From Desulfitobacterium metallireducens DSM 15288 (GTDB lineage Bacteria; Bacillota; Desulfitobacteriia; Desulfitobacteriales; Desulfitobacteriaceae), in assembly GCF_000231405.2 (NCBI RefSeq), contig NZ_CP007032.1, forward strand, positions 434,001 through 498,000: a stretch of DNA of 64,000 nt. Reading direction: 5' to 3'. A model generated the notes under the pieces. It had not been told where the DNA came from, did not search any database, and saw only the letters and a list, made by a program, of their open reading frames with translations. This document shows, piece by piece, positions 1-64,000 of the stretch. Position numbers and translations under genes: made by a program. The first letter of the stretch is position 1. Every line of letters starts with the position of its first letter.

Positions 1-12
1 AGTTGCCACTGC

Positions 13-87
13 ACATAACATGGCATTCACGAAACTTGCTAAGATGGATGTGGTTAGGACGCTTCATGAACCTGCGAAACGTTATAC
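13..87 (+). repeat. attC site 1
   Basis: R'' ACATAAC at 13-19 and R' GTTATAC at 81-87. The arms TTCACGAA and TTCATGAA flank the family's central segment (acttgctaagatggatgtgg). The R' opens the VOC cassette, whose closing R'' at 652 is its exact complement. Confidence 0.8.
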
Positions 88-104
88 GAAACCGTACGCA
101 AAGA

Positions 105-122
105 CTGCGCGTCCATGCGCGG
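105..122 (+). repeat. GTCCAT-loop hairpin, cassette 5' class
   Basis: GCGC-GTCCAT-GCGC stem-loop about 20 bp after the attC R' box, preceded by ACCGTACGCAAAG and followed by GGATTTTCT. The same arrangement recurs at 5626 and 8725, so it is a repeat family tied to cassette starts. Confidence 0.7.
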
Positions 123-176
123 ATTTTCTACAGAAAAGCATAGAGACTAGTTTGTAAATTAGAAGGGGGAATCTTG

Positions 177-569
177 ATGAAAGCAGAAATCAATCTAATT
201 ACAATTTGGACAAACAATATAGAGAAGATGAAGAATTTTTATAATCAAGTTCTTGGATTTAAGATTGAAAGTGACCTTGGAAGTTATGTTGAATTTGAAA
301 ATGATGGAGTCCGATTTGCTATTTGTATGAGAGAGGTTATGTATGATTATAGCAACGAATACGATAAAAAGGTAATTGGTCAGGCTTTTGAACTAGCGTT
401 TCCATGTGAAAATCCGAATGATGTTGATGAATCATTTACACAGTTAGTTACAAAGGGAGCAACTCCTATCCACGAACCACAGAATATGCCTTGGAATCAA
501 AGAACAGCATTATTTGCAGACCCAGACGGGAATATACATGAGATTTTTGCGAGATTAAGCAAATCATAA
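177..569 (+). CDS. VOC-superfamily (glyoxalase/bleomycin-resistance-like) protein
   Basis: A 130-residue protein of the length of a single vicinal-oxygen-chelate unit. It opens with a beta strand, then the typical helix IEKMKNFYNQVLGF (about 16-29). Near the C-terminus ADPDGNIHEIF (about 115-125) carries the usual terminal Glu metal ligand. The first-strand position that is often His is Asn here, so metal use is uncertain. The ATG at 177 is chosen because AGGGGGA lies 8 bp upstream; an adjacent TTG at 174 is possible. It is the only gene between attC sites 1 and 2. Substrate unknown; such proteins range from glyoxalases to antibiotic-binding or thiol-transfer resistance proteins. The family call is secure, the function is not. 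Confidence 0.8.
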   Translation: MKAEINLITIWTNNIEKMKNFYNQVLGFKIESDLGSYVEFENDGVRFAICMREVMYDYSNEYDKKVIGQAFELAFPCENPNDVDESFTQLVTKGATPIHEPQNMPWNQRTALFADPDGNIHEIFARLSKS

Positions 570-604
570 TATTCTAATTTAGGTAAAGTATACAGAGGGC
601 TCAA

Positions 605-628
605 GGGACCGCCGTCCATGGCGGCCTC
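605..628 (+). repeat. GTCCAT-loop hairpin, cassette 3' class
   Basis: CCGCC-GTCCAT-GGCGG stem-loop (609-624, longer with an internal mismatch) ending 28 bp before the R'' of attC 2. It is followed by CTGAATTTGGGGGCATACGG, a flank repeated before 4901 and 9042. Confidence 0.7.
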
Positions 629-651
629 TGAATTTGGGGGCATACGGCTTA

Positions 652-728
652 GTATAACAGCGAATTCCCAACACTTAGAGGATGATGAATGTGGTTGGGT
701 CGCGTCGGGAATTCATACAACGTTATGC
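652..728 (+). repeat. attC site 2
   Basis: R'' GTATAAC at 652-658 and R' GTTATGC at 722-728. The arms GAATTCCC (662-669) and GGGAATTC are perfectly complementary. The central CACTTAGAGGATGATGAATG element is the best example of the family consensus. Confidence 0.88.
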
Positions 729-749
729 GATATATCTGATTTTGAGAAG

Positions 750-1631
750 GTGATACTGCTGAATTCTTCTGAATTGAAGGATAGGATTAATAGCCTAAGC
801 ATATGGAAAAGAGGAGAAGAAAGAGCTCCTCATAAACCCCTACTTATCTTATTGGCTCTTGGACAGCTACAAAGTAGGAATAAACAATCTTTATACTATG
901 AAGAAGTTAGAGAATTGCTTAAAGAATTGCTAGTTGAATTTGGCCCTAGTAGAAAATCCTATCACCCTGAACAACCCTTTGTTAGATTAGCAAACGATGG
1001 AATATGGGAACTCAATACATCTGTTAAGAGAGATGATATTAAGGACAGCTGGTTAATGAAGCATCAAGTTGTCGGCGGCTTTAATGATGAGGTTTATTCT
1101 ATTCTAAATGGTAACGATGGTTTAATTCGAGAAATAGCAGAAATTGTTTTGAACAATCATTTCCCTGATACAATTCACGAGGATATTTTAACATCAGTAG
1201 GTCTTGATTTCGATAAGAAAGTGAGCAAGTTTAGAGATCCGAAGTTCCGAGAAAGAATCCTTAATGCTTATGAATATAGCTGTGCGGTATGTGGTTTTAA
1301 TGTTAGATTGGGAAATAACCTAATCGCTGTAGAAGCTGCTCATATTAAGTGGCATCAAGCAGGGGGGCCGGATTCGGAGGAAAATGGAATTGCATTATGT
1401 GCTATGCATCATAAACTTTTTGACAGGGGTGTCTTTACTATAACTCCATCAAGAATACTTTTAGTTGCGGAAAGGGCGCATGGAACAAGTGGTTTTAATG
1501 ATTGGTTAATGCAGTTTCACGGAAAAGAATTACGCACACCAATTCGTCCTGAATATTATCCTAGGGATACATTTGTTGAATGGCATGTTCATGAAGTCTT
1601 TCATGGACCCGCAAGATATTGCTCGGGTTGA
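750..1631 (+). CDS. Sulfur-binding-domain HNH endonuclease (phosphorothioate-dependent, type IV-like)
   Basis: From the GTG at 750 the protein has 293 residues. The N-terminal part matches the sulfur-binding-domain (SBD) family: IWKRGEERAPHKPLL (about 17-31), then KSYHPEQPFVRL (about 69-80). The C-terminal part is an HNH nuclease: CAVCG (about 178-182), AAHIKWH, then NGIALC and HHKLFD (about 219-224). Known members (ScoMcrA-like) bind phosphorothioated or 5-methylcytosine DNA and cut nearby. The open frame extends back to an ATG at 618, but that stretch is the hairpin and attC 2, so it is not taken as coding. The true start is uncertain: GTG 750, CTG 756 and TTG 774 are alternatives, with GAGAAGG at 744-750. 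All catalytic residues appear intact. It is striking beside the Dnd modification genes at 51-58 kb. Confidence 0.82.
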   Translation: MILLNSSELKDRINSLSIWKRGEERAPHKPLLILLALGQLQSRNKQSLYYEEVRELLKELLVEFGPSRKSYHPEQPFVRLANDGIWELNTSVKRDDIKDSWLMKHQVVGGFNDEVYSILNGNDGLIREIAEIVLNNHFPDTIHEDILTSVGLDFDKKVSKFRDPKFRERILNAYEYSCAVCGFNVRLGNNLIAVEAAHIKWHQAGGPDSEENGIALCAMHHKLFDRGVFTITPSRILLVAERAHGTSGFNDWLMQFHGKELRTPIRPEYYPRDTFVEWHVHEVFHGPARYCSG

Positions 1632-1637
1632 TACATC

Positions 1638-1712
1638 GCATAACAGCACCTTCCCGAAACTTAGTAAAAGATGGATGCAGAATGACGCTTTGGAAGCTGC
1701 AAAACGTTATAC
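1638..1712 (+). repeat. attC site 3
   Basis: R'' GCATAAC at 1638-1644, complementary to the R' GTTATGC that opens the same cassette at 722. R' GTTATAC at 1706-1712. Arms CTTCC and GGAAG. R'' begins only 6 bp after the stop codon of the HNH gene. Confidence 0.85.
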
Positions 1713-1767
1713 GATATGCTCGTCCTAATATTCATTTTATGCAATTTACTTAGTGGGAGAGGTTAAT

Positions 1768-2241
1768 TTGGAAAAGAATATTCAATTTAGAGAGGCTCGA
1801 CCTGAAGAAATCCAAGCTATCACTGATTTGGTTCTTGGAGTGTTTAATAAGTATGTTGGACATGGTTACTCTGAAGAAGGCCAATCCGCTTTTTGTCTGT
1901 ATTGCAATACAAATGCCATGTTAAAGAGACTAACGGAAGGAATTTCATTTTTCTTAGTAGCGATTTTTGAGCAAAAAATTATCGGAATGATTGAAGTTCG
2001 AAATCAGAATCACATTGCTTTATTGTTTGTAGATGATCGCTATCATAAAAAAGGTATAGCAAAGAAGTTAATCTCTTTGGCTATTGAAAGGGCACAGGTG
2101 ACAGAAATTGATGTAAACTCATCACCATATGCGGTAAATATTTATGCAAGGATAGGATTTCAGCAGGTAGATCATGAACAAGAAAGAGATGGTATTCGAT
2201 TTATTCCGATGAAAAAGATCGTAAACCAATCAAAGAATTAA
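1768..2241 (+). CDS. GNAT-family N-acetyltransferase
   Basis: About 157 residues with the GNAT fold order: IQFREARPEEIQAITDLV at the N-terminus, a central strand FFLVAIFEQKIIGMIEV, the acetyl-CoA loop DDRYHKKGIAKKLI (about 93-106; Q/RxxGxG/A type), and the C-terminal NIYARIGFQQV. This matches the small putative acetyltransferases common as integron cargo. The TTG at 1768 is chosen because GGGAGAGG lies about 6 bp upstream; a GTG at 1753 has no good site. It is the sole gene of its cassette (R' at 1706, R'' at 2268, exact complements). Substrate unknown. Confidence 0.82.
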   Translation: MEKNIQFREARPEEIQAITDLVLGVFNKYVGHGYSEEGQSAFCLYCNTNAMLKRLTEGISFFLVAIFEQKIIGMIEVRNQNHIALLFVDDRYHKKGIAKKLISLAIERAQVTEIDVNSSPYAVNIYARIGFQQVDHEQERDGIRFIPMKKIVNQSKN

Positions 2242-2267
2242 ATGCTTGGGTAGTAAAGCCGCACATC

Positions 2268-2343
2268 GTATAACAGCGTATGGCCGACACTTTGGAAAGA
2301 TGCATGTGGTTGGGGCGCGTCGGCTATACGCGGAACGTTAGCT
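2268..2343 (+). repeat. attC site 4
   Basis: R'' GTATAAC at 2268-2274, complementary to the R' at 1706. R' GTTAGCT at 2337-2343 is an unusual heptamer whose complement AGCTAAC closes the next cassette. Arms GCCGAC and GTCGGC differ in sequence from other sites yet still pair. Confidence 0.87.
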
Positions 2344-2361
2344 GAAATCTAGCTAACGGAG

Positions 2362-2667
2362 TTAAAGCAAGAAACTATATTGCCTTTTTCCATGAAGTAT
2401 TCCTCTGATTTCTACTACTTCCTCCAAAACTACATAGAAGACAAGGTAGTTATCTATTATTAAAACCCGATAATTTAGATGCATTAACCGTATATCCTTC
2501 GGGATAGCTCCTAAATAAGGGAAATAAGCAAGTTTAGAAATGGTTTTATCTACTACATCAAGGAAGTCCATAGCGGCTAAAGGGTCATCCACCTGAATAT
2601 ATTCTACGATACTCGTTAAATCATCTTGAGCTACAGGTAAATATTCTACGCGATATTTCTTATCCAT
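2362..2667 (-). CDS. RelE/ParE-family toxin
   Basis: A 101-residue basic protein with the RelE/ParE pattern: YRVEYLPVAQDDLTSIVEYI (helix 1), DKTISKLAYFPYLGAIP, then YRVLIIDNYLVFYVV and a final strand ending KRQYSFLL. ParE-type toxins poison gyrase and RelE-type toxins cleave mRNA; the sequence alone does not say which. It overlaps the antitoxin gene by 8 bp, so translation is probably coupled. The pair is encoded opposite to the attC direction and fills a whole cassette (R' 2337, R'' 3002). Two truncated copies of close relatives lie at 6051-6158 and 10250-10338. Confidence 0.87.
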   Translation of the reverse strand: MDKKYRVEYLPVAQDDLTSIVEYIQVDDPLAAMDFLDVVDKTISKLAYFPYLGAIPKDIRLMHLNYRVLIIDNYLVFYVVLEEVVEIRGILHGKRQYSFLL

Positions 2668-2926
2668 TGATCTTTTCCCTTAGATTTTTCATTAAATCTT
2701 TGTGAGAGATTCGCTCTGCACCTGAATTACTTTGAGCTTCAGCTTCTCCCAGCTTTTGATAGAGATCTAACAGTGCTTGTTGTCTTTCGTATAAGGCCAT
2801 GCTCATCACTACAAGATCACCTTGACCATTCTTAGTTATAAAGACTGGTTCACCATCTTTATGACAGATTTCAGATATTTGATTAAAGTTATTTCTAAGA
2901 TCGGAAATAGGTTTTATAGTAGGCAT
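2660..2926 (-). CDS. Phd/YefM-family antitoxin
   Basis: An 88-residue protein with the Phd/YefM N-terminal DNA-binding fold: ISDLRNNFNQISEI, then EPVFITKNGQGDLVVMSMALYE (about 27-48). The C-terminal tail is charged and would wrap the toxin. The ATG at 2926 is preferred over the one at 2932 because GGAG then sits 7 bp upstream. It neutralises the downstream toxin and probably autorepresses through the 2963-2978 palindrome. First gene of the pair. Confidence 0.87.
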   Translation of the reverse strand: MPTIKPISDLRNNFNQISEICHKDGEPVFITKNGQGDLVVMSMALYERQQALLDLYQKLGEAEAQSNSGAERISHKDLMKNLREKING

Positions 2927-2958
2927 TAGCATTCTCCTTTATCATTGTATTTGCTATT

Positions 2959-2978
2959 ATTATATCATAATTGTGATA
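2959..2978 (-). promoter_or_regulatory. Toxin-antitoxin promoter and operator
   Basis: On the minus strand a TATAAT (complement of 2959-2964) lies upstream of the antitoxin. The near-perfect 16-bp palindrome TATCATAATTGTGATA (2963-2978, one mismatched pair) overlaps it, as expected for antitoxin autoregulation. The cassette therefore carries its own promoter. Confidence 0.55.
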
Positions 2979-3001
2979 GATAGATGCAAGCGCCAGACAT
3001 C

Positions 3002-3075
3002 AGCTAACAAAATGTTCCCGTACTTTGCCAATATGCAAGCGGGTTAAGGCGCGTCGGGAATCCAAAACGTTATAT
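3002..3075 (+). repeat. attC site 5
   Basis: R'' AGCTAAC at 3002-3008 is the exact complement of the R' GTTAGCT at 2337. R' GTTATAT at 3069-3075. Arms TTCCCG and CGGGAA. Strong proof that the toxin-antitoxin unit is a cassette. Confidence 0.88.
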
Positions 3076-3094
3076 GACATTTCCGGCAAGACCG

Positions 3095-3112
3095 CCCGCC
3101 GTCCATGGCGGG
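3095..3112 (+). repeat. GTCCAT-loop hairpin, cassette 5' class
   Basis: CCCGCC-GTCCAT-GGCGGG stem-loop 20 bp after the R' of attC 5, preceded by CCGGCAAGAC. Confidence 0.7.
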
Positions 3113-3273
3113 GATATAGACGCGATTTGGCTGGAAATCATATTTCTTACTTGTAGGATTGCGAGACAAGGAATAGTTTGAAGTTTATATTGACATTTAA
3201 TTCGAGGATATTCTAACCATTTTTTATATCCTAACAGCACGACGGGAAATTCGAATTTAGAAAGGAGTCTCGG

Positions 3274-3675
3274 ATGAAGAAAAAAGTAATTATTGTGGTA
3301 GTAATAATCCTAGCCATATTGATATTGGGAAATGGCTTTGGGAAAAGGCCATTCAAAGACTTAACTAGAGATAATATAGTTAATGTCAGTTTATCGGTAA
3401 CTCCGCCTGGGAAAACAATCGAGATTCAGGATGAATTTAAAATTCAATCACTCGTAGACACCTTGAATTCTGTTGTTATCTATAAAGAGGATGATACGGG
3501 CCGAGAAGGCGATAGACAGTCAGTACAATTCACTCTATCAATAAATGATGGGAGTATAGTTAAAGTCGAGCCATCTGGGACGTTTATGTTTATAAATGAT
3601 AAATGTTATAAGACGAAAATTGAACCGTGTTTAGAATTATATACATTAGGAAATCGACTAATTAATTATAGTTAA
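3274..3675 (+). CDS. Hypothetical membrane-anchored protein
   Basis: A 133-residue protein, not recognised. Residues 4-22 form a hydrophobic segment (signal anchor or uncleaved signal peptide). The remaining part is an extracytoplasmic domain with alternating strands (VNVSLSVTPPGKTIEI, VQFTLSINDGSIVKV) and two Cys late in the sequence (KCYKTKIEPCLEL). There is no lipobox. AAAGGAG lies 7 bp before the ATG. Cassette-borne: R' at 3069 and R'' at 3789 are complementary. A 162-bp leader after the hairpin contains nothing recognisable. Confidence 0.7.
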   Translation: MKKKVIIVVVIILAILILGNGFGKRPFKDLTRDNIVNVSLSVTPPGKTIEIQDEFKIQSLVDTLNSVVIYKEDDTGREGDRQSVQFTLSINDGSIVKVEPSGTFMFINDKCYKTKIEPCLELYTLGNRLINYS

Positions 3676-3748
3676 GAAGAATAGCAGTAATTGACCGATA
3701 GATAATTCTTAAAGAGTAAAATGCGTTGAATAGAAATTGCTAGGGGCA

Positions 3749-3763
3749 TACCGCCCATGGACT
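3749..3763 (+). repeat. Degenerate 3'-class hairpin remnant
   Basis: The segment CCGCCCATGGACTCAGG occupies the same position, about 30-40 bp before R'', as the intact GTCCAT hairpins. Its flank TTCGTGGGGCAGGAAAC recurs at 15256-15273, where the hairpin is intact. Confidence 0.4.
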
Positions 3764-3788
3764 CAGGCTTCGTGGGGCAGGAAACATC

Positions 3789-3863
3789 ATATAACACAGA
3801 GTTCCCGTAACTTGTGAATGATGCATGTAGTTGGGACGCCTCGGGAACTCCTAAACGTTATCC
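3789..3863 (+). repeat. attC site 6
   Basis: R'' ATATAAC at 3789-3795, complementary to the R' GTTATAT at 3069. R' GTTATCC at 3857-3863. Arms GAGTTCCCG and CGGGAACTC pair over 9 bp. Confidence 0.88.
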
Positions 3864-3939
3864 GAAAGGGCATGCCGGAAAAGAATATTGAGGTTTTTGG
3901 GTTCGTTTGGCGAATTTTCGGGAGTTAGGGGGAGAATGA

Positions 3940-4383
3940 ATGTATTTGGTTAGCGCTTGTTTGGCGGGCATAAATTGTAGATACGACGGACAGAACACAA
4001 GGGTCAGTGGTGTTGAAGAATTAGTTCGGAGTGGAAAGGCTATTGCGGTATGCCCCGAATTACTTGGGGGTTTAGCAATACCGAGAGATAGTTGCGAGAT
4101 TGTTGAGGTTAGGGATGGAAATGTAAGAGTTGTGAGCAAAGAGGGCAAAGATCTCACTACATTTTTTGAAGACGGAGGACAAAAGACCTTAGAAATTACT
4201 AAGACGATCGGAATTACAGTAGCCATATTGAAATCAAAGAGTCCATCCTGTGGATATGGAAAAGTATATGACGGGACATTTACTAGAACCATAAGAGACG
4301 GGAATGGTTATACTGGAGGATTATTAGCGGCTAATGGTATAGTGGTTTACACTGAAGAAGAGTTTGACTCTCTATTTGAGTAA
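3940..4383 (+). CDS. DUF523 family protein
   Basis: A 147-residue protein matching the DUF523 family over its full length: SACLAGINCRYDG (5-17), AVCPELLGGL, a middle RVVSKEGKDLT segment and LKSKSPSCGYGKVYDG (about 96-111) with the conserved SPSCG. The conserved cysteines suggest metal or sulfur chemistry, but the biochemical role is not established. The ATG follows GGGGGAG by 5 bp. It starts the cassette after attC 6; its own closing attC is missing, so it now lies in a fused multi-gene unit reaching 5600. Confidence 0.88.
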   Translation: MYLVSACLAGINCRYDGQNTRVSGVEELVRSGKAIAVCPELLGGLAIPRDSCEIVEVRDGNVRVVSKEGKDLTTFFEDGGQKTLEITKTIGITVAILKSKSPSCGYGKVYDGTFTRTIRDGNGYTGGLLAANGIVVYTEEEFDSLFE

Positions 4384-4414
4384 GATCATGGGTCAATGAA
4401 ATTCATATCTTTAG

Positions 4415-4594
4415 GATGCATCTTGGGATGCCCCTTCACATTCATTTTGGGGATTTGCATTTGCTTTAATTGCAATGTTTAACTATTCATCAGTCGAAGC
4501 CTCATATCATTTACTGACACATTCATTGTTAATAGGATTAATATATACTGTAATACTTTGTACTTACATAATCCTTGATAGAATAGAGAAGTAG
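4415..4594 (+). pseudogene. Start-less remnant of a small membrane protein
   Basis: An open frame follows a stop at 4412-4414 and encodes a hydrophobic stretch (FAFALIAMF, then LLIGLIYTVILCTYIIL) ending at TAG 4592-4594. There is no start with a ribosome binding site; the only ATG (4475) is internal to the first hydrophobic run. It is read as the 3' part of a gene truncated when cassettes fused. Family not recognised. Confidence 0.35.
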
Positions 4595-4669
4595 CTTGCA
4601 CTTTCTTTATGATCCAAATGCATACGTAGGAAAATGTGTAACAAGAAATATTTAATAGGGGGTATTATT

Positions 4670-4810
4670 ATGATGGGTCTTGGTTATCTAAATATCGTTT
4701 TAGGTTCTATGAAAGCTATATTAGAAGTTATGTTGTATATGTCGGTTATTTTTGTATCATTTAAGGCAACGCAAGCATTGAATATTTATATTAATAAGAA
4801 CTCAAGATAA
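4670..4810 (+). CDS. Small membrane protein (46 aa), hypothetical
   Basis: A short ORF with one hydrophobic segment (about residues 16-31) and a polar, Lys/Asn-rich C-terminus. The Shine-Dalgarno-like ATAGGGGG sits 6 bp before the ATG, which supports translation. It lies 15 bp upstream of a 3'-class flank region and a broken attC at 4901, the position of a cassette gene. Function unknown. Confidence 0.5.
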   Translation: MMGLGYLNIVLGSMKAILEVMLYMSVIFVSFKATQALNIYINKNSR

Positions 4811-4855
4811 ATATTGCACATTTTATGACGATGAAGTCTCAGGTTATGTTTAAGG

Positions 4856-4875
4856 CAGCACCGTCCATGGCGCTG
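4856..4875 (+). repeat. GTCCAT-loop hairpin, cassette 3' class
   Basis: CAGCaCC-GTCCAT-GGcGCTG with one mismatch, preceded by GTTTAAGG and followed by TCTGAAACTGGGGGC. A near-identical copy with a perfect stem lies at 7251-7270. Confidence 0.7.
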
Positions 4876-4900
4876 TCTGAAACTGGGGGCACAATACGTT

Positions 4901-4950
4901 GTAGAACAGCAGGTTCTCGCTACTTAGAGGATGATGCGGGGACTTGCATT
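4901..4950 (+). repeat. Truncated attC (left half only)
   Basis: R''-like GTAGAAC at 4901-4907, L'' arm CAGGTTCTCG and the central CTTAGAGGATGATG element are present. The L' arm and the GTTRRRY box are gone, so the site cannot be a normal recombination substrate. It is replaced by sequence leading into the 5030 gene. Confidence 0.65.
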
Positions 4951-5029
4951 CGCATATCGGAGCAGGTTTTAGCTGCTTCATTATTTTTAGGGTATATCTT
5001 ATTAGCTTTGATTGTTTGGGGGATTTTTT

Positions 5030-5512
5030 ATGGTTACTAGGAAGCAGTTGTTTAGTCTTCTTATTTTAGGACGCACAGAGTGTTACGTTAAGAAAAATCC
5101 CACTTATAATCCATACGTTCCCGGTGACATTTACGATTGGCATTTTGAACTTGAGCAGGGAAAATATTTGTTTACTGATTCATACCGAGGTTTTAACCCA
5201 TATAGCGGAGTTGAGTACATTTACACGAAGGATCTGCGGGAACCAATCTGGGCCTGTGATTATGTCGGAAATGTTCGGATGAATTCTTTTGTTTCAGAAA
5301 AGGATATTTACGAGTTCTTGAAGAAAGCAAGGGGTATACACTTATTAAATTGTGGTGGAGATTTAGCAACGGAATATTTTTATAAAGATGGCGAATTTGT
5401 CTATCAATTAAGATTTAGTGGTAACCTTAATGCAATTTTGCAAACCGAGGAAATTTATTATCGAGGCACGTTAGTTGGCACACAAGTATCTGCTGGCTAT
5501 TTGAAAGTATAA
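5030..5512 (+). CDS. DUF5680-like protein
   Basis: A 160-residue soluble protein. The segments YLFTDSYRGFNPYSGVEYIY and EPIWACDYVG resemble DUF5680 domain proteins, a family of unknown role; this assignment is from pattern memory and is moderate. The ATG at 5030 is chosen because GGGGGA lies 6 bp upstream; the upstream TTG at 5012 lacks a site. It closes with attC 7 at 5528, but that R'' (ATATAAC) does not match the R' that opens this region (GTTATCC at 3857), showing that the unit is a fusion of at least two cassettes. Confidence 0.6.
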   Translation: MVTRKQLFSLLILGRTECYVKKNPTYNPYVPGDIYDWHFELEQGKYLFTDSYRGFNPYSGVEYIYTKDLREPIWACDYVGNVRMNSFVSEKDIYEFLKKARGIHLLNCGGDLATEYFYKDGEFVYQLRFSGNLNAILQTEEIYYRGTLVGTQVSAGYLKV

Positions 5513-5527
5513 GAACGTGTGAACGAC

Positions 5528-5606
5528 ATATAACAGAGGGTTCACGACATCGGGTAAGCGCTTCTCATGGGAAAGCCCGACGTCGTGAACCCTCAAAACG
5601 TTATGC
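5528..5606 (+). repeat. attC site 7 (exceptionally long arms)
   Basis: R'' ATATAAC at 5528-5534 and R' GTTATGC at 5600-5606. The arms GAGGGTTCACGAC and GTCGTGAACCCTC are perfectly complementary over 13 bp, and an inner TCGGG/CCCGA pair extends the stem. The central element is diverged from other sites. Confidence 0.85.
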
Positions 5607-5625
5607 GAAACCGTACGCAAAGGCA

Positions 5626-5643
5626 CCGCGCCTTCATGCGCGG
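5626..5643 (+). repeat. GTCCAT-type hairpin, cassette 5' class
   Basis: CCGCGC-CTTCAT-GCGCGG stem-loop (loop variant CTTCAT) 20 bp after the R' of attC 7, preceded by ACCGTACGCAAAGG as at position 91. Confidence 0.68.
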
Positions 5644-5723
5644 ATTGGGGATTAGTTGTGGCCTATTGCGCACTTGTAGCATATTACGTAGTATGAATTC
5701 TTATAATTCAGGAGGATTGGGTT

Positions 5724-6047
5724 GTGGATGAAAAGCAATATAATAAATTAGTTAGAGATAATATTCCGGATATTATTAGAAATGATGGAAATATCCCCGT
5801 TACCCGAGTCTTGGGTAACGATGAATATATTGCTTGTTTGCATGAAAAATTACAGGAAGAGGTTGCTGAGTACCTAAAAGATAACAGCCTCGAAGAACTA
5901 TGTGATGTGTGGGAAGTGCTTGAAGCAATCTCTTCAGTTATGGAGTTTTCAAAGGATGAAATAGAACGGACAAAGCTAGAAAAAGCAGAAAAGAATGGAG
6001 TTTTTAAAGACAGAATATTTTTGGAAAAAGTAATTGTGAGTAATTGA
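5724..6047 (+). CDS. MazG-like / phosphoribosyl-ATP pyrophosphohydrolase-type NTP pyrophosphatase
   Basis: A 107-residue all-helical protein of the MazG-like superfamily. YNKLVRDNIPDII (6-18) is the characteristic N-terminus of the house-cleaning subfamily. KLQEEVAEYL (about 44-53) and EELCDVWEVLEAI (about 58-70) supply the ExxE and ExxD acidic metal ligands. It likely hydrolyses non-canonical nucleoside triphosphates. The GTG start follows AGGAGG by about 8 bp. Its cassette has lost its closing attC; a ParE remnant follows directly. Confidence 0.82.
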   Translation: MDEKQYNKLVRDNIPDIIRNDGNIPVTRVLGNDEYIACLHEKLQEEVAEYLKDNSLEELCDVWEVLEAISSVMEFSKDEIERTKLEKAEKNGVFKDRIFLEKVIVSN

Positions 6048-6050
6048 GTT

Positions 6051-6158
6051 TTGCAAAATGGTTTTATCTGCTACATCAAGGAAGTTCATAGCAGCTATAG
6101 GATCATCCACCTGAATATATCCTACGATATTCGTTAAATCATCTTGAGCTACAGGAAA
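6051..6158 (-). pseudogene. ParE/RelE toxin gene fragment
   Basis: The minus strand encodes PVAQDDLTNIVGYIQVDD and continues through DFLDV-like residues to DKTI, matching residues about 11-46 of the toxin at 2362-2667. Both ends are missing. It abuts the right half of an attC (R' at 6168), so a recombination or deletion joined a former toxin-antitoxin cassette to another site. Confidence 0.8.
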
Positions 6159-6159
6159 A

Positions 6160-6174
6160 TGCGAAACGTTATGC
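6160..6174 (+). repeat. Truncated attC (right end only)
   Basis: Only TGCGAAAC-GTTATGC remains: the spacer and R' box at 6168-6174. It still defines the 5' end of the next cassette, whose R'' at 6764 is the exact complement (GCATAAC). Confidence 0.65.
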
Positions 6175-6209
6175 GCCATTTGGGTCATTAAAAGGGGGAG
6201 GGAAGAAGA

Positions 6210-6731
6210 TTGAATGGACATGAAATTGGAAGTCTTGCATGTAAAGTTCTCGGAATATTCTTTATTGTGCAAGGGATCAATACATTAGCCAGTATAATAT
6301 CGTTTATAGCTTCAACGCCAAGTCTGAATGGTAATGAAAGGTTATTAAACATTTGTTTCGCTCTAATTTACATTGTATTTGGAGTTTTGTTATGGTTTCT
6401 TTCGGATAAGATTTCAGAAATGATGAACACAGGTAAACGAAATGCTGATAATAAATCAGTTATAGAGATAGGAGATATTCAAAGAGTATCTTTTTCAGTT
6501 CTCGGACTCTACTTTATGGGAAGTTCATTACCAAAGTTAGTATCAAATTTAATAAATATGCATTATCTAATAAATGACCCTAATTCTACAACGAGATTAA
6601 TACTTGGTCTAGGTGGGATGCTTACTCAATTTATTATAGGATTAGGGATTTTTCTCGGCTCACAAGGCTTAGTTAATTTCCTTAAAGTGATGAGAAGTGC
6701 GGGTATCAGAAAAGAAAATGATTCGGAGTAA
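6210..6731 (+). CDS. Hypothetical multi-pass membrane protein
   Basis: A 173-residue protein with four predicted hydrophobic segments (about 12-33, 47-65, 91-110 and 131-155) and a short polar loop, KISEMMNTGKRNADNKS. No family recognised. The TTG start at 6210 follows GGGGGAGGGAAG. It is the only gene of its cassette (R' 6168, R'' 6764). Nothing in the sequence suggests an enzyme. Confidence 0.7.
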   Translation: MNGHEIGSLACKVLGIFFIVQGINTLASIISFIASTPSLNGNERLLNICFALIYIVFGVLLWFLSDKISEMMNTGKRNADNKSVIEIGDIQRVSFSVLGLYFMGSSLPKLVSNLINMHYLINDPNSTTRLILGLGGMLTQFIIGLGIFLGSQGLVNFLKVMRSAGIRKENDSE

Positions 6732-6763
6732 AAGAGATAATAGGGTATTCCTCTGCCAACGGC

Positions 6764-6805
6764 GCATAACACAGGAGTCCCGTAACTGGAGTCCCGTAAC
6801 TGGAG
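6764..6805 (+). repeat. Truncated attC with internal tandem duplication
   Basis: R'' GCATAAC at 6764-6770 is complementary to the R' at 6168. The L'' arm region GGAGTCCCGTAACT is duplicated head-to-tail (6775-6788 and 6789-6802). The L' arm and R' box are lost. Confidence 0.65.
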
Positions 6806-6847
6806 GATACGCATTTGTAAGATAATGTGCGGTAAGGGAGGGATAAA

Positions 6848-7228
6848 ATGCCTGATTATTTCTATCTAACGATTCTATGTGTTGGAGTTATTATTCAAAT
6901 CATTCTACTAATTTACTTGTTTGTTAAGGGAAAATATTATCCATACTTCGGCCGGGATGAGGAAGATAGTCTTAAAAAAAGAATCTTTGATATAGGATTG
7001 AATTTAGTAATCGTGGTTTCTGCTACAATACTATCTTTTTCCCGTGAGAATACGGAACTTCTAGTTTTAATTTTTTTCATTCTATTAATAGCAATCGTTC
7101 TTTGTGTAAACATATTAAATTATTTATCGTATAGAAAAATGAAAGACCCCAAGATTATTTGGCAAACGGTTACTCTAGATTTATCTATTATTGCTCTTTT
7201 TTTAATTATCAAATACATACTTCCATAA
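6848..7228 (+). CDS. Hypothetical membrane protein
   Basis: A 126-residue protein with four hydrophobic segments (about 5-27, 46-64, 71-92 and 108-125) and a charged cytoplasmic-like loop, GRDEEDSLKKR. Family not recognised. The ATG follows GGGAGGG by 5 bp. The preceding attC is truncated at 6764 and the following one is a right half at 7275, so its original cassette boundaries are partly lost. Confidence 0.68.
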   Translation: MPDYFYLTILCVGVIIQIILLIYLFVKGKYYPYFGRDEEDSLKKRIFDIGLNLVIVVSATILSFSRENTELLVLIFFILLIAIVLCVNILNYLSYRKMKDPKIIWQTVTLDLSIIALFLIIKYILP

Positions 7229-7250
7229 ACAGTACAAGAAATGTTTAAGG

Positions 7251-7270
7251 CAGCGCCGTCCATGGCGCTG
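7251..7270 (+). repeat. GTCCAT-loop hairpin, cassette 3' class
   Basis: CAGCGCC-GTCCAT-GGCGCTG, a perfect 7-bp stem, preceded by GTTTAAGG exactly as at 4848-4855. It lies directly before a half attC. Confidence 0.72.
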
Positions 7271-7272
7271 TC

Positions 7273-7294
7273 TGGAACCTGCAAAACGTTAATG
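7273..7294 (+). repeat. Truncated attC (right half)
   Basis: L' arm GGAACCTGC plus AAAAC and R' GTTAATG at 7288-7294. R'', L'' and the central element are absent; the GTCCAT hairpin is fused straight to the L' arm. Confidence 0.6.
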
Positions 7295-7383
7295 CCATAG
7301 TCGTCCGTGTCAGGGCTTTCTTTGAATACATATAGCAACACGTCGAAGAAGTGAGAAAAGCGAAAATTTATTGGAGTGTATTA

Positions 7384-7460
7384 TGAGCAATAAATATCCT
7401 GATGAGATCAAAGCTATAAAGGTTCTTGAACAGGCAGAAGAATTAAATCCTGGATTGAGG
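7384..7460 (+). pseudogene. N-terminal fragment, possibly HD-domain protein
   Basis: The ATG at 7384 opens a frame reading MSNKYPDEIKAIKVLEQAEELNPG, like the start of HD-domain phosphohydrolase-type proteins. It then runs into a hairpin repeat at 7461 and loses any domain character. The family assignment is weak; truncation by cassette-end sequence is clear. Confidence 0.45.
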
Positions 7461-7480
7461 AGCCACTGTCTGTGGTGGCT
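7461..7480 (+). repeat. Variant cassette-end hairpin
   Basis: AGCCAC-TGTCTGTG-GTGGCT stem-loop followed by TCTGAGTCAGGGGGG, a diverged copy of the 3'-class hairpin and flank. No attC follows, so the rest of the site is deleted. Confidence 0.5.
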
Positions 7481-7545
7481 TCTGAGTCAGGGGGGTTACG
7501 ATAGTTGGGTTAGGGCAAAAGTAAATAGGAAGGGGAGAATGAATT

Positions 7546-7986
7546 ATGAGCAAGGTACAAGAGGCAGTTGTTTGCTTTAACGAGAGTTTCAGTTGTTCCC
7601 AAGCAGTGTTTTCGACATACGCCACTCAATTTGGTTTGGATAAGGAAACAGCATTTCGAGTATCCGCCAGTTTTGGCGGTGGCATGGCCAGGATGGGTGA
7701 TACCTGTGGCGCAGTAACCGGAGCGTTCATGGTAATTGGATTGAAATATGGAAAAACGAGAGCTGAGGATGAAGATTCAAAAGAGCGGACGTTTCAGGTT
7801 GTTCAGGAGTTTGTAAGTAGATTCAGAGAATGTAACGGATCAATTATATGTAGAGATTTACTCGGTTGTGACATAAGCACAAAAGATGGCGCGAAAAAGG
7901 CAAAAGAACACAATTTGTTCAATACTATTTGCCCGAACTTAGTTAAAAATTCGGCACAGCTACTTGAGGAAATTCTTAACCTTTAA
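7546..7986 (+). CDS. C_GCAxxG_C_C family redox protein
   Basis: A 146-residue protein with the family's cysteine pattern: SCSQAVF (about 16-22), the glycine-rich SFGGGMARMGDTCGAVTGA (about 43-61), a later CRDLLGCD (about 104-111) and the C-terminal NTICPNLV. The family is often redox-linked in anaerobes but its reaction is unproven. The ATG is preceded by AGGGGAG. It lies between broken attC sites, with the next full site at 8633, and the lipoprotein gene follows after 39 bp without an attC between. Confidence 0.85.
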   Translation: MSKVQEAVVCFNESFSCSQAVFSTYATQFGLDKETAFRVSASFGGGMARMGDTCGAVTGAFMVIGLKYGKTRAEDEDSKERTFQVVQEFVSRFRECNGSIICRDLLGCDISTKDGAKKAKEHNLFNTICPNLVKNSAQLLEEILNL

Positions 7987-8025
7987 CACATTTTTTATTT
8001 CGTTGTCGGTTAGGGAGGAATTTGA

Positions 8026-8586
8026 GTGAAGAGAGTTTTAGTTGTGGTTTTAGCATTCGCACTACTATTAACCGGATGTGCGACGAACTTAAGGTTGACA
8101 AAGGGACCGGGTACAGTTCCGTCAATTAGTTCAAGTGAAAAGTCCCTATTCGATATGGATGGATCTCAGTCTGAAACTATCGCAGAGAACGGATTTATTT
8201 TCAAATACGGCATAGAAGGCAAAAACGTATTAAATACTTTTGAGGGTACTTTTACTAAGGATTTGATTAGTAAGGGAACAATCACCGTTCCTCTTAAATT
8301 GACAGATCAGGAACTATCAACAGTTTACTTTCAGCTAAAGGCAATGAATATTATGGATTATCCAGATACTTTCGATGAAGGCTATTCCATTCCTTACTTA
8401 ACTTATGATTTAACAGTTAGAATGGATGGTAAAACCAAGAAAATCAAATGGGATGAAGGATTTGGAGGTCTCTCTAAATCCAAAGAAGCAGAGCGATTAA
8501 AAGAATTAGTTAACAGTACGAGTAAAATGGTGGAAAACAAAGAGGAGTACAAAAGGCTACCTCCAGCAGTCGGTGGTTATGACTAA
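8026..8586 (+). CDS. Predicted lipoprotein
   Basis: A 186-residue protein with a type II signal peptide: MKRVLVVVLAFALLLTGC, with lipobox LLTGC and Cys at residue 18. The mature part has beta-rich segments (TYDLTVRMDGKTKKIKWDEG) and no recognised family. The GTG start follows AGGGAGGAA. It would be anchored on the outer face of the membrane. It is downstream of the C_GCAxxG gene and is closed by the attC at 8633. Confidence 0.72.
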   Translation: MKRVLVVVLAFALLLTGCATNLRLTKGPGTVPSISSSEKSLFDMDGSQSETIAENGFIFKYGIEGKNVLNTFEGTFTKDLISKGTITVPLKLTDQELSTVYFQLKAMNIMDYPDTFDEGYSIPYLTYDLTVRMDGKTKKIKWDEGFGGLSKSKEAERLKELVNSTSKMVENKEEYKRLPPAVGGYD

Positions 8587-8632
8587 AAGGTTAAATATGA
8601 AATAATGCATGATTGGTCTCTGCCGCATAACG

Positions 8633-8708
8633 TAATAACTGCAGGTTTCCGTCACTTGGAGGATGATGCATGAGGTTAGGGCGCGCGGGAACCTGCGAGA
8701 CGTTATAC
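8633..8708 (+). repeat. attC site 8
   Basis: R''-like TAATAAC at 8633-8639 (a GCATAAC at 8625-8631 is an alternative) and R' GTTATAC at 8702-8708. Arms GCAGGTT and AACCTGC. The central CACTTGGAGGATGATGCATG element is conserved. Confidence 0.8.
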
Positions 8709-8724
8709 AAAATCGCACGCATAG

Positions 8725-8742
8725 CCGCGCGTCCATGCGCGG
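8725..8742 (+). repeat. GTCCAT-loop hairpin, cassette 5' class
   Basis: CCGCGC-GTCCAT-GCGCGG followed by ATTTTCT, 16 bp after the R' of attC 8; close copy of the element at 105-122. Confidence 0.72.
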
Positions 8743-8773
8743 ATTTTCTGGGAGAAAACATCATGATAAAAAA

Positions 8774-8977
8774 ATGAACTTGAAAATAGCAGGAATTATA
8801 AGTGTCATGGTAGCGCTTATTACAATTGCAATCCACACTCTTGTTATTTTAAAGATAATGCCCTTTTCATGGATAAACGGTGGAAGGTCTGAGACCTTTG
8901 AAATTGCAAAACAGACTTCAACGATAAGTATTATCATATTGATATTCAGCATCATTATTTCAATATATGTAATTTAA
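8774..8977 (+). CDS. Small membrane protein (67 aa), hypothetical
   Basis: Two hydrophobic segments (about 5-27 and 49-66) separated by a short loop, INGGRSETFEIAKQ. The open frame reaches further upstream, but that part is the attC and hairpin, so the ATG at 8774 is taken. The ribosome binding site is poor: GGGAG is 20 bp away, which leaves the start uncertain. The following R''-like CTATAAC at 9042 nearly complements the R' at 8702. Confidence 0.5.
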   Translation: MNLKIAGIISVMVALITIAIHTLVILKIMPFSWINGGRSETFEIAKQTSTISIIILIFSIIISIYVI

Positions 8978-8993
8978 GCTATTACGAAGGCTC

Positions 8994-9048
8994 AAGTGGC
9001 TGCCCGTCCGTGGTGGTCTGAATTTGGGGGCGTATGGCTTCCTATAAC
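8994..9048 (+). repeat. 3'-class hairpin remnant plus attC R'' box
   Basis: The flank CTCAAGTGGCTGCCCGTCCGTGG, then CTGAATTTGGGGGCGTATGG and R''-like CTATAAC at 9042-9048, matches the segment 601-658. Sequence after R'' is replaced by a gene fragment, so the attC is truncated. Confidence 0.6.
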
Positions 9049-9243
9049 AAGGAAATCAGAAAAGCAACGCTTTACGATGTAAAAGATATCTGTCGGATTC
9101 ATGCTTTAGGTGGAAGTCGGCCTATAAGGGAATTATTCCACAAGCATATGAATACATTTGTGAAAATACAAGGAAAACAACATGCTGAGATACGGGATAT
9201 TTATCCTTTTGACAACTTCAGTTGTAGAGATTACAAATATTGA
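9049..9243 (+). pseudogene. Truncated GNAT-family acetyltransferase
   Basis: The frame encodes KEIRKATLYDVKDICRIHAL, a typical GNAT N-terminus, then unrelated or deleted sequence ending after 65 codons. No acetyl-CoA-binding motif follows. There is no start codon of its own beyond the attC remnant. Read as a cassette gene broken by an internal deletion. Confidence 0.6.
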
Positions 9244-9261
9244 GAACGGAAGGAAATGAAA

Positions 9262-10083
9262 ATGAAAAAGATTGATAAAATGTGGAAATATGTTATTTAT
9301 ACATATCTTTTGTTTTGGTTTATGGTTTTAGGCATTGGCGGAATAGCGATTTTTATGCTGAATGCTTCAGATTTCTCAATGAGATGGGTTATCACTTTAT
9401 GCAGTTGGTCGCCTACAATCGTGCTTTTACTAATGCTGAAAAAGCTCAACCCTGATACGAGTATTTGGGAATTTTATAAAAAGGCTTTCAAAGAGAAATT
9501 GAATTTCAGAGTATTCGCACTTGTCATGTTGGTAATTGTGGGCATATTTTTGCTATCGGTATGGACTTTGTCAGTATTTGAAAAACAAGAAATTTCGGCA
9601 CAGCTTTCTTTTGTATCGGCTACATTATTTGGCAATATCCTGTTTACTGCCATTCAAGGTGCAAGCGGCGAAGAATCTGGATGGAGGGCATATCTGATGC
9701 CGGAAATGGAAAGCAGATACGGATTTGTCAGGGGCAACCTAATCTTAGGCCTGGTTTGGTCATTCTGGCATCTTCCTTTGTGGTTTGTTTCCACGAATTA
9801 CAACGGACTTTTATTACTGATTTATATTTTTTCATTTATCATTGGTTTAACCTCATTTTCAATGATCATCGGAGTGTGTATGAAAAAATGCAACAACTTG
9901 TTTTTAGCTTTTTGGATGCACTTTTTATTTAATTTTGTATTAACATTTTTTACAGGACAGGACATATATTTGCTATCTTCATTAGCCATATTATACGTCC
10001 TTGTTGCCACGATCTTTGTGGCTGTTTATTTGAAAAAATCAAATTTATACCGATTAGAAGATAAAAACATTTCGAATATATGA
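9262..10083 (+). CDS. CPBP-family intramembrane metalloprotease
   Basis: About 273 residues with seven or eight hydrophobic segments. The CPBP (Abi) signature is present: GEESGWRAYL (about 136-145, motif 1 EExxxR) and FWHLPLW (about 167-173, motif 2 with the metal-binding His). A third motif region, CNNLFLAFWMHFLFN, carries a further His/Asn. These proteases act within the membrane; roles include CAAX-type processing, bacteriocin immunity and phage exclusion. The ATG at 9262 is preferred over 9256 for spacing from GGAAGGA. It lies among broken cassettes and has no intact attC on either side. Confidence 0.85.
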   Translation: MKKIDKMWKYVIYTYLLFWFMVLGIGGIAIFMLNASDFSMRWVITLCSWSPTIVLLLMLKKLNPDTSIWEFYKKAFKEKLNFRVFALVMLVIVGIFLLSVWTLSVFEKQEISAQLSFVSATLFGNILFTAIQGASGEESGWRAYLMPEMESRYGFVRGNLILGLVWSFWHLPLWFVSTNYNGLLLLIYIFSFIIGLTSFSMIIGVCMKKCNNLFLAFWMHFLFNFVLTFFTGQDIYLLSSLAILYVLVATIFVAVYLKKSNLYRLEDKNISNI

Positions 10084-10249
10084 GCATAGCAAACGGCCGA
10101 TCTTCTAGGGATTTACTATCTACGCTGGAGTTGTAGTGGAAATAGAATTCTTAATATGTGAAACGAGATCATTCGAAGGGCATAAGGAGTGTGGCAGCTG
10201 TACATGTTCGGCTCTGGGGAGCGTACCGCATCATAGTAAGATAAGTCTA

Positions 10250-10338
10250 TGGTCCTTAGGAACACTTTCCATATACGGGAAATAGGATAATTTCGATATG
10301 GTCTTATCAATTTCATCCAATAAACTTAGGGCTAATGT
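10250..10338 (-). pseudogene. ParE/RelE toxin gene fragment
   Basis: The minus strand encodes LDEIDKTISKLSYFPYMESVPKDH, corresponding to the middle of the toxin at 2362-2667 (VVDKTISKLAYFPYLGAIPKD). Start and end are missing. Like the fragment at 6051, it sits just left of a half attC. The rest of the 355-bp gap 10084-10438 holds only a degenerate cassette-end flank near 10215-10235 and the 10362 attC half. Confidence 0.75.
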
Positions 10339-10361
10339 AACGTTAGGACCTTAATCATAGA

Positions 10362-10382
10362 TGAACCTGCGGGACGTTATCT
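10362..10382 (+). repeat. Truncated attC (right half)
   Basis: The L' arm and spacer GAACCTGCGGGAC lead to R' GTTATCT at 10376-10382. The left half is replaced by the toxin fragment. Confidence 0.6.
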
Positions 10383-10438
10383 GAAACCACTAGGTCAAAG
10401 ATATGAAGTCGTAGAGTAAGAGCCAGAAGGAGAAAAAT

Positions 10439-11203
10439 ATGAATGATATAAACATAATAGAATTAAATAGTGAAAACCTATCGCGATACGGTTGCTTTTG
10501 CCTTAAGAGCAAGCCTGGTTCAGAAGGCTATAGAAACAAAAATATCTGGATGAAAGAAAGATTAGCTGAAGGCCTTAAGTATTTAATCCTGTCTAAGGAT
10601 AATGAGACCTCCTGTGGATTTATCGAATACATACCTTCTGAGTACGCTTGGAGAGGAATACAGGCAGAGAACTATCTGGTTATTCATTGTTTATGGACAA
10701 CTGCTTCTGGACAAGGTTATGGGTCGCGGTTAATTCAAAAATCTATTGAAGATGCAAAAGCGCAGAATAAATATGGAGTGGCCGTTGTTACCAACTCCAA
10801 AGATACATGGATTGCAAACAAAGACATATTTATTAAAAACGGTTTTAAATTAGTGAGCGAAACATTAGGCTCCTTTGAATTACTTGTATATAAGTTTGGA
10901 GAGTACCTAGATCCATACTTCCCGGACGACTGGGAAGCAAGAGCTAGGAGGCTGGGAGAGGGTTTAACTATCCTACGTTCCTATCAGTGCCCTTATGTCG
11001 AGGTTGCAACTAATAACATATTGGAGGGAGCCGAAGGAGCCGGTATCAAGCCTGTAATAATAGATTTAAAGGATAGGAATGAAATGATAAATCTAGCTCC
11101 TTCGCCTTATGGAGTGTTCAATGTAGTATATAAAGGAAAACTAGTTGCCTTTCATAGAATAACAGTCCGTGCAGCTAAAAAACTGTTTCAGGATCAATGT
11201 TAA
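10439..11203 (+). CDS. GNAT acetyltransferase with YoaP-like C-terminal domain
   Basis: A 254-residue two-part protein. Residues about 1-150 form a GNAT domain with the acetyl-CoA loop ASGQGYGSRLI (about 89-99) and a central CGFIEYIPSEYAW. Residues about 165-250 match the thioredoxin-like YoaP-type extension (LRSYQCPYVEVATNNI, then GIKPVIIDL). Such fusions are widespread in clostridia; the substrate is unknown. The ATG follows AGAAGGAG. The stop codon lies 6 bp before the surviving part of an attC, so the extreme C-terminus may be altered. Confidence 0.8.
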   Translation: MNDINIIELNSENLSRYGCFCLKSKPGSEGYRNKNIWMKERLAEGLKYLILSKDNETSCGFIEYIPSEYAWRGIQAENYLVIHCLWTTASGQGYGSRLIQKSIEDAKAQNKYGVAVVTNSKDTWIANKDIFIKNGFKLVSETLGSFELLVYKFGEYLDPYFPDDWEARARRLGEGLTILRSYQCPYVEVATNNILEGAEGAGIKPVIIDLKDRNEMINLAPSPYGVFNVVYKGKLVAFHRITVRAAKKLFQDQC

Positions 11204-11208
11204 TCCTT

Positions 11209-11260
11209 AGGAGCAGTTGCAAGCGGTTGGGACGTGTCGCAAACCTGCGAGACGTTATCT
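11209..11260 (+). repeat. Truncated attC (R''/L'' missing)
   Basis: The central element fragment TTAGGAG and GCAAGCGGTTGGGACG are followed by the L' arm TCGCAAACCTGC and R' GTTATCT at 11254-11260. The next cassette's R'' (AGATAAC at 11855) is its exact complement. Confidence 0.68.
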
Positions 11261-11306
11261 GTAATGCAGATGATGACAATGAGATTGATTAGGAAGGATA
11301 TTTTAC

Positions 11307-11804
11307 ATGCGTAAGAAAGTCGTCATATTCGATTGGGGTGATACGGTAATGAGGGATTTTAGCGAGTTTTCTGGACCAATGGTGGATTGGCCTAGAGTAG
11401 AAATAATCGACGGTATTGAGGAATCTTTAGCGTTAATTAGTTCTCAATTTATAACTTGTCTCGCTTCAAATGCTGGGAATTCAAATGCTGAACTCATGGG
11501 ATTGGCCTTAGAACGAGTCGGTATCAGAGGTTATTTTACTCATTTATTTACATCAAAGGAGCTTGGCTATAATAAGCCGGATTCCAATTTTTTTAAAGAG
11601 ATTATCTCTAGAATAGGCGTGAATCCTTCGGAATGTATTATGATTGGGAACGATTATGAAAGAGACATCGTTTCGTCAAAGATGGCTGGAATGGAAACGA
11701 TACTTTACACTGAGAAAAGGATTGAGGAACCAAAGCAATTAGCAGATTTCGTAATTCGATCGATGAATGATCTAATTCATCTACTAAATACCTGGGGAGA
11801 CTAA
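11307..11804 (+). CDS. HAD-superfamily phosphatase
   Basis: 165 residues with the four HAD motifs: FDWGDT (8-13, nucleophile Asp9), CLASNAG (motif II Ser), GYNKPD (motif III Lys) and IGNDYERD (motif IV). The residue two after the nucleophile is Gly rather than Asp, so the general acid may be the Asp of WGDT, as in some subfamily members. The cap region is short. Substrate unknown. The ATG follows AGGAAGG. Sole gene of its cassette (R' 11254, R'' 11855). Confidence 0.8.
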   Translation: MRKKVVIFDWGDTVMRDFSEFSGPMVDWPRVEIIDGIEESLALISSQFITCLASNAGNSNAELMGLALERVGIRGYFTHLFTSKELGYNKPDSNFFKEIISRIGVNPSECIMIGNDYERDIVSSKMAGMETILYTEKRIEEPKQLADFVIRSMNDLIHLLNTWGD

Positions 11805-11854
11805 AATATGGTTCGGATGGACTTGTCGAGGTGTGGCTCTGGGCTCCGCACTAC

Positions 11855-11875
11855 AGATAACATTACATTCGCGCA
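11855..11875 (+). repeat. Truncated attC (left end)
   Basis: R'' AGATAAC at 11855-11861 exactly complements the R' at 11254. Only CATTACATTCGCGC of the arm follows before the next gene's leader. The preceding CTCTGGGCTCCGCACTAC resembles other cassette 3' flanks. Confidence 0.62.
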
Positions 11876-11922
11876 AGGGCGCCAGAAGAAAAAATTTTCG
11901 GGGATTTGAAGGAGGTGTGATT

Positions 11923-12735
11923 TTGGGAGCTAAGCTCTTATCCCGTAGATCATTCATCCTGGGTGGGATTGCAACATTATCTTATCTATATTTCGATCTC
12001 CAATCGATTGCGGTAAAACGATATACCATTACGATTACTAAATTGCCAATTGAGTTTCAGGGATTCACTATTCTCCATTTGACTGATTTACATAGCAAGG
12101 AATACGGAGAAGGTCAAAGGAATTTAATTGAGTTGATTAACAGACAGCATTTTGATGCAGTTACAATAACAGGTGATTTAGTTGATAAGAGTAACCCTAG
12201 TATGGAACCGGCAATATCCTTATTGAAAGGGTTGAAATCTAAGCCTGTATTTTTTGTCCCTGGAAATCATGAGTGGTGGACAAATTACCAAATCAAATCT
12301 CCATTAGAAGACCAAGGAGTACATATACTGGAAAATAGGTGTTTTAAATATATCATAGGCGATTCTCACATTTGGATAATGGGTGTCGACGATCCCTATC
12401 TAGGAAGAGATCAGTTAGATAGGGCATTTGAAGGCGTCTCGGATTCTGAACCAAAGATTTTATTGGCACATGCTCCTAACATATTTTCTAAAGCCATTAA
12501 AGGAAATATCGATTTAATTTTAGCGGGACATACACATGGTGGACAAGTCAGGCTTCCATTGCTTGGTGCAGTGGTAGCACCAGGGCAAGGGCTTTTTCCC
12601 GAGTTTGATTACGGCAAATTTACTTCCAGTTCTACGAATATGATTATAAATGGTGGCTTAGGAGAAAGCGTATTACCAATAAGGTTTTATAATAGACCGG
12701 AAATTGTACTGGTTACATTAGAATCTTCTGGGTAG
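11923..12735 (+). CDS. Tat-exported calcineurin-like metallophosphoesterase
   Basis: 270 residues. The N-terminus LLSRRSFILGGIATLSYLYF is a twin-arginine signal or anchor. The phosphoesterase motifs follow: HLTDLHS (about 50-56), ITGDLVD (about 83-89), GNHEWW (about 111-116), LLAHAPN and the C-terminal AGHTHGGQ (about 202-209). These supply the two-metal site. Known relatives (YkuE-like) dephosphorylate lipid or nucleotide substrates at the membrane. TTG at 11923 is chosen because AAGGAGG lies 8 bp upstream; the longer frame would read through the broken attC. No attC separates it from the next small gene. Confidence 0.85.
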   Translation: MGAKLLSRRSFILGGIATLSYLYFDLQSIAVKRYTITITKLPIEFQGFTILHLTDLHSKEYGEGQRNLIELINRQHFDAVTITGDLVDKSNPSMEPAISLLKGLKSKPVFFVPGNHEWWTNYQIKSPLEDQGVHILENRCFKYIIGDSHIWIMGVDDPYLGRDQLDRAFEGVSDSEPKILLAHAPNIFSKAIKGNIDLILAGHTHGGQVRLPLLGAVVAPGQGLFPEFDYGKFTSSSTNMIINGGLGESVLPIRFYNRPEIVLVTLESSG

Positions 12736-12760
12736 CATTTGGGGAGGCGCAGGTTGTCTT

Positions 12761-13051
12761 ATGAATATGATTAAAAAACTATTTACCCCAATTAACATAT
12801 TTAGATTATTAGCGGCTACTAACGTTATCGTTATCTCGTTCTACAGCATCATTATGAGAGATACTATGTCTGAGTTAACAAAAGACCGGTTAAACTCACT
12901 GACCCAGTTGTTACTTATTTTGTTTTTTTTAATGGGTGGTGTTGAAGGCTTTAAAGTTGAAGACAAGACAAAAAGGTATTTGTCATATTTCAACTTCTGT
13001 GTTGCAATTGTCATGATAATAATAAATATTTTCATTTTCTTAAAACTGTGA
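12761..13051 (+). CDS. Small hypothetical membrane protein
   Basis: 96 residues with three hydrophobic segments (about 12-29, 43-60 and 73-94). No family recognised with confidence; the size and topology resemble small DUF-type clostridial membrane proteins. GGGGAGG lies 14 bp before the ATG, which is long. It sits between the phosphoesterase and the attC at 13065. Confidence 0.6.
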   Translation: MNMIKKLFTPINIFRLLAATNVIVISFYSIIMRDTMSELTKDRLNSLTQLLLILFFLMGGVEGFKVEDKTKRYLSYFNFCVAIVMIIINIFIFLKL

Positions 13052-13064
13052 TTTTAGAACCATA

Positions 13065-13139
13065 ATACAACAAAAGATTTTTGACACTTTGCCAATATGT
13101 AAGCGATTTGAGGCGCGTCGGGAATCTGGAGCGTTATCT
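13065..13139 (+). repeat. attC site 9 (degenerate R'' and L'')
   Basis: R''-like ATACAAC at 13065-13071 and R' GTTATCT at 13133-13139. The L' arm GTCGGGAATC faces an L'' of GATTTTTGAC: three C-to-T changes, consistent with decay of an inactive arm. Central element CACTTTGCCAATATG as in attC 5. Confidence 0.7.
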
Positions 13140-13203
13140 GCAATCCTAGAGTATATAAGTAGCATTATGTATAAATGAGATGGACTTATGAGAAGGTGAA
13201 ATA

Positions 13204-14283
13204 TTGAATAAGAAATTAATAAATTTAGGATTCTCAGAGAGATTTCTTCAGGAATCGAAACTTTATGAAGGACTTTTTTTAGGAAGAGTCGTTGCTCAAT
13301 ACAAGGATTTGTATAAGGTCGCAACGGAAAAATCCGAAGTGCTTTCAGAAATATCCGGAAAGCTGCGCTATTCTTCCGACGAGTTGTTGGATTATCCAGC
13401 AGTGGGTGATTTTGTTATGATCGATAGGGAGGATGAATTGCATGGTAATGCGATTATCCATAAAATACTGACAAGGAAAAGCATATTTGTTCGTAGAGCT
13501 GCAGGTACCTCGCACGATGTTCAAGTTGTGGCTGCAAACATTGATACCGTCTTTATCTGCATGTCGCTGAATAATGACTTCAACCTGCGAAGGTTAGAGC
13601 GTTATCTTTCGATTGCGTGGGACAGCGGAGCTACACCAGTAGTTGTACTTACAAAGTCAGATTTGTGCGAGGATCTGTCTGGGAGACTCGCGGAAATCGA
13701 AAAGGTTGCTGCAGGAGTTGATATCGTTGTAACCTCAAGCCTGATAGAGGATGGGTATAGCTCAATACTGAAGTATATTTTACCAGGTTGGACGGTTGCA
13801 TTTATGGGCTCCTCTGGTGTCGGGAAATCAACTTTGATCAACCGGCTTCTTGGAGGAGATGTAGATGTAATTGAAACGAGAGAAATTAGAAAAGATGATA
13901 AAGGAAAACATACTACGACAAGACGCGAGCTAATCGTTATTCCTTCTGGTGGAGCAGTCATAGACACACCTGGAATGCGCGAAATCGGGGTGGAAAGCGT
14001 GAATCTCGTTAAGACGTTTGCGGATATCGATGAATTTACCGAACGATGCAGATTCAAGGACTGTCAGCATGAGAATGAACCGGGCTGCGCCGTCAAAAAA
14101 GCGATAGAAGAGGGCATGATCACCGAAGAACGCCTACAGAGCTATAAAAAACTCAAGAAAGAGGCAAAGTACGAAGGCTTGAATTCTAAGCAAATAGAAA
14201 AAGAGAAAATCACTGAAATGTTTGCAGACTTTGGGGGAATGAAAAACGCAAGAGATTATATAAAATCTAAAAGTAAAAAATAA
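13204..14283 (+). CDS. rsgA: RsgA-like ribosome small-subunit GTPase
   Basis: 359 residues with the circularly permuted RsgA layout: an OB-fold N-terminus (LFLGRVVAQYKDLYKV), the G4 motif VVLTKSDLC (about 148-156), then the P-loop FMGSSGVGKSTL (about 200-211) and G3-like DTPGMREIG (about 257-265). The zinc motif CRFKDCQHENEPGC (about 281-294) follows. RsgA helps late 30S maturation; a chromosomal copy normally sits near rpmB or pknB. Here it is cassette cargo, so it is probably an additional paralogue. The TTG start follows GAAGGTG. Its closing attC is missing. Confidence 0.88.
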   Translation: MNKKLINLGFSERFLQESKLYEGLFLGRVVAQYKDLYKVATEKSEVLSEISGKLRYSSDELLDYPAVGDFVMIDREDELHGNAIIHKILTRKSIFVRRAAGTSHDVQVVAANIDTVFICMSLNNDFNLRRLERYLSIAWDSGATPVVVLTKSDLCEDLSGRLAEIEKVAAGVDIVVTSSLIEDGYSSILKYILPGWTVAFMGSSGVGKSTLINRLLGGDVDVIETREIRKDDKGKHTTTRRELIVIPSGGAVIDTPGMREIGVESVNLVKTFADIDEFTERCRFKDCQHENEPGCAVKKAIEEGMITEERLQSYKKLKKEAKYEGLNSKQIEKEKITEMFADFGGMKNARDYIKSKSKK

Positions 14284-14299
14284 GTCCTGTTATCTCCGC

Positions 14300-14486
14300 G
14301 CGTAAAGTCTTTCAAATGGTTGAACATATATATTGGAATGCGAAGACGTGGGAATTAGATACTATATTGCAGGAGCGAAGGAATTGTTATTTGTATGAAA
14401 AGTTAGGTTATAAGAAAACAGAGAAAACTGAAGTTATAAACGATAAAATGACCTTAGTATTTTATGAAAAGCTTGTTCTCAATTAG
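14300..14486 (+). pseudogene. C-terminal fragment of a GNAT acetyltransferase
   Basis: The frame encodes VEHIYWNAKTWELDTI, then RRNCYLYEKLGYKKTEKTE and a final strand MTLVFYEKL, the typical C-terminal half of a GNAT domain, ending at TAG 14484-14486. No start codon or N-terminal half is present. A GTTATCT at 14289-14295 just before it may be an R' remnant. Confidence 0.7.
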
Positions 14487-14545
14487 GCAAAGGGCTAATT
14501 AATTTTGTACATATATGTACTTAGATATACGGAGGATTCAAGGGG

Positions 14546-14563
14546 TCGCCGTCCGTGGCGGCT
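14546..14563 (+). repeat. GTCCRT-loop hairpin, cassette 3' class
   Basis: CGCC-GTCCGT-GGCG stem-loop preceded by GGATTCAAGGGGT. It runs almost directly into the short attC remnant ACAAAC-GTTAAGA. Confidence 0.65.
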
Positions 14564-14564
14564 A

Positions 14565-14576
14565 CAAACGTTAAGA
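14565..14576 (+). repeat. attC right-end remnant
   Basis: Only ACAAAC plus an R'-like GTTAAGA (14570-14576) remain next to the hairpin. Confidence 0.4.
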
Positions 14577-14592
14577 AGGAATATATAAAGAT

Positions 14593-15201
14593 ATGGTAAA
14601 GAACATTATTTTTGATTTGGAAAACGTATTATTAAATTTCAATCCATTAGAGTATCTTTATGAGAAAATACCTGAAAACAAAGAAGCTCTTCAAATATAC
14701 AACGAAATATTTAAAAGTACAGAGTGGCTTATGCTTGACAGGGGATTACTTACAGAAGATGAGGCTATAAATAGTATTTGTGCTAGAGACAGTGAAAATA
14801 GTCAACTTATCCGGAAGGTGATGGATAACTGGTATCAAATGCTTACACCTATAGAAGGTGTAGTAGACGTTTTAAAAGAATTAAAACTTAATGGATATAA
14901 AGTATATTTCTTATCTAATTTTCATTTATTAGCCTTTGAAGATGTTTTAAAGAGATACAATTTTTTAAAAGATTTCGATGGTGGCATTGTTTCTTATAAG
15001 AAAAAATTATTGAAGCCCGATAAAGATATTTATAATAAATTGATAACGACCTATGAAATCAGGCCTCATGAATCAATCTTTATAGATGATACAAGGGAAA
15101 ATATCGAGGGCGCAAAAAAATTGGGGTTTGAAACGATACTTTTCACAACAGCTTTGGAACTGAGGGAAAAGTTGGTTGGATATAACGTTCTCAAAGAATG
15201 A
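14593..15201 (+). CDS. HAD-family (HAD-IA) hydrolase
   Basis: 202 residues with HAD motifs IIFDLENVL (6-14, nucleophile Asp9, Glu instead of Asp at +2), a helical cap, FLSNFH (motif II), LLKPDK (motif III Lys) and FIDDTRENIEGA (about 158-169, motif IV). It resembles YihX/YjjG-type phosphatases acting on sugar or nucleotide phosphates. The ATG follows AAGAAGGA. The cassette closes with the attC at 15277, whose R'' does not match the GTTAAGA remnant before the gene. Confidence 0.82.
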   Translation: MVKNIIFDLENVLLNFNPLEYLYEKIPENKEALQIYNEIFKSTEWLMLDRGLLTEDEAINSICARDSENSQLIRKVMDNWYQMLTPIEGVVDVLKELKLNGYKVYFLSNFHLLAFEDVLKRYNFLKDFDGGIVSYKKKLLKPDKDIYNKLITTYEIRPHESIFIDDTRENIEGAKKLGFETILFTTALELREKLVGYNVLKE

Positions 15202-15230
15202 AATTGATTCTAAAGCTGAATTGTTCGGGG

Positions 15231-15250
15231 GCGCGCCGTCCGTGGCGCGC
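15231..15250 (+). repeat. GTCCRT-loop hairpin, cassette 3' class
   Basis: GCGCGCC-GTCCGT-GGCGCGC, a perfect 7-bp stem, followed by TTCGGTTTCGTGGGGCAGGAAAC and the R'' of attC 10 at 27 bp. Confidence 0.72.
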
Positions 15251-15276
15251 TTCGGTTTCGTGGGGCAGGAAACGTC

Positions 15277-15348
15277 ATATAACTAGGCTTTCCCGACACT
15301 TAGATGATGAATGTGGTTGAGACTGTCGGGAATCCCAAAACGTTATTG
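15277..15348 (+). repeat. attC site 10
   Basis: R'' ATATAAC at 15277-15283 and R' GTTATTG at 15342-15348. Arms TTCCCGAC and GTCGGGAA pair over 8 bp around CACTTAGATGATGAATGTGG. Confidence 0.83.
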
Positions 15349-15393
15349 GACATACTTTTAGAAATGCTATCTAGCAAATTGGAGGGACTTCTT

Positions 15394-15906
15394 GTGAGAG
15401 TGGTTGTTGTTAATGACTATAATTACCAATGGCCAAGTATGTTTAAGGTTGAGGCAGATAAAATATGTGAAGTATTTGGCGAAGAGCTAATTGCAGTGCA
15501 CCATATTGGGAGTACATCTGTACCTGGGATTAAGGCAAAACCGATCATAGATATTATGCCATTGGTTCGGGACATTGAAGTAGTTGATAAATTCAACGAT
15601 AGAATGATAGCGCTAGGATATGAACCTATGGGAGAATTCGGAATCCCCAAACGTAGATTTTTTTATAAAGGTGGAGAAGATCGAACACATCACATCCACA
15701 TTTTTGAGTACGGAAGTATAGGTGCAGAAAGACATCTTGCTTTTCGGGACTTTCTTCGCAAGCATGAAAATGATGCAAAAGAGTACAGCCTTTTAAAAGA
15801 ATTGCTTGCGAAACGTTTTCCTAATGATATTGAAGGTTATATAGATGGAAAGAACGATTTTGTAAAGAGCCTTGAACAAAAGGCAATAAAGTGGTATAGG
15901 GACTAG
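15394..15906 (+). CDS. GrpB-family (UPF0157) nucleotidyltransferase-like protein
   Basis: 170 residues matching GrpB over its full length: VVNDYNYQWPSMF at the start, HHIGSTSVPGIKAKPIID (about 36-53, the nucleotidyltransferase-type GSTS motif), then HHIHIFEYGS and RHLAFRDFLR. The fold is nucleotidyltransferase-like; substrates are unknown. The open frame extends to 15304 inside attC 10, but GTG 15394 with GGAGGG 7 bp upstream is the clear start. It shares its cassette with the downstream cupin gene (no attC between). Confidence 0.87.
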   Translation: MRVVVVNDYNYQWPSMFKVEADKICEVFGEELIAVHHIGSTSVPGIKAKPIIDIMPLVRDIEVVDKFNDRMIALGYEPMGEFGIPKRRFFYKGGEDRTHHIHIFEYGSIGAERHLAFRDFLRKHENDAKEYSLLKELLAKRFPNDIEGYIDGKNDFVKSLEQKAIKWYRD

Positions 15907-15956
15907 GTTCTTATCGTTAATAGGAGGCAAGTGTTTAGGGTAAGGTGGAGGGATAT

Positions 15957-16307
15957 ATGAAATTCTTTAGGTTTAGTAAAGATACTGGTCAGTCGGTTGA
16001 GCGTTATGAATCGCGGTCTGTTATCTATTCGCGGATAGCACAGACTTTTACGCCTGCAAGGATAGGTTTCATGTATGTTGAACCTGAAGGAATAATTGGA
16101 ATCCATGAGGCCCCAACCCCTCAACTATTTCTAGTCGTTCAAGGTGAAGGATGGATTCGGAGGCAGAGTAATGCAAAAGTTGTGATTACGACGGGTGAAG
16201 GTGTGTTCTTTGATAAAGGAGAATTGCATGAATCCGGGAGTGTACTTGGAATGACTTGTATCATAGTACAAAGTGATGAGTTTAACTCACAGATAATAGT
16301 TCTGTAA
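15957..16307 (+). CDS. Cupin-domain protein
   Basis: 116 residues, one small beta-barrel. The core GEGWIRRQSNAKVVITTGEGVFFDKGELHESG (about 60-90) follows the cupin pattern of a turn before PG/EG-x5-GE-xHE. Only part of the metal-binding His/Glu set is evident, so it may be a binding or sensor protein rather than an enzyme. The ATG at 15957 follows GGAGGG by 5 bp. Second gene of a two-gene cassette with GrpB. Confidence 0.75.
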   Translation: MKFFRFSKDTGQSVERYESRSVIYSRIAQTFTPARIGFMYVEPEGIIGIHEAPTPQLFLVVQGEGWIRRQSNAKVVITTGEGVFFDKGELHESGSVLGMTCIIVQSDEFNSQIIVL

Positions 16308-16327
16308 GTAGCACTTACCCGTACATC

Positions 16328-16402
16328 GCATGAATAGCACATTTTGCCACTTAGTAGAGATGAATGTAGAAGGACGCAGCAGGAATTCCGGGGACGTTAT
16401 CT
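16328..16402 (+). repeat. attC site 11 (degenerate)
   Basis: The left end is reduced to GCATGAATAGC (16328-16338). The central CACTTAGTAGAGATGAATG, the L' arm AGGAATTCC and R' GTTATCT (16396-16402) are recognisable. The 23 bp starting at this R' are identical to those at 13133. Confidence 0.65.
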
Positions 16403-16458
16403 GCAATCCTAGAGTATATATAGAAATTGTAATATTTAAGGAAAAGAAGTTATTTTAT

Positions 16459-16514
16459 GGTATAATGTAATTGCATGAGTTTTCCATTATCTTTAACGTG
16501 ATAATGGATTTTTT
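16459..16514 (+). ncRNA. Possible short transcript: extended -10 promoter plus terminator in a gene-less cassette
   Basis: TGGTATAAT (16458-16466, extended -10) is followed about 17 bp later by a rho-independent terminator: TCCATTATC (16483-16491), loop TTTAACGT, GATAATGGA (16500-16508) and six T. No convincing -35 is seen and no ORF lies between 16403 and 16646. It could be a tiny RNA or simply a transcription barrier. Evidence is structural only. Confidence 0.35.
16483..16514 (+). terminator. Rho-independent terminator
   Basis: A perfect 9-bp stem TCCATTATC/GATAATGGA with an 8-nt loop and a T6 tract. It insulates the upstream cassettes from the QueG-like gene. Confidence 0.7.
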
Positions 16515-16571
16515 ATAAGTCGGATTTTGGGCTTCGGATTTATTGCGAAGATGAATGTTTTGGCTTTTGTT

Positions 16572-16652
16572 CAGGTATTCCCGGCGGCATTTTCCTGTAC
16601 TTTGTTAATATGAAAGTAATTTGGCGCTATTGGAAAACGCGAGACGTTAGAG
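16572..16652 (+). repeat. attC site 12 (degenerate)
   Basis: Arms GCATTTTCC and GGAAAACGC pair around TGTACTTTGTTAATATGAAAG, a relative of the attC 5 centre. R' GTTAGAG at 16646-16652; R'' is not identifiable. Confidence 0.55.
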
Positions 16653-16698
16653 GTAATGGACTCGCCATATAAAACATTGCATAAAAGGAGCAACTGAA

Positions 16699-17367
16699 TT
16701 GATTGACCTATACACTGATATTTTAGAAGTTTTTGAGAGGCATACGGATATTCTTTTTGGAATTTCTAATATAGATTTCAGTGTATTTAAGACAGATTAT
16801 AAATGTGCATTGGTTGTTGCTGTTCCTCATAAGGAATTATTGAGTATAAATACTTATGAAGAAGAGAAATTTGAAAGTTTGATTTGTGAAGCACGTGATA
16901 ATATCGATGTATTACTTGACGAGATTACCACCCTATTTAAGACATATAAAATTCAATATTATATACCACCTGCTACGCAAACAAGTGAAGAAACACTCAT
17001 TGCACTATTCTCATTTAAATTTGCTTGTGTCAATGCGGGTTTAGGGTGGATAGGGAAGAATGATATTTTGGTTACAGAAGAGTATGGACCACGAGTAAGG
17101 CTATCTGCCATATTAATAAATTATGATTTGCCGATAGGATGTCCTATTGACAAGAGTAAATGTCCGCCCATCTGTAATGTATGCGTTAATGCTTGTCCAC
17201 ATAATGCATTAACTGGTCATCAGTGGAATATAAGTACAAAACGTGAAGAATTAATTGATTTTAAATTATGCAACCAGAAAAGAAGCCTTTTTTTAAAAAC
17301 GCATCATAGAAAAAATTCTTGTGGATTGTGTATGATATCATGCCCTCTTGGTATTGCGAAATTATAG
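16699..17367 (+). CDS. QueG-like iron-sulfur protein
   Basis: 222 residues resembling the C-terminal catalytic and double-cluster part of epoxyqueuosine reductase-like proteins. CVNAGLGWIGKNDILV (about 112-127) is the family's GxGxIGKN signature. Two 4Fe-4S motifs follow: CPPICNVCVNACP (about 155-167) and CGLCMISCP (about 209-217). True QueG (about 380 aa) uses cobalamin to make queuosine; this protein lacks the longer N-terminus, so it is probably a distinct reductase. The TTG start follows AAAGGAG. It is the last recognisable enzyme of the array. Confidence 0.75.
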   Translation: MIDLYTDILEVFERHTDILFGISNIDFSVFKTDYKCALVVAVPHKELLSINTYEEEKFESLICEARDNIDVLLDEITTLFKTYKIQYYIPPATQTSEETLIALFSFKFACVNAGLGWIGKNDILVTEEYGPRVRLSAILINYDLPIGCPIDKSKCPPICNVCVNACPHNALTGHQWNISTKREELIDFKLCNQKRSLFLKTHHRKNSCGLCMISCPLGIAKL

Positions 17368-17389
17368 TAATGCCGGTGATTATCCAAGG

Positions 17390-17408
17390 CCGTGCGTCCA
17401 TGCGCGGA
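17390..17408 (+). repeat. GTCCAT-loop hairpin
   Basis: CCGTGC-GTCCAT-GCGCGG followed by ATTCTTG, the rightmost copy of the family. No attC follows it; it marks the right edge of the array. Confidence 0.62.
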
Positions 17409-17483
17409 TTCTTGTGAGGCTTGGGTAGATATTATAGATTGTTTAATAAGATATTTACGAGAATATGGAGAGGAAGTGTTTAA

Positions 17484-17684
17484 ATGAATATAAATAATCC
17501 TACCTTTTTCGCAGTCCTTGCTACACTGAGTACCGTAATACCATTATTAGCAGGTATCTTTGTAATTTACTTTTTGATAAGTGTAATGAAATTTATGAAG
17601 AAAAAGATAAAGTTAGATGAACAAAGAATCGAACAGACAAATCAGTTTCTTGAACTTTATAAAAGCACCAAAGATATAAACTAG
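17484..17684 (+). CDS. Small membrane protein (66 aa), hypothetical
   Basis: One hydrophobic segment (about 8-35), then a positively charged stretch MKFMKKKIKLDEQRIEQTNQ forming a likely amphipathic helix or coiled coil. GAGAGGAAG lies upstream of the ATG. Family not recognised. It lies past the last hairpin and may belong to the array's flank. Confidence 0.55.
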   Translation: MNINNPTFFAVLATLSTVIPLLAGIFVIYFLISVMKFMKKKIKLDEQRIEQTNQFLELYKSTKDIN

Positions 17685-17749
17685 TTACCCCTCTATTTCA
17701 CGAGTAGTGACGCACAAGCAGGATTATAGAATATAGGGGAGGGATATCA

Positions 17750-18124
17750 GTGAAGAGACAATTACTTAATGTTCTAATATACTTTCTTTTATCGTTTATA
17801 CTTTCATGTTTTTTGTCATTCGTGATTGTTAGATTATATGGTTTTGGATTTGTTGAAACTCTTTTTTGGATTGCTATAGCAATAGTTGCAGTAGGTGGTA
17901 TGTCAAGTGTTACAGGTAATGCTACAGGAAGCCAGATGTTTGACGGAAGCCCCGATAGTCAATACCAATCCTTTGCTAATATTGAGTCTCTAATTCAAGA
18001 AAGAAAGTCAACTAACTTTTATACGAATTTTAAGAAACATGGAGTGTTTAATCCAAAGGTTAGTTCTCTGGGCATAATATTAGCGGGAATTGTACTAATT
18101 TTAATTGTTTACTTAATGGGGTGA
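17750..18124 (+). CDS. Hypothetical membrane protein, DUF3899-like
   Basis: 124 residues: two hydrophobic segments at the N-terminus (about 7-27 and 36-55), a polar middle and a C-terminal transmembrane segment (about 103-122). The layout resembles DUF3899 proteins, but the call is tentative. The GTG start follows GGGGAGGG. A strong two-way terminator follows at 18248. Confidence 0.5.
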   Translation: MKRQLLNVLIYFLLSFILSCFLSFVIVRLYGFGFVETLFWIAIAIVAVGGMSSVTGNATGSQMFDGSPDSQYQSFANIESLIQERKSTNFYTNFKKHGVFNPKVSSLGIILAGIVLILIVYLMG

Positions 18125-18247
18125 AAACGCGTAGGGGGAAGATAGCAAGTGAAAACCTAAATGTTCCCATTGGTATAGTTGTAGATTATTCTTATTTACT
18201 AGCTACTGAGGCTGGACAGACCAGACGAAAAGAACGCTTAACAAACA

Positions 18248-18277
18248 AATAGGAAGCCCATAACTGGGCTTCCTATT
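18248..18277. terminator. Bidirectional terminator
   Basis: AATAGGAAGCCC / GGGCTTCCTATT with loop ATAACT, flanked by T-rich tracts on both strands (TTGTTTGTTTG on each). It separates the cassette array from the convergent kinase gene. Confidence 0.82.
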
Positions 18278-18324
18278 TTGTTTGTTTGTATATTTATGTA
18301 TATTAATTCTCATAGCTTTTCACA

Positions 18325-19377
18325 TTAAATCTGTGAAGTTTTGAACTTGACAAAGAAAGTCGTTCCTTGAGGAGACGTTACAATATCCATTTTTGCATCG
18401 TGGCGTTTTATGATATTGTGGCAAATCGCTAGTCCTAAGCCAGTGCCACCTTCTTTAGTGGTGAAAAACGGAACGCCGAGTTTAGCAAGCACATCGGGAT
18501 CAATGCCGGGACCTTCGTCATGTATGGCTAAGACGACTCGATCCGAATCCATCGAGGTCTTGATTTTTAGGGTTTTACCGGGTTCAGTCGCTTCAATACC
18601 ATTCCGGACTAAGTTGAGGATGAGTTGACGAATTTCTTTCTCATCAAGTTGGATATCTTCAATTTCTCCTAACTCTTGAATTAGAGTGATGTCCGAGCGC
18701 ATAGCATCTGCTTGGATTAAGGGGAAAAGGGTTTGGATAATCGTGTTAAGATTTTGAAGATGCATCTCTTGATTTTGAGTTTTGGTCAAAGAGAGAAATT
18801 CCGTAATGATTGAGTTGGCTCGCTCCAATTCGGCAATCATGATGTCATAATAATCCTGATATTGCTTTAACTCATTTTTCCATCCAAGCATCTGGAGAAA
18901 TCCTTTGACGGTGGTAATGGGATTTCGAATCTCATGAGCAATTCCAGCAGCCATTTCGGCAATGAGATTTAAGCGGTCCATACGAGCATAATCATTTGTT
19001 ACAATTTCTCCCTCAGTGATATCTTCACCGCTCTTACAAATATAAGGTATGCTGTTTTGCCCTACAAAAAGACGCTCGTGAACACGATACACGCGGGAAT
19101 CAGGGATCTTCATTTCCCAATGAAGGGGATCTGAAGTAGCCCATGTTTTGAAAGAAGGACAGTCTAAACAGGGCTTGTTACTGTTTTTTATAAACTCGTA
19201 ACACTTTTTTGGCCCGGGATCTCCGAAAACCTCCTGAAAGGCCTGGTTGTAATAAGGGATTGTGAAATCAGGGGCTAGGAGACAGACAAAGTATGGTAAT
19301 TTGTCGAGTAAGGAGAAGAGGTTTTCTTTATTAAGTTCATATCCGGGATCTTTTAAATTTGATTGGTAACTTAGCAA
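18325..19377 (-). CDS. PAS-domain sensor histidine kinase
   Basis: 350 residues, no transmembrane segment. A PAS domain occupies about 18-120. The H box AHEIRNPITTVKGFL lies near residue 147, the N box LNLVRNGIEAT near 255, the G1 box DEGPGID near 283 and GGTGLGLAI near 309. The architecture fits NtrB- or sporulation-kinase-like enzymes that autophosphorylate on His. A CxxC-like pattern (CLDCPS, about 91-96) inside the PAS region could bind a cofactor or be redox-active. No response regulator is adjacent, so it is probably an orphan kinase. Confidence 0.85.
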   Translation of the reverse strand: MLSYQSNLKDPGYELNKENLFSLLDKLPYFVCLLAPDFTIPYYNQAFQEVFGDPGPKKCYEFIKNSNKPCLDCPSFKTWATSDPLHWEMKIPDSRVYRVHERLFVGQNSIPYICKSGEDITEGEIVTNDYARMDRLNLIAEMAAGIAHEIRNPITTVKGFLQMLGWKNELKQYQDYYDIMIAELERANSIITEFLSLTKTQNQEMHLQNLNTIIQTLFPLIQADAMRSDITLIQELGEIEDIQLDEKEIRQLILNLVRNGIEATEPGKTLKIKTSMDSDRVVLAIHDEGPGIDPDVLAKLGVPFFTTKEGGTGLGLAICHNIIKRHDAKMDIVTSPQGTTFFVKFKTSQI

Positions 19378-19572
19378 GATTAGAACCTCCCAAAATACCC
19401 TTTTACTACCAACATATTCTATTCGACTTAAATTTATGAAATCCTTTTGAGTTTAGCTAATTAATTGAATATAGTCAGAAAATTTTAAAAATATGCCTAA
19501 AGACCTAAAACGTATAGGCTAAAAGTCCTATTATTCATAAACCTATGAAAAATATCCTTTTATAGCTTATTC

Positions 19573-19601
19573 TTGACAGATGTGAAATAGAATTCGCTAA
19601 T
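19573..19601 (+). promoter_or_regulatory. Possible sigma-A promoter
   Basis: TTGACA at 19573-19578 with a 17-bp spacer to GCTAAT (19596-19601), about 100 bp before the holin-like gene. The -10 is a weak match. Otherwise the 320-bp gap 19378-19700 shows nothing recognisable. Confidence 0.35.
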
Positions 19602-19700
19602 TCGCTATTCAATATTTTGATTAAGCACAAGAGACAAACTTCTTGAATAAGCTATGTTGAGCTATTTATGGGCTCTTAGTTTCTAAAAGGAGAGGTGGCA

Positions 19701-20012
19701 GTGGATGCTTTAAGCTCAATCTTTATTTTAGCCGTTGTTGTCGAAAAATTAGTTGAACTTTTTAAGGCCCTAGTATATGCGTTACCTTTTCTTCCTGAGA
19801 AGTTCAAGCCAATGACATTGGAACTCATTAGTTTAGGATTGGGATTCCTTCTTGCCTACGAAACCAATATCAACTCGCTTACGCTTATGGGCGTTAAGAC
19901 TCTTGATCCTCTTGTAGGGGTCGTTATTACAGGGTTAGTAATCGGAAAAGGTTCTAATTTTGCCCATGACTTCTTCCAATATGTGAGTCAAAATAAAAGA
20001 GCAGGTGGTTAA
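19701..20012 (+). CDS. Holin-like small membrane protein
   Basis: About 103 residues with three hydrophobic segments (about 4-27, 42-57 and 70-85) and a polar C-terminus. It overlaps the start of an N-acetylmuramoyl-L-alanine amidase by 8 bp, the usual holin-lysin arrangement, though no phage genes are nearby. GTG 19701 is preferred because AGGAGAGG lies 5 bp upstream; GTG 19695 would overlap the site. The function is inferred from context only. Confidence 0.6.
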   Translation: MDALSSIFILAVVVEKLVELFKALVYALPFLPEKFKPMTLELISLGLGFLLAYETNINSLTLMGVKTLDPLVGVVITGLVIGKGSNFAHDFFQYVSQNKRAGG

Positions 20013-20787
20013 TACGACTTATCCGGTTGTGCAGCAGATCATAAATAATAATCGTTCCCATGAAGTTTTGCGTCCTCAAGGCTTTGTTATTCATTCGACA
20101 GATACTCCAGGTGCAACGGCTCAAAATGAATTCAACTATTTTAATAGTGCTTACAGGGGGGCTTCGGCTCATTATTTTGTGGATTGGATCCAGATCCTTC
20201 AAACAATTCCTGAGAACGAAGTGGCTTGGCATGCGGGGTCTACCGCTAATCACAAATTTCTATCGGTTGAAATCTGTGAACCTTTAGGAAATAACGCGTC
20301 GCGGTTTGAGGAAGCCTGGAAACGTACAGTCGGGTTGGTAGCGGAGGGTTGCGTGCGTTATGGTTGGACTGTAGCTACCCAAGTTTTTTCACATCAAGAG
20401 ATATCCAGTATGTATCAGGAGACGAATCATAGCGATCCCATTGATTATTTGGGACGTTACGGACGGACTTGGGATGATCTCTTAGTCGCTGTTGAGCAAG
20501 AAGTTCAAAATATTCAGGGACAAAACGGAGGGGATATCCAATTGAAAAATTTAATTCTCGTTGGGCATGGTCCAGATGAGCGAGCAGCAGGTTATCTGGC
20601 TGATTTTTTAAAAGCTCCTGTAGCTTATCTGGACGCAATTCAGGCTGATGATCTAAATTCTGCACAGAATATTTATGTCATTGGGGGAAGTGTTAAGCCA
20701 CTTGAGAGAGCGACGTTGATTTCTGGAGCAACCCGTTACGATACCTGCCAGAAGGTAATTGACTTCATTCATACGGGAAAGCTATAG
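20005..20787 (+). CDS. N-acetylmuramoyl-L-alanine amidase with CWB2-like C-terminus
   Basis: 260 residues. The N-terminal Amidase_2 domain shows GFVIHSTDTPG (about 26-36, zinc His), ASAHYFVD, EVAWHAG and HSDPIDY with the late His/Asp. The C-terminal part (about 178-258: LKNLILVGHGPDERAAGYLA, then IYVIGGSVKP) matches half of a cell-wall-binding repeat type 2 unit. It cleaves the amide between muramic acid and the stem peptide. No signal peptide is present, so export may depend on the holin-like partner; alternatively it acts in spore or mother-cell lysis. Confidence 0.85.
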   Translation: MVNTTYPVVQQIINNNRSHEVLRPQGFVIHSTDTPGATAQNEFNYFNSAYRGASAHYFVDWIQILQTIPENEVAWHAGSTANHKFLSVEICEPLGNNASRFEEAWKRTVGLVAEGCVRYGWTVATQVFSHQEISSMYQETNHSDPIDYLGRYGRTWDDLLVAVEQEVQNIQGQNGGDIQLKNLILVGHGPDERAAGYLADFLKAPVAYLDAIQADDLNSAQNIYVIGGSVKPLERATLISGATRYDTCQKVIDFIHTGKL

Positions 20788-21777
20788 TTAACGAAGGGAT
20801 TGATAGGCAGAAAGGGTTAACTCGCCAACTCTTGACCATGAATAATTTTTGCGAATATGCTCACTTAAAGGCTCTGGGGAAAAGTCCAGAGCTTTTTCTA
20901 AAGCTAATTTGAGGCTTTCTTCTTGGAAAGGATTCATATAAACAGCCATATCTTTGAAGTATTCCGTTGTCGATCCTTGATCTGTTGTTAAGATAGTAGC
21001 TCCACATGCTCCTGCTTCAAGGCTCGAAAGTCCTGGGGTTTCGAACCAACTGGGAAGGGCATGAATTTTTGCTGCAGCATAAGCTGAGGCAAGAAGCTGT
21101 CCTTGTAAGGTGCCCAGATAGATGACGTTGGGATACGATTGAACATGTTCGAAATAGGAGCGGTCATTGATCGGTCCAGCCAAAACGAGAGTAAGCCCTA
21201 GTTCATAACAGTTCCGAGCAAGTAGGACTTGGTTTTTGCGGGATGTAATACGGGCGATGGAAAGAACGAAGTGTTCAGGCAAGTTGGGGCATTTCTCACG
21301 GAAAAGGGTTTCATCAATACCTAGATATTCTTCGGGAAATCCATTGGGGATGACTTGATAAGGGGTTGTAACCTGAAAGTCATCTTGGATCATTTCCATT
21401 TCCAATTGACCATTGGGGAGAAGTAGATCACAATCTTGGAGCAATTGTCCTCGCCAAGGTTGATGAGCTTCCCACTGGGTTAGCGCCGTGGAATGAGCAT
21501 CCTTTTCTAAAAATTTTTGCATATTCCAATAGATCGGAGAGAGGACGACCGGCTTTTTCTGGCGTTTGGCATTTTCAAAATACATAGAAGCATCCGAGAC
21601 GCGGGTTGCGTTGAAAATATGAACTAAGTCATATTCCTCAAGTTGAATATTTGGATTCGCAGATAGGAAAACTTCGACACCGAGTTTTTGCAGAGCTTGG
21701 GCAGTACCTAAAAGTTGGACGGTATCCCCGGCCGGATTCTTACGATAATCAGACCGAACTTGAAAAAGGACTTTCAC
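20788..21777 (-). CDS. GT4-family glycosyltransferase
   Basis: 329 residues with a Rossmann-type GT-B fold. The C-terminal donor-binding half has VLSIARITSRKNQVLLARN (about 171-189) and the GT4-type acidic segment LEAGACGATILTTDQGSTTEY with Glu at about 249. Family knowledge: retaining transfer from a nucleotide sugar. It is the last gene of a minus-strand cluster with a second glycosyltransferase (24286) and coat-like proteins, suggesting glycosylation of a spore or cell surface component. Confidence 0.82.
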   Translation of the reverse strand: MKVLFQVRSDYRKNPAGDTVQLLGTAQALQKLGVEVFLSANPNIQLEEYDLVHIFNATRVSDASMYFENAKRQKKPVVLSPIYWNMQKFLEKDAHSTALTQWEAHQPWRGQLLQDCDLLLPNGQLEMEMIQDDFQVTTPYQVIPNGFPEEYLGIDETLFREKCPNLPEHFVLSIARITSRKNQVLLARNCYELGLTLVLAGPINDRSYFEHVQSYPNVIYLGTLQGQLLASAYAAAKIHALPSWFETPGLSSLEAGACGATILTTDQGSTTEYFKDMAVYMNPFQEESLKLALEKALDFSPEPLSEHIRKNYSWSRVGELTLSAYQSLR

Positions 21778-21802
21778 ATTAAAAACCCCTTATTCAGCTA
21801 AT

Positions 21803-21994
21803 TTATGGTGTGGATTTCGCATAGATTTTTAAAGCTTTAATTAATGTCTGAGGATTAACGTTGTACTGTTGAGCAACCTGCCCAACACTCATATAGAGTA
21901 AATAACGAGAGCTTCAACCCACGACCGGAATCCCATATTTGCGAAAGACGGACTTGAGTTCAGGATGATCTGTTAAGAGTTCTCCTAAATTCAT
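21803..21994 (-). CDS. DUF1858-like redox protein with in-frame TGA (candidate selenoprotein)
   Basis: A 63-codon frame starts at an ATG overlapping the upstream stop (ATGA) and ends at TAA 21803-21805. The only interruption is a TGA at codon 27 (21914-21916). The N-terminal half MNLGELLTDHPELKSVFRK and the C-terminal VAQQYNVNPQTLIKAL follow the DUF1858 / hybrid-cluster-associated disulfide domain. The TGA follows YGIPVVG, exactly where the family has the second Cys of its GCxGC motif. Either it is decoded as selenocysteine or the gene is inactivated by one nonsense change. A clear SECIS hairpin was not found by eye: only ACUC-UAUAU-GAGU lies downstream. Confidence 0.55.
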
Positions 21995-23487
21995 TTTTTC
22001 ATTGATGCTAGCCATCGTTCCCAAAATCCTTTCTTCCTTATAGGTTGTTGAGCGGCTATTAAGTTGTTTACTTTTTCCTCAAGAGAATGTAGGGCTTGTT
22101 GAGTCTCAAGGCTTTGCTGGGTGAAGGATGCGATAGCTTCCGAAACCCCTTGTACACTGAGCGTCAAGGCCTCAATAGCTTTGGGAAGTGGAGCTACTTG
22201 TTCCTCGATCAGTGCCTTATGGGATTCGGAAATTTCGCTTATTTTTTCATCGAGTGATTTAAGCAGGGAGACATATACTTTTTCGTTTTCTTGTTCTTCG
22301 GGAACAGGAGTATTTGGGTGTTGCGAGGATGTTGGGGGAGATTCTGGAGTTATTGAGGGTTGAGGTAGGGTGACTACCGAGGTTTTGAATACCGGGACCG
22401 AATTGGATGCTTCAATTGCAGGGACTTCAATGGCAGGCGCTTCAAGGGTTAAATTCTCGGGGAGGTTAAAAGAAAGCTGAATTTCACTGGAGAATAAAGG
22501 GGTAAATAATTCGTCCTGATTAAGTAGCCATTCCGTGTAATTGATGACCGACTCTGTTTTTTGGATAAGGTGGAGTGTTGAATGGTTAGACGATGAATTT
22601 GAGATGAAATTCCAGCGTTTTTGGATGAACTGAAAGAGTCTTTCTTGGTCCGTGTTAAGGAGGAGATTGAGTACCCCATCTGAATCGAATGCACCGAAGC
22701 TTTTCCAAGGGCCGCTAATATCATTAACGGGATTGGGTTCAATTCTCCAAGCGCTCATAAAGTCACACATATTGGATTGTGTCGCAAATCCGACTTCAAA
22801 TTTGTCTGTACCCGGTTGTTTTGCACCCCAGAATAGGTATCCTGTATTGCTTGGAGTAATGAGAGCCGCCATATCAACGACTTCTCGTGGAATGCTCAAG
22901 GATTCTTGGCGTTTCGCCCATATATGATAACTTCCGTTGAAGAAATTAGATAACAGGACAGAACGATTACCCAGGAAGGTCATCATGAGTAGATGAAGAT
23001 TCGATTTTGAATCAAGGAGGATGTGATAAAGAGGATGGCGTGGGTGGACGACTTCACCTAATTGGGCCGATTTCCACGTTTGACCATTCCAAAGAAGATG
23101 GGTGATGCGCCACACATCAGGAAGAGCTAAATGGGAGGTGGCATAAAAGATATGTATCACCTTATCCACGGGAAGAAGGATAAGCCGATCATAACGGTTG
23201 TTTCGGGTATCGAGTTTTCCCAGTGTCGTGTTCTGATGCTCCCCTGTTCTTGAGATGATTGAATAACAGAGTTCGCCTGTCTTTTTAAGATAAGCCAGAT
23301 GAATTTGATTCGGATCTTCGGCAATTCCTTGGGCGAGTATAATCGGCTCTTTTAGCTGGAAAAGGATCTCCTTATTGGAGTTTGAATATAAAGAAAGTCC
23401 TTCATTATTTGTTTCTAGGAAAAAGGATGAGTCTTGATTAATCATTAACGTCGGAGAGGTTGGAGGAAAATGGGGCACCTTATACAC
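21991..23487 (-). CDS. Hypothetical propeller-like protein with C-terminal coiled coil
   Basis: 498 residues, not recognised as a named family. Residues about 20-330 contain repeated strand-turn units (PNQIHLAYLKKTGELCYS, KVIHIFYATSH, SNLHLLMMTF) like a beta-propeller. A Pro/Thr/Glu-rich linker (about 345-395) follows, then a long coiled coil (about 405-480: LDEKISEISESHKALIEEQV) and a basic tail ending ASMKK. No signal peptide. Its cluster contains coat-like and glycosyltransferase genes, so a spore-surface structural role is plausible. The stop overlaps the DUF1858-like start. Confidence 0.65.
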   Translation of the reverse strand: MYKVPHFPPTSPTLMINQDSSFFLETNNEGLSLYSNSNKEILFQLKEPIILAQGIAEDPNQIHLAYLKKTGELCYSIISRTGEHQNTTLGKLDTRNNRYDRLILLPVDKVIHIFYATSHLALPDVWRITHLLWNGQTWKSAQLGEVVHPRHPLYHILLDSKSNLHLLMMTFLGNRSVLLSNFFNGSYHIWAKRQESLSIPREVVDMAALITPSNTGYLFWGAKQPGTDKFEVGFATQSNMCDFMSAWRIEPNPVNDISGPWKSFGAFDSDGVLNLLLNTDQERLFQFIQKRWNFISNSSSNHSTLHLIQKTESVINYTEWLLNQDELFTPLFSSEIQLSFNLPENLTLEAPAIEVPAIEASNSVPVFKTSVVTLPQPSITPESPPTSSQHPNTPVPEEQENEKVYVSLLKSLDEKISEISESHKALIEEQVAPLPKAIEALTLSVQGVSEAIASFTQQSLETQQALHSLEEKVNNLIAAQQPIRKKGFWERWLASMKK

Positions 23488-23501
23488 CTCCTTGTTATAA
23501 T

Positions 23502-23527
23502 CTAGGGCTGTCCTGAGACAGCCCTAG
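23502..23527. other. Perfect intergenic hairpin without T tract
   Basis: CTAGGGCTGTC-CTGA-GACAGCCCTAG: an 11-bp perfect stem with a 4-nt loop between the SPOCS-like and propeller-like genes. Neither strand has a T run, so it may be an mRNA processing or stability element, or an attenuator. Confidence 0.6.
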
Positions 23528-23564
23528 TACGATGACATGACTTTAAGGGGATTAGTTAGAAAGA

Positions 23565-24203
23565 CTATTTAAGACTAGCAAGGACTTGTGGTAATTGAGG
23601 TGGGAAGAAATCGGTTGGGAACGGCGTGAGATTTGGATTTAAGAAATCAACGCATGGAGTTTCTGATGGGAATTCTTCGCAGAACGGAGGCTCTGGGCAA
23701 TAGCCGAAAGCATCAATTGAAAGTTGGACAAAACCAGTGAGTTTAGAGATAACGAAGGAACCAACCGTGATGGTAAGAACGTCGCCTGAAACGAGCGCGG
23801 GAACTAAGAGTTCACTACGGGTCTCAACTCTAAGATTAAAGTCGAATTCTGAACGTGTCGGCGGATGGAAAATGACGATGTCTTTGTGGATATCCGGCAA
23901 GCAACCGGAAATCGGGATGATGGTGCCAGCAGCATTTCTGACGTTGACGGTGAAGCAGATCCGAACGGTAAATTGAGCGCGAGCAAAGTTCGGACGGCCT
24001 GGGATTGGAGTAATAACAATGCTATCGGGAAGAATTACCCCATTGTTGAAGACGATACTGACGAAAGTAAATGGGCCACCATGTTGCGGAAGTTCTACCT
24101 CGAAGTCAGGGAAACACTCTCTTTGCTGGCAACTAAAAAATACTTTTTCTACGATGATACAGACTCTTTCTTGATATGGATCGTATGGAAATACATCTGT
24201 CAT
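23565..24203 (-). CDS. SPOCS/DUF3794-like spore coat protein
   Basis: 212 residues with the beta-rich pattern of SPOCS (DUF3794) domains: a first strand VCIIVEKVFFSC, then ARAQFTVRICFTVNVRN (about 75-91) and FNLRVETRSELLVPAL (about 122-137). The Pro/Phe-rich tail ends FPPQLPQVL. SPOCS domains occur in spore coat and cortex morphogenesis proteins (SafA/SpoVID class). No signal peptide. First of the coat-like pair; a GAGGGAAT-type site lies before the ATG. Confidence 0.65.
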   Translation of the reverse strand: MTDVFPYDPYQERVCIIVEKVFFSCQQRECFPDFEVELPQHGGPFTFVSIVFNNGVILPDSIVITPIPGRPNFARAQFTVRICFTVNVRNAAGTIIPISGCLPDIHKDIVIFHPPTRSEFDFNLRVETRSELLVPALVSGDVLTITVGSFVISKLTGFVQLSIDAFGYCPEPPFCEEFPSETPCVDFLNPNLTPFPTDFFPPQLPQVLASLK

Positions 24204-24285
24204 GTGTTTGAATTCCCTCCTTTATCCTAGCTTCGGGGTATCTTATTCAGTATGCGATTTAAGTGTGATTAATTGGACTTGGCGA

Positions 24286-25275
24286 TTAGAAGCAAAATTT
24301 TTGGAGGTGTTGTTTGACTTCCTCTGCTCGTTTCCACCAGTCGTTCTCGAAAGCAAATGATTTACGTGCCGTTTCATTGGCTTTTTCGAGATAGGCTTTG
24401 CTTAAGGCTTTAGAAAAGTGGTTCGAATCCGAAGCAAGATAAACACCTGAATAAGAAACGTGGCTAAGCTCGGGCAAGGGAGTAGCGACAACGGGTATGC
24501 CTGCAGCCGCATATTCGTATAGTTTTATAGGATTACATCCTTTGGTCATGTCGGTGAGTTGAAAAGGGATGAGGCCGATGTTAAATTGTTGTAAATAACC
24601 AGGAAGGTTATTGTAGGGTTTTAAGCCGAGATAGCTTAAATTATTGGCCTGTAAGGGAAAACGGGTTAACTTCACAAGGGCACCAAGAAAGATAAAATGG
24701 AAATCAGGATTATGGGTGATGACGTCTTGAAGTAAAGGCCAATCAAGCCAGGGAGCAATTGCGCCGCTATAACCGACGAGCGGTTTATCATCAGGAAGGT
24801 CAGAGGGCCTTGCTTGAGGAAGCGCGAAATGGCTGGAGTCAACTCCGTTAGGGATAAGTTTAACTAGGGGGTGCTGAAGAGAAAGTTTTTCAAAAAGGGA
24901 AGTTGAGGTGGCGAATACGAGGTTGGCTTGCGAAAGCATCTCTGGCCAGTATTCTTCCCAGGCAGAAAATTCATTTTTAGGTTCATCCGAACAGTCAAAA
25001 ATGACGTAATCAGGCTGGTATCGGGGAATCAAACGGACATGTTGGGGAAAGGTTAACCATAGGATACGTGGACGAGGATGGGGAAGGGTTAAAGGTGAAA
25101 GCCCTTGACAGAGGAAAAGGGTATCCGAGAGCGGCTGAAAGTTTGGCTGAGGGAAAGTCCCGATATCTTCATAGAGGATGGTATAACCGAGGAGAGAAAG
25201 CTGTTTCAGAAGCTGCTGAGGGCGCTGAACCATCCAATTCCAAGGAAGGGTCGGGGGGTAGATGATCGTAGGCAC
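24286..25275 (-). CDS. Glycosyltransferase (GT-B, GT4-like)
   Basis: 329 residues. The N-terminal RPQQLLKQLSLLGYTILYED is typical of GT4-like enzymes that open with a hexose-transferase-type acceptor domain. VKLIPNGVDSSHF (about 138-150), the donor loop PLVGYSGAIAPWLDWPLL (about 165-182) and IKLYEYAAAGIPVVATPLPE (about 249-268, catalytic Glu region) identify a GT-B transferase. Together with the glycosyltransferase at 20788 it probably decorates a spore or cell surface polymer; the substrate is not deducible. Confidence 0.8.
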   Translation of the reverse strand: MPTIIYPPTLPWNWMVQRPQQLLKQLSLLGYTILYEDIGTFPQPNFQPLSDTLFLCQGLSPLTLPHPRPRILWLTFPQHVRLIPRYQPDYVIFDCSDEPKNEFSAWEEYWPEMLSQANLVFATSTSLFEKLSLQHPLVKLIPNGVDSSHFALPQARPSDLPDDKPLVGYSGAIAPWLDWPLLQDVITHNPDFHFIFLGALVKLTRFPLQANNLSYLGLKPYNNLPGYLQQFNIGLIPFQLTDMTKGCNPIKLYEYAAAGIPVVATPLPELSHVSYSGVYLASDSNHFSKALSKAYLEKANETARKSFAFENDWWKRAEEVKQHLQKFCF

Positions 25276-25377
25276 TTCGATCCCTCCAATGAGCTGCAGT
25301 TAATGTTTTTCTTTGTATAGAATATGTTCGAATGTGGAGAGATAGAGTATAACCAAGCTTAATTTTGTTTTAAATAT

Positions 25378-25404
25378 GAAAAAAGCGCAGACTAGCTGCG
25401 CTTA
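25378..25404 (-). terminator. Terminator of the CAP-domain gene
   Basis: On the minus strand AAGCGCAG-CTAGT-CTGCGCTT is followed by TTTTTTC, 43 bp after the CAP gene stop. Confidence 0.75.
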
Positions 25405-25446
25405 GATTAAGTGATTTATCGCTGATATTCTTCTATTGTATTACTT

Positions 25447-26259
25447 CTATTCTTGTGCAAATTCTTGAACATAGTAGCTTCCGGCACTGCTGTAAACGAT
25501 ACCGACACCGACGTGGGTATAGCCGGCATTAAGGATATTGGCTTTGTGGCCAGAACTACTCATGAACGCTGCCATGGCAGCATCAACCGAGATATTGCGA
25601 GCAATATTTTCCCCAGCTGAATAGTATTGGACTCCAGCCATTTTCATCATATCATAGGGGCTGCCATACGTCGGAGAGGTATGACTGAAATAGCCATTGG
25701 TTTTCATGTCATTAGCCTTGGTTTGAGCAACACCCACCAGGCGAAGATCCACTTTGAGCGGTGCTAGACCCACATTAGCACGTTCTTTGTTAATTTCGTC
25801 AATCATTTGCTGTTCTTGGGCACTGACTGAGGTTGCAGCAGAAATCGTTCCTGTACTTGGAGCTGGAGTTGTCGTTTGCGCAGGAGTTGTAGGAGTTGTT
25901 GTAGGTGTTGTTGCAGTTGTAGTTGTAGGTGTAGTCGACGGAGTCGGATAACTATACATATAATTTTTTAAGGAAATAACACTTGAGCCTGTGTTAGTTG
26001 GAGTACTTACAGGTGTGGTGACCGTTGAGGTCGGGGTAGTACTCGTAGCAGGAGCAGGTGGAGTTGATGGTGTACTTGTTGGGGTTGAAGTTGAGGCTGG
26101 TGCAGGCGCTGCGGAGACGTAGTTACGTAAAGGAATGCTATATCCTCCCGAATAGGAATAATTGTTCGCCGCATAGATAGCTGCTTGTGCGGGAGCTGTC
26201 ATTCCAAATAAGAAAACTAAAGTTTGTAAGCTGAGAGCAATTTGTGTGAACTTCTTCAT
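25447..26259 (-). CDS. Secreted CAP/SCP-domain protein (YkwD-like)
   Basis: 270 residues. A signal peptide occupies 1-26 (cleavage after APAQA). A low-complexity Thr/Pro/Ser linker runs from about 52 to 140 (PTSTPSTPPAPATST type). The C-terminal CAP domain is at about 148-268: EINKERANVGLAPL, TNGYFSHTSPTYG, AGENIARN and ANILNAGYTHVGVG. Bacterial CAP proteins of this YkwD type are linked to spore or cell-surface assembly; their biochemical activity is unclear. It is transcribed divergently from the DUF362 gene. Confidence 0.87.
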   Translation of the reverse strand: MKKFTQIALSLQTLVFLFGMTAPAQAAIYAANNYSYSGGYSIPLRNYVSAAPAPASTSTPTSTPSTPPAPATSTTPTSTVTTPVSTPTNTGSSVISLKNYMYSYPTPSTTPTTTTATTPTTTPTTPAQTTTPAPSTGTISAATSVSAQEQQMIDEINKERANVGLAPLKVDLRLVGVAQTKANDMKTNGYFSHTSPTYGSPYDMMKMAGVQYYSAGENIARNISVDAAMAAFMSSSGHKANILNAGYTHVGVGIVYSSAGSYYVQEFAQE

Positions 26260-26437
26260 TGTTTTTACCTCCTAAAACTTTTTAAAAAAATGAAGTTGTC
26301 TGTTCGCGACGTCCTCAGTATAACATTTGCTTTTGGACAAACCTACCGGTACATTGTTCCAATTTTAATATCTTTGAATTTCAGATTTTTTTAGAGATGA
26401 AGTATAATATCCTTATATTTAAGGGTTGGAGGATTAT

Positions 26438-27586
26438 ATGCTGCCAAAAGTTGTTTTGAAGTATTGTCCGGAATATACAGCTGACGTTGAAGGGATTTTG
26501 CGTCAAGGGTTACAAGGGTTGGGCGGAATGTCCGCTTTTGTAAAGCCAGGGCAGAAAGTTCTGCTCAAAGTCAATCTCCTCATGAAAAAAAGACCTGAAG
26601 AAGCGGTTACAACGCATCCCAGTGTCGTTGAAGCGGTGGTCCATCTTGTTCAAGAAGCGGGGGGGATTCCGATTATTGGGGATAGCCCTGGTGGTCCTTA
26701 TACGATTGGTGCTTTACAGGGAATTTACGCTCGTTCAGGATTGAAGGATGTCGCTGAACGCACAGGGGCTCTCCTTAATTTGGATGTGGGGCAAACGGGA
26801 GTGGCTCATCCGGAAGGTAAAATTGTAAAGAGTCTTACCGTCACGAAGAGCGTGACGGATGCTGACGTCGTGATTACTCTATCAAAACTCAAAACGCATG
26901 GGATGATGACTTTTACGGGTGCTGTCAAGATTTTGTTTGGGGTGATTCCTGGACTTTTAAAAGCGGAATATCATCTCAAGATGCCGGATGTACGGAACTT
27001 TGCCGATTTGTTAGTGGATATTGTGACTTGGGTTAAACCCTCTTTAAGTATTATGGATGGAATCGTTGGGATGGAGGGAGACGGCCCTTCGGCTGGAAAA
27101 CCGCGTTCTGTTGGTGCACTTTTGCTGAGTCAAGATCCGTTCGCCTTAGATGTGGTTGCTTCGCACTTAATCGGACTTAAGCCAGAAAAGGTTCCTACGA
27201 TTATGGCTGCTCGAGAACGGGGTCTGCCCAGTCGCTTAGAAGAGGTAGATTGGATAGGGGATGCGCGTTCCCTTTGGAAGATTCAGAATTTCGTTCTTCC
27301 GAAAACTTCATCCATTAACTTTATCGATAGTGTGCCGTTACCGAAGAAGGCTAAAAGCTTTCTGCTCAATCGGGTTCGTCCTCGGCCATACTTTCAACAT
27401 GACCTATGTATTGGCTGTAAAGATTGTTTTAAAAATTGCCCTCCCAAGGCCTTAGTCATGAATGAACAGAACCGACCTGTTGTTGATCTTGATGCGTGTA
27501 TTCGTTGCTTTTGTTGTCAGGAACTTTGTCCTCATCACGCTATAGAAATTCTGCGACCAAGGTTAGGTCGGACGATATTTAAGTGA
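26438..27586 (+). CDS. DUF362 iron-sulfur protein
   Basis: 382 residues. The DUF362 domain fills about 1-290: [21 protein letters not shown] near residue 40, then [16 protein letters not shown] and [14 protein letters not shown]. The C-terminus carries two 4Fe-4S motifs, [12 protein letters not shown] (about 323-334) and [12 protein letters not shown] (about 353-364, one position filled by Phe-Cys-Cys). It is probably an electron-transfer protein or oxidoreductase typical of anaerobes; the substrate is unknown. ATG 26438 follows GGAGG by 5 bp. Confidence 0.87.
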
Positions 27587-27652
27587 TTTTCCTTAAAATA
27601 TAAAAAAGGGTATAATAAAGTAGATGTAAATTAAAGAGGAGATTGATCGACG

Positions 27653-28687
27653 TTGAGTAAAACAGACGATCAAAATGTTCTAGTCATTGATGTGGGTTCT
27701 GGTACACAGGATATACTCTTGTACCAACCGGGAAAGAATATAGAAAACTGCCCGAAGTTTATTGTGCCTAGTCGGACGCAAATTGTGGCTTTTCAGATTC
27801 GCCAAGCAACAGCGCAGGGTCGCGATCTGTTTTTGCACGGTCATTTAATGGGTGGGGGTGCGTGCGGACTCGCCTTAAGGCAACATTTAAAGGCAGGGTT
27901 TAAAGCTTATGCTACGTTAGAAACTGCCTTGACTTTTCATGATGATCTGACTCGAGTTAAAAAAATGGGGGTTATCATTACGCCAGAAGCACCCGCTGGA
28001 GCAGAGCGCATCTGGCTGGGTGACCTCGATATTCTAAGCTTACGACAGGCATTAGGAGCTTTCGGTCTTGAGTTGCCGAGCAAATATGCAATAGCCCTTC
28101 AAGATCACGGCTATAGTGAGCAGGAAAGCAATCGAACCGTAAGATTTCGTTTGTGGAAGGAATTTATTCTGAATGGTGGAAATCTCGATACGCTTATCTT
28201 TAAGGACAAGATCCCAGAAGTTTATACACGGATGCGTGCGCTTCGGGAGATTGAACCGCAGTGCGTGGTTACCGATACGGGTACAGCGGCAATTTTGGGC
28301 ATATTAACAGATCCCAACGTTCAAGGATATTTGGAACGAGGAATTTTGGCCCTAAATATTGGAAACTCACATACAGTAGGCGCCGCTATTCGAGGTAATC
28401 GGGTTTATGGGATTTTCGAGCAACATACGAGTGCCTTTGATCTTGCATCATTACAAGCTCTGGTGCAACGTTTTCAAAATGCAAGTTTAACCCATGAGGA
28501 AGTCTTTGAAGCGGGTGGACATGGGGTAGCGATGCACCCTGAAATGAAGGCGGGTTGGGATTTTGTTGCTGTTGCCGGACCTCGTCGAGATATGGTAAAA
28601 CCACTTCATTGGTATGAAGTGGCTCCCTATGGCGATATGATGTTAACAGGATGTTTTGGTCTGCTTAAGGGACTTCATATTATATAA
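27653..28687 (+). CDS. DUF1786 family protein (actin-like ATPase fold)
   Basis: 344 residues. The N-terminus VLVIDVGSGTQDILLY (9-24) is an ASKHA-type phosphate loop, with a second Gly-rich LALNIGNSHTVGAAI near 232-246. This matches DUF1786, whose function is not known. The TTG start is preceded by AAAGAGGAG. A TATAAT (27611-27616) lies about 40 bp upstream. It converges on the MazG gene and overlaps its end by 8 bp. Confidence 0.8.
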   Translation: MSKTDDQNVLVIDVGSGTQDILLYQPGKNIENCPKFIVPSRTQIVAFQIRQATAQGRDLFLHGHLMGGGACGLALRQHLKAGFKAYATLETALTFHDDLTRVKKMGVIITPEAPAGAERIWLGDLDILSLRQALGAFGLELPSKYAIALQDHGYSEQESNRTVRFRLWKEFILNGGNLDTLIFKDKIPEVYTRMRALREIEPQCVVTDTGTAAILGILTDPNVQGYLERGILALNIGNSHTVGAAIRGNRVYGIFEQHTSAFDLASLQALVQRFQNASLTHEEVFEAGGHGVAMHPEMKAGWDFVAVAGPRRDMVKPLHWYEVAPYGDMMLTGCFGLLKGLHII

Positions 28688-29024
28688 GGGGCTCGGCGCT
28701 TGAAACGTCCTGTTTCTTCGTCCAGCGATTGGAATCGCGAAGGCGGTATTTTTCCATCATCCGTGTAAAAGCATCTTCTAGGTCAATATTTAAGGAATTG
28801 GCCATAGAAATAATAACAAACAGGACATCAGCCATTTCAAGTGCGAGATCTCCTTCAGGTTCAGTTGGCTTTTTGGGCTTTTGACCATAGGAGTGGTTGA
28901 TTTCACGGGCGAGTTCTCCTACTTCTTCAGTGAGACGCAGCATCATCGAGGCAGGTTGCCAATATCCTTCTTCGAATTGTGAGATCCAGTCATCAACCAG
29001 TTTTTGCCAATCTTTAATTTCCAT
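28680..29024 (-). CDS. MazG-type nucleotide pyrophosphohydrolase
   Basis: 114 residues, one all-alpha MazG domain. The metal ligands are in RLTEEVGELAREI (about 30-42, ExxE) and LALEMADVLFVIISM (about 59-73, ExxD). The last part, FTRMMEKYRLRDSNRW, is typical of this short subfamily. It probably removes damaged NTPs. ATG 29024 is chosen because GGAGG lies 7 bp upstream; the longer frame to 29069 has no site. Confidence 0.87.
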   Translation of the reverse strand: MEIKDWQKLVDDWISQFEEGYWQPASMMLRLTEEVGELAREINHSYGQKPKKPTEPEGDLALEMADVLFVIISMANSLNIDLEDAFTRMMEKYRLRDSNRWTKKQDVSSAEPLI

Positions 29025-29138
29025 AGAGATCCTCCTAAATTCTTTAAAATTAATTTTCGAGACAGGCAAGGGATTTTATGTCTTAATGTAGAAAATGACT
29101 ATAAGACAAATTTTGAGATTAAACGAAGGAGGTAGACC

Positions 29139-29960
29139 GTGGCTCAGTTTCTTTCGCAAATCCGAGTACCCCTGGATTGGCGCAGTATCGTAGATATACT
29201 TGTTGTCGCGGTCGTACTCTATCAGTTAATTATGCTGATTAAGGGGACGCGTGCCGTTCAACTCATCAAGGGAATTGCCGTCCTCCTCATTATATCGACT
29301 ATTGCAAAGTTTTTAAATCTAAATACCATTAGCTGGCTTTTAGAAAAAGTCTGGACGATGCTTTTTGTAGCCTTGCCCGTTGTGTTTCAACCGGAGTTGC
29401 GAAGGGCACTAGAACAAATCGGACGGGGTCATTTTTTCGTGAGCCATTCTTTATCTTTAGGACCGGAAGCTCTAGATCAAATGATTGAGGAATTAGTGCG
29501 CTGCAGCCAAGTGTTATCGAAAAACCGGATCGGGGCACTTATGGCGATTGAACGAGAGACTGGAGTTCAAGAATTTATTGAAACTGGGATTAAAATCGAT
29601 GGTGTTGTTTCCTCTGAGTTTTTGGTGAATGTCTTTATCCCTAATACACCGCTTCATGATGGCGCCGTGATTATTCGTGGGGATCGAGTGGCGGCGGCGG
29701 GTTGCTTCTTGCCCTTATCGGAGAATTCGAATATTCAAAAGGAACTTGGTACTCGGCATCGCGCTGCAATCGGGTTATCTGAGGTCTCAGATGCTTTAAT
29801 TATTATCGTATCCGAGGAAACAGGTGCAGTTTCTGTCGCATTAGATGGAGTCATCACGCGTTTTCTAGATGAGAAGATGTTAAGAGAATTATTAAAGAGA
29901 GAACTGCAAGTGAAAACGAGCAAGAGCTATGTACCTTTTTGGAGGTCTAAAAATGAATGA
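29139..29960 (+). CDS. cdaA: Diadenylate cyclase CdaA
   Basis: 273 residues. Three transmembrane segments occupy about 14-90. The DAC domain follows with LHDGAVII (about 170-177) and GTRHRAAIGLSE (about 203-214), the DGA and RHR catalytic motifs. It makes cyclic di-AMP from two ATP at the membrane. The gene order cdaA-cdaR-glmM is the conserved Firmicute arrangement in which CdaR and GlmM modulate CdaA. The start follows AAGGAGG. It overlaps cdaR by 8 bp. Confidence 0.95.
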   Translation: MAQFLSQIRVPLDWRSIVDILVVAVVLYQLIMLIKGTRAVQLIKGIAVLLIISTIAKFLNLNTISWLLEKVWTMLFVALPVVFQPELRRALEQIGRGHFFVSHSLSLGPEALDQMIEELVRCSQVLSKNRIGALMAIERETGVQEFIETGIKIDGVVSSEFLVNVFIPNTPLHDGAVIIRGDRVAAAGCFLPLSENSNIQKELGTRHRAAIGLSEVSDALIIIVSEETGAVSVALDGVITRFLDEKMLRELLKRELQVKTSKSYVPFWRSKNE

Positions 29961-31176
29961 GGTATGGAAAAGGAATCTAGGTTATAAGATAGTTTCCCTG
30001 CTCTTGGCCATTTTATTTTGGCTCTGGGTAACAAATTCACCCTCAACGCAAACCTTGATTGGGGATCAAACGTTGACGGTCCCCTTGGTGACCAAAAATC
30101 TCCCCGTAAATTCGATGGTGATGACGAAACTTCCCTCTGTTCGCGTACGGTTACAGGGGACAAATTCAAGCGTAAATGTTAAAGACCTTTATGCCTATGT
30201 TGATCTTACGGGAACGACTCCAGGTGAACATCAATACACGATCCAAATGGACGCTATCCCGGGAATCCAAATCGTAGAATTGACTCCACAAACCATTAAT
30301 CTAACCATTGATACCGTGCAGGAAAAGATGCTTCCGGTTCAGACTAATATTTCAGGCACTCCTGCTGAGGGGATGCAAGTAGGAGAGCCTATTATCAAAC
30401 CCTCTGTCGTCAATGTCCGAGGACCGGGCTCAGTTCTTGCAGGTCTTGATAAGGTCGTTGTTGAGATGAATGTTGCGGAAGCGACAGATTCAATCACGAA
30501 ATCTCTTCCTATTTTGTTTAGAGATAAGCAGGGTCAAAGTATCTTTGGTCCGGATCCGAGTATTCAGACCTTGATTGCGAGTCCGAGTAGTGTTGAGGTA
30601 ATCGTGCCCATTATGGCAAAGGAAACGGCCAGCAAGACAATTCCCTTAACCGTTACAAGTCAAGGGGAACCGGCAGTTGGAATGAGTTTGCGTTCGCTTC
30701 AGACTATACCTGATCGGGTTCAGGTCTGGGGAAAACCTGAGGCACTGAAAGATTTTGATGTACTTACCCTAGGAACGGTGAATATCACAGGCTTAGCTGA
30801 GGATAAAACCTTCCAAATCCCTTCGGATAAAGTGAGTCTACCTGCAGGTATTTCTTTGAGTCCTGGAACGACTTTCAATGTGCTTGCGAGTATAGGGAAG
30901 GCTCCTCAATCAAAAACTATGACGGGTATGACGGTAGACGTTAGAAATATTCCAAGTGCTCTCGTACTTGCGCAAGTTCCGAATAAAGTAGATATTACAA
31001 TAGAAGCAATCCCTGAAGTGTTAGATACGTTAACGGCGAGCCAAATCTCGCTTTGGGTCGATGCAAGTGGACAAGCTGAAGGAAGCTATGAGAATGTAAA
31101 GGCATTTTGGCAACTCCCGTCGGGAGTTAAGATGACTTCTACTCCAAACGTTTCTTACAGTTTAAAAGCAAAGTAG
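29953..31176 (+). CDS. cdaR: CdaA regulator CdaR (YbbR-domain protein)
   Basis: 407 residues: an N-terminal transmembrane helix (about 11-27) and four tandem extracytoplasmic YbbR domains, each with a pattern like LPVQTNISGTPAEGMQVGEP and IIKPSVVNVRGPGS. It modulates diadenylate cyclase. ATG 29953 follows GGAGG by 7 bp. No signal cleavage site is obvious, so it is probably a signal anchor. Confidence 0.92.
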   Translation: MNEVWKRNLGYKIVSLLLAILFWLWVTNSPSTQTLIGDQTLTVPLVTKNLPVNSMVMTKLPSVRVRLQGTNSSVNVKDLYAYVDLTGTTPGEHQYTIQMDAIPGIQIVELTPQTINLTIDTVQEKMLPVQTNISGTPAEGMQVGEPIIKPSVVNVRGPGSVLAGLDKVVVEMNVAEATDSITKSLPILFRDKQGQSIFGPDPSIQTLIASPSSVEVIVPIMAKETASKTIPLTVTSQGEPAVGMSLRSLQTIPDRVQVWGKPEALKDFDVLTLGTVNITGLAEDKTFQIPSDKVSLPAGISLSPGTTFNVLASIGKAPQSKTMTGMTVDVRNIPSALVLAQVPNKVDITIEAIPEVLDTLTASQISLWVDASGQAEGSYENVKAFWQLPSGVKMTSTPNVSYSLKAK

Positions 31177-31232
31177 CGAACTTGCTTTGGATGAAGGATT
31201 ATCCTTCATCGATTCATATAGGAGGTAGTTAT

Positions 31233-32843
31233 TTGGACCTCATTTGGACAAACATACGCGTACCCGTGGAAGAAGAGGAATCTCTTCTTATCTCACGGAT
31301 GGCCCATAAATTAAGAGTTCCTCCCCAATCCATTTCAGGATTAAGGATTGTGCGTCGTTCGTTAGATGCACGGAAAAAGCCTCAGCTTTTCTTTTCATAT
31401 ACTCTTACTTTTAATCTTGAATTGCCGATAAAGGAAGTTCAACGGATTTTAAGCCGAAATCGAGATTTGAAACCAGAACCTATAGAAGAACCCATTCTGC
31501 TGTCTAAACCGGACAAAAGATTAACCCATCGCCCCATTGTGATCGGAGCTGGTCCTGCAGGTTATTTTGCGGCTTTAGCACTTGCCCAAAAAGGATATGC
31601 TCCGCTTGTTCTTGAACGGGGAGACGCGGTGATCGAGCGGACACGGAAAGTGAATGAATTCTGGGAATCAGGGAACTTAGATACGGAAAGCAATGTCCAA
31701 TTTGGCGAGGGTGGCGCAGGTACGTTTTCTGATGGTAAATTAACGACTCGAATTTCCGATCGTCGGATCACAGAAGTGTTGCATGCTTTTGTGAAAGCGG
31801 GCGCGCCAACTGAGATTCAATATCTAGCGAAGGCGCATATTGGAACGGATATTCTCAAACAAGTGGTTCAAGGACTCCGCCAAGAAATTATCGCTTTAGG
31901 GGGAGAAGTACGCTTTCGAACGAAGCTTACCGGGCTCCAGAAAACAACTGAAAAAATGACGGGAGTCGGAGTCAATGGTAATGAAGAAATCCCAGCTGAA
32001 GCTGTGATTCTGGCCATCGGACATAGTGCTCGGGATACGTATGAAATGCTTTTAGACCATGAAATACAGATTGAACAAAAGGCTTTTGCTATAGGGTTAA
32101 GAATTGAACATCCCCAAGAATTGATTAACCGTTCTCAATATGGAGTTGAGGAGCACCCGAAGCTTGGCCCTGCAGATTATCAGTTAACCTATCAGGATCA
32201 GCTGACAGGAAGGGGAGCCTATGCTTTTTGTATGTGCCCTGGGGGAAAAGTAGTTGCCGCAGCATCGGAAGAAGAACGGTTGGTTACCAACGGCATGAGT
32301 GTATATCGACGGGATAGCGGGATTGCGAATAGCGCTTTGGTGGTCACAGTGGGTCAAAACGATTTTGGAAGCAGCCATCCTCTGGCAGGAATTGAGTTTC
32401 AACGGCATTGGGAGCATCAAGCCTTTTTGGCAGGTGGAAGAAATTATTATGCACCGGTTCAGTGCGTTCCCGATTTTCTTAAGGGTCAGGAGAGCGATGA
32501 TTTTTCCTGCCCTTCAAGTTATATTCCCGGGGTGACCGCCGTTGATCTTCATCATGTTTTGCCCAAGCCGGTGAGCGAGGTGTTAGAACGCGCCCTGACT
32601 TCCTTCGATCATAAAATTAAAGGCTTTGCCGGGGAGACTGCGACATTGACAGGGGTTGAGACACGGACCAGTGCACCGATCCGGATTACTCGTGATGAAA
32701 ACGGAGAGGCGTTAGGGATCAAAGGCCTTTTCCCGGCTGGAGAAGGAGCAGGCTATGCTGGAGGGATTATTAGCGCGGCAGTGGATGGAATACGAGCTGC
32801 AGAACGCCTAATGGCACAGTATGCCCCAGTTGGGCGCTCTTGA
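31233..32843 (+). CDS. NAD(P)/FAD-dependent oxidoreductase (COG2509-type)
   Basis: 536 residues. An N-terminal domain (about 1-95) precedes the FAD-binding Rossmann motif VIGAGPAGYFAALALA (about 104-119), then LERGDAVIERT, the QFGEGGAGTFSDGKL loop (about 151-165) and a C-terminal GLFPAGEGAGYAGGIISAA (about 499-517). This dehydrogenase-like family is commonly found next to glmM in Firmicutes; its substrate is not established. TTG 31233 is chosen because AGGAGGT lies about 6 bp upstream. Confidence 0.88.
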   Translation: MDLIWTNIRVPVEEEESLLISRMAHKLRVPPQSISGLRIVRRSLDARKKPQLFFSYTLTFNLELPIKEVQRILSRNRDLKPEPIEEPILLSKPDKRLTHRPIVIGAGPAGYFAALALAQKGYAPLVLERGDAVIERTRKVNEFWESGNLDTESNVQFGEGGAGTFSDGKLTTRISDRRITEVLHAFVKAGAPTEIQYLAKAHIGTDILKQVVQGLRQEIIALGGEVRFRTKLTGLQKTTEKMTGVGVNGNEEIPAEAVILAIGHSARDTYEMLLDHEIQIEQKAFAIGLRIEHPQELINRSQYGVEEHPKLGPADYQLTYQDQLTGRGAYAFCMCPGGKVVAAASEEERLVTNGMSVYRRDSGIANSALVVTVGQNDFGSSHPLAGIEFQRHWEHQAFLAGGRNYYAPVQCVPDFLKGQESDDFSCPSSYIPGVTAVDLHHVLPKPVSEVLERALTSFDHKIKGFAGETATLTGVETRTSAPIRITRDENGEALGIKGLFPAGEGAGYAGGIISAAVDGIRAAERLMAQYAPVGRS

Positions 32844-32984
32844 ATTTGTAGCGAATGACGGATCGATTTAATGGATTGCGGAAATTTGCAGGTTAAAGTA
32901 GAATAGTGAACAGATAAGACATATAAGCATACGGTAGATACGAAATTTTAGATAGGGTACATATACTTAGGAAGGGGCATAACC

Positions 32985-34319
32985 TTGAGTAGATTATTTG
33001 GAACAGATGGAGTTCGTGGAATAGCAAATCAAGAATTGACACCTAACATCGCTTTCCGTTTAGGACAAGCAGGGGCCTATGTATTAAGTAAAGAACATCC
33101 TCATCCACGTATTATTATTGGAAAAGATACTCGGATTTCCGGAGATATGCTAGAGGCAGCATTGATTGCAGGAATTTGTTCTGTAGGCGCTGATGTTTTA
33201 CGCGTAGGCATTTTACCGACACCGGGGATTGCCTTTTTAACCCGAACTTTGGATGTCAGCGCAGGGGTTGTTATCTCCGCTTCTCATAATCCGGTACAGG
33301 ATAATGGAATCAAATTCTTCGCTTCGACAGGATTTAAGCTGCCGGATGCGATTGAGGATGAGATTGAAGCAATTTATCAAAGTGAGGAAAAACCCTGGGA
33401 AGTTCCGATCGGCGGTGAAGTGGGCAGGGTTATTGAGATTCGGGATGCTGAGCGGCGTTATATGGATTTCCTGAAGGCAACGGTGGGACGACTCGATGGA
33501 CTTAAGGTTGTATTGGATTCGGCTAACGGTGCAGCTTCGCAGGTTGGTCCGAAGCTTTTGGAAGAGTTGGGTGTAGAAGTTATTCCCATTTGTAATCAGC
33601 CGGATGGAGTGAATATTAATGCAAGTTGTGGTTCTACTCATCCAGGAGCATTGCAGAAAGCGGTCCTCGAATATAAGGCTGATTTAGGTTTAGCCAATGA
33701 TGGGGATGCTGATCGCTTAATTGCTGTGGATGAGAACGGTCAAGTTGTCGATGGCGACTTTATTATGCTTATCTGTGCGCTTGCTCAAAAGGCTAAAGGT
33801 AAACTCGAAAAAAATGCACTTGTGATTACAGTGATGAGCAACCTTGGCTTGAAGATTGCTCTTAAAAAAGCGGGTATTGAAGTGCTGGAGACCCAAGTTG
33901 GAGACCGATACGTTATGGAGGAACTTTTACGCACGGGTGCCAAACTCGGCGGCGAACAATCCGGACATATCATTTTTCTAGAACATAATACGACAGGGGA
34001 CGGCTTGCTCACCGCGATTCAGCTTCTTACGGTGATTAAGGAAGAGAAGAAATCCTTAAGAACTTTGGCTGCGCAAATGCAACGCCTACCTCAAGTCTTG
34101 ATTAATACCCGAGTTGAGGATAAAGAAAAATCGATGAATCATCCTGACGTTCTGAAGAAAGTGGAAGAGGTTAAGGCGGTTTTAGGGGATAGTGGGCGTA
34201 TCCTTGTCCGACCTTCGGGAACGGAACCGCTCGTCCGTGTTATGGTGGAAGGACCGGATCAGGATCACCTTAAATTTTTGGCTCAATCTGTGATTGAGGT
34301 TATCCAAAAATTGGTGTAG
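32985..34319 (+). CDS. glmM: Phosphoglucosamine mutase
   Basis: 444 residues, full-length Glm[14 protein letters not shown] at the N-terminus, [12 protein letters not shown] with the phosphoserine near residue 100, metal-binding NDGDADRL (about 239-246), sugar-binding GGEQSGH (about 323-329) and C-terminal [12 protein letters not shown] (about 409-420). It converts glucosamine-6-phosphate to glucosamine-1-phosphate for peptidoglycan. The TTG start follows GGAAGGGG. It is adjacent to the glmS ribozyme, so both steps of the pathway are together. Confidence 0.96.
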
Positions 34320-34495
34320 CTATTTTTGGAAAATCGCGTATAATGGTTCGTGTACTGCTATATCTATAATAATGGCGAGATATATAGTACATGAACCTAT
34401 TTTTTGAATGAGATTTTGAATGGGGTGATGCTGTTAGCAGAAATAGAAAGTAGAAGGTCAGATTGTGAATTAGAGAAAATTTTGGCAAGTATATG

Positions 34496-34668
34496 AAGCG
34501 CCTGGACCATAATCAAGACTCGAGGTCAAAACTTGGAGATCTTGATTACGGTTGACGAGGAAGAGGGTTATCGAAGATTTCGGCGGGTCCCTCTCGGTGT
34601 CTTGACATCGTAAGGCTTATGACAAAACCGCGAAGCAATTTGCGAAACAAAACGTAAGTCTCAAGACA
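34496..34668 (+). promoter_or_regulatory. glmS ribozyme-riboswitch
   Basis: The cleavage site is A-GCGCC at 34497/34498. The conserved core GACGAGGAAGAGGG (34555-34568), TTATCGAA, TTTCGGCGGG and CCCTCTCGG lies in the glmS 5' leader. Family knowledge: glucosamine-6-phosphate activates self-cleavage and mRNA decay. The end near 34668 is approximate. The preceding 34320-34495 stretch contains no gene. Confidence 0.93.
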
Positions 34669-34726
34669 AGGGGAAAGTGTATTTATTTCAGTTCCCTTGG
34701 TTAATTGTGGCCAAGATTTTTTCTAA

Positions 34727-34752
34727 GTCGCCTCGAAGGTGGCTTTTTTGTT
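34727..34752 (+). terminator. Terminator or attenuator between ribozyme and glmS
   Basis: AGTCGCCT-CGAA-GGTGGCT followed by TTTTTTG, 44 bp before the glmS start codon. It lies between the ribozyme and the gene it controls, so it may attenuate transcription. Confidence 0.7.
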
Positions 34753-34795
34753 TATTACAGATTAAGGTCTAATGTTGAGAGGAGAGAAAAAATTC

Positions 34796-36619
34796 ATGTG
34801 TGGAATTGTTGGATATATTGGGAAACAACCGGCTGTACCCGTGTTGTTAGAAGGCTTAAAGAAGTTAGAATATCGAGGATATGACTCAGCTGGAGTGGCT
34901 GTTTTAGATGAAACAGGGATTTCAACCTGTAAGACGGTGGGTAAACTAGCAAATTTAGAAGAAAAACTGGGCCAGGATTATTCGAAAACCTGTATTGGGA
35001 TTGGACATACACGTTGGGCTACCCATGGCCGTCCGTCAGATATCAATTCACATCCCCATCTGGATTCAGAAGAGAAGTTTGCGGTTGTTCATAATGGAAT
35101 TATTGAGAATTACCTCGAATTGAAAGAGTGGTTAATTGAACAAGGCCATCAATTCATTTCGGAAACCGATACGGAAGTTCTACCTCATTTGGTCAGCTAT
35201 TATTATGAAGGAGATCTGGTGGAAGCCGTTCGAAAGGTTCTGAAGAAGGTACGGGGTTCTTTTGCCATGGTCGTATTGAGCCGTCAAGATCCAGACAAAC
35301 TTGTAGCTGCGCGTAAGGACAGTCCAATGGTGCTTGGGCTGGGTGAAGGGGAGTACTTTGTCGCCAGCGATATCCCAGCTATTTTGAACTATACCCGTAA
35401 AACGTATATCCTTGAGGACGGGGAAATGGTCGTTTTGACGAAGGATGGGGTTACGGTAACTGACTTTGAAGGTAATCCTAAATCGAAAGAAGTATATGAA
35501 GTAAAGTGGGACGCTGTAGCTGCAGAAAAAGGCGGCTATGATCACTTTATGCTTAAAGAAATCTACGAACAACCGAAAGCGCTGCGCGATACGATGGCTA
35601 GCCGCTTGGGCGAACAAGAAGTTATACTTCAAGAATTTAAGCTCAGTGCAGAAGAAGTAAAGGATCTCCATAAAGTCTTTATCGTGGCTTGCGGAACGGC
35701 CTGGCATGCAGGATTAGTGGGTAAAACCTTGATTGAACGTTGGGCACGAATTCCTGTGGAAGTCGATATCGCTTCCGAATTCCGTTATCGTTCTCCTTTG
35801 ATCGATAAACACACGATGGTTGTCGTGATCAGTCAGTCTGGAGAAACAGCAGACACCTTGGCAGCGCTTCGTGAAGCTAAAAAACTCGGCGCGCGTGTCG
35901 TTGCGGTTACGAATGTAGTCGGAAGTTCCGTTTCTCGCGAAGCTCATGATGTCATCTATACTTGGGCAGGTCCTGAAATCGCAGTGGCTTCAACGAAAGC
36001 GTATACCACGCAGTTGGAAGGTATGGTTTTACTCGGTCTCTATTTGGCACAGGCTAGGGGAACAATGTCACCTGAGAAGATTGGGCAAGTCATTACCGCT
36101 TTGAAAGAAATTCCTACGCAAGCACAAGAAGTACTTGAGCAAGCGAAGGACATTGAGGATTTTGCGCAATCCTTTGTTGACGTGGAAGATACATTCTTCA
36201 TTGGGCGGAGTCTCGACTGGAATGTGGCGATGGAAGGCGCTCTTAAGTTGAAAGAAATCTCGTACATTCATGCGGAAGCCTATGCCGCAGGGGAGCTTAA
36301 ACACGGAACTCTCGCCTTGATTACTGAGCAAACCCCGGTTATTGCAATTGCTACACAAATGGATGTGTATGATAAGACGGTTTCAAATGTTAAAGAGGTT
36401 AAAGCTCGGGATGCAAAAGTGATCGGGATTACCTTCCAAGGAAATAAGGATCTGGCTAAATCGGTGGATCATGTGATCTATTTACCTAAAACCGTTGTAG
36501 AGCTTGCTCCCATCCTGACGGTTATTCCACTTCAGCTACTCTCTTATTATGTATCTGTAGCTAGAGGGTGTGACGTGGATAAACCGAGGAATTTGGCCAA
36601 AAGCGTTACTGTTGAATAA
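34796..36619 (+). CDS. glmS: Glutamine-fructose-6-phosphate aminotransferase
   Basis: 607 residues. MCGIVGYIG places the N-terminal nucleophile Cys at residue 2 after Met removal. HTRWATHGRPS, then the two SIS domains: ACGTAWHAGLVGK, ISQSGETADT, STKAYTTQL and a final AKSVTVE. It makes glucosamine-6-phosphate from fructose-6-phosphate and glutamine. The frame opens at TTG 34772, but ATG 34796 gives the required terminal Cys. Controlled by the upstream ribozyme. Confidence 0.97.
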   Translation: MCGIVGYIGKQPAVPVLLEGLKKLEYRGYDSAGVAVLDETGISTCKTVGKLANLEEKLGQDYSKTCIGIGHTRWATHGRPSDINSHPHLDSEEKFAVVHNGIIENYLELKEWLIEQGHQFISETDTEVLPHLVSYYYEGDLVEAVRKVLKKVRGSFAMVVLSRQDPDKLVAARKDSPMVLGLGEGEYFVASDIPAILNYTRKTYILEDGEMVVLTKDGVTVTDFEGNPKSKEVYEVKWDAVAAEKGGYDHFMLKEIYEQPKALRDTMASRLGEQEVILQEFKLSAEEVKDLHKVFIVACGTAWHAGLVGKTLIERWARIPVEVDIASEFRYRSPLIDKHTMVVVISQSGETADTLAALREAKKLGARVVAVTNVVGSSVSREAHDVIYTWAGPEIAVASTKAYTTQLEGMVLLGLYLAQARGTMSPEKIGQVITALKEIPTQAQEVLEQAKDIEDFAQSFVDVEDTFFIGRSLDWNVAMEGALKLKEISYIHAEAYAAGELKHGTLALITEQTPVIAIATQMDVYDKTVSNVKEVKARDAKVIGITFQGNKDLAKSVDHVIYLPKTVVELAPILTVIPLQLLSYYVSVARGCDVDKPRNLAKSVTVE

Positions 36620-36759
36620 GGAAAAACAACTTAAAAATGCCCTCCTCATTGTTTTCCCCCAATAAACCCTTTCGCTCAATTGAAATCTTTACCGTGAAGA
36701 AGAGAAAAGGGAATAGAAAAATAGAACTGAAAAATGCCCGAAACCCTTGAAAACAAAGG

Positions 36760-36806
36760 GGTAGAGAAGGATTATCGAAAGTAAAATCCTGACTCTACCT
36801 CTTTTT
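36760..36806 (+). terminator. glmS terminator
   Basis: GGTAGAG-A-AGGATT and AATCCT-GA-CTCTACC form a long bulged stem followed by TCTTTTT. The rest of the 36620-36986 gap shows nothing recognisable. Confidence 0.8.
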
Positions 36807-37152
36807 GCTTATATTTAGCATTATTTGGACGGTAACACTTTCTAACATTCTCTTTTTTAATGTGAAAAGGTCACTTTTGACAGTTGTTGCATTTTGGTTT
36901 GGCTTAAGATAACAATTTAGAATAATAACGACTGATAAAATCTTCTCTATCACATTTGGCAAGTTTATATTTCATATAGAATTGAGTGAATATTACGGAG
37001 CAAAATGAGCCATGCTTCCGGACTGTGAGAGCCACAGCTCCGGATTTTTAGAGCCACCCTTCCGGATTGTGAGCCACTTGATGAAACTTCTTATTAGAAT
37101 GTAGTTATACACCCGAGAGAGGAGTGTAAATACATTCATAGGAGGTCATCAA

Positions 37153-38694
37153 ATGACCAATTATCGAGAGATTCTTCGGCTAATTAGCCAAGGAATCAGT
37201 CAACGCAGCATCGCAGTGAGCTGCGAATGCTCACGCAACACTGTTGCCAAGGTGGTGAAACGATCCAACGAGCTTAATATTACTTGGCCGTTAAACCCAG
37301 ATCGGACGAATGGTGAATTGCACAAGCTTTTCTATCCTGAATCCACATTACCTCCTACCCGAAAGCGCCCGGATAATGAGTACATTCATAAAGAAATGGC
37401 GAAAAGCGGAGTAACGCTCAGTCTGCTTTGGAATGAATACTGCGAATCCTGCAGACTCAGCAATGAGATTCCCCTCATGTATACTCAGTTTTGCTACCAT
37501 TATCAGCAGTATGTGGCGAAGACCAAAGCGACCATGCATATCGGACGAAAGCCTGGCGAACAAATGGAGGTCGACTGGGCAGGCCAAACGGCAAGCCTCG
37601 TGGATACGGATACAGGAGAGAGCATTGCTGCCTACATATTTGTAGCTGTTCTACCGTACAGTCAATATGCTTATGTGGAAGCTTTTCTGAATCAAGGCCA
37701 AGAATCCTGGATTACAGCTCATGTCAATGCCTACAAGTATTTTGGAGGCGTTACACGGATTCTTGTACCGGATAATCTGAAGACCGGTGTGGAACGCTCC
37801 TCATGGTATACGCCTATAATCAACAAGTCTTATCACGAAATGGCCGAGCACTATGGGACCGCTGTTATTCCTGCTCGGGTAAGAAAGCCCAAGGATAAAC
37901 CCAGTGTTGAAGGGACGGTTGGCACCATTTCCACCTGGATCGTTGCGGCTCTCCGTCGTCAACAATTCTTTTCTCTTCCAGAACTTAACCTGGCGATACG
38001 AGAGAAACTGGAGGCCTTCAACAGTAAACCGTTTCAGAAGAAAACGGGAAGCCGTCAGAGCGTATTTCGAGAAGAAGAGAAAGCCCTGTTACTACCTCTT
38101 CCCGCAGTACCCTATGAATTAGCAGTTTGGAAGGTTGCCACCGTCCAATTTAACTATCATGTTACTGTAGAGAAAATGCATTACAGCGTCCCTTATGAAT
38201 ACATCAAACACAAAGTCGATGTCCGAATCACCCGTTATGTAGTTGAAGTGTTTTTTAATAATCACCGGATATGTTCCCATCCTCGCTTGCATGGTCGTCC
38301 CGGACAATACAGCACAGTTACGGAACATATGCCGGAAGACCATCAAAAGTATACAGCATGGAATGGCGAACGCTTCGTATTTTGGGCAGAAAACGTTGGT
38401 AAACATACCGCCGTGGTAGTGAAGGCAATCTTGTCTTCTCACCGTATAGAACAACAAGGCTACAAAAGCTGTATGGGTTTACTCAAACTAGCAGATAAAT
38501 ACTCGGTTAGTCGCTTAGAAGCAGCCTGTGAAAAAGCACTCTCCTACACACCCAACCCCAGCTACAAAAGCATTCAGACCATCATCAAAACGGGACAAGA
38601 CAAAATCGTCAAGGAAGAGCCGGTTAACCCTGAGAAATCCTCTAACAGCTTTGGTTTTACCCGAGGCGCAGACTACTACAGGAGGAATTCATAA
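37153..38694 (+). CDS. istA: IS21-family transposase IstA
   Basis: 513 residues. N-terminal helix-turn-helix ISQGISQRSIAVSCECSRNTVAKVVKR (about 10-36, part shown), a DDE integrase core with GEQMEVDWAGQ (about 135-145, first Asp), VPDNLKTGV (second Asp near 211) and KPKDKPSVEGTV (about 248-259, Glu), then a C-terminal DNA-binding region. The ATG follows AGGAGG by about 6 bp. Its stop overlaps the istB start (ATAATGG). Confidence 0.95.
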   Translation: MTNYREILRLISQGISQRSIAVSCECSRNTVAKVVKRSNELNITWPLNPDRTNGELHKLFYPESTLPPTRKRPDNEYIHKEMAKSGVTLSLLWNEYCESCRLSNEIPLMYTQFCYHYQQYVAKTKATMHIGRKPGEQMEVDWAGQTASLVDTDTGESIAAYIFVAVLPYSQYAYVEAFLNQGQESWITAHVNAYKYFGGVTRILVPDNLKTGVERSSWYTPIINKSYHEMAEHYGTAVIPARVRKPKDKPSVEGTVGTISTWIVAALRRQQFFSLPELNLAIREKLEAFNSKPFQKKTGSRQSVFREEEKALLLPLPAVPYELAVWKVATVQFNYHVTVEKMHYSVPYEYIKHKVDVRITRYVVEVFFNNHRICSHPRLHGRPGQYSTVTEHMPEDHQKYTAWNGERFVFWAENVGKHTAVVVKAILSSHRIEQQGYKSCMGLLKLADKYSVSRLEAACEKALSYTPNPSYKSIQTIIKTGQDKIVKEEPVNPEKSSNSFGFTRGADYYRRNS

Positions 38695-39437
38695 TGGTTA
38701 ACGAAACAACAATCGGCAAGCTTAATGAAATGCGACTCACTGCTATGGCAGAATCATTTCGCCAACAACTTCAAGATCCATCCTATACCGCATTAAATTT
38801 TGAAGAACGATTCGGGCTCATGGTGGACACGGAATGGGCAAGGCGTAAGAACAATAAACTCACTCGCCTCATCCGCAAAGCCGATCTTTACTTTAATCAA
38901 GCGTGCATTGAGGATATTGAATATCATGCGGATAGGAAATTGGACAAAGCACAAATCGCTCGGTTATCAACATGTACTTACATCCAAGAAAAACACAACA
39001 TCATTATCCTTGGTGCTTCCGGCGCAGGAAAAACCTATCTCAGCTGTGCCTTCGGTATTGCCGCCTGCCGCAACTTCTATACAGTGAAGTATATTCGGCT
39101 TCCCGATTTACTGAATGAACTGGCAGTAGCACGAGGAGAAGGTATCTACAAAAAAGTAATGAAGCAATACAAGCAAGTCAGTCTGCTCATTCTAGATGAA
39201 TGGTTACTCGTTCCACTGGGTAATAGTGAAGCACGTGATCTTTTAGAAATCGTGGAAGCGAGACACAAAAAGGGATCAACCATTTTCAGTTCTCAATTTT
39301 CACCCGCCGGATGGCATGGCAAAATTGGTGAGGATACTTTAGCTGATGCCATCTTGGACAGAATTGTTCATGATTCCTATACAATCTTGATCGATGGCCA
39401 AGATTCCATGCGTAAACGCAAAGGAATACAGGAATAA
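38694..39437 (+). CDS. istB: IS21-family ATPase IstB
   Basis: 247 residues, AAA+ helper of IstA. Walker A ILGASGAGKTYLSCA (about 104-118), Walker B LLILDEWL (about 163-170), a sensor-like SSQFSPAGWHGKIG (about 199-212) and the C-terminal arginine region IVHDSYTILIDG. It loads and activates IstA at target DNA. The start overlaps the istA stop by one base. Confidence 0.95.
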   Translation: MVNETTIGKLNEMRLTAMAESFRQQLQDPSYTALNFEERFGLMVDTEWARRKNNKLTRLIRKADLYFNQACIEDIEYHADRKLDKAQIARLSTCTYIQEKHNIIILGASGAGKTYLSCAFGIAACRNFYTVKYIRLPDLLNELAVARGEGIYKKVMKQYKQVSLLILDEWLLVPLGNSEARDLLEIVEARHKKGSTIFSSQFSPAGWHGKIGEDTLADAILDRIVHDSYTILIDGQDSMRKRKGIQE

Positions 39438-39680
39438 CAAAACCTTACTCTAGTTTAGAGAGCTGTGGAGAGTGAGGACAAGCCCTTTTGGGTCTTTCTC
39501 AAAAGAACTTGCCCACACTCTCCACAAACTCAAGGAAATTCGGGTGGCTCTCTGTCCGGAGCAGTGGATCATTTTTTCCAGAGAGATGGCTCAGTGACAT
39601 CTGGAATAGTGGCTCTCTAAAACCGTAATATTCATTGAGGATTGCTAAAATATATTTATAGAGGGAACTAATATCATTTG

Positions 39681-39703
39681 AACCGCTACCTGGGCGGTTT
39701 TTA
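39681..39703 (+). terminator. Rho-independent terminator-like hairpin
   Basis: AACCGC-TACCTGG-GCGGTT followed by TTTAC, 47 bp beyond the IS. The remaining gap 39704-40052 contains only a weak 45-codon ORF (39860-39997) without a ribosome binding site and is otherwise AT-rich. Confidence 0.6.
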
Positions 39704-40052
39704 CTTTGTTCTAAAATTGTTGTTTTTCTTAATTTTTAGTTATCATCAAAAGTAAAGAAGGAAACAGAAAATATAAGGAGAAATATATATAAAAATGGTG
39801 AATTTAGCCAGAGAATAATATATTAGGAAACATCTACGGTAGGAACACGCGATCACATAATGAGGACAATAATTATAGCAAATCTATCGGATCTATTCCG
39901 AGATATTGAAGAAGATCGCAAGAAAGCCAGTTTTGGATGTACGAGTATATATAAAAGAATTATCTTGTCAGGACCTAGGTATAAATTGAGAAAATAAATA
40001 ATGAAAGAATTCAGCGAAATACCATACAGTGATTTCTTTGGGGGGTGCCTAA

Positions 40053-41828
40053 TTGTTGATACAACACTCTTGCTTAATTGAACATCTAAAAAGGTTAAAA
40101 GAATCATCTAAGGAAGCTGTTGAAAACGCTGATTATTTTAGTGCTTTTAATGAATATATGCACGTTAAGCGGCCAGTTGAAGATGAATTACTAGAATTGA
40201 TCCAAAGAACTAGTCAATCAGATAAACCGCAACTAATATTAGTCTGTGGTGGGGTGGGTGACGGTAAGTCGCATTTAATTGCATATTTGAAAAATACTTA
40301 TCCTGACTTATTTGATAAATTTGATATTCATAATGATGCTACAGAAAGTTTCGAACCAAACAAGACTTCACTTGATACTTTGAATGAATTTTTAGATGAC
40401 TTTTCAGATGAAAGAATTAGTATTGAAGGCAATAATTCTAAGTTAATTGTAGCAATAAATCTCGGGTCCTTGAACAATTTTATTGACTCGGAATATCAAG
40501 GCCATTTTAAGAAATTGAAAGACTATGTTCTCCAAAAAAATATATTAGAACCTAAAATTATTAAAAGTGAAAGTAAAGAATTTAGCTTTTTTCATTCTAT
40601 CAATTTTAGTGACTATAATATTTTTAGTTTAACTGATACGGGAGTCAGATCGGCGTATCTTAAGGGCTTGTTCGAAAGAATTACAAATGTAGATGAAAAA
40701 AACTATATTTATACCATATATAAGCATAATTGCATCGCATGTTCTTACGAAGGCCGTTGTCCCGTTAAAGTAAATTATGAACTTTTGTCACAATATTCAA
40801 TGCAAATCCAATTAATCGAAGTTATTGTAGAAGCAATTCTAAAGTATAAATTGATCATTTCTACTCGCTCGTTCTTAAACTTTATCTATGAAATTTTAGT
40901 ACCTAGTGACTTAGATGTTCTTGTAAAATCTGAGATCGAATCAAGTCTTAACCAAATCGAGCTAATAAAATATCTTAATAGTTTAATGCCAAACCTGATT
41001 TATGACCGTAAAGATCGATCGGATTTTTCGCGAGTTTTAGCAACTTTGGATCCCCTGGGTGTAAGAACTTCGGATTTGGACGATTTGCTGATTACTCTTA
41101 ATACTACACGAGGGTTTGCGAAGCTATTTGCTGAACATGTTGATATTACAGGCTTGACTTGGTTGGAAGATGAGTTTCAAAAAGAAAAATTTTTGGCAGT
41201 GACAACTCCATCGGAATTTAAAAAAATTCTTATAAAAACGTTTGTAAGATTATTTAGATTTAAGCCAAAGAGTAATGTTCTATGTTTGGAAGATCCAGTA
41301 TACAGACGGTTTTTGAAAGATCTGTATTTCTGGAATGCAGGAGATATGCAGGGAATTAAGACGGTATTCACTAATGTTAAAGAATCTGTATTTAAATGGA
41401 ATGGGGAAGGACAGAATCGTGGGATTAACTTATTGATTGGTAAGAATCAAATCAAATATAAAGTTAGTCAGTTTCTTGAATTATCACCATGTTTGGATGG
41501 GCTGCCCTGTACAGCATCAGGGAAACTTGACAAATTTCTTCCTTTTATTACGTTGCTCTTTAAGAATAGGAAAAAGGGAACTCTACCGCTTGAGATTTCT
41601 ATCGATTACTCACTCTATTATTTATTAGATCAAGTACGGAACGGGTATAGGCCTAATAAGAAAGATAAACAAGATTTCATTAGTTTCATGGAATTTATGA
41701 ATAAAGTTGTACTATTGGGCGAACAAGACAAAGAACTGAAGTTTGAGCAGAAATTCGGAGGAGATATACTTAAATTCAAACTGTCGTATGACGAGGATTT
41801 TGAGGAATATAAGTTTGTGAGGGTTTGA
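40053..41828 (+). CDS. dptF: Phosphorothioation-dependent restriction protein DptF (DndF)
   Basis: 591 residues, a predicted P-loop ATPase: Walker A CGGVGDGKSHLIAYL (about 65-79). The order and sizes (about 590, 470 and 1,720 residues) match dptF-dptG-dptH, the restriction part of Dnd systems. A Cys cluster, CIACSYEGRCP (about 228-238), may bind zinc. It acts with DptG and DptH to damage DNA lacking phosphorothioates. The TTG start at 40053 follows GGGGGG; TTG 40056 is equally possible. One base separates it from dptG. Confidence 0.85.
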   Translation: MLIQHSCLIEHLKRLKESSKEAVENADYFSAFNEYMHVKRPVEDELLELIQRTSQSDKPQLILVCGGVGDGKSHLIAYLKNTYPDLFDKFDIHNDATESFEPNKTSLDTLNEFLDDFSDERISIEGNNSKLIVAINLGSLNNFIDSEYQGHFKKLKDYVLQKNILEPKIIKSESKEFSFFHSINFSDYNIFSLTDTGVRSAYLKGLFERITNVDEKNYIYTIYKHNCIACSYEGRCPVKVNYELLSQYSMQIQLIEVIVEAILKYKLIISTRSFLNFIYEILVPSDLDVLVKSEIESSLNQIELIKYLNSLMPNLIYDRKDRSDFSRVLATLDPLGVRTSDLDDLLITLNTTRGFAKLFAEHVDITGLTWLEDEFQKEKFLAVTTPSEFKKILIKTFVRLFRFKPKSNVLCLEDPVYRRFLKDLYFWNAGDMQGIKTVFTNVKESVFKWNGEGQNRGINLLIGKNQIKYKVSQFLELSPCLDGLPCTASGKLDKFLPFITLLFKNRKKGTLPLEISIDYSLYYLLDQVRNGYRPNKKDKQDFISFMEFMNKVVLLGEQDKELKFEQKFGGDILKFKLSYDEDFEEYKFVRV

Positions 41829-41829
41829 C

Positions 41830-43236
41830 ATGAATATTCGTTTGGACTTTGATGGAATTAAGCGAGATTTTAAGTTTAACAATCAAATAGAGGTGGGTGA
41901 ATTTGGTTTAAGACATAATACTGGGGAGAAAATTAAAATTCTTCCTTACAAAACAAAGGTACCTTCTGTCGATGACTTAACTCAGTTTTCTGGGATTTCG
42001 GGGGCCTTTTCGAGATTGTTACTTGATCTAAAGGGAATAAACGATTTTAATGTAAAACAGATCGCCGACAAGATTTTCTTGAAAGTTTATTTTGATCAAG
42101 AAGCGGATAAAAGTTGGTTTCTAGATATTTTAGAAGAATTATTTTTATATCGCTCTGAAGTAGAGATTTTTCACCCATTACTCTTTAATTACTTGCCACT
42201 CAGAAGCATTCATCAAAGCCAGATCGCAAAGTTTTTATATGATGTACTAGTTGACCCTAAGACAAAAGATAAGGTGAAAGCTGCCTATAGCGGTGAACCG
42301 GAAAATGTATTAATGAAACTCATGCTGGATAGTTTGCCAAATTTAGAATCCATGGAGAACACTGAAGTTCAGTATGTCTCGTTTCTTCCCTATATTTCGA
42401 ACTTGTTTAATGAAGATTTACTGTTTATGATTTCTGACAACTCATTTTTTGTTAGAGATTTTGAGAAATTGCTAGATTATTATTATTTTTTCTATGTTTC
42501 ACAGTTAGCACTGAGATTTGATAAGATGTTTGAAGTCGAGGTACCTGAGCCTGTGCCCATTTACTTTAATCTTGATTGGGAGAAGACTTCTAAAATTAGG
42601 ACTAGTTATATCGGAGGTTGGGTTTACTTAAAACCCAAGATCTATTCCCTGTTTTCACATACGATCACTTTGGAATTTTTGAATCATGTTTTTGGATCTG
42701 AAAAGAGCTTGACTTATGCTAGTATATATGAAGTCATACATACAATGAGTGATTCAGAAAGAGATAATTTCGAACAGGATGTTAAGTGTTTGTTGGACCT
42801 TTATAAAGCACAAGTTCAAGATGTTAATTGGAAGGACTTCTCAGTCTCGAGAAAATATGATGAACCAATATTGAGTGAAATTTTTAACCTTCAGCGGGCA
42901 ATTGAGTTCCAATTTACGGCCAGTGGTAGAAAAGGGGTTCCATTAAAATATGCCGACTGGTTTGAAAAATACGCGGAGGCTCATTTCCTAAAAAAACGGG
43001 GTCCGCTAGGCTATACACTAAATATAACTCAGGACTTCTTGATTTTTTTTATCCGATTGAGTATTAAGGATCAACCTAAAATCAAACTAAAGCAACTTTA
43101 TGAAGAGTTTGAAAAGCGAGGCTTATTTCTTGATCGTGACTCGAAGGAACATATTATTAAACTATTAGAAAAATTAAATTTATTGGAGAAAAAGAGTGAT
43201 AGTGGGGATGCACAATATGTTAAGTCCATTTTATAA
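41830..43236 (+). CDS. dptG: Phosphorothioation-dependent restriction protein DptG (DndG)
   Basis: 468 residues, soluble and mostly helical, with no motif of its own that I recognise. The assignment rests on size and on lying between dptF and dptH. The C-terminal part reads like a winged-helix region (LKQLYEEFEKRGLFLDRDSK). The ATG is one base after the dptF stop; the end overlaps dptH by 41 bp, so the three genes are co-translated. Confidence 0.8.
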   Translation: MNIRLDFDGIKRDFKFNNQIEVGEFGLRHNTGEKIKILPYKTKVPSVDDLTQFSGISGAFSRLLLDLKGINDFNVKQIADKIFLKVYFDQEADKSWFLDILEELFLYRSEVEIFHPLLFNYLPLRSIHQSQIAKFLYDVLVDPKTKDKVKAAYSGEPENVLMKLMLDSLPNLESMENTEVQYVSFLPYISNLFNEDLLFMISDNSFFVRDFEKLLDYYYFFYVSQLALRFDKMFEVEVPEPVPIYFNLDWEKTSKIRTSYIGGWVYLKPKIYSLFSHTITLEFLNHVFGSEKSLTYASIYEVIHTMSDSERDNFEQDVKCLLDLYKAQVQDVNWKDFSVSRKYDEPILSEIFNLQRAIEFQFTASGRKGVPLKYADWFEKYAEAHFLKKRGPLGYTLNITQDFLIFFIRLSIKDQPKIKLKQLYEEFEKRGLFLDRDSKEHIIKLLEKLNLLEKKSDSGDAQYVKSIL

Positions 43237-46200
43237 TTTTTTAGCGACAAGGGTTTTAAGATTCTTACAAACAACGGAAATAAAACCTGGAGATAAGTTT
43301 CATATTCAATTTGAAAAAAAAGAGCAAGTTACTAGTTTGTACAACGCATTAGCAACAACTCCAAGCGTACAAGCGTTTATATATAAAACGAAATCAAATG
43401 AAAACTATCAAACATTTTGCATTAAAACGAATCAAGTGACTGTCATTATAGCGGCTACAAATGAAGAAATTACTCCTGACTTTCTAACTCATTTGAGAAA
43501 TAAAGTTGGAACCTCCCAAGAAGATTTTGAGAATACAGCCATCATCTTCATTCATGACACTAGTTTAGATAGCCTTATTAAAGGCTCCGTAGGATTTCAC
43601 CAAGAGGGGATGCCTTTTCATGTAAAATCAATTACCAAAGATTTGAAAAAACAAATTAAGGAATCGAAGCTGTCTCTGGGCGATAGAGAAATACTATATT
43701 TAAACATAAAAAAGAAAGATCTAACAGACTTTGAAGATTCGACTTCAATTTTCGAGTATGAAGAAATATTAAGTGCTATTTATAGCCAGCACATCGATCC
43801 ACTACATTACAGAGATTTTGGTCTTTTCCGCGATAGCCAGTTACCCTTAGAAAATGATCAGAATCAGATTCGACGTCGGTTAGAAGAAAACTTCGAGTTA
43901 TACAATAAAGTTGATAAAGTGCATAAGTACGGTAACCCTGACCAGGATTTAGAAAAATACTTCGACGAAAAAGGAATTAGCAAGTTAAAAGAACAGACTT
44001 GGACAGGAGTAGAATATAAAGTAGTCAAGTTTTCGGCGGATAATCGAAAAGCTGTGAAACCCATTGCCTATATAGAAAGCTCGATCTATGAAACCTCTCA
44101 AGGGGTGGTGTATTGGGAAAGGCCTGACGGTACGAGCACTACAAAATCGAGAATTCGACATATCATGGTATTTAATAATAAGTACGCTGAAGAAATTAAT
44201 CTAACTTTTAGCTTTGACGGTTTTCTGAAGGCAGAGTTCTTGAAGGTGGAACAACATTCTAATGCGTCAGGTACTATTTCTGGAAAGAAGATTAAGCTGA
44301 AAATTAAACCGATAAAAGGGCAAACTGATTTTAGTAAAGTTACATATAAAGATGAGTATGCGAAATTTGAATTCAGAGTGTGTATAGTAGCTGTGCAAAA
44401 GGAAATTTTTGACGCGATAAAAGGAAACTATACCATTATAAGAAAGCCTAGCTTAGAGGTCATTGCCGTTAACTCTGAAGAGGATCTCGTAATCAACCCT
44501 AGTGGCGATAACCAAATATTTGAAGAGATTGTGGTGGAAGGTCAAATAGTCGAACTTGAAAATCTAGAAGAGCAATTGATTCTAAAGATGAATGTTGCTC
44601 CTAATGATGAGGACATTTCATTAACGAAGTTTAGTTTGAAAGTGGATAATTCTCTTATTCCCTTGGGGTTTAGAGAAGGCGTTGAAAAACCTAAAATAAT
44701 TACTGGAGCTAATGTTCGGAAATTGAAGTTTGAATTAAAAGAAAGTTTTCAGTTAAGGGGAGAAAATAAGCTGATTCAAGGAACTACTGAGTATTTCACT
44801 CGTGAAGAATTCAGGAGGGATTTGGAAAAAGAACGGACGATCATCGAGAGTGGTGCAGAATTTTTCAAGGATTCTCACTCAGGATTGGAGCCTATTATTC
44901 TAGAAATTGACCCAAGAATTAAGTTGAAGTACAACGCTTTGATCAAATACTATCAAATTAATAAACTTTTACCTAGCTTAGCCTACTTGGATAAGGAGTT
45001 AAGCCAACTTTGCTTGGAGTATGTTAATACCTATTACGACCTGCTTTGTGACTTGAAAAATGGCTCATCGTTATCTCAACAAGAGAAGAACTTGATTAAA
45101 ATAGGTACAATTGAGAATATTGATGGAGACCAAGAAATTCTCTTCACGCCTCTTCACCCGATTAATGTCGCTTATCATCTTCTTTTAAACCAAAAGGTTC
45201 AAAGTGAAAGATTGACGGAAGACCTTATGAAACGTCTGAATTCCCTGCATCTTATACCTTATATTTATCATGATGACGGTAGTCTGTACAAACCCGTAGA
45301 GCAAAGCCATTCACCAGAGTGGGCATATTATGCCAATAACAAAATGCAGCGCTACAAAGGATCAAGGGATTTTGTAGCGAAGTTAGTGTCGGAAAAGATT
45401 GAAGAGTTTGTCGATCATTTTTCATATCTCTTTGAATTGGCTAAAAATGCTCCGATTAAAATTAACCTAATTAATCTAGGGGATTGTAAAGAGGTCTTGC
45501 AGGGGATATTCGGATATTATCGTAAAAAGATTTATAAATCAAAACGACTGGAGGAGTTATTGCCTATTGAATTACGGATCTACAGCAAGGTAAATATTAG
45601 CAATTCCTTCGAGGAATTCTCATTCTATGACGACCCCCATCTGATTAGGGAAACTTTCGGAGTAAATGTAGAGTTATCTGATTCTGATGACTTTGATGAG
45701 GTCGATCTACTTAGTATATTTCGTGAGAAGGTCCACTTTTACACAAATAATAGTGAGCAATCTCAATTTGAGTATTGCCATATTTGTTTTTATGAGATGG
45801 ATCGGTTTATCGAAGTTACCAACAGTAAAATGGCGGATATTGCAACGGGTATTTCCAATGACGGATTGATCTCAGGGACGCCAACAGTGTACGTTGGTAA
45901 TGCCTATAAAACAGGATTCGGGACTAAGTATATAAATACTGAAAGTAATTTGCTGATCGATCTTGCGGTTCAGATGAATGCGCTTGCGAGAGTGGCTAGA
46001 TCCCTTGATCTCTATAATGATGAGGAGTGTATCGTTACAGCGATAGCTGAAGAGAATAAAAGTTTTTTAGATGGTGTTTATGATTCTTCGCATTGGGTAA
46101 CGTTTATAGAGCCACATGTTAGTTTGGACTTCTTTAAGAATGAACTGATTGGAAAGGACTTGCTTATCATTCACTATAGTGATCAATATACATCATCGAG

Positions 46201-48370
46201 CGGTTATGACGCAATTACTGTGACGAGAAAATCAAAACAGTATCAACAGATTATTGAAGGTTTTCTACTAGAGAAATCAATAAGCAATTCAAAGCAATCT
46301 TTGTTTGATATTATTAATTTTTTCAATGCTGTCAATGGTGATTGGCTGCTACGGCTTATTTCCAATATGAGCCAATTCCCGAGAGAGAAAATTAGTATCT
46401 TGTCTGCAATAAAGGTTTCCCTTGCCTACTTAGATCACCCGGAGATTATTTGGGTACCAATCTCTTTGGAGGAAATTTTGAGGGTTTCCGGTGGAGCAGG
46501 TCTAAAACAAAAAGATGGGCTTTTCTCTGCGAAAAACTTAGGAGAGGAAGGTCAATTTAGCGATGATTTATTGCTGGTTGGCATAGAAGCAGTCAATGAA
46601 ACGATTAAAGTCCACTACTATCCGATCGAAGTAAAAATTGGCGATAATCCTTCCGGAGTGATTGAGAAGGCTATTGAGCAAGCGAGAAAAACCAGAAAGT
46701 TGATACAAGATCATTTGACCAGGGATAATGAAAATGTAGACTTTACTAATACAGTCTATCGAAATTTTATTATGCAAATGGTTTTATTAAGTGCTGAAAA
46801 AATGCAATTATACCAGGTCTGGCCTGAACGAAATTGGAATAGGCTAACTGACGTTTTAAGAGAAAAACTTTTGAACGATCATTATGAAATTAGTACTACG
46901 CTCGATAAATATATTGGGCTAGGAGCTGTTATATCCTTTAAGAAGAATGTATATTTCAAAAGAACGTTCAAACAGAACGATATACTAATATTAGAACTAA
47001 CAGAACAAGATGGGTATAATATGTTAACCCAAAATATTGAAGACCTCAAACAGAAGGTCGCCAAGGGTGAGAGCGATTTAGATCAAGATCTATTACTCTC
47101 GAAGAACTATATCCAACCTTCATCAAAATTTGAGTATGCTAACCAAGATCAAATAAAAAAGCTGAGCTCGCATCCTAAAATTGCAGAAGTTAAGATCAAT
47201 AACTTTGAAACTCAAGGTACAATAGATCAGCCCATGGAAATACTATTTGGGCATTTAAAAGACAAAAAACCTGTGTATTGGTATCCAACATCGACGAATA
47301 AAGTGATGCACACCAACACGGGAATCATCGGGACAATGGGTACTGGAAAAACACAATTCACCAAAAGCTTAATTATGCAGCTCAATGGAAACTCAATGAC
47401 AAATGTAAACAAAACCCCAATCGGCATCTTAATCTTTGATTATAAAGGAGATTATGTAAAAGAGGAATTTACAAAAGTAACGGGGGCTAAGGTATATAAA
47501 CCTTATCATCTTCCATATAATCCATTGGCACTGTGTATGACGGATGCCATGAATCCGTTACTTCCACTTCATACTGCTAATAGCATTAAAGAGACGATTT
47601 CGACTGCTTTCGGCCTTGGTGTTAAACAGGAAACACTACTACGGGAAGTTATTATGGAAGCTTATGAGGCAAAGGGAATTCGCAAAGCGGATCCTAGCAC
47701 ATGGAATCTTCCGGCACCAACATTGAGCAATGTCTACAAGGTTTATGCGAATAGGGAGGATATTAAAGAAGATAGTCTTTATGCTGCACTCACTAATCTT
47801 TTTGAATTCGAAATATTTGAGCCTGACTCTAGAAATACCAAACCCCTCTTTGACATTATTGAAGGAATAACTGTAATAAATCTTTCTGGATATGATGAAG
47901 GTATTCAGAATTTAGTTGTTGCAATTACTCTGGATGTTTTTTATAACCAAATGCAAATACAAGGACATAGTATAATTAATGGTAACTATAGAGAAATCAC
48001 ACGGATGATCTTAGTCGATGAAGCTGATAATTTTTTAACCAAAGATTTTAAGTCTTTAAAGAAGATCCTTAAGGAAGGTCGCGAATTTGGGGTAGGTACA
48101 ATTTTATCGACCCAATTATTAAGCCACTTTTCGACAGCCGGAAATGATTATGCAAATTATATCTTAACGTGGATCGTTCACAATACATCAGATATTTACT
48201 CTAAGGATGTGAAATATATCTTCAATACACAATCTAAGAATGAAGAAGAAAACATATTAACAAAGATAAAGAGTTTGGAGAAACATTATAGTATTCTTAA
48301 ACAGGGGGGTAATTCTGAACCTATTTTGATGAGAGATATGGCATTTTGGGAACTAGTAAAAGAACTGTAG
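43196..48370 (+). CDS. dptH: Phosphorothioation-dependent restriction ATPase DptH (DndH)
   Basis: 1,724 residues. The C-terminal third is a HerA/FtsK-type ATPase: Walker A GIIGTMGTGKTQFTKSLI (about 1375-1392) and Walker B ILVDEADNFL (about 1605-1614), then STQLLSHFS as sensor. The long N-terminal part has a nuclease-like feature, YPIEVKIGDNPSG (about 1141-1153), similar to PD-(D/E)xK strands (ExK). Family knowledge: the DndFGH complex senses missing phosphorothioates and damages DNA. GTG 43196 has GGAG 7 bp upstream; ATG 43208 is an alternative start. Confidence 0.87.
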   Translation: MIVGMHNMLSPFYNFLATRVLRFLQTTEIKPGDKFHIQFEKKEQVTSLYNALATTPSVQAFIYKTKSNENYQTFCIKTNQVTVIIAATNEEITPDFLTHLRNKVGTSQEDFENTAIIFIHDTSLDSLIKGSVGFHQEGMPFHVKSITKDLKKQIKESKLSLGDREILYLNIKKKDLTDFEDSTSIFEYEEILSAIYSQHIDPLHYRDFGLFRDSQLPLENDQNQIRRRLEENFELYNKVDKVHKYGNPDQDLEKYFDEKGISKLKEQTWTGVEYKVVKFSADNRKAVKPIAYIESSIYETSQGVVYWERPDGTSTTKSRIRHIMVFNNKYAEEINLTFSFDGFLKAEFLKVEQHSNASGTISGKKIKLKIKPIKGQTDFSKVTYKDEYAKFEFRVCIVAVQKEIFDAIKGNYTIIRKPSLEVIAVNSEEDLVINPSGDNQIFEEIVVEGQIVELENLEEQLILKMNVAPNDEDISLTKFSLKVDNSLIPLGFREGVEKPKIITGANVRKLKFELKESFQLRGENKLIQGTTEYFTREEFRRDLEKERTIIESGAEFFKDSHSGLEPIILEIDPRIKLKYNALIKYYQINKLLPSLAYLDKELSQLCLEYVNTYYDLLCDLKNGSSLSQQEKNLIKIGTIENIDGDQEILFTPLHPINVAYHLLLNQKVQSERLTEDLMKRLNSLHLIPYIYHDDGSLYKPVEQSHSPEWAYYANNKMQRYKGSRDFVAKLVSEKIEEFVDHFSYLFELAKNAPIKINLINLGDCKEVLQGIFGYYRKKIYKSKRLEELLPIELRIYSKVNISNSFEEFSFYDDPHLIRETFGVNVELSDSDDFDEVDLLSIFREKVHFYTNNSEQSQFEYCHICFYEMDRFIEVTNSKMADIATGISNDGLISGTPTVYVGNAYKTGFGTKYINTESNLLIDLAVQMNALARVARSLDLYNDEECIVTAIAEENKSFLDGVYDSSHWVTFIEPHVSLDFFKNELIGKDLLIIHYSDQYTSSSGYDAITVTRKSKQYQQIIEGFLLEKSISNSKQSLFDIINFFNAVNGDWLLRLISNMSQFPREKISILSAIKVSLAYLDHPEIIWVPISLEEILRVSGGAGLKQKDGLFSAKNLGEEGQFSDDLLLVGIEAVNETIKVHYYPIEVKIGDNPSGVIEKAIEQARKTRKLIQDHLTRDNENVDFTNTVYRNFIMQMVLLSAEKMQLYQVWPERNWNRLTDVLREKLLNDHYEISTTLDKYIGLGAVISFKKNVYFKRTFKQNDILILELTEQDGYNMLTQNIEDLKQKVAKGESDLDQDLLLSKNYIQPSSKFEYANQDQIKKLSSHPKIAEVKINNFETQGTIDQPMEILFGHLKDKKPVYWYPTSTNKVMHTNTGIIGTMGTGKTQFTKSLIMQLNGNSMTNVNKTPIGILIFDYKGDYVKEEFTKVTGAKVYKPYHLPYNPLALCMTDAMNPLLPLHTANSIKETISTAFGLGVKQETLLREVIMEAYEAKGIRKADPSTWNLPAPTLSNVYKVYANREDIKEDSLYAALTNLFEFEIFEPDSRNTKPLFDIIEGITVINLSGYDEGIQNLVVAITLDVFYNQMQIQGHSIINGNYREITRMILVDEADNFLTKDFKSLKKILKEGREFGVGTILSTQLLSHFSTAGNDYANYILTWIVHNTSDIYSKDVKYIFNTQSKNEEENILTKIKSLEKHYSILKQGGNSEPILMRDMAFWELVKEL

Positions 48371-48491
48371 TGTGAAGCAAACACAATAGGAAAGGAATAC
48401 TTTGAAGTCACTTATGACAGATGTGTTAGTCATGTAATTAACGGGGATATGAATGAGAATGATTTTGCTAGGAAAAGTAGGTGAGTACTAA

Positions 48492-49311
48492 ATGGAAAAT
48501 TATACTCTCAAATTTCCTGAGCAAATTATTAAAGAATGTGGAAGACCAATGACAACCTCTGAAATTTGGCAGTATGGTGTCGAACGTGGTTATGAAAAGA
48601 CTGGGGGCTTTGTTGGAAAGTCTCCTTGGGTAAGTATTGGAAGAAAGCTCATAATTGATATCAAAGATAATCCTAAAAGTAAATTTACGGTCAATGAGCA
48701 AGTTCGGCCCAAAGAGTTTTCACTTAAAATTATAGTTGCTTCAAATCTTCAACCAATAAAAAATAAGGCCAAAAATGAACTGGAAAAGTTCGACGAAAAA
48801 GACTTTCATAGACATATAACGTATTTTTCCTATACATACCTAAGTAGGGTTTATACTAGAACCATTAATCATCTGAGCTCTGGGAAAAAAGACCGTTTCA
48901 GAGAATGGATACATCCAGACCTTGTCGGCGTATCTTTTCCTATTGGATTATGGGACAAAGAATTAATTGAGTTATCAAATGAAAACTAACCTTTAAAGCT
49001 TTACTCTTTTGAATTAAAAAGGAAACTTACTTCATCAAACCTCAGAGAATATTTCTTCCAAGCCGTTTCCAATTCATTATGGGCTTAAGAAGGGTATTTG
49101 CGACTGCTTTTTTAGAAAAAGATGATGATTTACTCCAAGAACTGAAACGGTTATCAAACTCTTTTGGAATTGGTATTATTAGATTTGACATTACTAATCT
49201 TGATGATTCTGAATCATTATTCCTGCAAAACAAAAAGAAACATTGGACTGGGAAACTATCAATAAGTTGTGTAATGTAAATCCAGATTTTAAAGAATTTA
49301 TAAAAGTGTAA
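48492..49311 (+). pseudogene. Broken HARE-HTH (COG2958-like) gene
   Basis: The N-terminal part encodes a winged helix: MTTSEIWQYGVERGYEKT, then GKSPWVSIGRKLIIDI, the HARE-HTH domain. A TAA at 48987-48989 is in frame with the continuation LKLYSFELKRKLTSSNL. A second TAA at 49084-49086 is followed by two frame changes, after which FLEKDDDLLQELKRLSNSFG and finally LDWETINKLCNVNPDFKEFI complete the family's C-terminus at TAA 49309-49311. At least two stops and two frameshifts: a decayed gene about 270 codons long. Members are restriction-associated DNA-binding proteins. Confidence 0.78.
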
Positions 49312-49593
49312 AAGAGTGTTAACTGCTTACAAGCGCAGAACCTGAAATAAGACAAACATACAAATCATCATTTGCAATTTTGTGAGAATAATTCTGGTTT
49401 TATGCTAAGAACCCCGTGAACAGATTTATGATTCAATTTAGTTTATTAGGGTGCGTAAATATTACGAGTCTAAACCATAGTCAGTAAAGATAAAGGCGAG
49501 ATAATACGGCAAATATTTTTGAAACCATATAATATAATATGTAAAAAACATCAGAAGTCAAAAAAGTGACGATTAATGAGGTGTGCACTAACT

Positions 49594-51549
49594 ATGCCAG
49601 AATTAGAATTACTTGGCATTATAGCTCCCTTAAGGAAGTTATTGTCGAATACGAATGAAACAATTAATGTTCATGTTGATGGATCTATGCAAGATATATT
49701 ATCTTTACGGGAAAATCGTGAGTATATAATTCCCGATTTTCAGCGTGAAATTAGATGGGAAAAAGAGAACTTGTCACAGTTGGTTGACGATATAAAATCT
49801 GGACCCAAATATCTTGGTAACATTATTCTTACTCAAAAGTTAAATGAAAACAAGTTCCTAATCATAGACGGACAACAGCGAATAACAGTATTAACATTGA
49901 TACTTTCTTGTTTGAATTATTTCCACAACGGACAAATAGATACAATTTCTCCCTGTAAACTGAGCATTGAGAGTTTTCTGGGGTTTGAGGCTATTCTAGA
50001 AGGAAACTTCCCTGACAAAGATAGCTTAGCTGCGGAAATAGTGCAGTCAGATAAATTACATCAAATTGATAAATACTACGAATTATGGAGTCAAATTAAA
50101 GTTTTAGATTGTATAGCTAATGGACATGCCGCAAAGGATTTTATACGCAATTTAGGAAAAAGTGACGTGAACATCATTCTAAACAGATCAGACGACGCGA
50201 GAGATGGCATTCGCTATTTCATTGATGTAAACTTAAAGGGCAAGCAATTAGATACTGAGGATATATTCAAAGGGTATCTTTTTCGAAATGATCACAATGA
50301 AGACATTAGAAATGAGTGGTATAAATTTAAAACTAATGTATGTCGGATTGAAGCCACGAAAAAAATGGACTACCCGTTGTTAAAATTATTAGAACACTAT
50401 TTCTACTGTGATCTTTATACTAATTCAAAATTCAGAGGACTAGAATTCGGTGAAGATTTCTTATTAAAAAATGAATTTAAGACCCATGAAGATTTCCCTG
50501 TAAAGTTTAGAGGACAAACACATCTTATTGAAGTAATAAATGATAATGCCTATATGCTTAGTTCTTTACAAAAACTCAATAACGTCATTGAGATCATGTT
50601 GAATGTAGTTGAAAATGATTCAATTAACGCTACATTTACTGCTTTGTTCAGATGCATTTCACCGGACCGCATTGACACTAATGAGTTAAAAATCATACAC
50701 AATTTTATGGGGAAAGTTCTTAAAGACAATAAAGTTCTTCCTAAAGCTTTAGTAATGAAGTATATCCTTACAGTTCTACATAATCATGAAAATAAAGCAA
50801 AAGAAGAATTCAGAAAAATATATGGCACGTATCTTCTGTCAGTATTATTTATAATTTTTGAGAACAAGAAAAGTAAAGATGTTTTTATAGGTGTTTTAAA
50901 AGCATCCAACGATAATTGGTATGCAGAAATCATTACCCAGATTAAATCTTATTTCGAACCCAATAAAATAACTGACAGTAAGATTTTGGCACAGTATAAA
51001 CTCGGGACAAATGAAGATGTAGAAGATTACAAGTTTAGATGTAAATCGCTGGCCACTATTTATAATTTCTTCAAAATTGAAAATGAAAAAGTTATAATAT
51101 CCGAAAGTTTAGAGAGTGTCAAACGTTTCCTTGGGGATCAATTTACAACTGAACATTTTATAATAAGTGATAATCAACAAAGAAGGATGAAGGTCATCTG
51201 TGGCGAGCATGAACATAGGTACGAACATTCAAAAGAGTTTTTCAGTAAATATGTAAATAATCTTTTCAATTTTATTTTTATAAGCAGAGAATTAAATGAA
51301 TCTCTATCAAATTATTGGCTTCCTCAAAAAATGTATTTAATTAATAATCCGGATATCTTAGAATGCAATTATTCTAAAATGGTTTTAGGTGAACTATTGG
51401 AGATAAGCGATAGCATGCAAGACGATGTAGCTGCCGGTAATTTCAAGGATAAATTGGATCTGTTCTTTAGCAGAGATTTTAAAGAGAAATATATAACTTA
51501 TGCTCGTAATGTGCTTAGTAAGGTCATAGAAAAAATTAAAAGTGAATAA
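49594..51549 (+). CDS. DUF262 protein, SspE/GmrSD-like candidate nuclease
   Basis: About 651 residues. The N-terminal DUF262 domain has IPDFQREIRWEKENL (about 46-60) and LIIDGQQRITVLTL (about 89-102, the NTPase DGQQR motif). The C-terminal portion resembles a diverged DUF1524 HNH module: TEHFIISDN (about 519-527), then NNLFNFIFISRELNESL. DUF262-DUF1524 proteins include GmrSD (modified-DNA restriction) and SspE, which is stimulated by DNA phosphorothioation. Placement between dptH and the dnd operon suggests a PT-linked role, but this is inference. ATG 49594 follows GAGGTG by 10 bp; ATG 49576 is also in frame. Confidence 0.7.
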   Translation: MPELELLGIIAPLRKLLSNTNETINVHVDGSMQDILSLRENREYIIPDFQREIRWEKENLSQLVDDIKSGPKYLGNIILTQKLNENKFLIIDGQQRITVLTLILSCLNYFHNGQIDTISPCKLSIESFLGFEAILEGNFPDKDSLAAEIVQSDKLHQIDKYYELWSQIKVLDCIANGHAAKDFIRNLGKSDVNIILNRSDDARDGIRYFIDVNLKGKQLDTEDIFKGYLFRNDHNEDIRNEWYKFKTNVCRIEATKKMDYPLLKLLEHYFYCDLYTNSKFRGLEFGEDFLLKNEFKTHEDFPVKFRGQTHLIEVINDNAYMLSSLQKLNNVIEIMLNVVENDSINATFTALFRCISPDRIDTNELKIIHNFMGKVLKDNKVLPKALVMKYILTVLHNHENKAKEEFRKIYGTYLLSVLFIIFENKKSKDVFIGVLKASNDNWYAEIITQIKSYFEPNKITDSKILAQYKLGTNEDVEDYKFRCKSLATIYNFFKIENEKVIISESLESVKRFLGDQFTTEHFIISDNQQRRMKVICGEHEHRYEHSKEFFSKYVNNLFNFIFISRELNESLSNYWLPQKMYLINNPDILECNYSKMVLGELLEISDSMQDDVAAGNFKDKLDLFFSRDFKEKYITYARNVLSKVIEKIKSE

Positions 51550-51618
51550 AAGATAATAAAGTAAGTGCCAATAAGTCATATTAGGATTGCACTTAATATA
51601 AATATTCCCATGTGGGCT

Positions 51619-51652
51619 CGAAAGGGATTGGAGTTTATTCCAATCCCTTTCG
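51619..51652. terminator. Terminator-like hairpin between convergent operons
   Basis: CGAAAGGGATTGG / CCAATCCCTTTCG with an 8-nt loop, a perfect 13-bp stem directly after the dndA stop. No T tract on either strand, so termination is inferred from structure and position. Confidence 0.6.
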
Positions 51653-52792
51653 TTAAACGAGTTCCTTTATTGTACCCATAATTTTTTGAAATGCGGATAT
51701 GTCAAATCTGCCTTTACCCCAACTAATTCGTATTGCGCTTTCAATACACTCGTCTGAGAGTCCCATGGCGGTGAGAACGTGGCTATGACTATAGTCGTGA
51801 GAAGTGCAGGCAGAGCCGTTCGATATACTGCAATATTGTTTTGTAGCAAGCATAAGGGCCTCTGAATCAACGCCGAGGAAACTGATGTTTAGTGTATTAG
51901 GCATACTATGTTGAGGATCTCCATTGATCTCAAATTCCACACCCGAGGAAGTTATGGCATCCATAATCTGCTTTTTAGTTGTACGATAGACTTCCAAATT
52001 CATAGCCTTTTCCTGTTCGGCAATTTCACATGCTTTACCTAGCCCTAAGATCAGGGCTACAGGCAGCGTTCCTGGCCGGAGGCCACTTTCGTGGTCTCCA
52101 CCAAACATGATTGGCTTAATTGGGGGTTTTTTGTACTTTTTTGTGCGCAAGACCAAAGCTCCAATACCCTGTGGTCCGTACATTTTATGAGCGGTTAGGG
52201 AAAGTAGGTCATATTTTAGAAGCTTGAGCTCATCTACTAATTTCCCACAACTTTGAGCAGCATCGATGTGAAAATAGGTTTCTGTATCACAAAGTGCTTG
52301 CCCAATCTCCTGAACCGGCTGGATAATTCCAGTTTCATTATTGGCATGCATCACACTTACAAGCAAAGTATCGGATCGGACTTTACTCAAAAGCTCTTGG
52401 GCATCTATCCTTCCACTTTCGTCCGGTGAGATAAAATCTACTTCAAATCCTTGCTCTTTAAGAATCTTGAACGGTTTTAAAATGGCTTTGTGCTCAATAG
52501 CTGTGGTAATAATATGTTTTTTGTTCGTATTAATCCCATGTTCAGCAAGACCGAGAACAGCAAGATTATCGCTTTCGGTGGCTCCGCTTGTGAATATCAC
52601 TTCATTCTTAGCAATTCCCAGAAGCGAAGCAACTTGTTCGCGAGCTTTTTCTACTTGCTTGTGGGCATTAGTGCCGTAATCATGGGTGCGGCTATCTGGA
52701 TTACCATAGAAGCATTTATAGGCATTGGTCATGGTATCTAATACACGAACATCTACTGGAGTTGAAGCATTATAGTCAAGGTATAGGCTCAT
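51653..52792 (-). CDS. dndA: Cysteine desulfurase DndA (IscS-type)
   Basis: 379 residues, fold-type I PLP enzyme. DYNASTPVD at the start, FTSGATESDNLA (about 67-78), HIDAAQSCGK, the PLP lysine in LTAHKMYGPQG (about 196-206) and the active Cys in NGSACTSHDYSHSHV (about 323-337). It supplies sulfur for DNA phosphorothioation, and could also serve iron-sulfur assembly. Last gene of the dndBCDEA operon, 1 bp after dndE. Confidence 0.92.
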   Translation of the reverse strand: MSLYLDYNASTPVDVRVLDTMTNAYKCFYGNPDSRTHDYGTNAHKQVEKAREQVASLLGIAKNEVIFTSGATESDNLAVLGLAEHGINTNKKHIITTAIEHKAILKPFKILKEQGFEVDFISPDESGRIDAQELLSKVRSDTLLVSVMHANNETGIIQPVQEIGQALCDTETYFHIDAAQSCGKLVDELKLLKYDLLSLTAHKMYGPQGIGALVLRTKKYKKPPIKPIMFGGDHESGLRPGTLPVALILGLGKACEIAEQEKAMNLEVYRTTKKQIMDAITSSGVEFEINGDPQHSMPNTLNISFLGVDSEALMLATKQYCSISNGSACTSHDYSHSHVLTAMGLSDECIESAIRISWGKGRFDISAFQKIMGTIKELV

Positions 52793-52793
52793 T

Positions 52794-53186
52794 TCAAACC
52801 TCCTGGCTTTTCTTTAAAGCAAGGTTTACTAAGTCATCAATAGATTTTATAACATTGGTACCTGACAAATATGCAATCCCGCGGTTTAAATGCAATTTGA
52901 AGTACTTTGCTAATGTTTCTTCGTCAGTGGGCAGACCGTCTTTGATACACCAGGCTAAGATCAATGCATTGTATATCTCATGGTTTTCTCCGGCAAATGT
53001 ATGCCAAGACATTTCCACATTACTATCGGCCGGAAAATCAAGATCAGTAGGTATGGTTTCTTCGCTTAGAGAAAAGCACAATGCCCAGCGACAAAGAACA
53101 TTCCAGTTTTTTATGCCAGTTTTTCCTTTGAGGCGGGATAGTTTGTCCTTAGATTGATTAGACAACTTAATTTGCTTAACAATCAC
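52794..53186 (-). CDS. dndE: DNA sulfur modification protein DndE
   Basis: 130 residues matching DndE in length and position. It opens with IKLSNQSKDKLSRLKGKTGI, then WNVLCRWALCFSLSE and HLNRGIAYLSG. DndE forms oligomers that bind nicked double-stranded DNA in the modification complex. It overlaps dndD by 4 bp (ATGA type). Confidence 0.92.
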   Translation of the reverse strand: MIVKQIKLSNQSKDKLSRLKGKTGIKNWNVLCRWALCFSLSEETIPTDLDFPADSNVEMSWHTFAGENHEIYNALILAWCIKDGLPTDEETLAKYFKLHLNRGIAYLSGTNVIKSIDDLVNLALKKSQEV

Positions 53187-55126
53187 TTTACCGCACCTCC
53201 AAAGTAACCATTTTCTATCAAGGTCTGTTGTGTTTCATCATTGTATTTCAAAGTGAATTCTCGTCCAACATATGGGCGTAACATGTCATAATATTTCCCG
53301 CTGATTTCTGAATCTGTTGAAAGAAGAATCGTCTGGTCACTGGCTTCAGGAAGATAGTTTGTAATTAAGGACTCTCGATGAGCACTATCCAAACGAGCGA
53401 GTGGAGTATCAATAATAATAGGAAGTTGCTTTTTCGAACAGATGCCTAGAGCCCAAAGCATGGCAATCATCAAAAGTTGTTTTTCTCCAGCAGAAAAAGT
53501 AGACCTATTTATCTGTTCTCCATTTTGATTTAAGTAAATAAATTTAAGTGTCTTAGGTTCAATTTGAATATCGCTAATTAGGTTTTGTTTTGAAACAATT
53601 TTTTTGAAGCATTGTGTCATGGTTTCGGCTAAAAACCTTGTCTTTGATAGCTGTAAATGGATCTTATACTCCTCAAGTACCTTCAAGGCTCTTCCCGAAT
53701 AGGTTATGATTCTTCTTGCTTCGTCGATACTTTCCAAATTGGCAACAGCCTTCTCGATAACCTTAAGCTGCTCACGTCTCATGTCATCGTATTGAGCATT
53801 TTTAGCATTGTAATCTTCCTGAGCAATGCGAAATTTTTCCTTAATAGTAGCCAATTTTGCTGTCAATTCCAAGATGGTTTTGTATTGAATACCGGTTGAA
53901 GTTTCATCGATATCGATTGACAAATAATTTTCCACTTCAGCTAATTGTTTAAGCAAATCCTGTCGTTGGTCCAAAACCTGCAAGACGTCATTTTTCTGAC
54001 GCCTGGGCAAGGAATCACAAAGCATTTTTAATTGGATATGTCCTGCCTCTGATAAATTGTAAACCGTTTGTACATCCATCGATATGCTATTAATAAAGTG
54101 CATGAATTCATCAAAGTCAAGCCTTTTATCCTTTGTTTTATCGAACCTCTCAAAGAGAATTGGTAATTGGGCAATAGCAGCTTTGATTCCTCTTTGTTCA
54201 CGCTCCTGATTAGAGACGTCAAGAATTTGGTTTAAGAGTGGAAGCATCATTAAAAGTGGGAGATCTTCAGAAACTATGTTAATAAGTTGCTCATTCAGCT
54301 TTTCTAGAGACACTTCTAAGGTGTTTTTCTTATTCATTAGATCATTTCGGTTGGAAACTAAATGGCCACCCATGGTCATAAAGTCGTTTTCTGCTTTTTC
54401 AAGTTTTTGCGCAAGATTGATTTCTTCAATTTTTAAGTGGCCTAGGGTTTCGGCAGCTGCTTTTGCAAGTAAATCTATATTCTTTATTTTTTCATCATAA
54501 AGACCAATTTCTTTTGCGTCATCATCTGACTTAATTGCCTTTTTCTTATTGGTAATGATACGTTGGATATCTGATATAGCTTGATCAATCACATCGATTC
54601 CAAGTAAGGTTTTAATTGATTTCAAGAGAAATGTATGGTCATCCGAAACCGCCAACTCAGATATTTTTTCGCCATCAAAGAAAAAAAGTGGGGCGATTGC
54701 ACTTGGAAGCATTTCTTCGATAAACATATTCCAGTTTTCTGAAAGAACTTGATCGTATCTGTCATCTTTATATACGCTTGTTTTAAGAATGGTATTTGCA
54801 GAGTGCAGAGACCATTCCCTTTTAACATTATAATTGTTATTATCTTCACCCGAGGATAATTCAAACAGCAGTTCGATAGATGACGTGTTTGTCCCATCAG
54901 CTTTATTTACAAGTTTCTTTAAATAGTTGGGAAATGATGTCTTGCTTTCTGCAAAGGCAAAGGACCGCCTTCCATAAAGAGCTAGAAGGATTGCTTCCAA
55001 AATGGTAGTTTTGCCGCGCCCATTCATTCCACCAATAAGAATAATTTGTTTTTCGGTAACAAAATCAAATAGATTAGTGTTTGCATAGATTCCGAAATTG
55101 TGGAGGGTCAGGCGTTTAATCTTCAT
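53183..55126 (-). CDS. dndD: DNA sulfur modification ATPase DndD
   Basis: 647 residues, SMC/Rad50-like ATPase. Walker A GGMNGRGKTTILEAI (about 32-46), a long central coiled coil (about 190-480), the ABC signature FSAGEKQLLMIAM (about 541-553) and Walker B/D-loop PIIIDTPLARLDSAH (about 565-579). It provides ATP-driven DNA remodelling or nicking for sulfur insertion. It starts 4 bp after dndC. Confidence 0.93.
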   Translation of the reverse strand: MKIKRLTLHNFGIYANTNLFDFVTEKQIILIGGMNGRGKTTILEAILLALYGRRSFAFAESKTSFPNYLKKLVNKADGTNTSSIELLFELSSGEDNNNYNVKREWSLHSANTILKTSVYKDDRYDQVLSENWNMFIEEMLPSAIAPLFFFDGEKISELAVSDDHTFLLKSIKTLLGIDVIDQAISDIQRIITNKKKAIKSDDDAKEIGLYDEKIKNIDLLAKAAAETLGHLKIEEINLAQKLEKAENDFMTMGGHLVSNRNDLMNKKNTLEVSLEKLNEQLINIVSEDLPLLMMLPLLNQILDVSNQEREQRGIKAAIAQLPILFERFDKTKDKRLDFDEFMHFINSISMDVQTVYNLSEAGHIQLKMLCDSLPRRQKNDVLQVLDQRQDLLKQLAEVENYLSIDIDETSTGIQYKTILELTAKLATIKEKFRIAQEDYNAKNAQYDDMRREQLKVIEKAVANLESIDEARRIITYSGRALKVLEEYKIHLQLSKTRFLAETMTQCFKKIVSKQNLISDIQIEPKTLKFIYLNQNGEQINRSTFSAGEKQLLMIAMLWALGICSKKQLPIIIDTPLARLDSAHRESLITNYLPEASDQTILLSTDSEISGKYYDMLRPYVGREFTLKYNDETQQTLIENGYFGGAVK

Positions 55127-55130
55127 TATA

Positions 55131-56630
55131 TTAATTATCCTCCACTTTGTAAAAATTTAATTGTTCTTCTTCAGATTCAGCATTTTTGTCATAGAAAGCG
55201 CCCATGTTTTTTTTGCGCTGAACTTTAGCCACTGTAAAGGCTTTAGCGTCTTCTTCATCGCGAAAAAATCCACGCTTGATTTGGGCTTCAATATCCCCTA
55301 AAATACCTTTTCGTTGCTTTATGTCGGAAGACTTTTGTTCGATATCAACGATGCGAGCTGTCATTTCAAAGAGAAGCTTTTCATCCGGATATAAAGCATG
55401 ACAAACATCAGCAAGAATTTCCCACTCTGCTTTTCCATAAGAAGTTTCTAGGTGGTGGAGGAAAATTACAAAATCTCTTCCAGTAACCTCCTTATAGATA
55501 TCAGGAAGGGAATCGTCAAACTCATGCTTCTCGTCAAGCCAAATCTGCCTTATAATATTTAGTTCTTCTAAGGTTATTAGCTCAAGATTTCTAAATTCTT
55601 CTGGTCCGTTCTGGTTGATTTCGGTTTGGATCGTGAGCAATTTTTTGAGCCAGCCTTCACGTACCGATTTTATATATGGACCGTGAACAAGGCGTCCTTT
55701 GAACATATGCGTATTACCTGTCATTCTTCTAAAGTCTCGCCTCGATCTATCGGCTTCAGCATCCCCGATTTCATTTCTGAATTCCAGTAAAGGTGTCATC
55801 CATTCTTTTTCGCTGTCATTCATGATCATGGCCGCCATTGACTTATCCTGTTCTACCAGAGTACAAACCCAGCATCCAAAACGACTTTTGCCACAACTGG
55901 GGGTATCTGAATTAATAATTAAAGGACACTCACCATCTTCTGTAGCACCTCGATACATTGTTAGTAAATCTTTATTGGAATGACCCCAAGGATTTTTATA
56001 TTGCATTAAGAACGTCCAGACATCATCATTTGTCCAGTTTTCAAGTGGTGAAAAAACTAGCTCATTTTGCATTGTTTCATTAGGACTTAAAAAGTCACGG
56101 ACTCGGAGATTTTCATAATGTTGCATTGTTCGAGCACGATTGGCACTCTCGGCCTTTCTTGTACCTAATAGAAGAATAACTTCTCCATATGAAGATACTA
56201 TGTTTTGAACGAAAGTATTTGCCGGTTTAATTTTTAAGCGATCAGTGCACCATCTAAAGTTGGTGTGAGGGAAGGGGTACCCCCGTCCTAAAAGATTCAC
56301 CCAAAAAGTGTCATTGTAATCAGGAATTAACCTATGGGGAATAATTGGCATATCCAATGCTTTAGCCCTATTTTTCATTCGTTCTAATGAAATTTCCACC
56401 CATTTAGCAACAACAGGAGACTCTACCAAGGTATCAGTGCAAATCACATGTACGGCTTTTCTTTTGCGCAATTCTAGTGGTAATTCCGATAAAGCTAACC
56501 ATACCAATTGCAGGGTAGCGGTGCTATCCTTTCCTCCAGAATAACCAACTACCCATGGGATATCATCTTCTAGATACAAATTTTTGATGATTTCATACAA
56601 CTCTTTAATATTTTGTTTTGTTATGCTCAT
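55131..56630 (-). CDS. dndC: DNA sulfur modification sulfurtransferase DndC
   Basis: 499 residues of the PAPS-reductase / ATP-pyrophosphatase fold. PP-loop GYSGGKDSTATLQ (about 29-41). Cysteines for a 4Fe-4S cluster occur in FRWCTDRLK (about 125-133) and later in CPLIINSDTPSCGKSRFGCWVC. It activates DNA and transfers sulfur from DndA. It overlaps dndB by 4 bp. Confidence 0.95.
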   Translation of the reverse strand: MSITKQNIKELYEIIKNLYLEDDIPWVVGYSGGKDSTATLQLVWLALSELPLELRKRKAVHVICTDTLVESPVVAKWVEISLERMKNRAKALDMPIIPHRLIPDYNDTFWVNLLGRGYPFPHTNFRWCTDRLKIKPANTFVQNIVSSYGEVILLLGTRKAESANRARTMQHYENLRVRDFLSPNETMQNELVFSPLENWTNDDVWTFLMQYKNPWGHSNKDLLTMYRGATEDGECPLIINSDTPSCGKSRFGCWVCTLVEQDKSMAAMIMNDSEKEWMTPLLEFRNEIGDAEADRSRRDFRRMTGNTHMFKGRLVHGPYIKSVREGWLKKLLTIQTEINQNGPEEFRNLELITLEELNIIRQIWLDEKHEFDDSLPDIYKEVTGRDFVIFLHHLETSYGKAEWEILADVCHALYPDEKLLFEMTARIVDIEQKSSDIKQRKGILGDIEAQIKRGFFRDEEDAKAFTVAKVQRKKNMGAFYDKNAESEEEQLNFYKVEDN

Positions 56631-57694
56631 ATAGTTACCGTTCCTGACATATTTTCTAATCTAGCTTTTTCAATCAAGTATTCAGTAAAAGCTTTCTGGT
56701 TATTACGCGAACAAGATATGCGTCCATTCACCATCACAAGTCCTTGTAGTTCCTTACTATTTTTAGACCAGTTTATGTTCTGTAAAAAAGTTAGTTTGTC
56801 ATTCCAGTTGTCAGAGGCGTTCCGTTCATTATTCAGAGCATTTCCTAAACCGCCAAGTGCTCGAAGAGTAATAGCGTGGGCACATATATAATCTCTTCGA
56901 AATTCAACCGGAGAGATGGTTTTGCTTTTTACACTGACCCAGGGAAGCATATTATGCGAAACTGCGTCCCAGAACGAGACAATGGTTTTCTTGGTTTCAT
57001 CATCGTTTATCGGAGCTCCTTTAATGAGGTCTCTCGACGCGTGAAAAATAGCACTTAAGGTAAACAGAGCTTTGGAACGATTGGAAATAGTTGATTTTTC
57101 ATTTTCTACATTACCAAAAAACATAGGTATTTCGTTAATGCATTCTTTGATCAAGACAGAAAATTCATCTCTGTTGTCATATAAAATGTTTAGGGACATT
57201 GTGGGGCGCGCTGCATATCGGTTTAGGTCGGTAAACATCTGTTGAGATCGCTTTAGCCCCAAATCGTAGTAAAGAACAATAGAAATATCCTCGTGTCTCA
57301 ATTCTGGACACTCTTGTAGCGCTGCCTCAATGGCTGCTCTGCGATGCTGACCATCGTTTATAATGATACGTGAATTCATAGCTATTTTCAAATAACCAGA
57401 AGAGCTATTTTTATTGGCAACAAACTCTAAATCTCCGTCAATTGATGCGGTAAGTGCAGAAAAGACATAACAATTCTTATTACTCAGTATGTACTCTTTC
57501 ATTTCTGGAATACGTTGTTTGTTCAAAATCCTTTGTGCCCTCATGTCGGGAGACAACGAACTATCATTATAGCTAAACAGTTTTGTAACTATGTCTAAGG
57601 GACACATCACAGAGTAATAAGGCATTCCAGCCTGAATACCTTTTACGGCCGGAAGCTCAAAAAAAGAGTCTTGTTTTCTCACAATGACCTCCAA
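56627..57694 (-). CDS. dndB: DndB-family DGQHR protein
   Basis: 355 residues with the family's DGQHR motif, INDGQHRRAAIEAAL (about 112-126). It begins VIVRKQDSFFELPAVKGIQAG and has the RAQRILNKQRIPEM region. Known role: transcriptional repressor of dnd genes that also influences modification. First gene of the operon; the ATG follows GGAGG (complement of 57698-57702). Confidence 0.92.
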   Translation of the reverse strand: MEVIVRKQDSFFELPAVKGIQAGMPYYSVMCPLDIVTKLFSYNDSSLSPDMRAQRILNKQRIPEMKEYILSNKNCYVFSALTASIDGDLEFVANKNSSSGYLKIAMNSRIIINDGQHRRAAIEAALQECPELRHEDISIVLYYDLGLKRSQQMFTDLNRYAARPTMSLNILYDNRDEFSVLIKECINEIPMFFGNVENEKSTISNRSKALFTLSAIFHASRDLIKGAPINDDETKKTIVSFWDAVSHNMLPWVSVKSKTISPVEFRRDYICAHAITLRALGGLGNALNNERNASDNWNDKLTFLQNINWSKNSKELQGLVMVNGRISCSRNNQKAFTEYLIEKARLENMSGTVTI

Positions 57695-57729
57695 TTAGAA
57701 GTGTGCTTTATTTACTTTGGAAATATAAT

Positions 57730-57765
57730 ATTATACTATGGAAGTATTATAAATCAACTTCCAAA
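57730..57765 (-). promoter_or_regulatory. dndBCDEA promoter with inverted repeat
   Basis: Minus strand: TTGATT (complement of 57752-57757), 16-bp spacer, TATAAT (complement of 57730-57735), 35 bp before the dndB start. The repeat TTTGGAAGT and ACTTCC, 11 bp apart, overlaps the -35. It may be the operator for DndB-type autorepression. The 57770-58100 stretch beyond shows nothing recognisable. Confidence 0.6.
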
Positions 57766-58103
57766 CGTGTTCAATCTATTTCGGTAATTTTGATGCGGAT
57801 GGGCTAAAAATGAATGAGTTTGCTAAGAGTTTCCTGATTTCCTTGTGCGAATAAAAGAATATTGCGGTTTACTAGAGGTTCATCTGCGTATTCGAGTATT
57901 AAGGAATAAAAGGTAATGGATGTTTTTAGCCCTGAGGAGGCTCCCGTTTTAAGTCGGTCTGAACTACGGACGGTTTGATCCTGTGAATATCAACCACTTT
58001 TATATTATTATTTACACTCCATGATGCCGGCTAAATCCTGAAACGTAATGTTTGTATTTGCGCTAGCCTTTTTTCTCTATAAGGTCCTTTACATGGATAT
58101 ATA

Positions 58104-58361
58104 ATGGTTCAGCAGCTGTCAGGGACTTTTAACTCTTCACAAATTAAGGGAAAGGATTTTCTGGATTTTGATAGAGCTCAGTTAGAGATACTTTTTACTT
58201 ATAAGAAAGCATCTGTTAACTCAATTTCATATCATATCTCGAAGAGGTTGGATTGCGGCATAGCCATGGCTCACCTAGAAATCGGTGCGGCCCATGAAGG
58301 AGCGACGTGTCAATGGGAACTTCTCACAGGATTAGAGGTGGCTCGGTTCAAACCGGTGTGA
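58104..58361 (+). pseudogene. C-terminal fragment of a nitroreductase-like protein
   Basis: The 85-codon frame encodes RLDCGIAMAHLEIGAAHEGATCQWELL, resembling the C-terminal part of nitroreductase-family proteins (dxGiamaHle...). The N-terminal FMN-binding half is absent and no ribosome binding site precedes the ATG. Probably a remnant; family call weak. Confidence 0.45.
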
Positions 58362-58408
58362 TTGATTGTCTATCATCGGGTTATATATTTACATAAGCTT
58401 TGCAAGAA

Positions 58409-58497
58409 GTTAGGGGAGCTGAGCTAAAGTGGCTGAGAGGGAAATGAGTTTCCGACCCACTGACCTGAACTAGGTAATGCTAACGGAAGGAATAAAT
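58409..58497 (+). promoter_or_regulatory. TPP riboswitch (orphan)
   Basis: Thi-box motifs in order: GGGGAGC (58413-58419), GGCTGAGA (58431-58438), GACCCACTGACCTGA (58454-58468), GGTAATGC (58473-58480) and CGGAAGGAA (58484-58492). A large hairpin terminator follows at 58526. No thiamine gene lies downstream on this strand; the next plus-strand gene (60444) is about 2 kb away. Confidence 0.92.
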
Positions 58498-58525
58498 TGT
58501 GTGATTCGTAGGCAATTAAAAAAAT

Positions 58526-58578
58526 AACGTGCTGTATTATTCAATTGTACTTAAGTGAATATGCAGCACGTTGTTTTC
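58526..58578 (+). terminator. Terminator after TPP riboswitch
   Basis: AACGTGCTG (58526-58534) pairs with CAGCACGTT (58564-58572), with an inner TATTCA/TGAATA stem, followed by GTTTTC. It could be the riboswitch expression platform. Confidence 0.75.
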
Positions 58579-58697
58579 TATTTATAATATTTCTTTTCAA
58601 AGCTATTTGGGCTCAATTAAAATCAGGAATTAGGCAATTCAGAACTAAGGTAAAAAATAAGATAATGATATTTAACTATAAGTGGTGCTTTTGAATA

Positions 58698-59372
58698 TCA
58701 CCAAATTAACGGAATCAAATGATAACGTGTCTTTAAACAATAGTGTTTGTATCCTGGCAGGTCTCGTAAAAGAGTTTCCTCTTCGATTTTTATCCTAATT
58801 ACAGTCCATGGTATAGTGAGAAGAAAAGGTATTATCGCCCAATACGAACCAAGGGCCAGAGGGGTAAACAGTGACATTATTAACATCCCTAGGTACATCG
58901 GATGGCGAACTATGGCGTAGAGGCCGGTTGTTATAACCTGCTGTTCTTTTTCAACCTGGATGACAGTTGAAGCATAACTATTTTGCTTAAAAACAAGGAT
59001 AATAAAGATATAACCTAAGAAAACAACAGCATTCGCTGCAATTACAAGCAAAACAGGCACAGCTGACCAATGAAATCGAAAATCAAGACCGGGAATTAAG
59101 TAGCCTAGCATAAATAAGTTAAAAAAGGCGGGAGGTTTTCGCGTATTTTCCTGGTCTTTAACCTTCATTCGTCTCGATAAAAGGTCGGGATCCTTTTTCA
59201 AAAAGTAAGCCGTAATAAAAAGCGTAAGGGCAGAGATACCTATCCAAAAAATCCATGCCTGCCAAAACCTTAACGAACCTGCCGGAAAAAATAAAACGAG
59301 ACCCATCACGATCATAATAATTGCGGGTATACGATAAGCTTTTGACGCAGACAGATTAGTCTTTCTTTCCAT
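58698..59372 (-). CDS. Isoprenylcysteine-methyltransferase-like membrane protein
   Basis: 224 residues with five hydrophobic segments. The C-terminal motif TGLYAIVRHPMYLGMLI (about 146-162) plus a final KIEEETLLRDLPGY (about 195-208) is the ICMT/phospholipid-methyltransferase signature (RHPxYxG and ExxL), which binds S-adenosylmethionine. The bacterial substrate is unknown. ATG 59372 follows AAGGAG; it overlaps the merR-type gene by 17 bp, so the two are one operon. Confidence 0.82.
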   Translation of the reverse strand: MERKTNLSASKAYRIPAIIMIVMGLVLFFPAGSLRFWQAWIFWIGISALTLFITAYFLKKDPDLLSRRMKVKDQENTRKPPAFFNLFMLGYLIPGLDFRFHWSAVPVLLVIAANAVVFLGYIFIILVFKQNSYASTVIQVEKEQQVITTGLYAIVRHPMYLGMLIMSLFTPLALGSYWAIIPFLLTIPWTVIRIKIEEETLLRDLPGYKHYCLKTRYHLIPLIW

Positions 59373-60192
59373 CGAAACCACTCCTTTCCTTGAGATATTG
59401 TTCAACAAGGCGCTTATGTTTCATTCGGGCTGGTGAGAGAACTCCTGCAACCATTCCATCATATAAGTTTTCCATAGCTTTGCTCAGTGACGGATTAACC
59501 CCCTCGAACAAAGGTATACTCTTCATGATTTCAGCAGAGTCCTTGGCCAGAGCTTCGACCTCCGGATCATCTGCAGACAGCTGATCCAGCTTGGTCAAAC
59601 GCTTCGCACTATCCAAAGCCATTTGGTACTTTTCAGGATGATCTTTAAAGTATTCGGCCAATGACAGAAACGTTTCCCGATGATCCTGGCCCCACTGAAA
59701 ATCATCTAAGATGCCAAATAATTTTTGCTGCTGAGCATATATTTCCGGGCTGGTTTGAATATATTTATCAATCTGCTCATGCCCAAGGATCTCTTTGACC
59801 CTTTGGAAAGAAGGAGATTCGAAGGTGTTTTCATCCAGAAATACCGCGTCTTCTGCATCTTCATCTAGCAATTTCTCAATCTTCGCCACTCGTTCTTCAA
59901 GAGTCGTTATCTCGTTTAGAAGCTCAGTTCTTAAAGACTGTAATACTTCCCGCATGGTTTTTAAATTGTGCATCTTTCCTAGTATTTCCTTGATGCGTTT
60001 TAAGTCCAGTCCCAGGGATTTTAATCGTTTGATTGACTGCATACGTGTTAGTTCAGCTGGTCCGTACAAACGGTATCCCCCCGAAGAACGCTCTGGCTCC
60101 TGTAGTAAACCGATCTTGTGGTAATACATAATTGTTTTTAATGTGCTTCCGGTTAATTTGGCAAAATCACTGATTCTTATCCTATTCTCCAC
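59356..60192 (-). CDS. MerR-family transcriptional regulator
   Basis: 278 residues. N-terminal winged helix: RISDFAKLTGSTLKTIMYYHKIGLL (about 4-28, in part), GGYRLYGPAELTRMQSI, then a coiled-coil dimerisation helix (about 75-120). The C-terminal 150 residues are an effector or antibiotic-binding-like helical domain. It probably activates its own operon from the 19-bp-spacer promoter upstream. The target is the downstream membrane methyltransferase gene. Confidence 0.88.
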   Translation of the reverse strand: MENRIRISDFAKLTGSTLKTIMYYHKIGLLQEPERSSGGYRLYGPAELTRMQSIKRLKSLGLDLKRIKEILGKMHNLKTMREVLQSLRTELLNEITTLEERVAKIEKLLDEDAEDAVFLDENTFESPSFQRVKEILGHEQIDKYIQTSPEIYAQQQKLFGILDDFQWGQDHRETFLSLAEYFKDHPEKYQMALDSAKRLTKLDQLSADDPEVEALAKDSAEIMKSIPLFEGVNPSLSKAMENLYDGMVAGVLSPARMKHKRLVEQYLKERSGFDGKKD

Positions 60193-60212
60193 CCTAACCC
60201 TCCTCCATGATC

Positions 60213-60243
60213 AGTATAAACCCTACCCCAAGGGTTGGGTCAA
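60213..60243 (-). promoter_or_regulatory. MerR-type promoter with 19-bp spacer and operator
   Basis: Minus strand: TTGACC (complement of 60238-60243), a 19-bp spacer, TATACT (complement of 60213-60218). The spacer contains the perfect dyad AACCCT-n6-AGGGTT (60219-60236). Family knowledge: MerR activators untwist such over-long spacers. Confidence 0.82.
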
Positions 60244-60378
60244 GTAAGCAAAGTACCACTTTATGTAAGGTATGGTCATTGCTTCATGAATGTCTTAGAA
60301 TAAGGATAAAAGGGAACCCTTGGAACTGTGAGCGTGGTTAATAAAGGTTAGATATGAGTAATTGGAGGTTAAATTTTA

Positions 60379-60447
60379 ATGAATATTAAAGGATACTTAA
60401 ATGGAGTAAAGTGTTCATTTGCGTCCAAGTGCCAAAATTTAACATGA
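60379..60447 (+). CDS. 22-codon leader ORF, translationally coupled
   Basis: MNIKGYLNGVKC followed by SFASKCQNLT, with a strong TTGGAGG 9 bp before its ATG. Its TGA overlaps the ATG of the next gene (ATGA, 60444-60447), which has no site of its own. Either a leader peptide or a start region now out of frame. Confidence 0.6.
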   Translation: MNIKGYLNGVKCSFASKCQNLT

Positions 60448-62822
60448 CGACGATTGTTAATGCTGCTGAATGTTATCAAATTGCTGAGCAAAAAGCTATC
60501 GAATATTTTAAATCACTTTATCAGCAGCTTGCCTTCAAGACCTATTCCTCGACTCTGACAAAGGATATCCTGTCATGGAAACATAATCATATCCATCATC
60601 ATTCATTTCTTTCTGGCCTTTTTGGCCGGAAGGATAAACCGAACTCTCAGGAGTATCACAAATATATCCATTGGCTGGATTACACCGGTAAATTGGACAA
60701 TTACCTGGACAGAAGCATCGCCTATATTTTCTTGCGCGATCTGGGCAAAGCTTTGGATTCCCCCGCCACTCAGGCCCGTATCCAGCATGTAGTGGATAGT
60801 TTAAAAGAACAGCTGACCCGTTCGGTCACTTTAGATAGGGCAAACGGAACCGAGAAGATAAGCTTTGTCGGGTTGTACCGAAACGCTCAGAAGGAAGGTG
60901 TCGGATCCACCTTGCTTTGGGTGTTGGACAAATTAAAGACAATGTCGGATCATCTTCCGAAAGAGCTCGATGCTGTTCATGCCCAGCGAAAAGTGATTAA
61001 AATCATTGCCGGTGTGCTCATGCACGAGATCGAAGAAATGAGCAGCAATACCTCGCCAGAAGAACGCTCTCGGAAAATTGATGAAGCTATTCGACTGGGC
61101 TATTCTTATGGCCTCACCTATCCGCTCATCGACGATCTGCTTGATTCCAAGGTCTTGTCCCTCGAGGAGAAAAAACGATATTCCGAACTGATTCGTACTA
61201 CACTCATCACTGGAAATGTACCGGAATTAGGTGAATGGATAGGAATGAACAGTGATCTGGTCAAATATGTTCATTCGGAACTGTCGGATAGCTTTGAGTA
61301 TATTAAGGTGCATCAGCGACCTGGAGCCCAGAAATCCTTTTTCGAGCTAGCTTATGTATTTTTTAATGCTCAGGATGTTGACCGGGTGAAGGACCTGTCC
61401 AATCAAAACTACTCCAATGAAGACCTCTATATTCCAGTTATTTTGAAATCCTCTTTTTCTAGACTAATCGCCCGTTCGGTGATCAGTGCACCTGTGGATA
61501 TTGGATTTGACAACCGAACTTTCTATTATGGCATCTACAACCAGTTGGCGGATGATTTTTCTGATATGTTTGAGGACTTGAAGGAAGAAAGGGTCACACC
61601 CTATACTTATTATATAAAATACCATGTTCAACGGCAGGACTTGATCAACCCCTTTGAATTATATTGGACAGTTATCTCTAATCTAATCCATAACGTGTAT
61701 CACTCCGACACGAAGACCTGCGAAGTGATTTTGGATCGTGCAATCAACGGGCTGAAACGATTTAAAGAACGGATGGGAACTGAAAGATACGACGAAGTCA
61801 TGGGGCTATTTGCTTCTGTAAATCCGAAATTTAATGATCTTGTTCAAAAAATGGTCCGAAAGGCGGATGATGTAGATTTCTTGGATAAACTCCTTCGCGA
61901 TAGGATGATCACGATTCTGAAAAATGAAAAGGCGGAGCAGGAAGCCTTTGTCGATACGATACAAACCGTGGGTAAGCAGATCAGCGGTATCTTAAATATC
62001 GCGAAAACTCTGGATAATCCACTTCTGAACCAAACCATTATTGACTCCGCAAATTATAGTCTGGAAGCCGGGGGAAAGAAGGTGCGACCGCTGATGGCCT
62101 GGGCCATGGGCGTAAACGGGTACGGATTAGACCCGAAGGCAATTGCACCGCTTCTCCGATCCTTGGAGTATATGCATACTGCATCCTTGATCTACGATGA
62201 CCTCCCCTCCCAGGATAATGCATATACTCGACGAGGCAGACAAACCCTACATGTGGTGTATAATATCGCTATAGCTGAATTGACGGGTCTCTTTCTAACC
62301 CAAAAGGCTATTGAGGAATTGACGTCTCTTGACCCGTTCGATCCCAAAATCGTGTTGAACTTGATTCAGTATGCAACCCGCCTGATAGAGGATATGTGCA
62401 AAGGTCAGGCGATGGATTTGGATTCTAAAGGTAAACGATTGACGCTGGAGCAATTGAATATGATGTATTTTTATAAAACAGGGCTAGCTTTCGAAGCTTC
62501 ACTTGTTATGCCGGCTATTCTCGCACAGGAGAAAGAAGCGCAAATTGAAGCTTTGAAAGAATTCGCCCATCATGCAGGTATCGCCTTTCAGATCAAGGAC
62601 GACCTGCTTGATGCTGAAGGTGATCCCGTCTTACTAGGAAAACTGACAGGCAAAGATGTTGAAAATAACAATTCAACCTTTGTGACACTCCTCGGATCGG
62701 AGGGTGCCAGAAAGGAGATGTGGGATCATTACTGTCAGGCAATGGAGGAGTTGGAATATGTACCGCGAAATACCACTTTTCTAAAGCAGTTACTGAATTA
62801 CATTGTGAAAAGGGATCATTAA
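60444..62822 (+). CDS. Large polyprenyl-synthase-like protein (two-part isoprenoid synthase)
   Basis: 792 residues, about twice the usual length of a polyprenyl diphosphate synthase. The C-terminal part (about 495-792) is a recognisable synthase: GGKKVRPLMAWAMG, the first aspartate motif YDDLPSQDNAYTRRG (about 584-598) and the second, FQIKDDLLDAEGD (about 714-726). The N-terminal about 480 residues are helical and include IDDLLDSK near 229, so they may be a degenerate or terpene-cyclase-like alpha domain. It would elongate or cyclise prenyl diphosphates. The ATG at 60444 overlaps the leader ORF stop; the longer frame to 60411 has no ribosome binding site. Confidence 0.72.
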   Translation: MTTIVNAAECYQIAEQKAIEYFKSLYQQLAFKTYSSTLTKDILSWKHNHIHHHSFLSGLFGRKDKPNSQEYHKYIHWLDYTGKLDNYLDRSIAYIFLRDLGKALDSPATQARIQHVVDSLKEQLTRSVTLDRANGTEKISFVGLYRNAQKEGVGSTLLWVLDKLKTMSDHLPKELDAVHAQRKVIKIIAGVLMHEIEEMSSNTSPEERSRKIDEAIRLGYSYGLTYPLIDDLLDSKVLSLEEKKRYSELIRTTLITGNVPELGEWIGMNSDLVKYVHSELSDSFEYIKVHQRPGAQKSFFELAYVFFNAQDVDRVKDLSNQNYSNEDLYIPVILKSSFSRLIARSVISAPVDIGFDNRTFYYGIYNQLADDFSDMFEDLKEERVTPYTYYIKYHVQRQDLINPFELYWTVISNLIHNVYHSDTKTCEVILDRAINGLKRFKERMGTERYDEVMGLFASVNPKFNDLVQKMVRKADDVDFLDKLLRDRMITILKNEKAEQEAFVDTIQTVGKQISGILNIAKTLDNPLLNQTIIDSANYSLEAGGKKVRPLMAWAMGVNGYGLDPKAIAPLLRSLEYMHTASLIYDDLPSQDNAYTRRGRQTLHVVYNIAIAELTGLFLTQKAIEELTSLDPFDPKIVLNLIQYATRLIEDMCKGQAMDLDSKGKRLTLEQLNMMYFYKTGLAFEASLVMPAILAQEKEAQIEALKEFAHHAGIAFQIKDDLLDAEGDPVLLGKLTGKDVENNNSTFVTLLGSEGARKEMWDHYCQAMEELEYVPRNTTFLKQLLNYIVKRDH

Positions 62823-62864
62823 CATACGGTTAAACGCAGAATAAGAAAAGGGTGAGGTGTGACT

Positions 62865-64000
62865 ATGAAAATAAAGAAGATCATGAACATAGCAGTAATT
62901 TCTTTGTGTTTATGCCTTGCTACTGGTGTTGGAGCCTTTATATATAATGCTGAAGGTTCATATAAAATAAACAACGATTTTGTAAGTGTCCCACTTCAGT
63001 TTAACCCGGACGACTCTTCATCAACTTATCAAATGAATAAAGCAGAAGTCACCGTTTATGGAGGTTTTGTTAAGGGAATTCAAAAGGATAAAGATGGTAC
63101 AGAAAGCCTTGTTATCAGGGCGTTGTCCCCCTTGCCTTCTTTGGAAATTAAAGGAAATACAACGGACAATATTTCGTTGAGACTTGAAAACATAAACCCT
63201 GATTTTTATGCAAAGAGTATTGTTACAAACAACTTGCCGAGTGCAAAGGTGACGGTCAACACCTTGCAGTTAAGTGTAGCATTAGATGTCGGGAAAATTA
63301 TTAATATCGACCCCATACAGCCAGCCGGGACTGATAGTACGGGAAAATATAAATATGTAATACTAGGGGATAATCGGGATGGCTACGATACGTTTGCTCA
63401 GATCATTCAGCAGGCGAACGGATTAGATCCGGTATTTGTTATTGACAATGGGGACCTGGTATTCAGTGGAAAACCAAACCAATACAGATTGTTTGATAAG
63501 ACGGTGGGAAACATCTCTACGACATTTTGCACGACTCTGGGCAATCACGATATTCGCGGGAATGGCCGGGACTCCTATACCACGTTATATGGCCCTGCTT
63601 ATTATTCTTTTGATTTCGCAAACAGTCATTTTGTGTTTTTGGATTCATCTCCAGGCTGGGCAGAAAAACAAGCGATTTCAGACGAACAATATACCTGGCT
63701 AGAAAATGATTTAAAAAAGGCGCAGGGTAAACGTATTTTTGTTATTAGCCATATTCCGCCCCAAGACCCACGAAGTGGTGTAACAAAAAATGAAATTCCA
63801 AACTATGTAGACGAAGTTAAAGACAACGGAAATTGGCTGGAACAGAAATTAAACAACTACAGTGAAACCAAAAGCATGAATCATGGTTTCCAGGATTCAG
63901 AGGAAGCGGCAAAGTTTGAAAATCTCATGAGTACCTATCATGTAGATACGGTTTACTTATCTCATATCCACAGCTATCTGGAATACACAAAAGATGGTGT
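62865..64000 (+). CDS. Secreted metallophosphoesterase (partial, runs off window)
   Basis: Open from ATG 62865 to the window end (378 codons visible). Signal peptide about 1-24 (ISLCLCLATGVGAFIYNA). An N-terminal about 140-residue beta-rich domain precedes the calcineurin-like phosphoesterase: ILGDNRDGYDTF (about 167-178), VIDNGDLVFSG (about 191-201), TLGNHDIRGNG (about 225-235), ISHIPPQDP and YLSHIHSYLEY. This supplies the two-metal site. GGGTGAGGTG lies 7 bp upstream. Probably hydrolyses an extracellular phosphate ester. The 3' end is not in the window. Confidence 0.82.
   Translation, partial: MKIKKIMNIAVISLCLCLATGVGAFIYNAEGSYKINNDFVSVPLQFNPDDSSSTYQMNKAEVTVYGGFVKGIQKDKDGTESLVIRALSPLPSLEIKGNTTDNISLRLENINPDFYAKSIVTNNLPSAKVTVNTLQLSVALDVGKIINIDPIQPAGTDSTGKYKYVILGDNRDGYDTFAQIIQQANGLDPVFVIDNGDLVFSGKPNQYRLFDKTVGNISTTFCTTLGNHDIRGNGRDSYTTLYGPAYYSFDFANSHFVFLDSSPGWAEKQAISDEQYTWLENDLKKAQGKRIFVISHIPPQDPRSGVTKNEIPNYVDEVKDNGNWLEQKLNNYSETKSMNHGFQDSEEAAKFENLMSTYHVDTVYLSHIHSYLEYTKDG

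What the first reader, a model, noticed from the sequence alone, without database searches (positions are those of the whole stretch)
750..1631. Phosphorothioate-targeting nuclease in the same segment as a phosphorothioation system
Seen: an SBD-HNH protein with all HNH residues intact is a cassette gene, and a complete dndBCDEA operon lies 50 kb away. Known: ScoMcrA-type SBD nucleases cleave phosphorothioated DNA and are normally incompatible with dnd. Coexistence implies that the nuclease is silent, recognises a different sequence context from the local DndCDE mark, is kept off by cassette position, or that the Dnd system is off.
Basis: partly seen in the sequence, partly recalled or inferred. 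Interest (0 to 1): 0.75.

Follow-up and report, generated by a model that had tools for sequence, protein, structure and literature searches.

The report
Muted sulfur-DNA nuclease beside Dnd
This bacterium carries both the genes that put sulfur into its own DNA and an intact-looking gene for an enzyme that should cut such DNA; the enzyme gene sits deep in a dead gene-cassette array and has lost its normal start codon, so it is probably hardly made, which would explain why the two can coexist.

Summary
Window 759-1631 (+) encodes a full-length SBD-HNH protein of the PT-DNA_restrict family (369.8 bits, cut-off 180). Every sulfur-pocket and HNH residue is in place, and the AlphaFold model matches the SprMcrA and ScoMcrA sulfur-binding domains. 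Coexistence itself is not new: the literature reports rare cases and offers the same explanations, and I found DndC in 3 of 88 SBD-HNH genomes against 14 of 695 sampled genomes (no depletion, low power). What is new here is a specific reason for tolerance. At the position where 49 of 54 relatives (50% identity or more) start with ATG and four with GTG or TTG, this copy has CTG behind an intact ribosome-binding site. The gene is also a cassette with a short leader, about 23 kb and 22 attC sites into an array whose integrase is only a short relic. Best reading: a competent enzyme that is hardly expressed. Different site specificity is the main rival. About 5% of relatives carry other disabling lesions without known Dnd, so the link to Dnd is not proven. 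Moderate interest.

The parts
652..730 (+). attC site that ends the previous (glyoxalase) cassette; its R' box GTTATGC 722-728 marks the start of the SBD-HNH cassette
   Evidence: nhmmer with a model built from sites of this array, E 8.9e-19 (site was among the seeds); one of 32 same-strand sites at E<1e-3
723..1706 (+). SBD-HNH gene cassette (G/TT to G/TT), 984 bp, with only 24 nt before the Shine-Dalgarno
   Evidence: positions of the two R' boxes; sequence
747..754 (+). Shine-Dalgarno AAGGTGAT, same place as in closest homologs
   Evidence: duplex with anti-SD -11.9 kcal/mol versus -5.2, -2.7 and -0.9 for ATG618, GTG750 and TTG774
759..761 (+). CTG at the position of the family's conserved start codon (ATG in 49 of 54 homologs at 50% identity or more)
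759..1631 (+). SBD-HNH phosphorothioate-dependent restriction endonuclease: SBD about 762-1220, HNH about 1240-1500
   Evidence: NF045808 369.8 bits, HNH_2, model and Foldseek, conservation
1636..1714 (+). attC site of the SBD-HNH cassette
   Evidence: nhmmer E 2.4e-15 (site was among the seeds)
1..16404 (+). right-hand part of the attC cassette array (whole array genome 411577-450404); integrase relic at genome 411316-411465, outside the window
40053..41828 (+). dndF
   Evidence: PADLOC PDLC02673, 622.8 bits
41830..43236 (+). dndG
   Evidence: PADLOC PDLC02677, 457.6 bits
43196..48370 (+). dndH
   Evidence: PADLOC PDLC02684, 2233 bits over full length
48492..48989 (+). small HARE-HTH protein between dndH and the DUF262 gene
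   Evidence: Pfam PF05066, 28.6 bits
49576..51549 (+). DUF262/GmrSD_N protein with DGQQR motif, DndI/SspE-like N-terminus, no DUF1524 match
   Evidence: Pfam PF03235, 91.6 bits; PADLOC HEC-06/Orf5/SspE N-terminal matches
51653..52792 (-). dndA, cysteine desulfurase
   Evidence: TIGR03235, 475.8 bits, just under its cut-off of 480
52794..53186 (-). dndE
   Evidence: Pfam PF08870, 146.3 bits; PDB 7x4e DndE, E 2.2e-9
53183..55126 (-). dndD
   Evidence: TIGR03185, 470.2 bits, full length
55131..56630 (-). dndC
   Evidence: TIGR03183, 622.6 bits, full length
56627..57694 (-). dndB
   Evidence: TIGR03233, 384 bits

Best explanation
The gene encodes a chemically competent SprMcrA/EcoWI-type nuclease that would bind the sulfur of phosphorothioated DNA through its SBD and cut nearby with its HNH domain. 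It coexists with a working Dnd/DndFGH system mainly because it is hardly made. It is a cassette without room for its own promoter, about 23 kb into an array whose integrase is destroyed, and its start codon has become CTG behind an otherwise good ribosome-binding site. Shown by sequence: intact protein, CTG at the conserved start position, attC context, integrase relic, complete dnd operon. Inferred: low transcription, roughly 100-fold lower initiation (by analogy with E. coli), an active Dnd system, and that the muting is what makes coexistence tolerable.
For: Homologs at 50% identity or more (n=54) have ATG 49, GTG 2, TTG 2, ATA 1 at this position, and none has CTG. The Shine-Dalgarno is in place at -11.9 kcal/mol and no other in-frame start has comparable pairing. 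In E. coli a CUG start gives 0.86% of AUG output (PMC11497404). Only 24 nt lie between the cassette boundary and the Shine-Dalgarno; promoter-like sites in the region are at chance level. 32 same-strand attC sites at E<1e-3, the gene behind about 22 of them. The only integrase trace at the array head is a 50-residue relic. Protein intact with a correct SBD fold. An expressed ScoMcrA cannot coexist with dnd, and introducing dnd selects for loss of restriction (PMC3009677).
Against: No transcript or protein data. A strong Shine-Dalgarno may partly rescue CTG. ATG618, in frame and open through the attC, could give an N-terminally extended protein. Promoters in upstream cassettes cannot be excluded. 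Three intact SBD-HNH genes coexist with DndC elsewhere, so muting is not required in general. Four of 78 relatives carry nonsense or frameshift lesions without a proven PT writer, so a lesion in this gene needs no Dnd to explain it. A sequencing error at one base cannot be excluded.
Confidence: 0.52

Rival explanations
1. Different specificity: the nuclease is expressed but its SBD does not recognise the sequence context that the local DndCDE modifies, so host DNA is not a substrate while foreign PT-DNA of another context is restricted.
For: Known SBDs differ in context: ScoMcrA only GpsGCC; SprMcrA GGCC, GATC, GAAC; EcoWI GpsAAC/GpsTTC (PMC7470945, PMC7461809). The lid residue here is Q71 where ScoMcrA has Y164. 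The coexisting genes of L047, L061 and L072 look intact, so something other than muting must serve there.
Against: The loop after helix 3 is basic here (R64, K65), a feature linked to relaxed specificity (PMC7470945), which makes overlap with a host motif more likely. It does not account for the lost start codon. The Dnd motif is unknown.
Confidence: 0.25
2. The Dnd system is silent or only weakly modifying, so there is no substrate.
For: The dnd island has low GC (33-39% against 43-45% for the backbone) and looks acquired. Dnd systems modify only a fraction of sites and DndB is a repressor (PMC7461809).
Against: All of dndABCDE and dndFGH are open and full-length. A DndFGH or DndI-like module without modification is expected to harm the cell (PMC11662687 for DndI).
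Confidence: 0.1
3. The nuclease is made and tolerated under control, as a PT-linked guard or second effector, through regulated expression, an inhibitor, or an N-terminal extension started at ATG618.
For: SBD-type HNH proteins occur in many dnd loci (PMC10853773). In the Pirellula locus L072, tandem HNH_2 and SBD-HNH genes sit beside dndB. The frame is open from ATG618 through the attC.
Against: Here the gene is 50 kb from dnd in an unrelated cassette array, with no conserved linkage. The ATG618 extension is attC sequence, absent from homologs, with a weak Shine-Dalgarno.
Confidence: 0.08

Closest known systems
SprMcrA (Streptomyces pristinaespiralis SBD-HNH)
   Same: SBD-HNH architecture; best fold matches are its SBD-PT-DNA complexes 7ccd, 7ccj, 7cc9 (TM normalised to target 0.72-0.77); pocket proline kept
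   Different: only 18-20% identity; pocket HK and QP here versus YQ and YP; canonical HNH here versus H-N-R reported for SprMcrA (PMC7461809)
EcoWI and related PT-dependent REases (Bsp305I, Mae9806I and others; PMC7461809)
   Same: SBD-HNH without SRA; HK pocket variant described for these enzymes
   Different: sequence context and cleavage distance unknown here; encoded in an attC array with a CTG at the start position
ScoMcrA (SBD-SRA-HNH)
   Same: SBD fold (5zmo, TM normalised to target 0.77) and HNH domain; the genetic precedent for incompatibility with dnd
   Different: no SRA domain here; about 290 residues
DndABCDE-DndFGH with DndI (Salmonella Cerro 87)
   Same: dndBCDE(A) plus dndFGH plus a DUF262 gene next to them
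   Different: dndA is inside the operon here; the DUF262 protein lacks a DUF1524 match and has F where DndI has Y25 (by motif, not by alignment); an extra HARE-HTH gene

Membership tests
SBD-HNH phosphorothioate-dependent restriction endonuclease | full-length match to the family profile | tested here: met
   NF045808 369.8 bits, cut-off 180
SBD-HNH phosphorothioate-dependent restriction endonuclease | SBD fold with sulfur pocket (H, R/K, P) | tested here: met
   H24, K25, P72 present and invariant in 77 sequences; Foldseek top hits are SBDs
SBD-HNH phosphorothioate-dependent restriction endonuclease | intact HNH catalytic and zinc residues | tested here: met
   H194, N208, H217, C174, C177, C213, H216
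SBD-HNH phosphorothioate-dependent restriction endonuclease | cleaves phosphorothioated DNA | not testable with these tools
   needs biochemistry
Dnd phosphorothioation system | complete dndCDE writer with dndA or IscS, and dndB | tested here: met
Dnd phosphorothioation system | DndFGH restriction module | tested here: met
Dnd phosphorothioation system | phosphorothioates in the strain's DNA | not testable with these tools
   needs LC-MS/MS or PT mapping
Complete integron | same-strand array of attC sites | tested here: met
   32 sites on one strand at E<1e-3
Complete integron | functional intI integrase | tested here: not met
   no match over the IntI cut-off in the genome; 50-residue relic at the array head
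DndI (DUF262-DUF1524) | DUF262 N-terminus with DGQQR | tested here: met
   PF03235 and sequence
DndI (DUF262-DUF1524) | C-terminal DUF1524 HNH | tested here: not met
   no Pfam match at E<=0.001

The most novel reading that the evidence does not exclude
A natural record of the Dnd versus PT-nuclease conflict: a lineage that held a PT-dependent nuclease in an integron acquired a Dnd island and survived by start-codon attenuation instead of gene loss, leaving an intact enzyme whose low output is matched to the density of host marks.
Probability: 0.2. Interest if true: 0.6.

Novelty: new member of a known kind. Interest (0 to 1): 0.42.

Why it matters
The incompatibility of PT-writing and PT-cutting systems rests mainly on Streptomyces experiments, while genomes show occasional coexistence without an explanation. 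Here one coexistence comes with a concrete, cheap-to-test reason at the level of a single codon and of cassette position. It also offers an apparently intact nuclease of unknown PT context from a Dnd+ strain, useful for testing whether specificity or expression decides compatibility.

Tried and rejected
SBD pocket non-functional: rejected (model). HNH family PF01844 in the genome: no match, because the domain belongs to HNH_2. Second SBD-HNH gene in the genome: none. Strict attC consensus (RYYYAAC/GTTRRRY): failed, sites here are RYATAAC-type, found with a profile instead. Statistical depletion of dnd in SBD-HNH genomes: 3 of 88 versus 14 of 695, p 0.43, no depletion and low power. DndC-like genes in genomes of L037 and L018 as PT writers: not accepted, below cut-off and no DndD or DndE beside them. 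Link between broken SBD-HNH genes and writers: p 0.04 only with the index case included and counting those DndC-like genes, 0.23 without the index case, so not claimed. SspD as an alternative writer in 50 genomes: only weak matches. Viral relatives: none. Predicting the Dnd motif from sequence: not attempted for lack of a reliable rule. dN/dS against close homologs: dS mostly saturated, dN 0.14-0.24, shows only long-term constraint.

Full report
What is there. The window is bases 434001-498000 of a 3.18-Mb single-contig genome. In PDB its sequence matches weakly the SBD of SprMcrA and the HNH of TagI. An AlphaFold model from 48 window and locus proteins (mean pLDDT 85.4, pTM 0.55) has as its top Foldseek matches the SprMcrA and ScoMcrA sulfur-binding domains bound to phosphorothioated DNA (TM normalised to target 0.72-0.77).

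Integrity of the protein. Numbering from N762 as residue 1, the sulfur pocket is H24, K25, Q71, P72, R75, against ScoMcrA H116, R117, Y164, P165, A168. K for R, loss of Y, and R for A168 are all documented as tolerated or common (PMC6224610). HNH residues H194, N208, H217 and zinc ligands C174, C177, C213, H216 are present; assignment of the zinc ligands is by analogy. Over 76 homologs the protein does not deviate at any column conserved in 88% or more.

The start codon. In homologs of 50% identity or more the start is at one fixed position: ATG 49, GTG 2, TTG 2, ATA 1 of 54; the ATA belongs to a copy that also has a nonsense codon. In the window that codon, 759-761, is CTG. The Shine-Dalgarno AAGGTGAT at 747-754 matches the place and form seen in the nearest homologs L001 and L004 and pairs at -11.9 kcal/mol; GTG750, TTG774 and ATG618 have -2.7, -0.9 and -5.2. 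In E. coli CUG yields 0.86% of AUG output (PMC11497404). That the same factor holds in this organism is inference. Among more distant homologs the start position varies, and a CTG at this position in L070 is not a start.

The cassette and the array. attC sites flank the gene at 652-730 and 1636-1714, and the cassette is 723-1706. A profile built from nine sites finds 32 sites on the same strand at E<1e-3, from genome 411577 to 450404 (window -22423 to 16404); the gene is behind 22 of them. No integrase over the IntI cut-off exists in the genome. At the array head only a 50-residue frame matches IntI, joining what look like two separate parts of the protein, so the integrase is a relic. Only 24 nt lie between the cassette boundary and the Shine-Dalgarno, and promoter-like sites in 1-1800 occur at chance number (6 against 5.6 expected). 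The cassette is thus unlikely to be re-ordered, and it probably depends on read-through.

The Dnd locus. dndB, C, D, E, A are open, full-length and contiguous on the minus strand; DndA scores 475.8 against a cut-off of 480. Reading the translations: DndC has the SGGKDST loop and a cluster of cysteines, DndD the GRGKTT loop and the SAGEKQ signature, DndB DGQHR, DndA the NGSACTS cysteine loop. dndF, G, H, a HARE-HTH gene and a DUF262 gene complete an island of 33-39% GC between backbone of 42-46% GC, downstream of glmM- and glmS-like genes and an IS21 pair.

How unusual is coexistence? Experiment: ScoMcrA and dnd cannot coexist in Streptomyces, and 40 of 41 dnd strains lacked a homologue (PMC3009677). 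Surveys: less than 3.6% of SBD-HNH enzymes are near dnd, with the same explanations proposed (PMC7461809), and wHTH(SBD)-SRA-HNH proteins occur in dnd loci of 698 taxa (PMC10853773). Here, DndC over its cut-off occurs in 3 of 80 genomes carrying the nearest homologs (L047, L061, L072); L047 is an 8.2-Mb metagenome bin and may be mixed. In 299 genomes of the own phylum DndC occurs in 3, SBD-HNH in 5, both only in this genome. In 397 genomes of the phylum of L079's host the counts are 12, 4 and 0. Pooled without the index case: 3 of 88 versus 14 of 695, p 0.43; the two sets overlap slightly and differ in taxonomy, so this shows only that depletion is not visible. Among 61 relatives the SBD-HNH gene is unique to this genome and DndC occurs in four, so both look like mobile gains.

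Mechanism. The best reading is a competent enzyme that is barely made (0.52). Each muting feature is seen in sequence; their effect on expression is inferred. A point against a causal link to Dnd is that 3 of 78 relatives carry a lone in-frame nonsense codon and one a frameshift, without a proven PT writer: this gene is switched off now and then in any case. The main rival is different specificity (0.25), which must be at work in the other coexisting genomes if their enzymes are active.

Novelty. The enzyme is a new member of a known family, and coexistence was known. Two searches of the held library brought up no paper whose title or abstract describes an SBD-HNH gene in an integron, but the library is incomplete. 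The specific muting features are new for this genome and testable.

Noticed in passing
window 49576-51549: DUF262/GmrSD_N protein of 657 aa between dndH and dndA, about the size given for Salmonella dndI (1,971 bp), with DGQQR but PDFQ instead of the DndI Y25 context and no DUF1524 match: possibly a PT-sensing effector with a different C-terminal domain.
   Followed up: partly
window 48492-48989: Small stand-alone HARE-HTH protein (165 aa) between dndH and the DUF262 gene; HARE-HTH is known in dnd loci fused to a nuclease.
   Followed up: no
L022, L025, L037 (SBD-HNH gene near 9992-10870); L050:8216-8989: Three homologs carry a single in-frame nonsense codon and one a late frameshift in an otherwise intact SBD-HNH gene: recent, separate inactivations in Bacillaceae.
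   Followed up: partly
L072:3729-10789: Pirellula MAG: dndEDC and dndB directly beside two tandem HNH genes, the second an intact SBD-HNH (377.8 bits), the first a divergent paralogue; a physically coupled Dnd/PT-nuclease locus.
   Followed up: partly
L029:17379-20846: DndH-like gene (33% identity, cut by the locus end) within 7 kb of an SBD-HNH gene in a genome with no DndC match.
   Followed up: no
window 34772-39437: The dnd island lies just downstream of a GlmS-like gene (34772-36619, behind a GlmM-like gene) and an IS21 istAB pair, the neighbourhood used by Tn7-like elements.
   Followed up: no
genome 411316-450404 (window -22684 to 16404): Integron-like array of at least 32 attC sites with RYATAAC/GTTATRY-type boxes and only a relic of the integrase.
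   Followed up: partly
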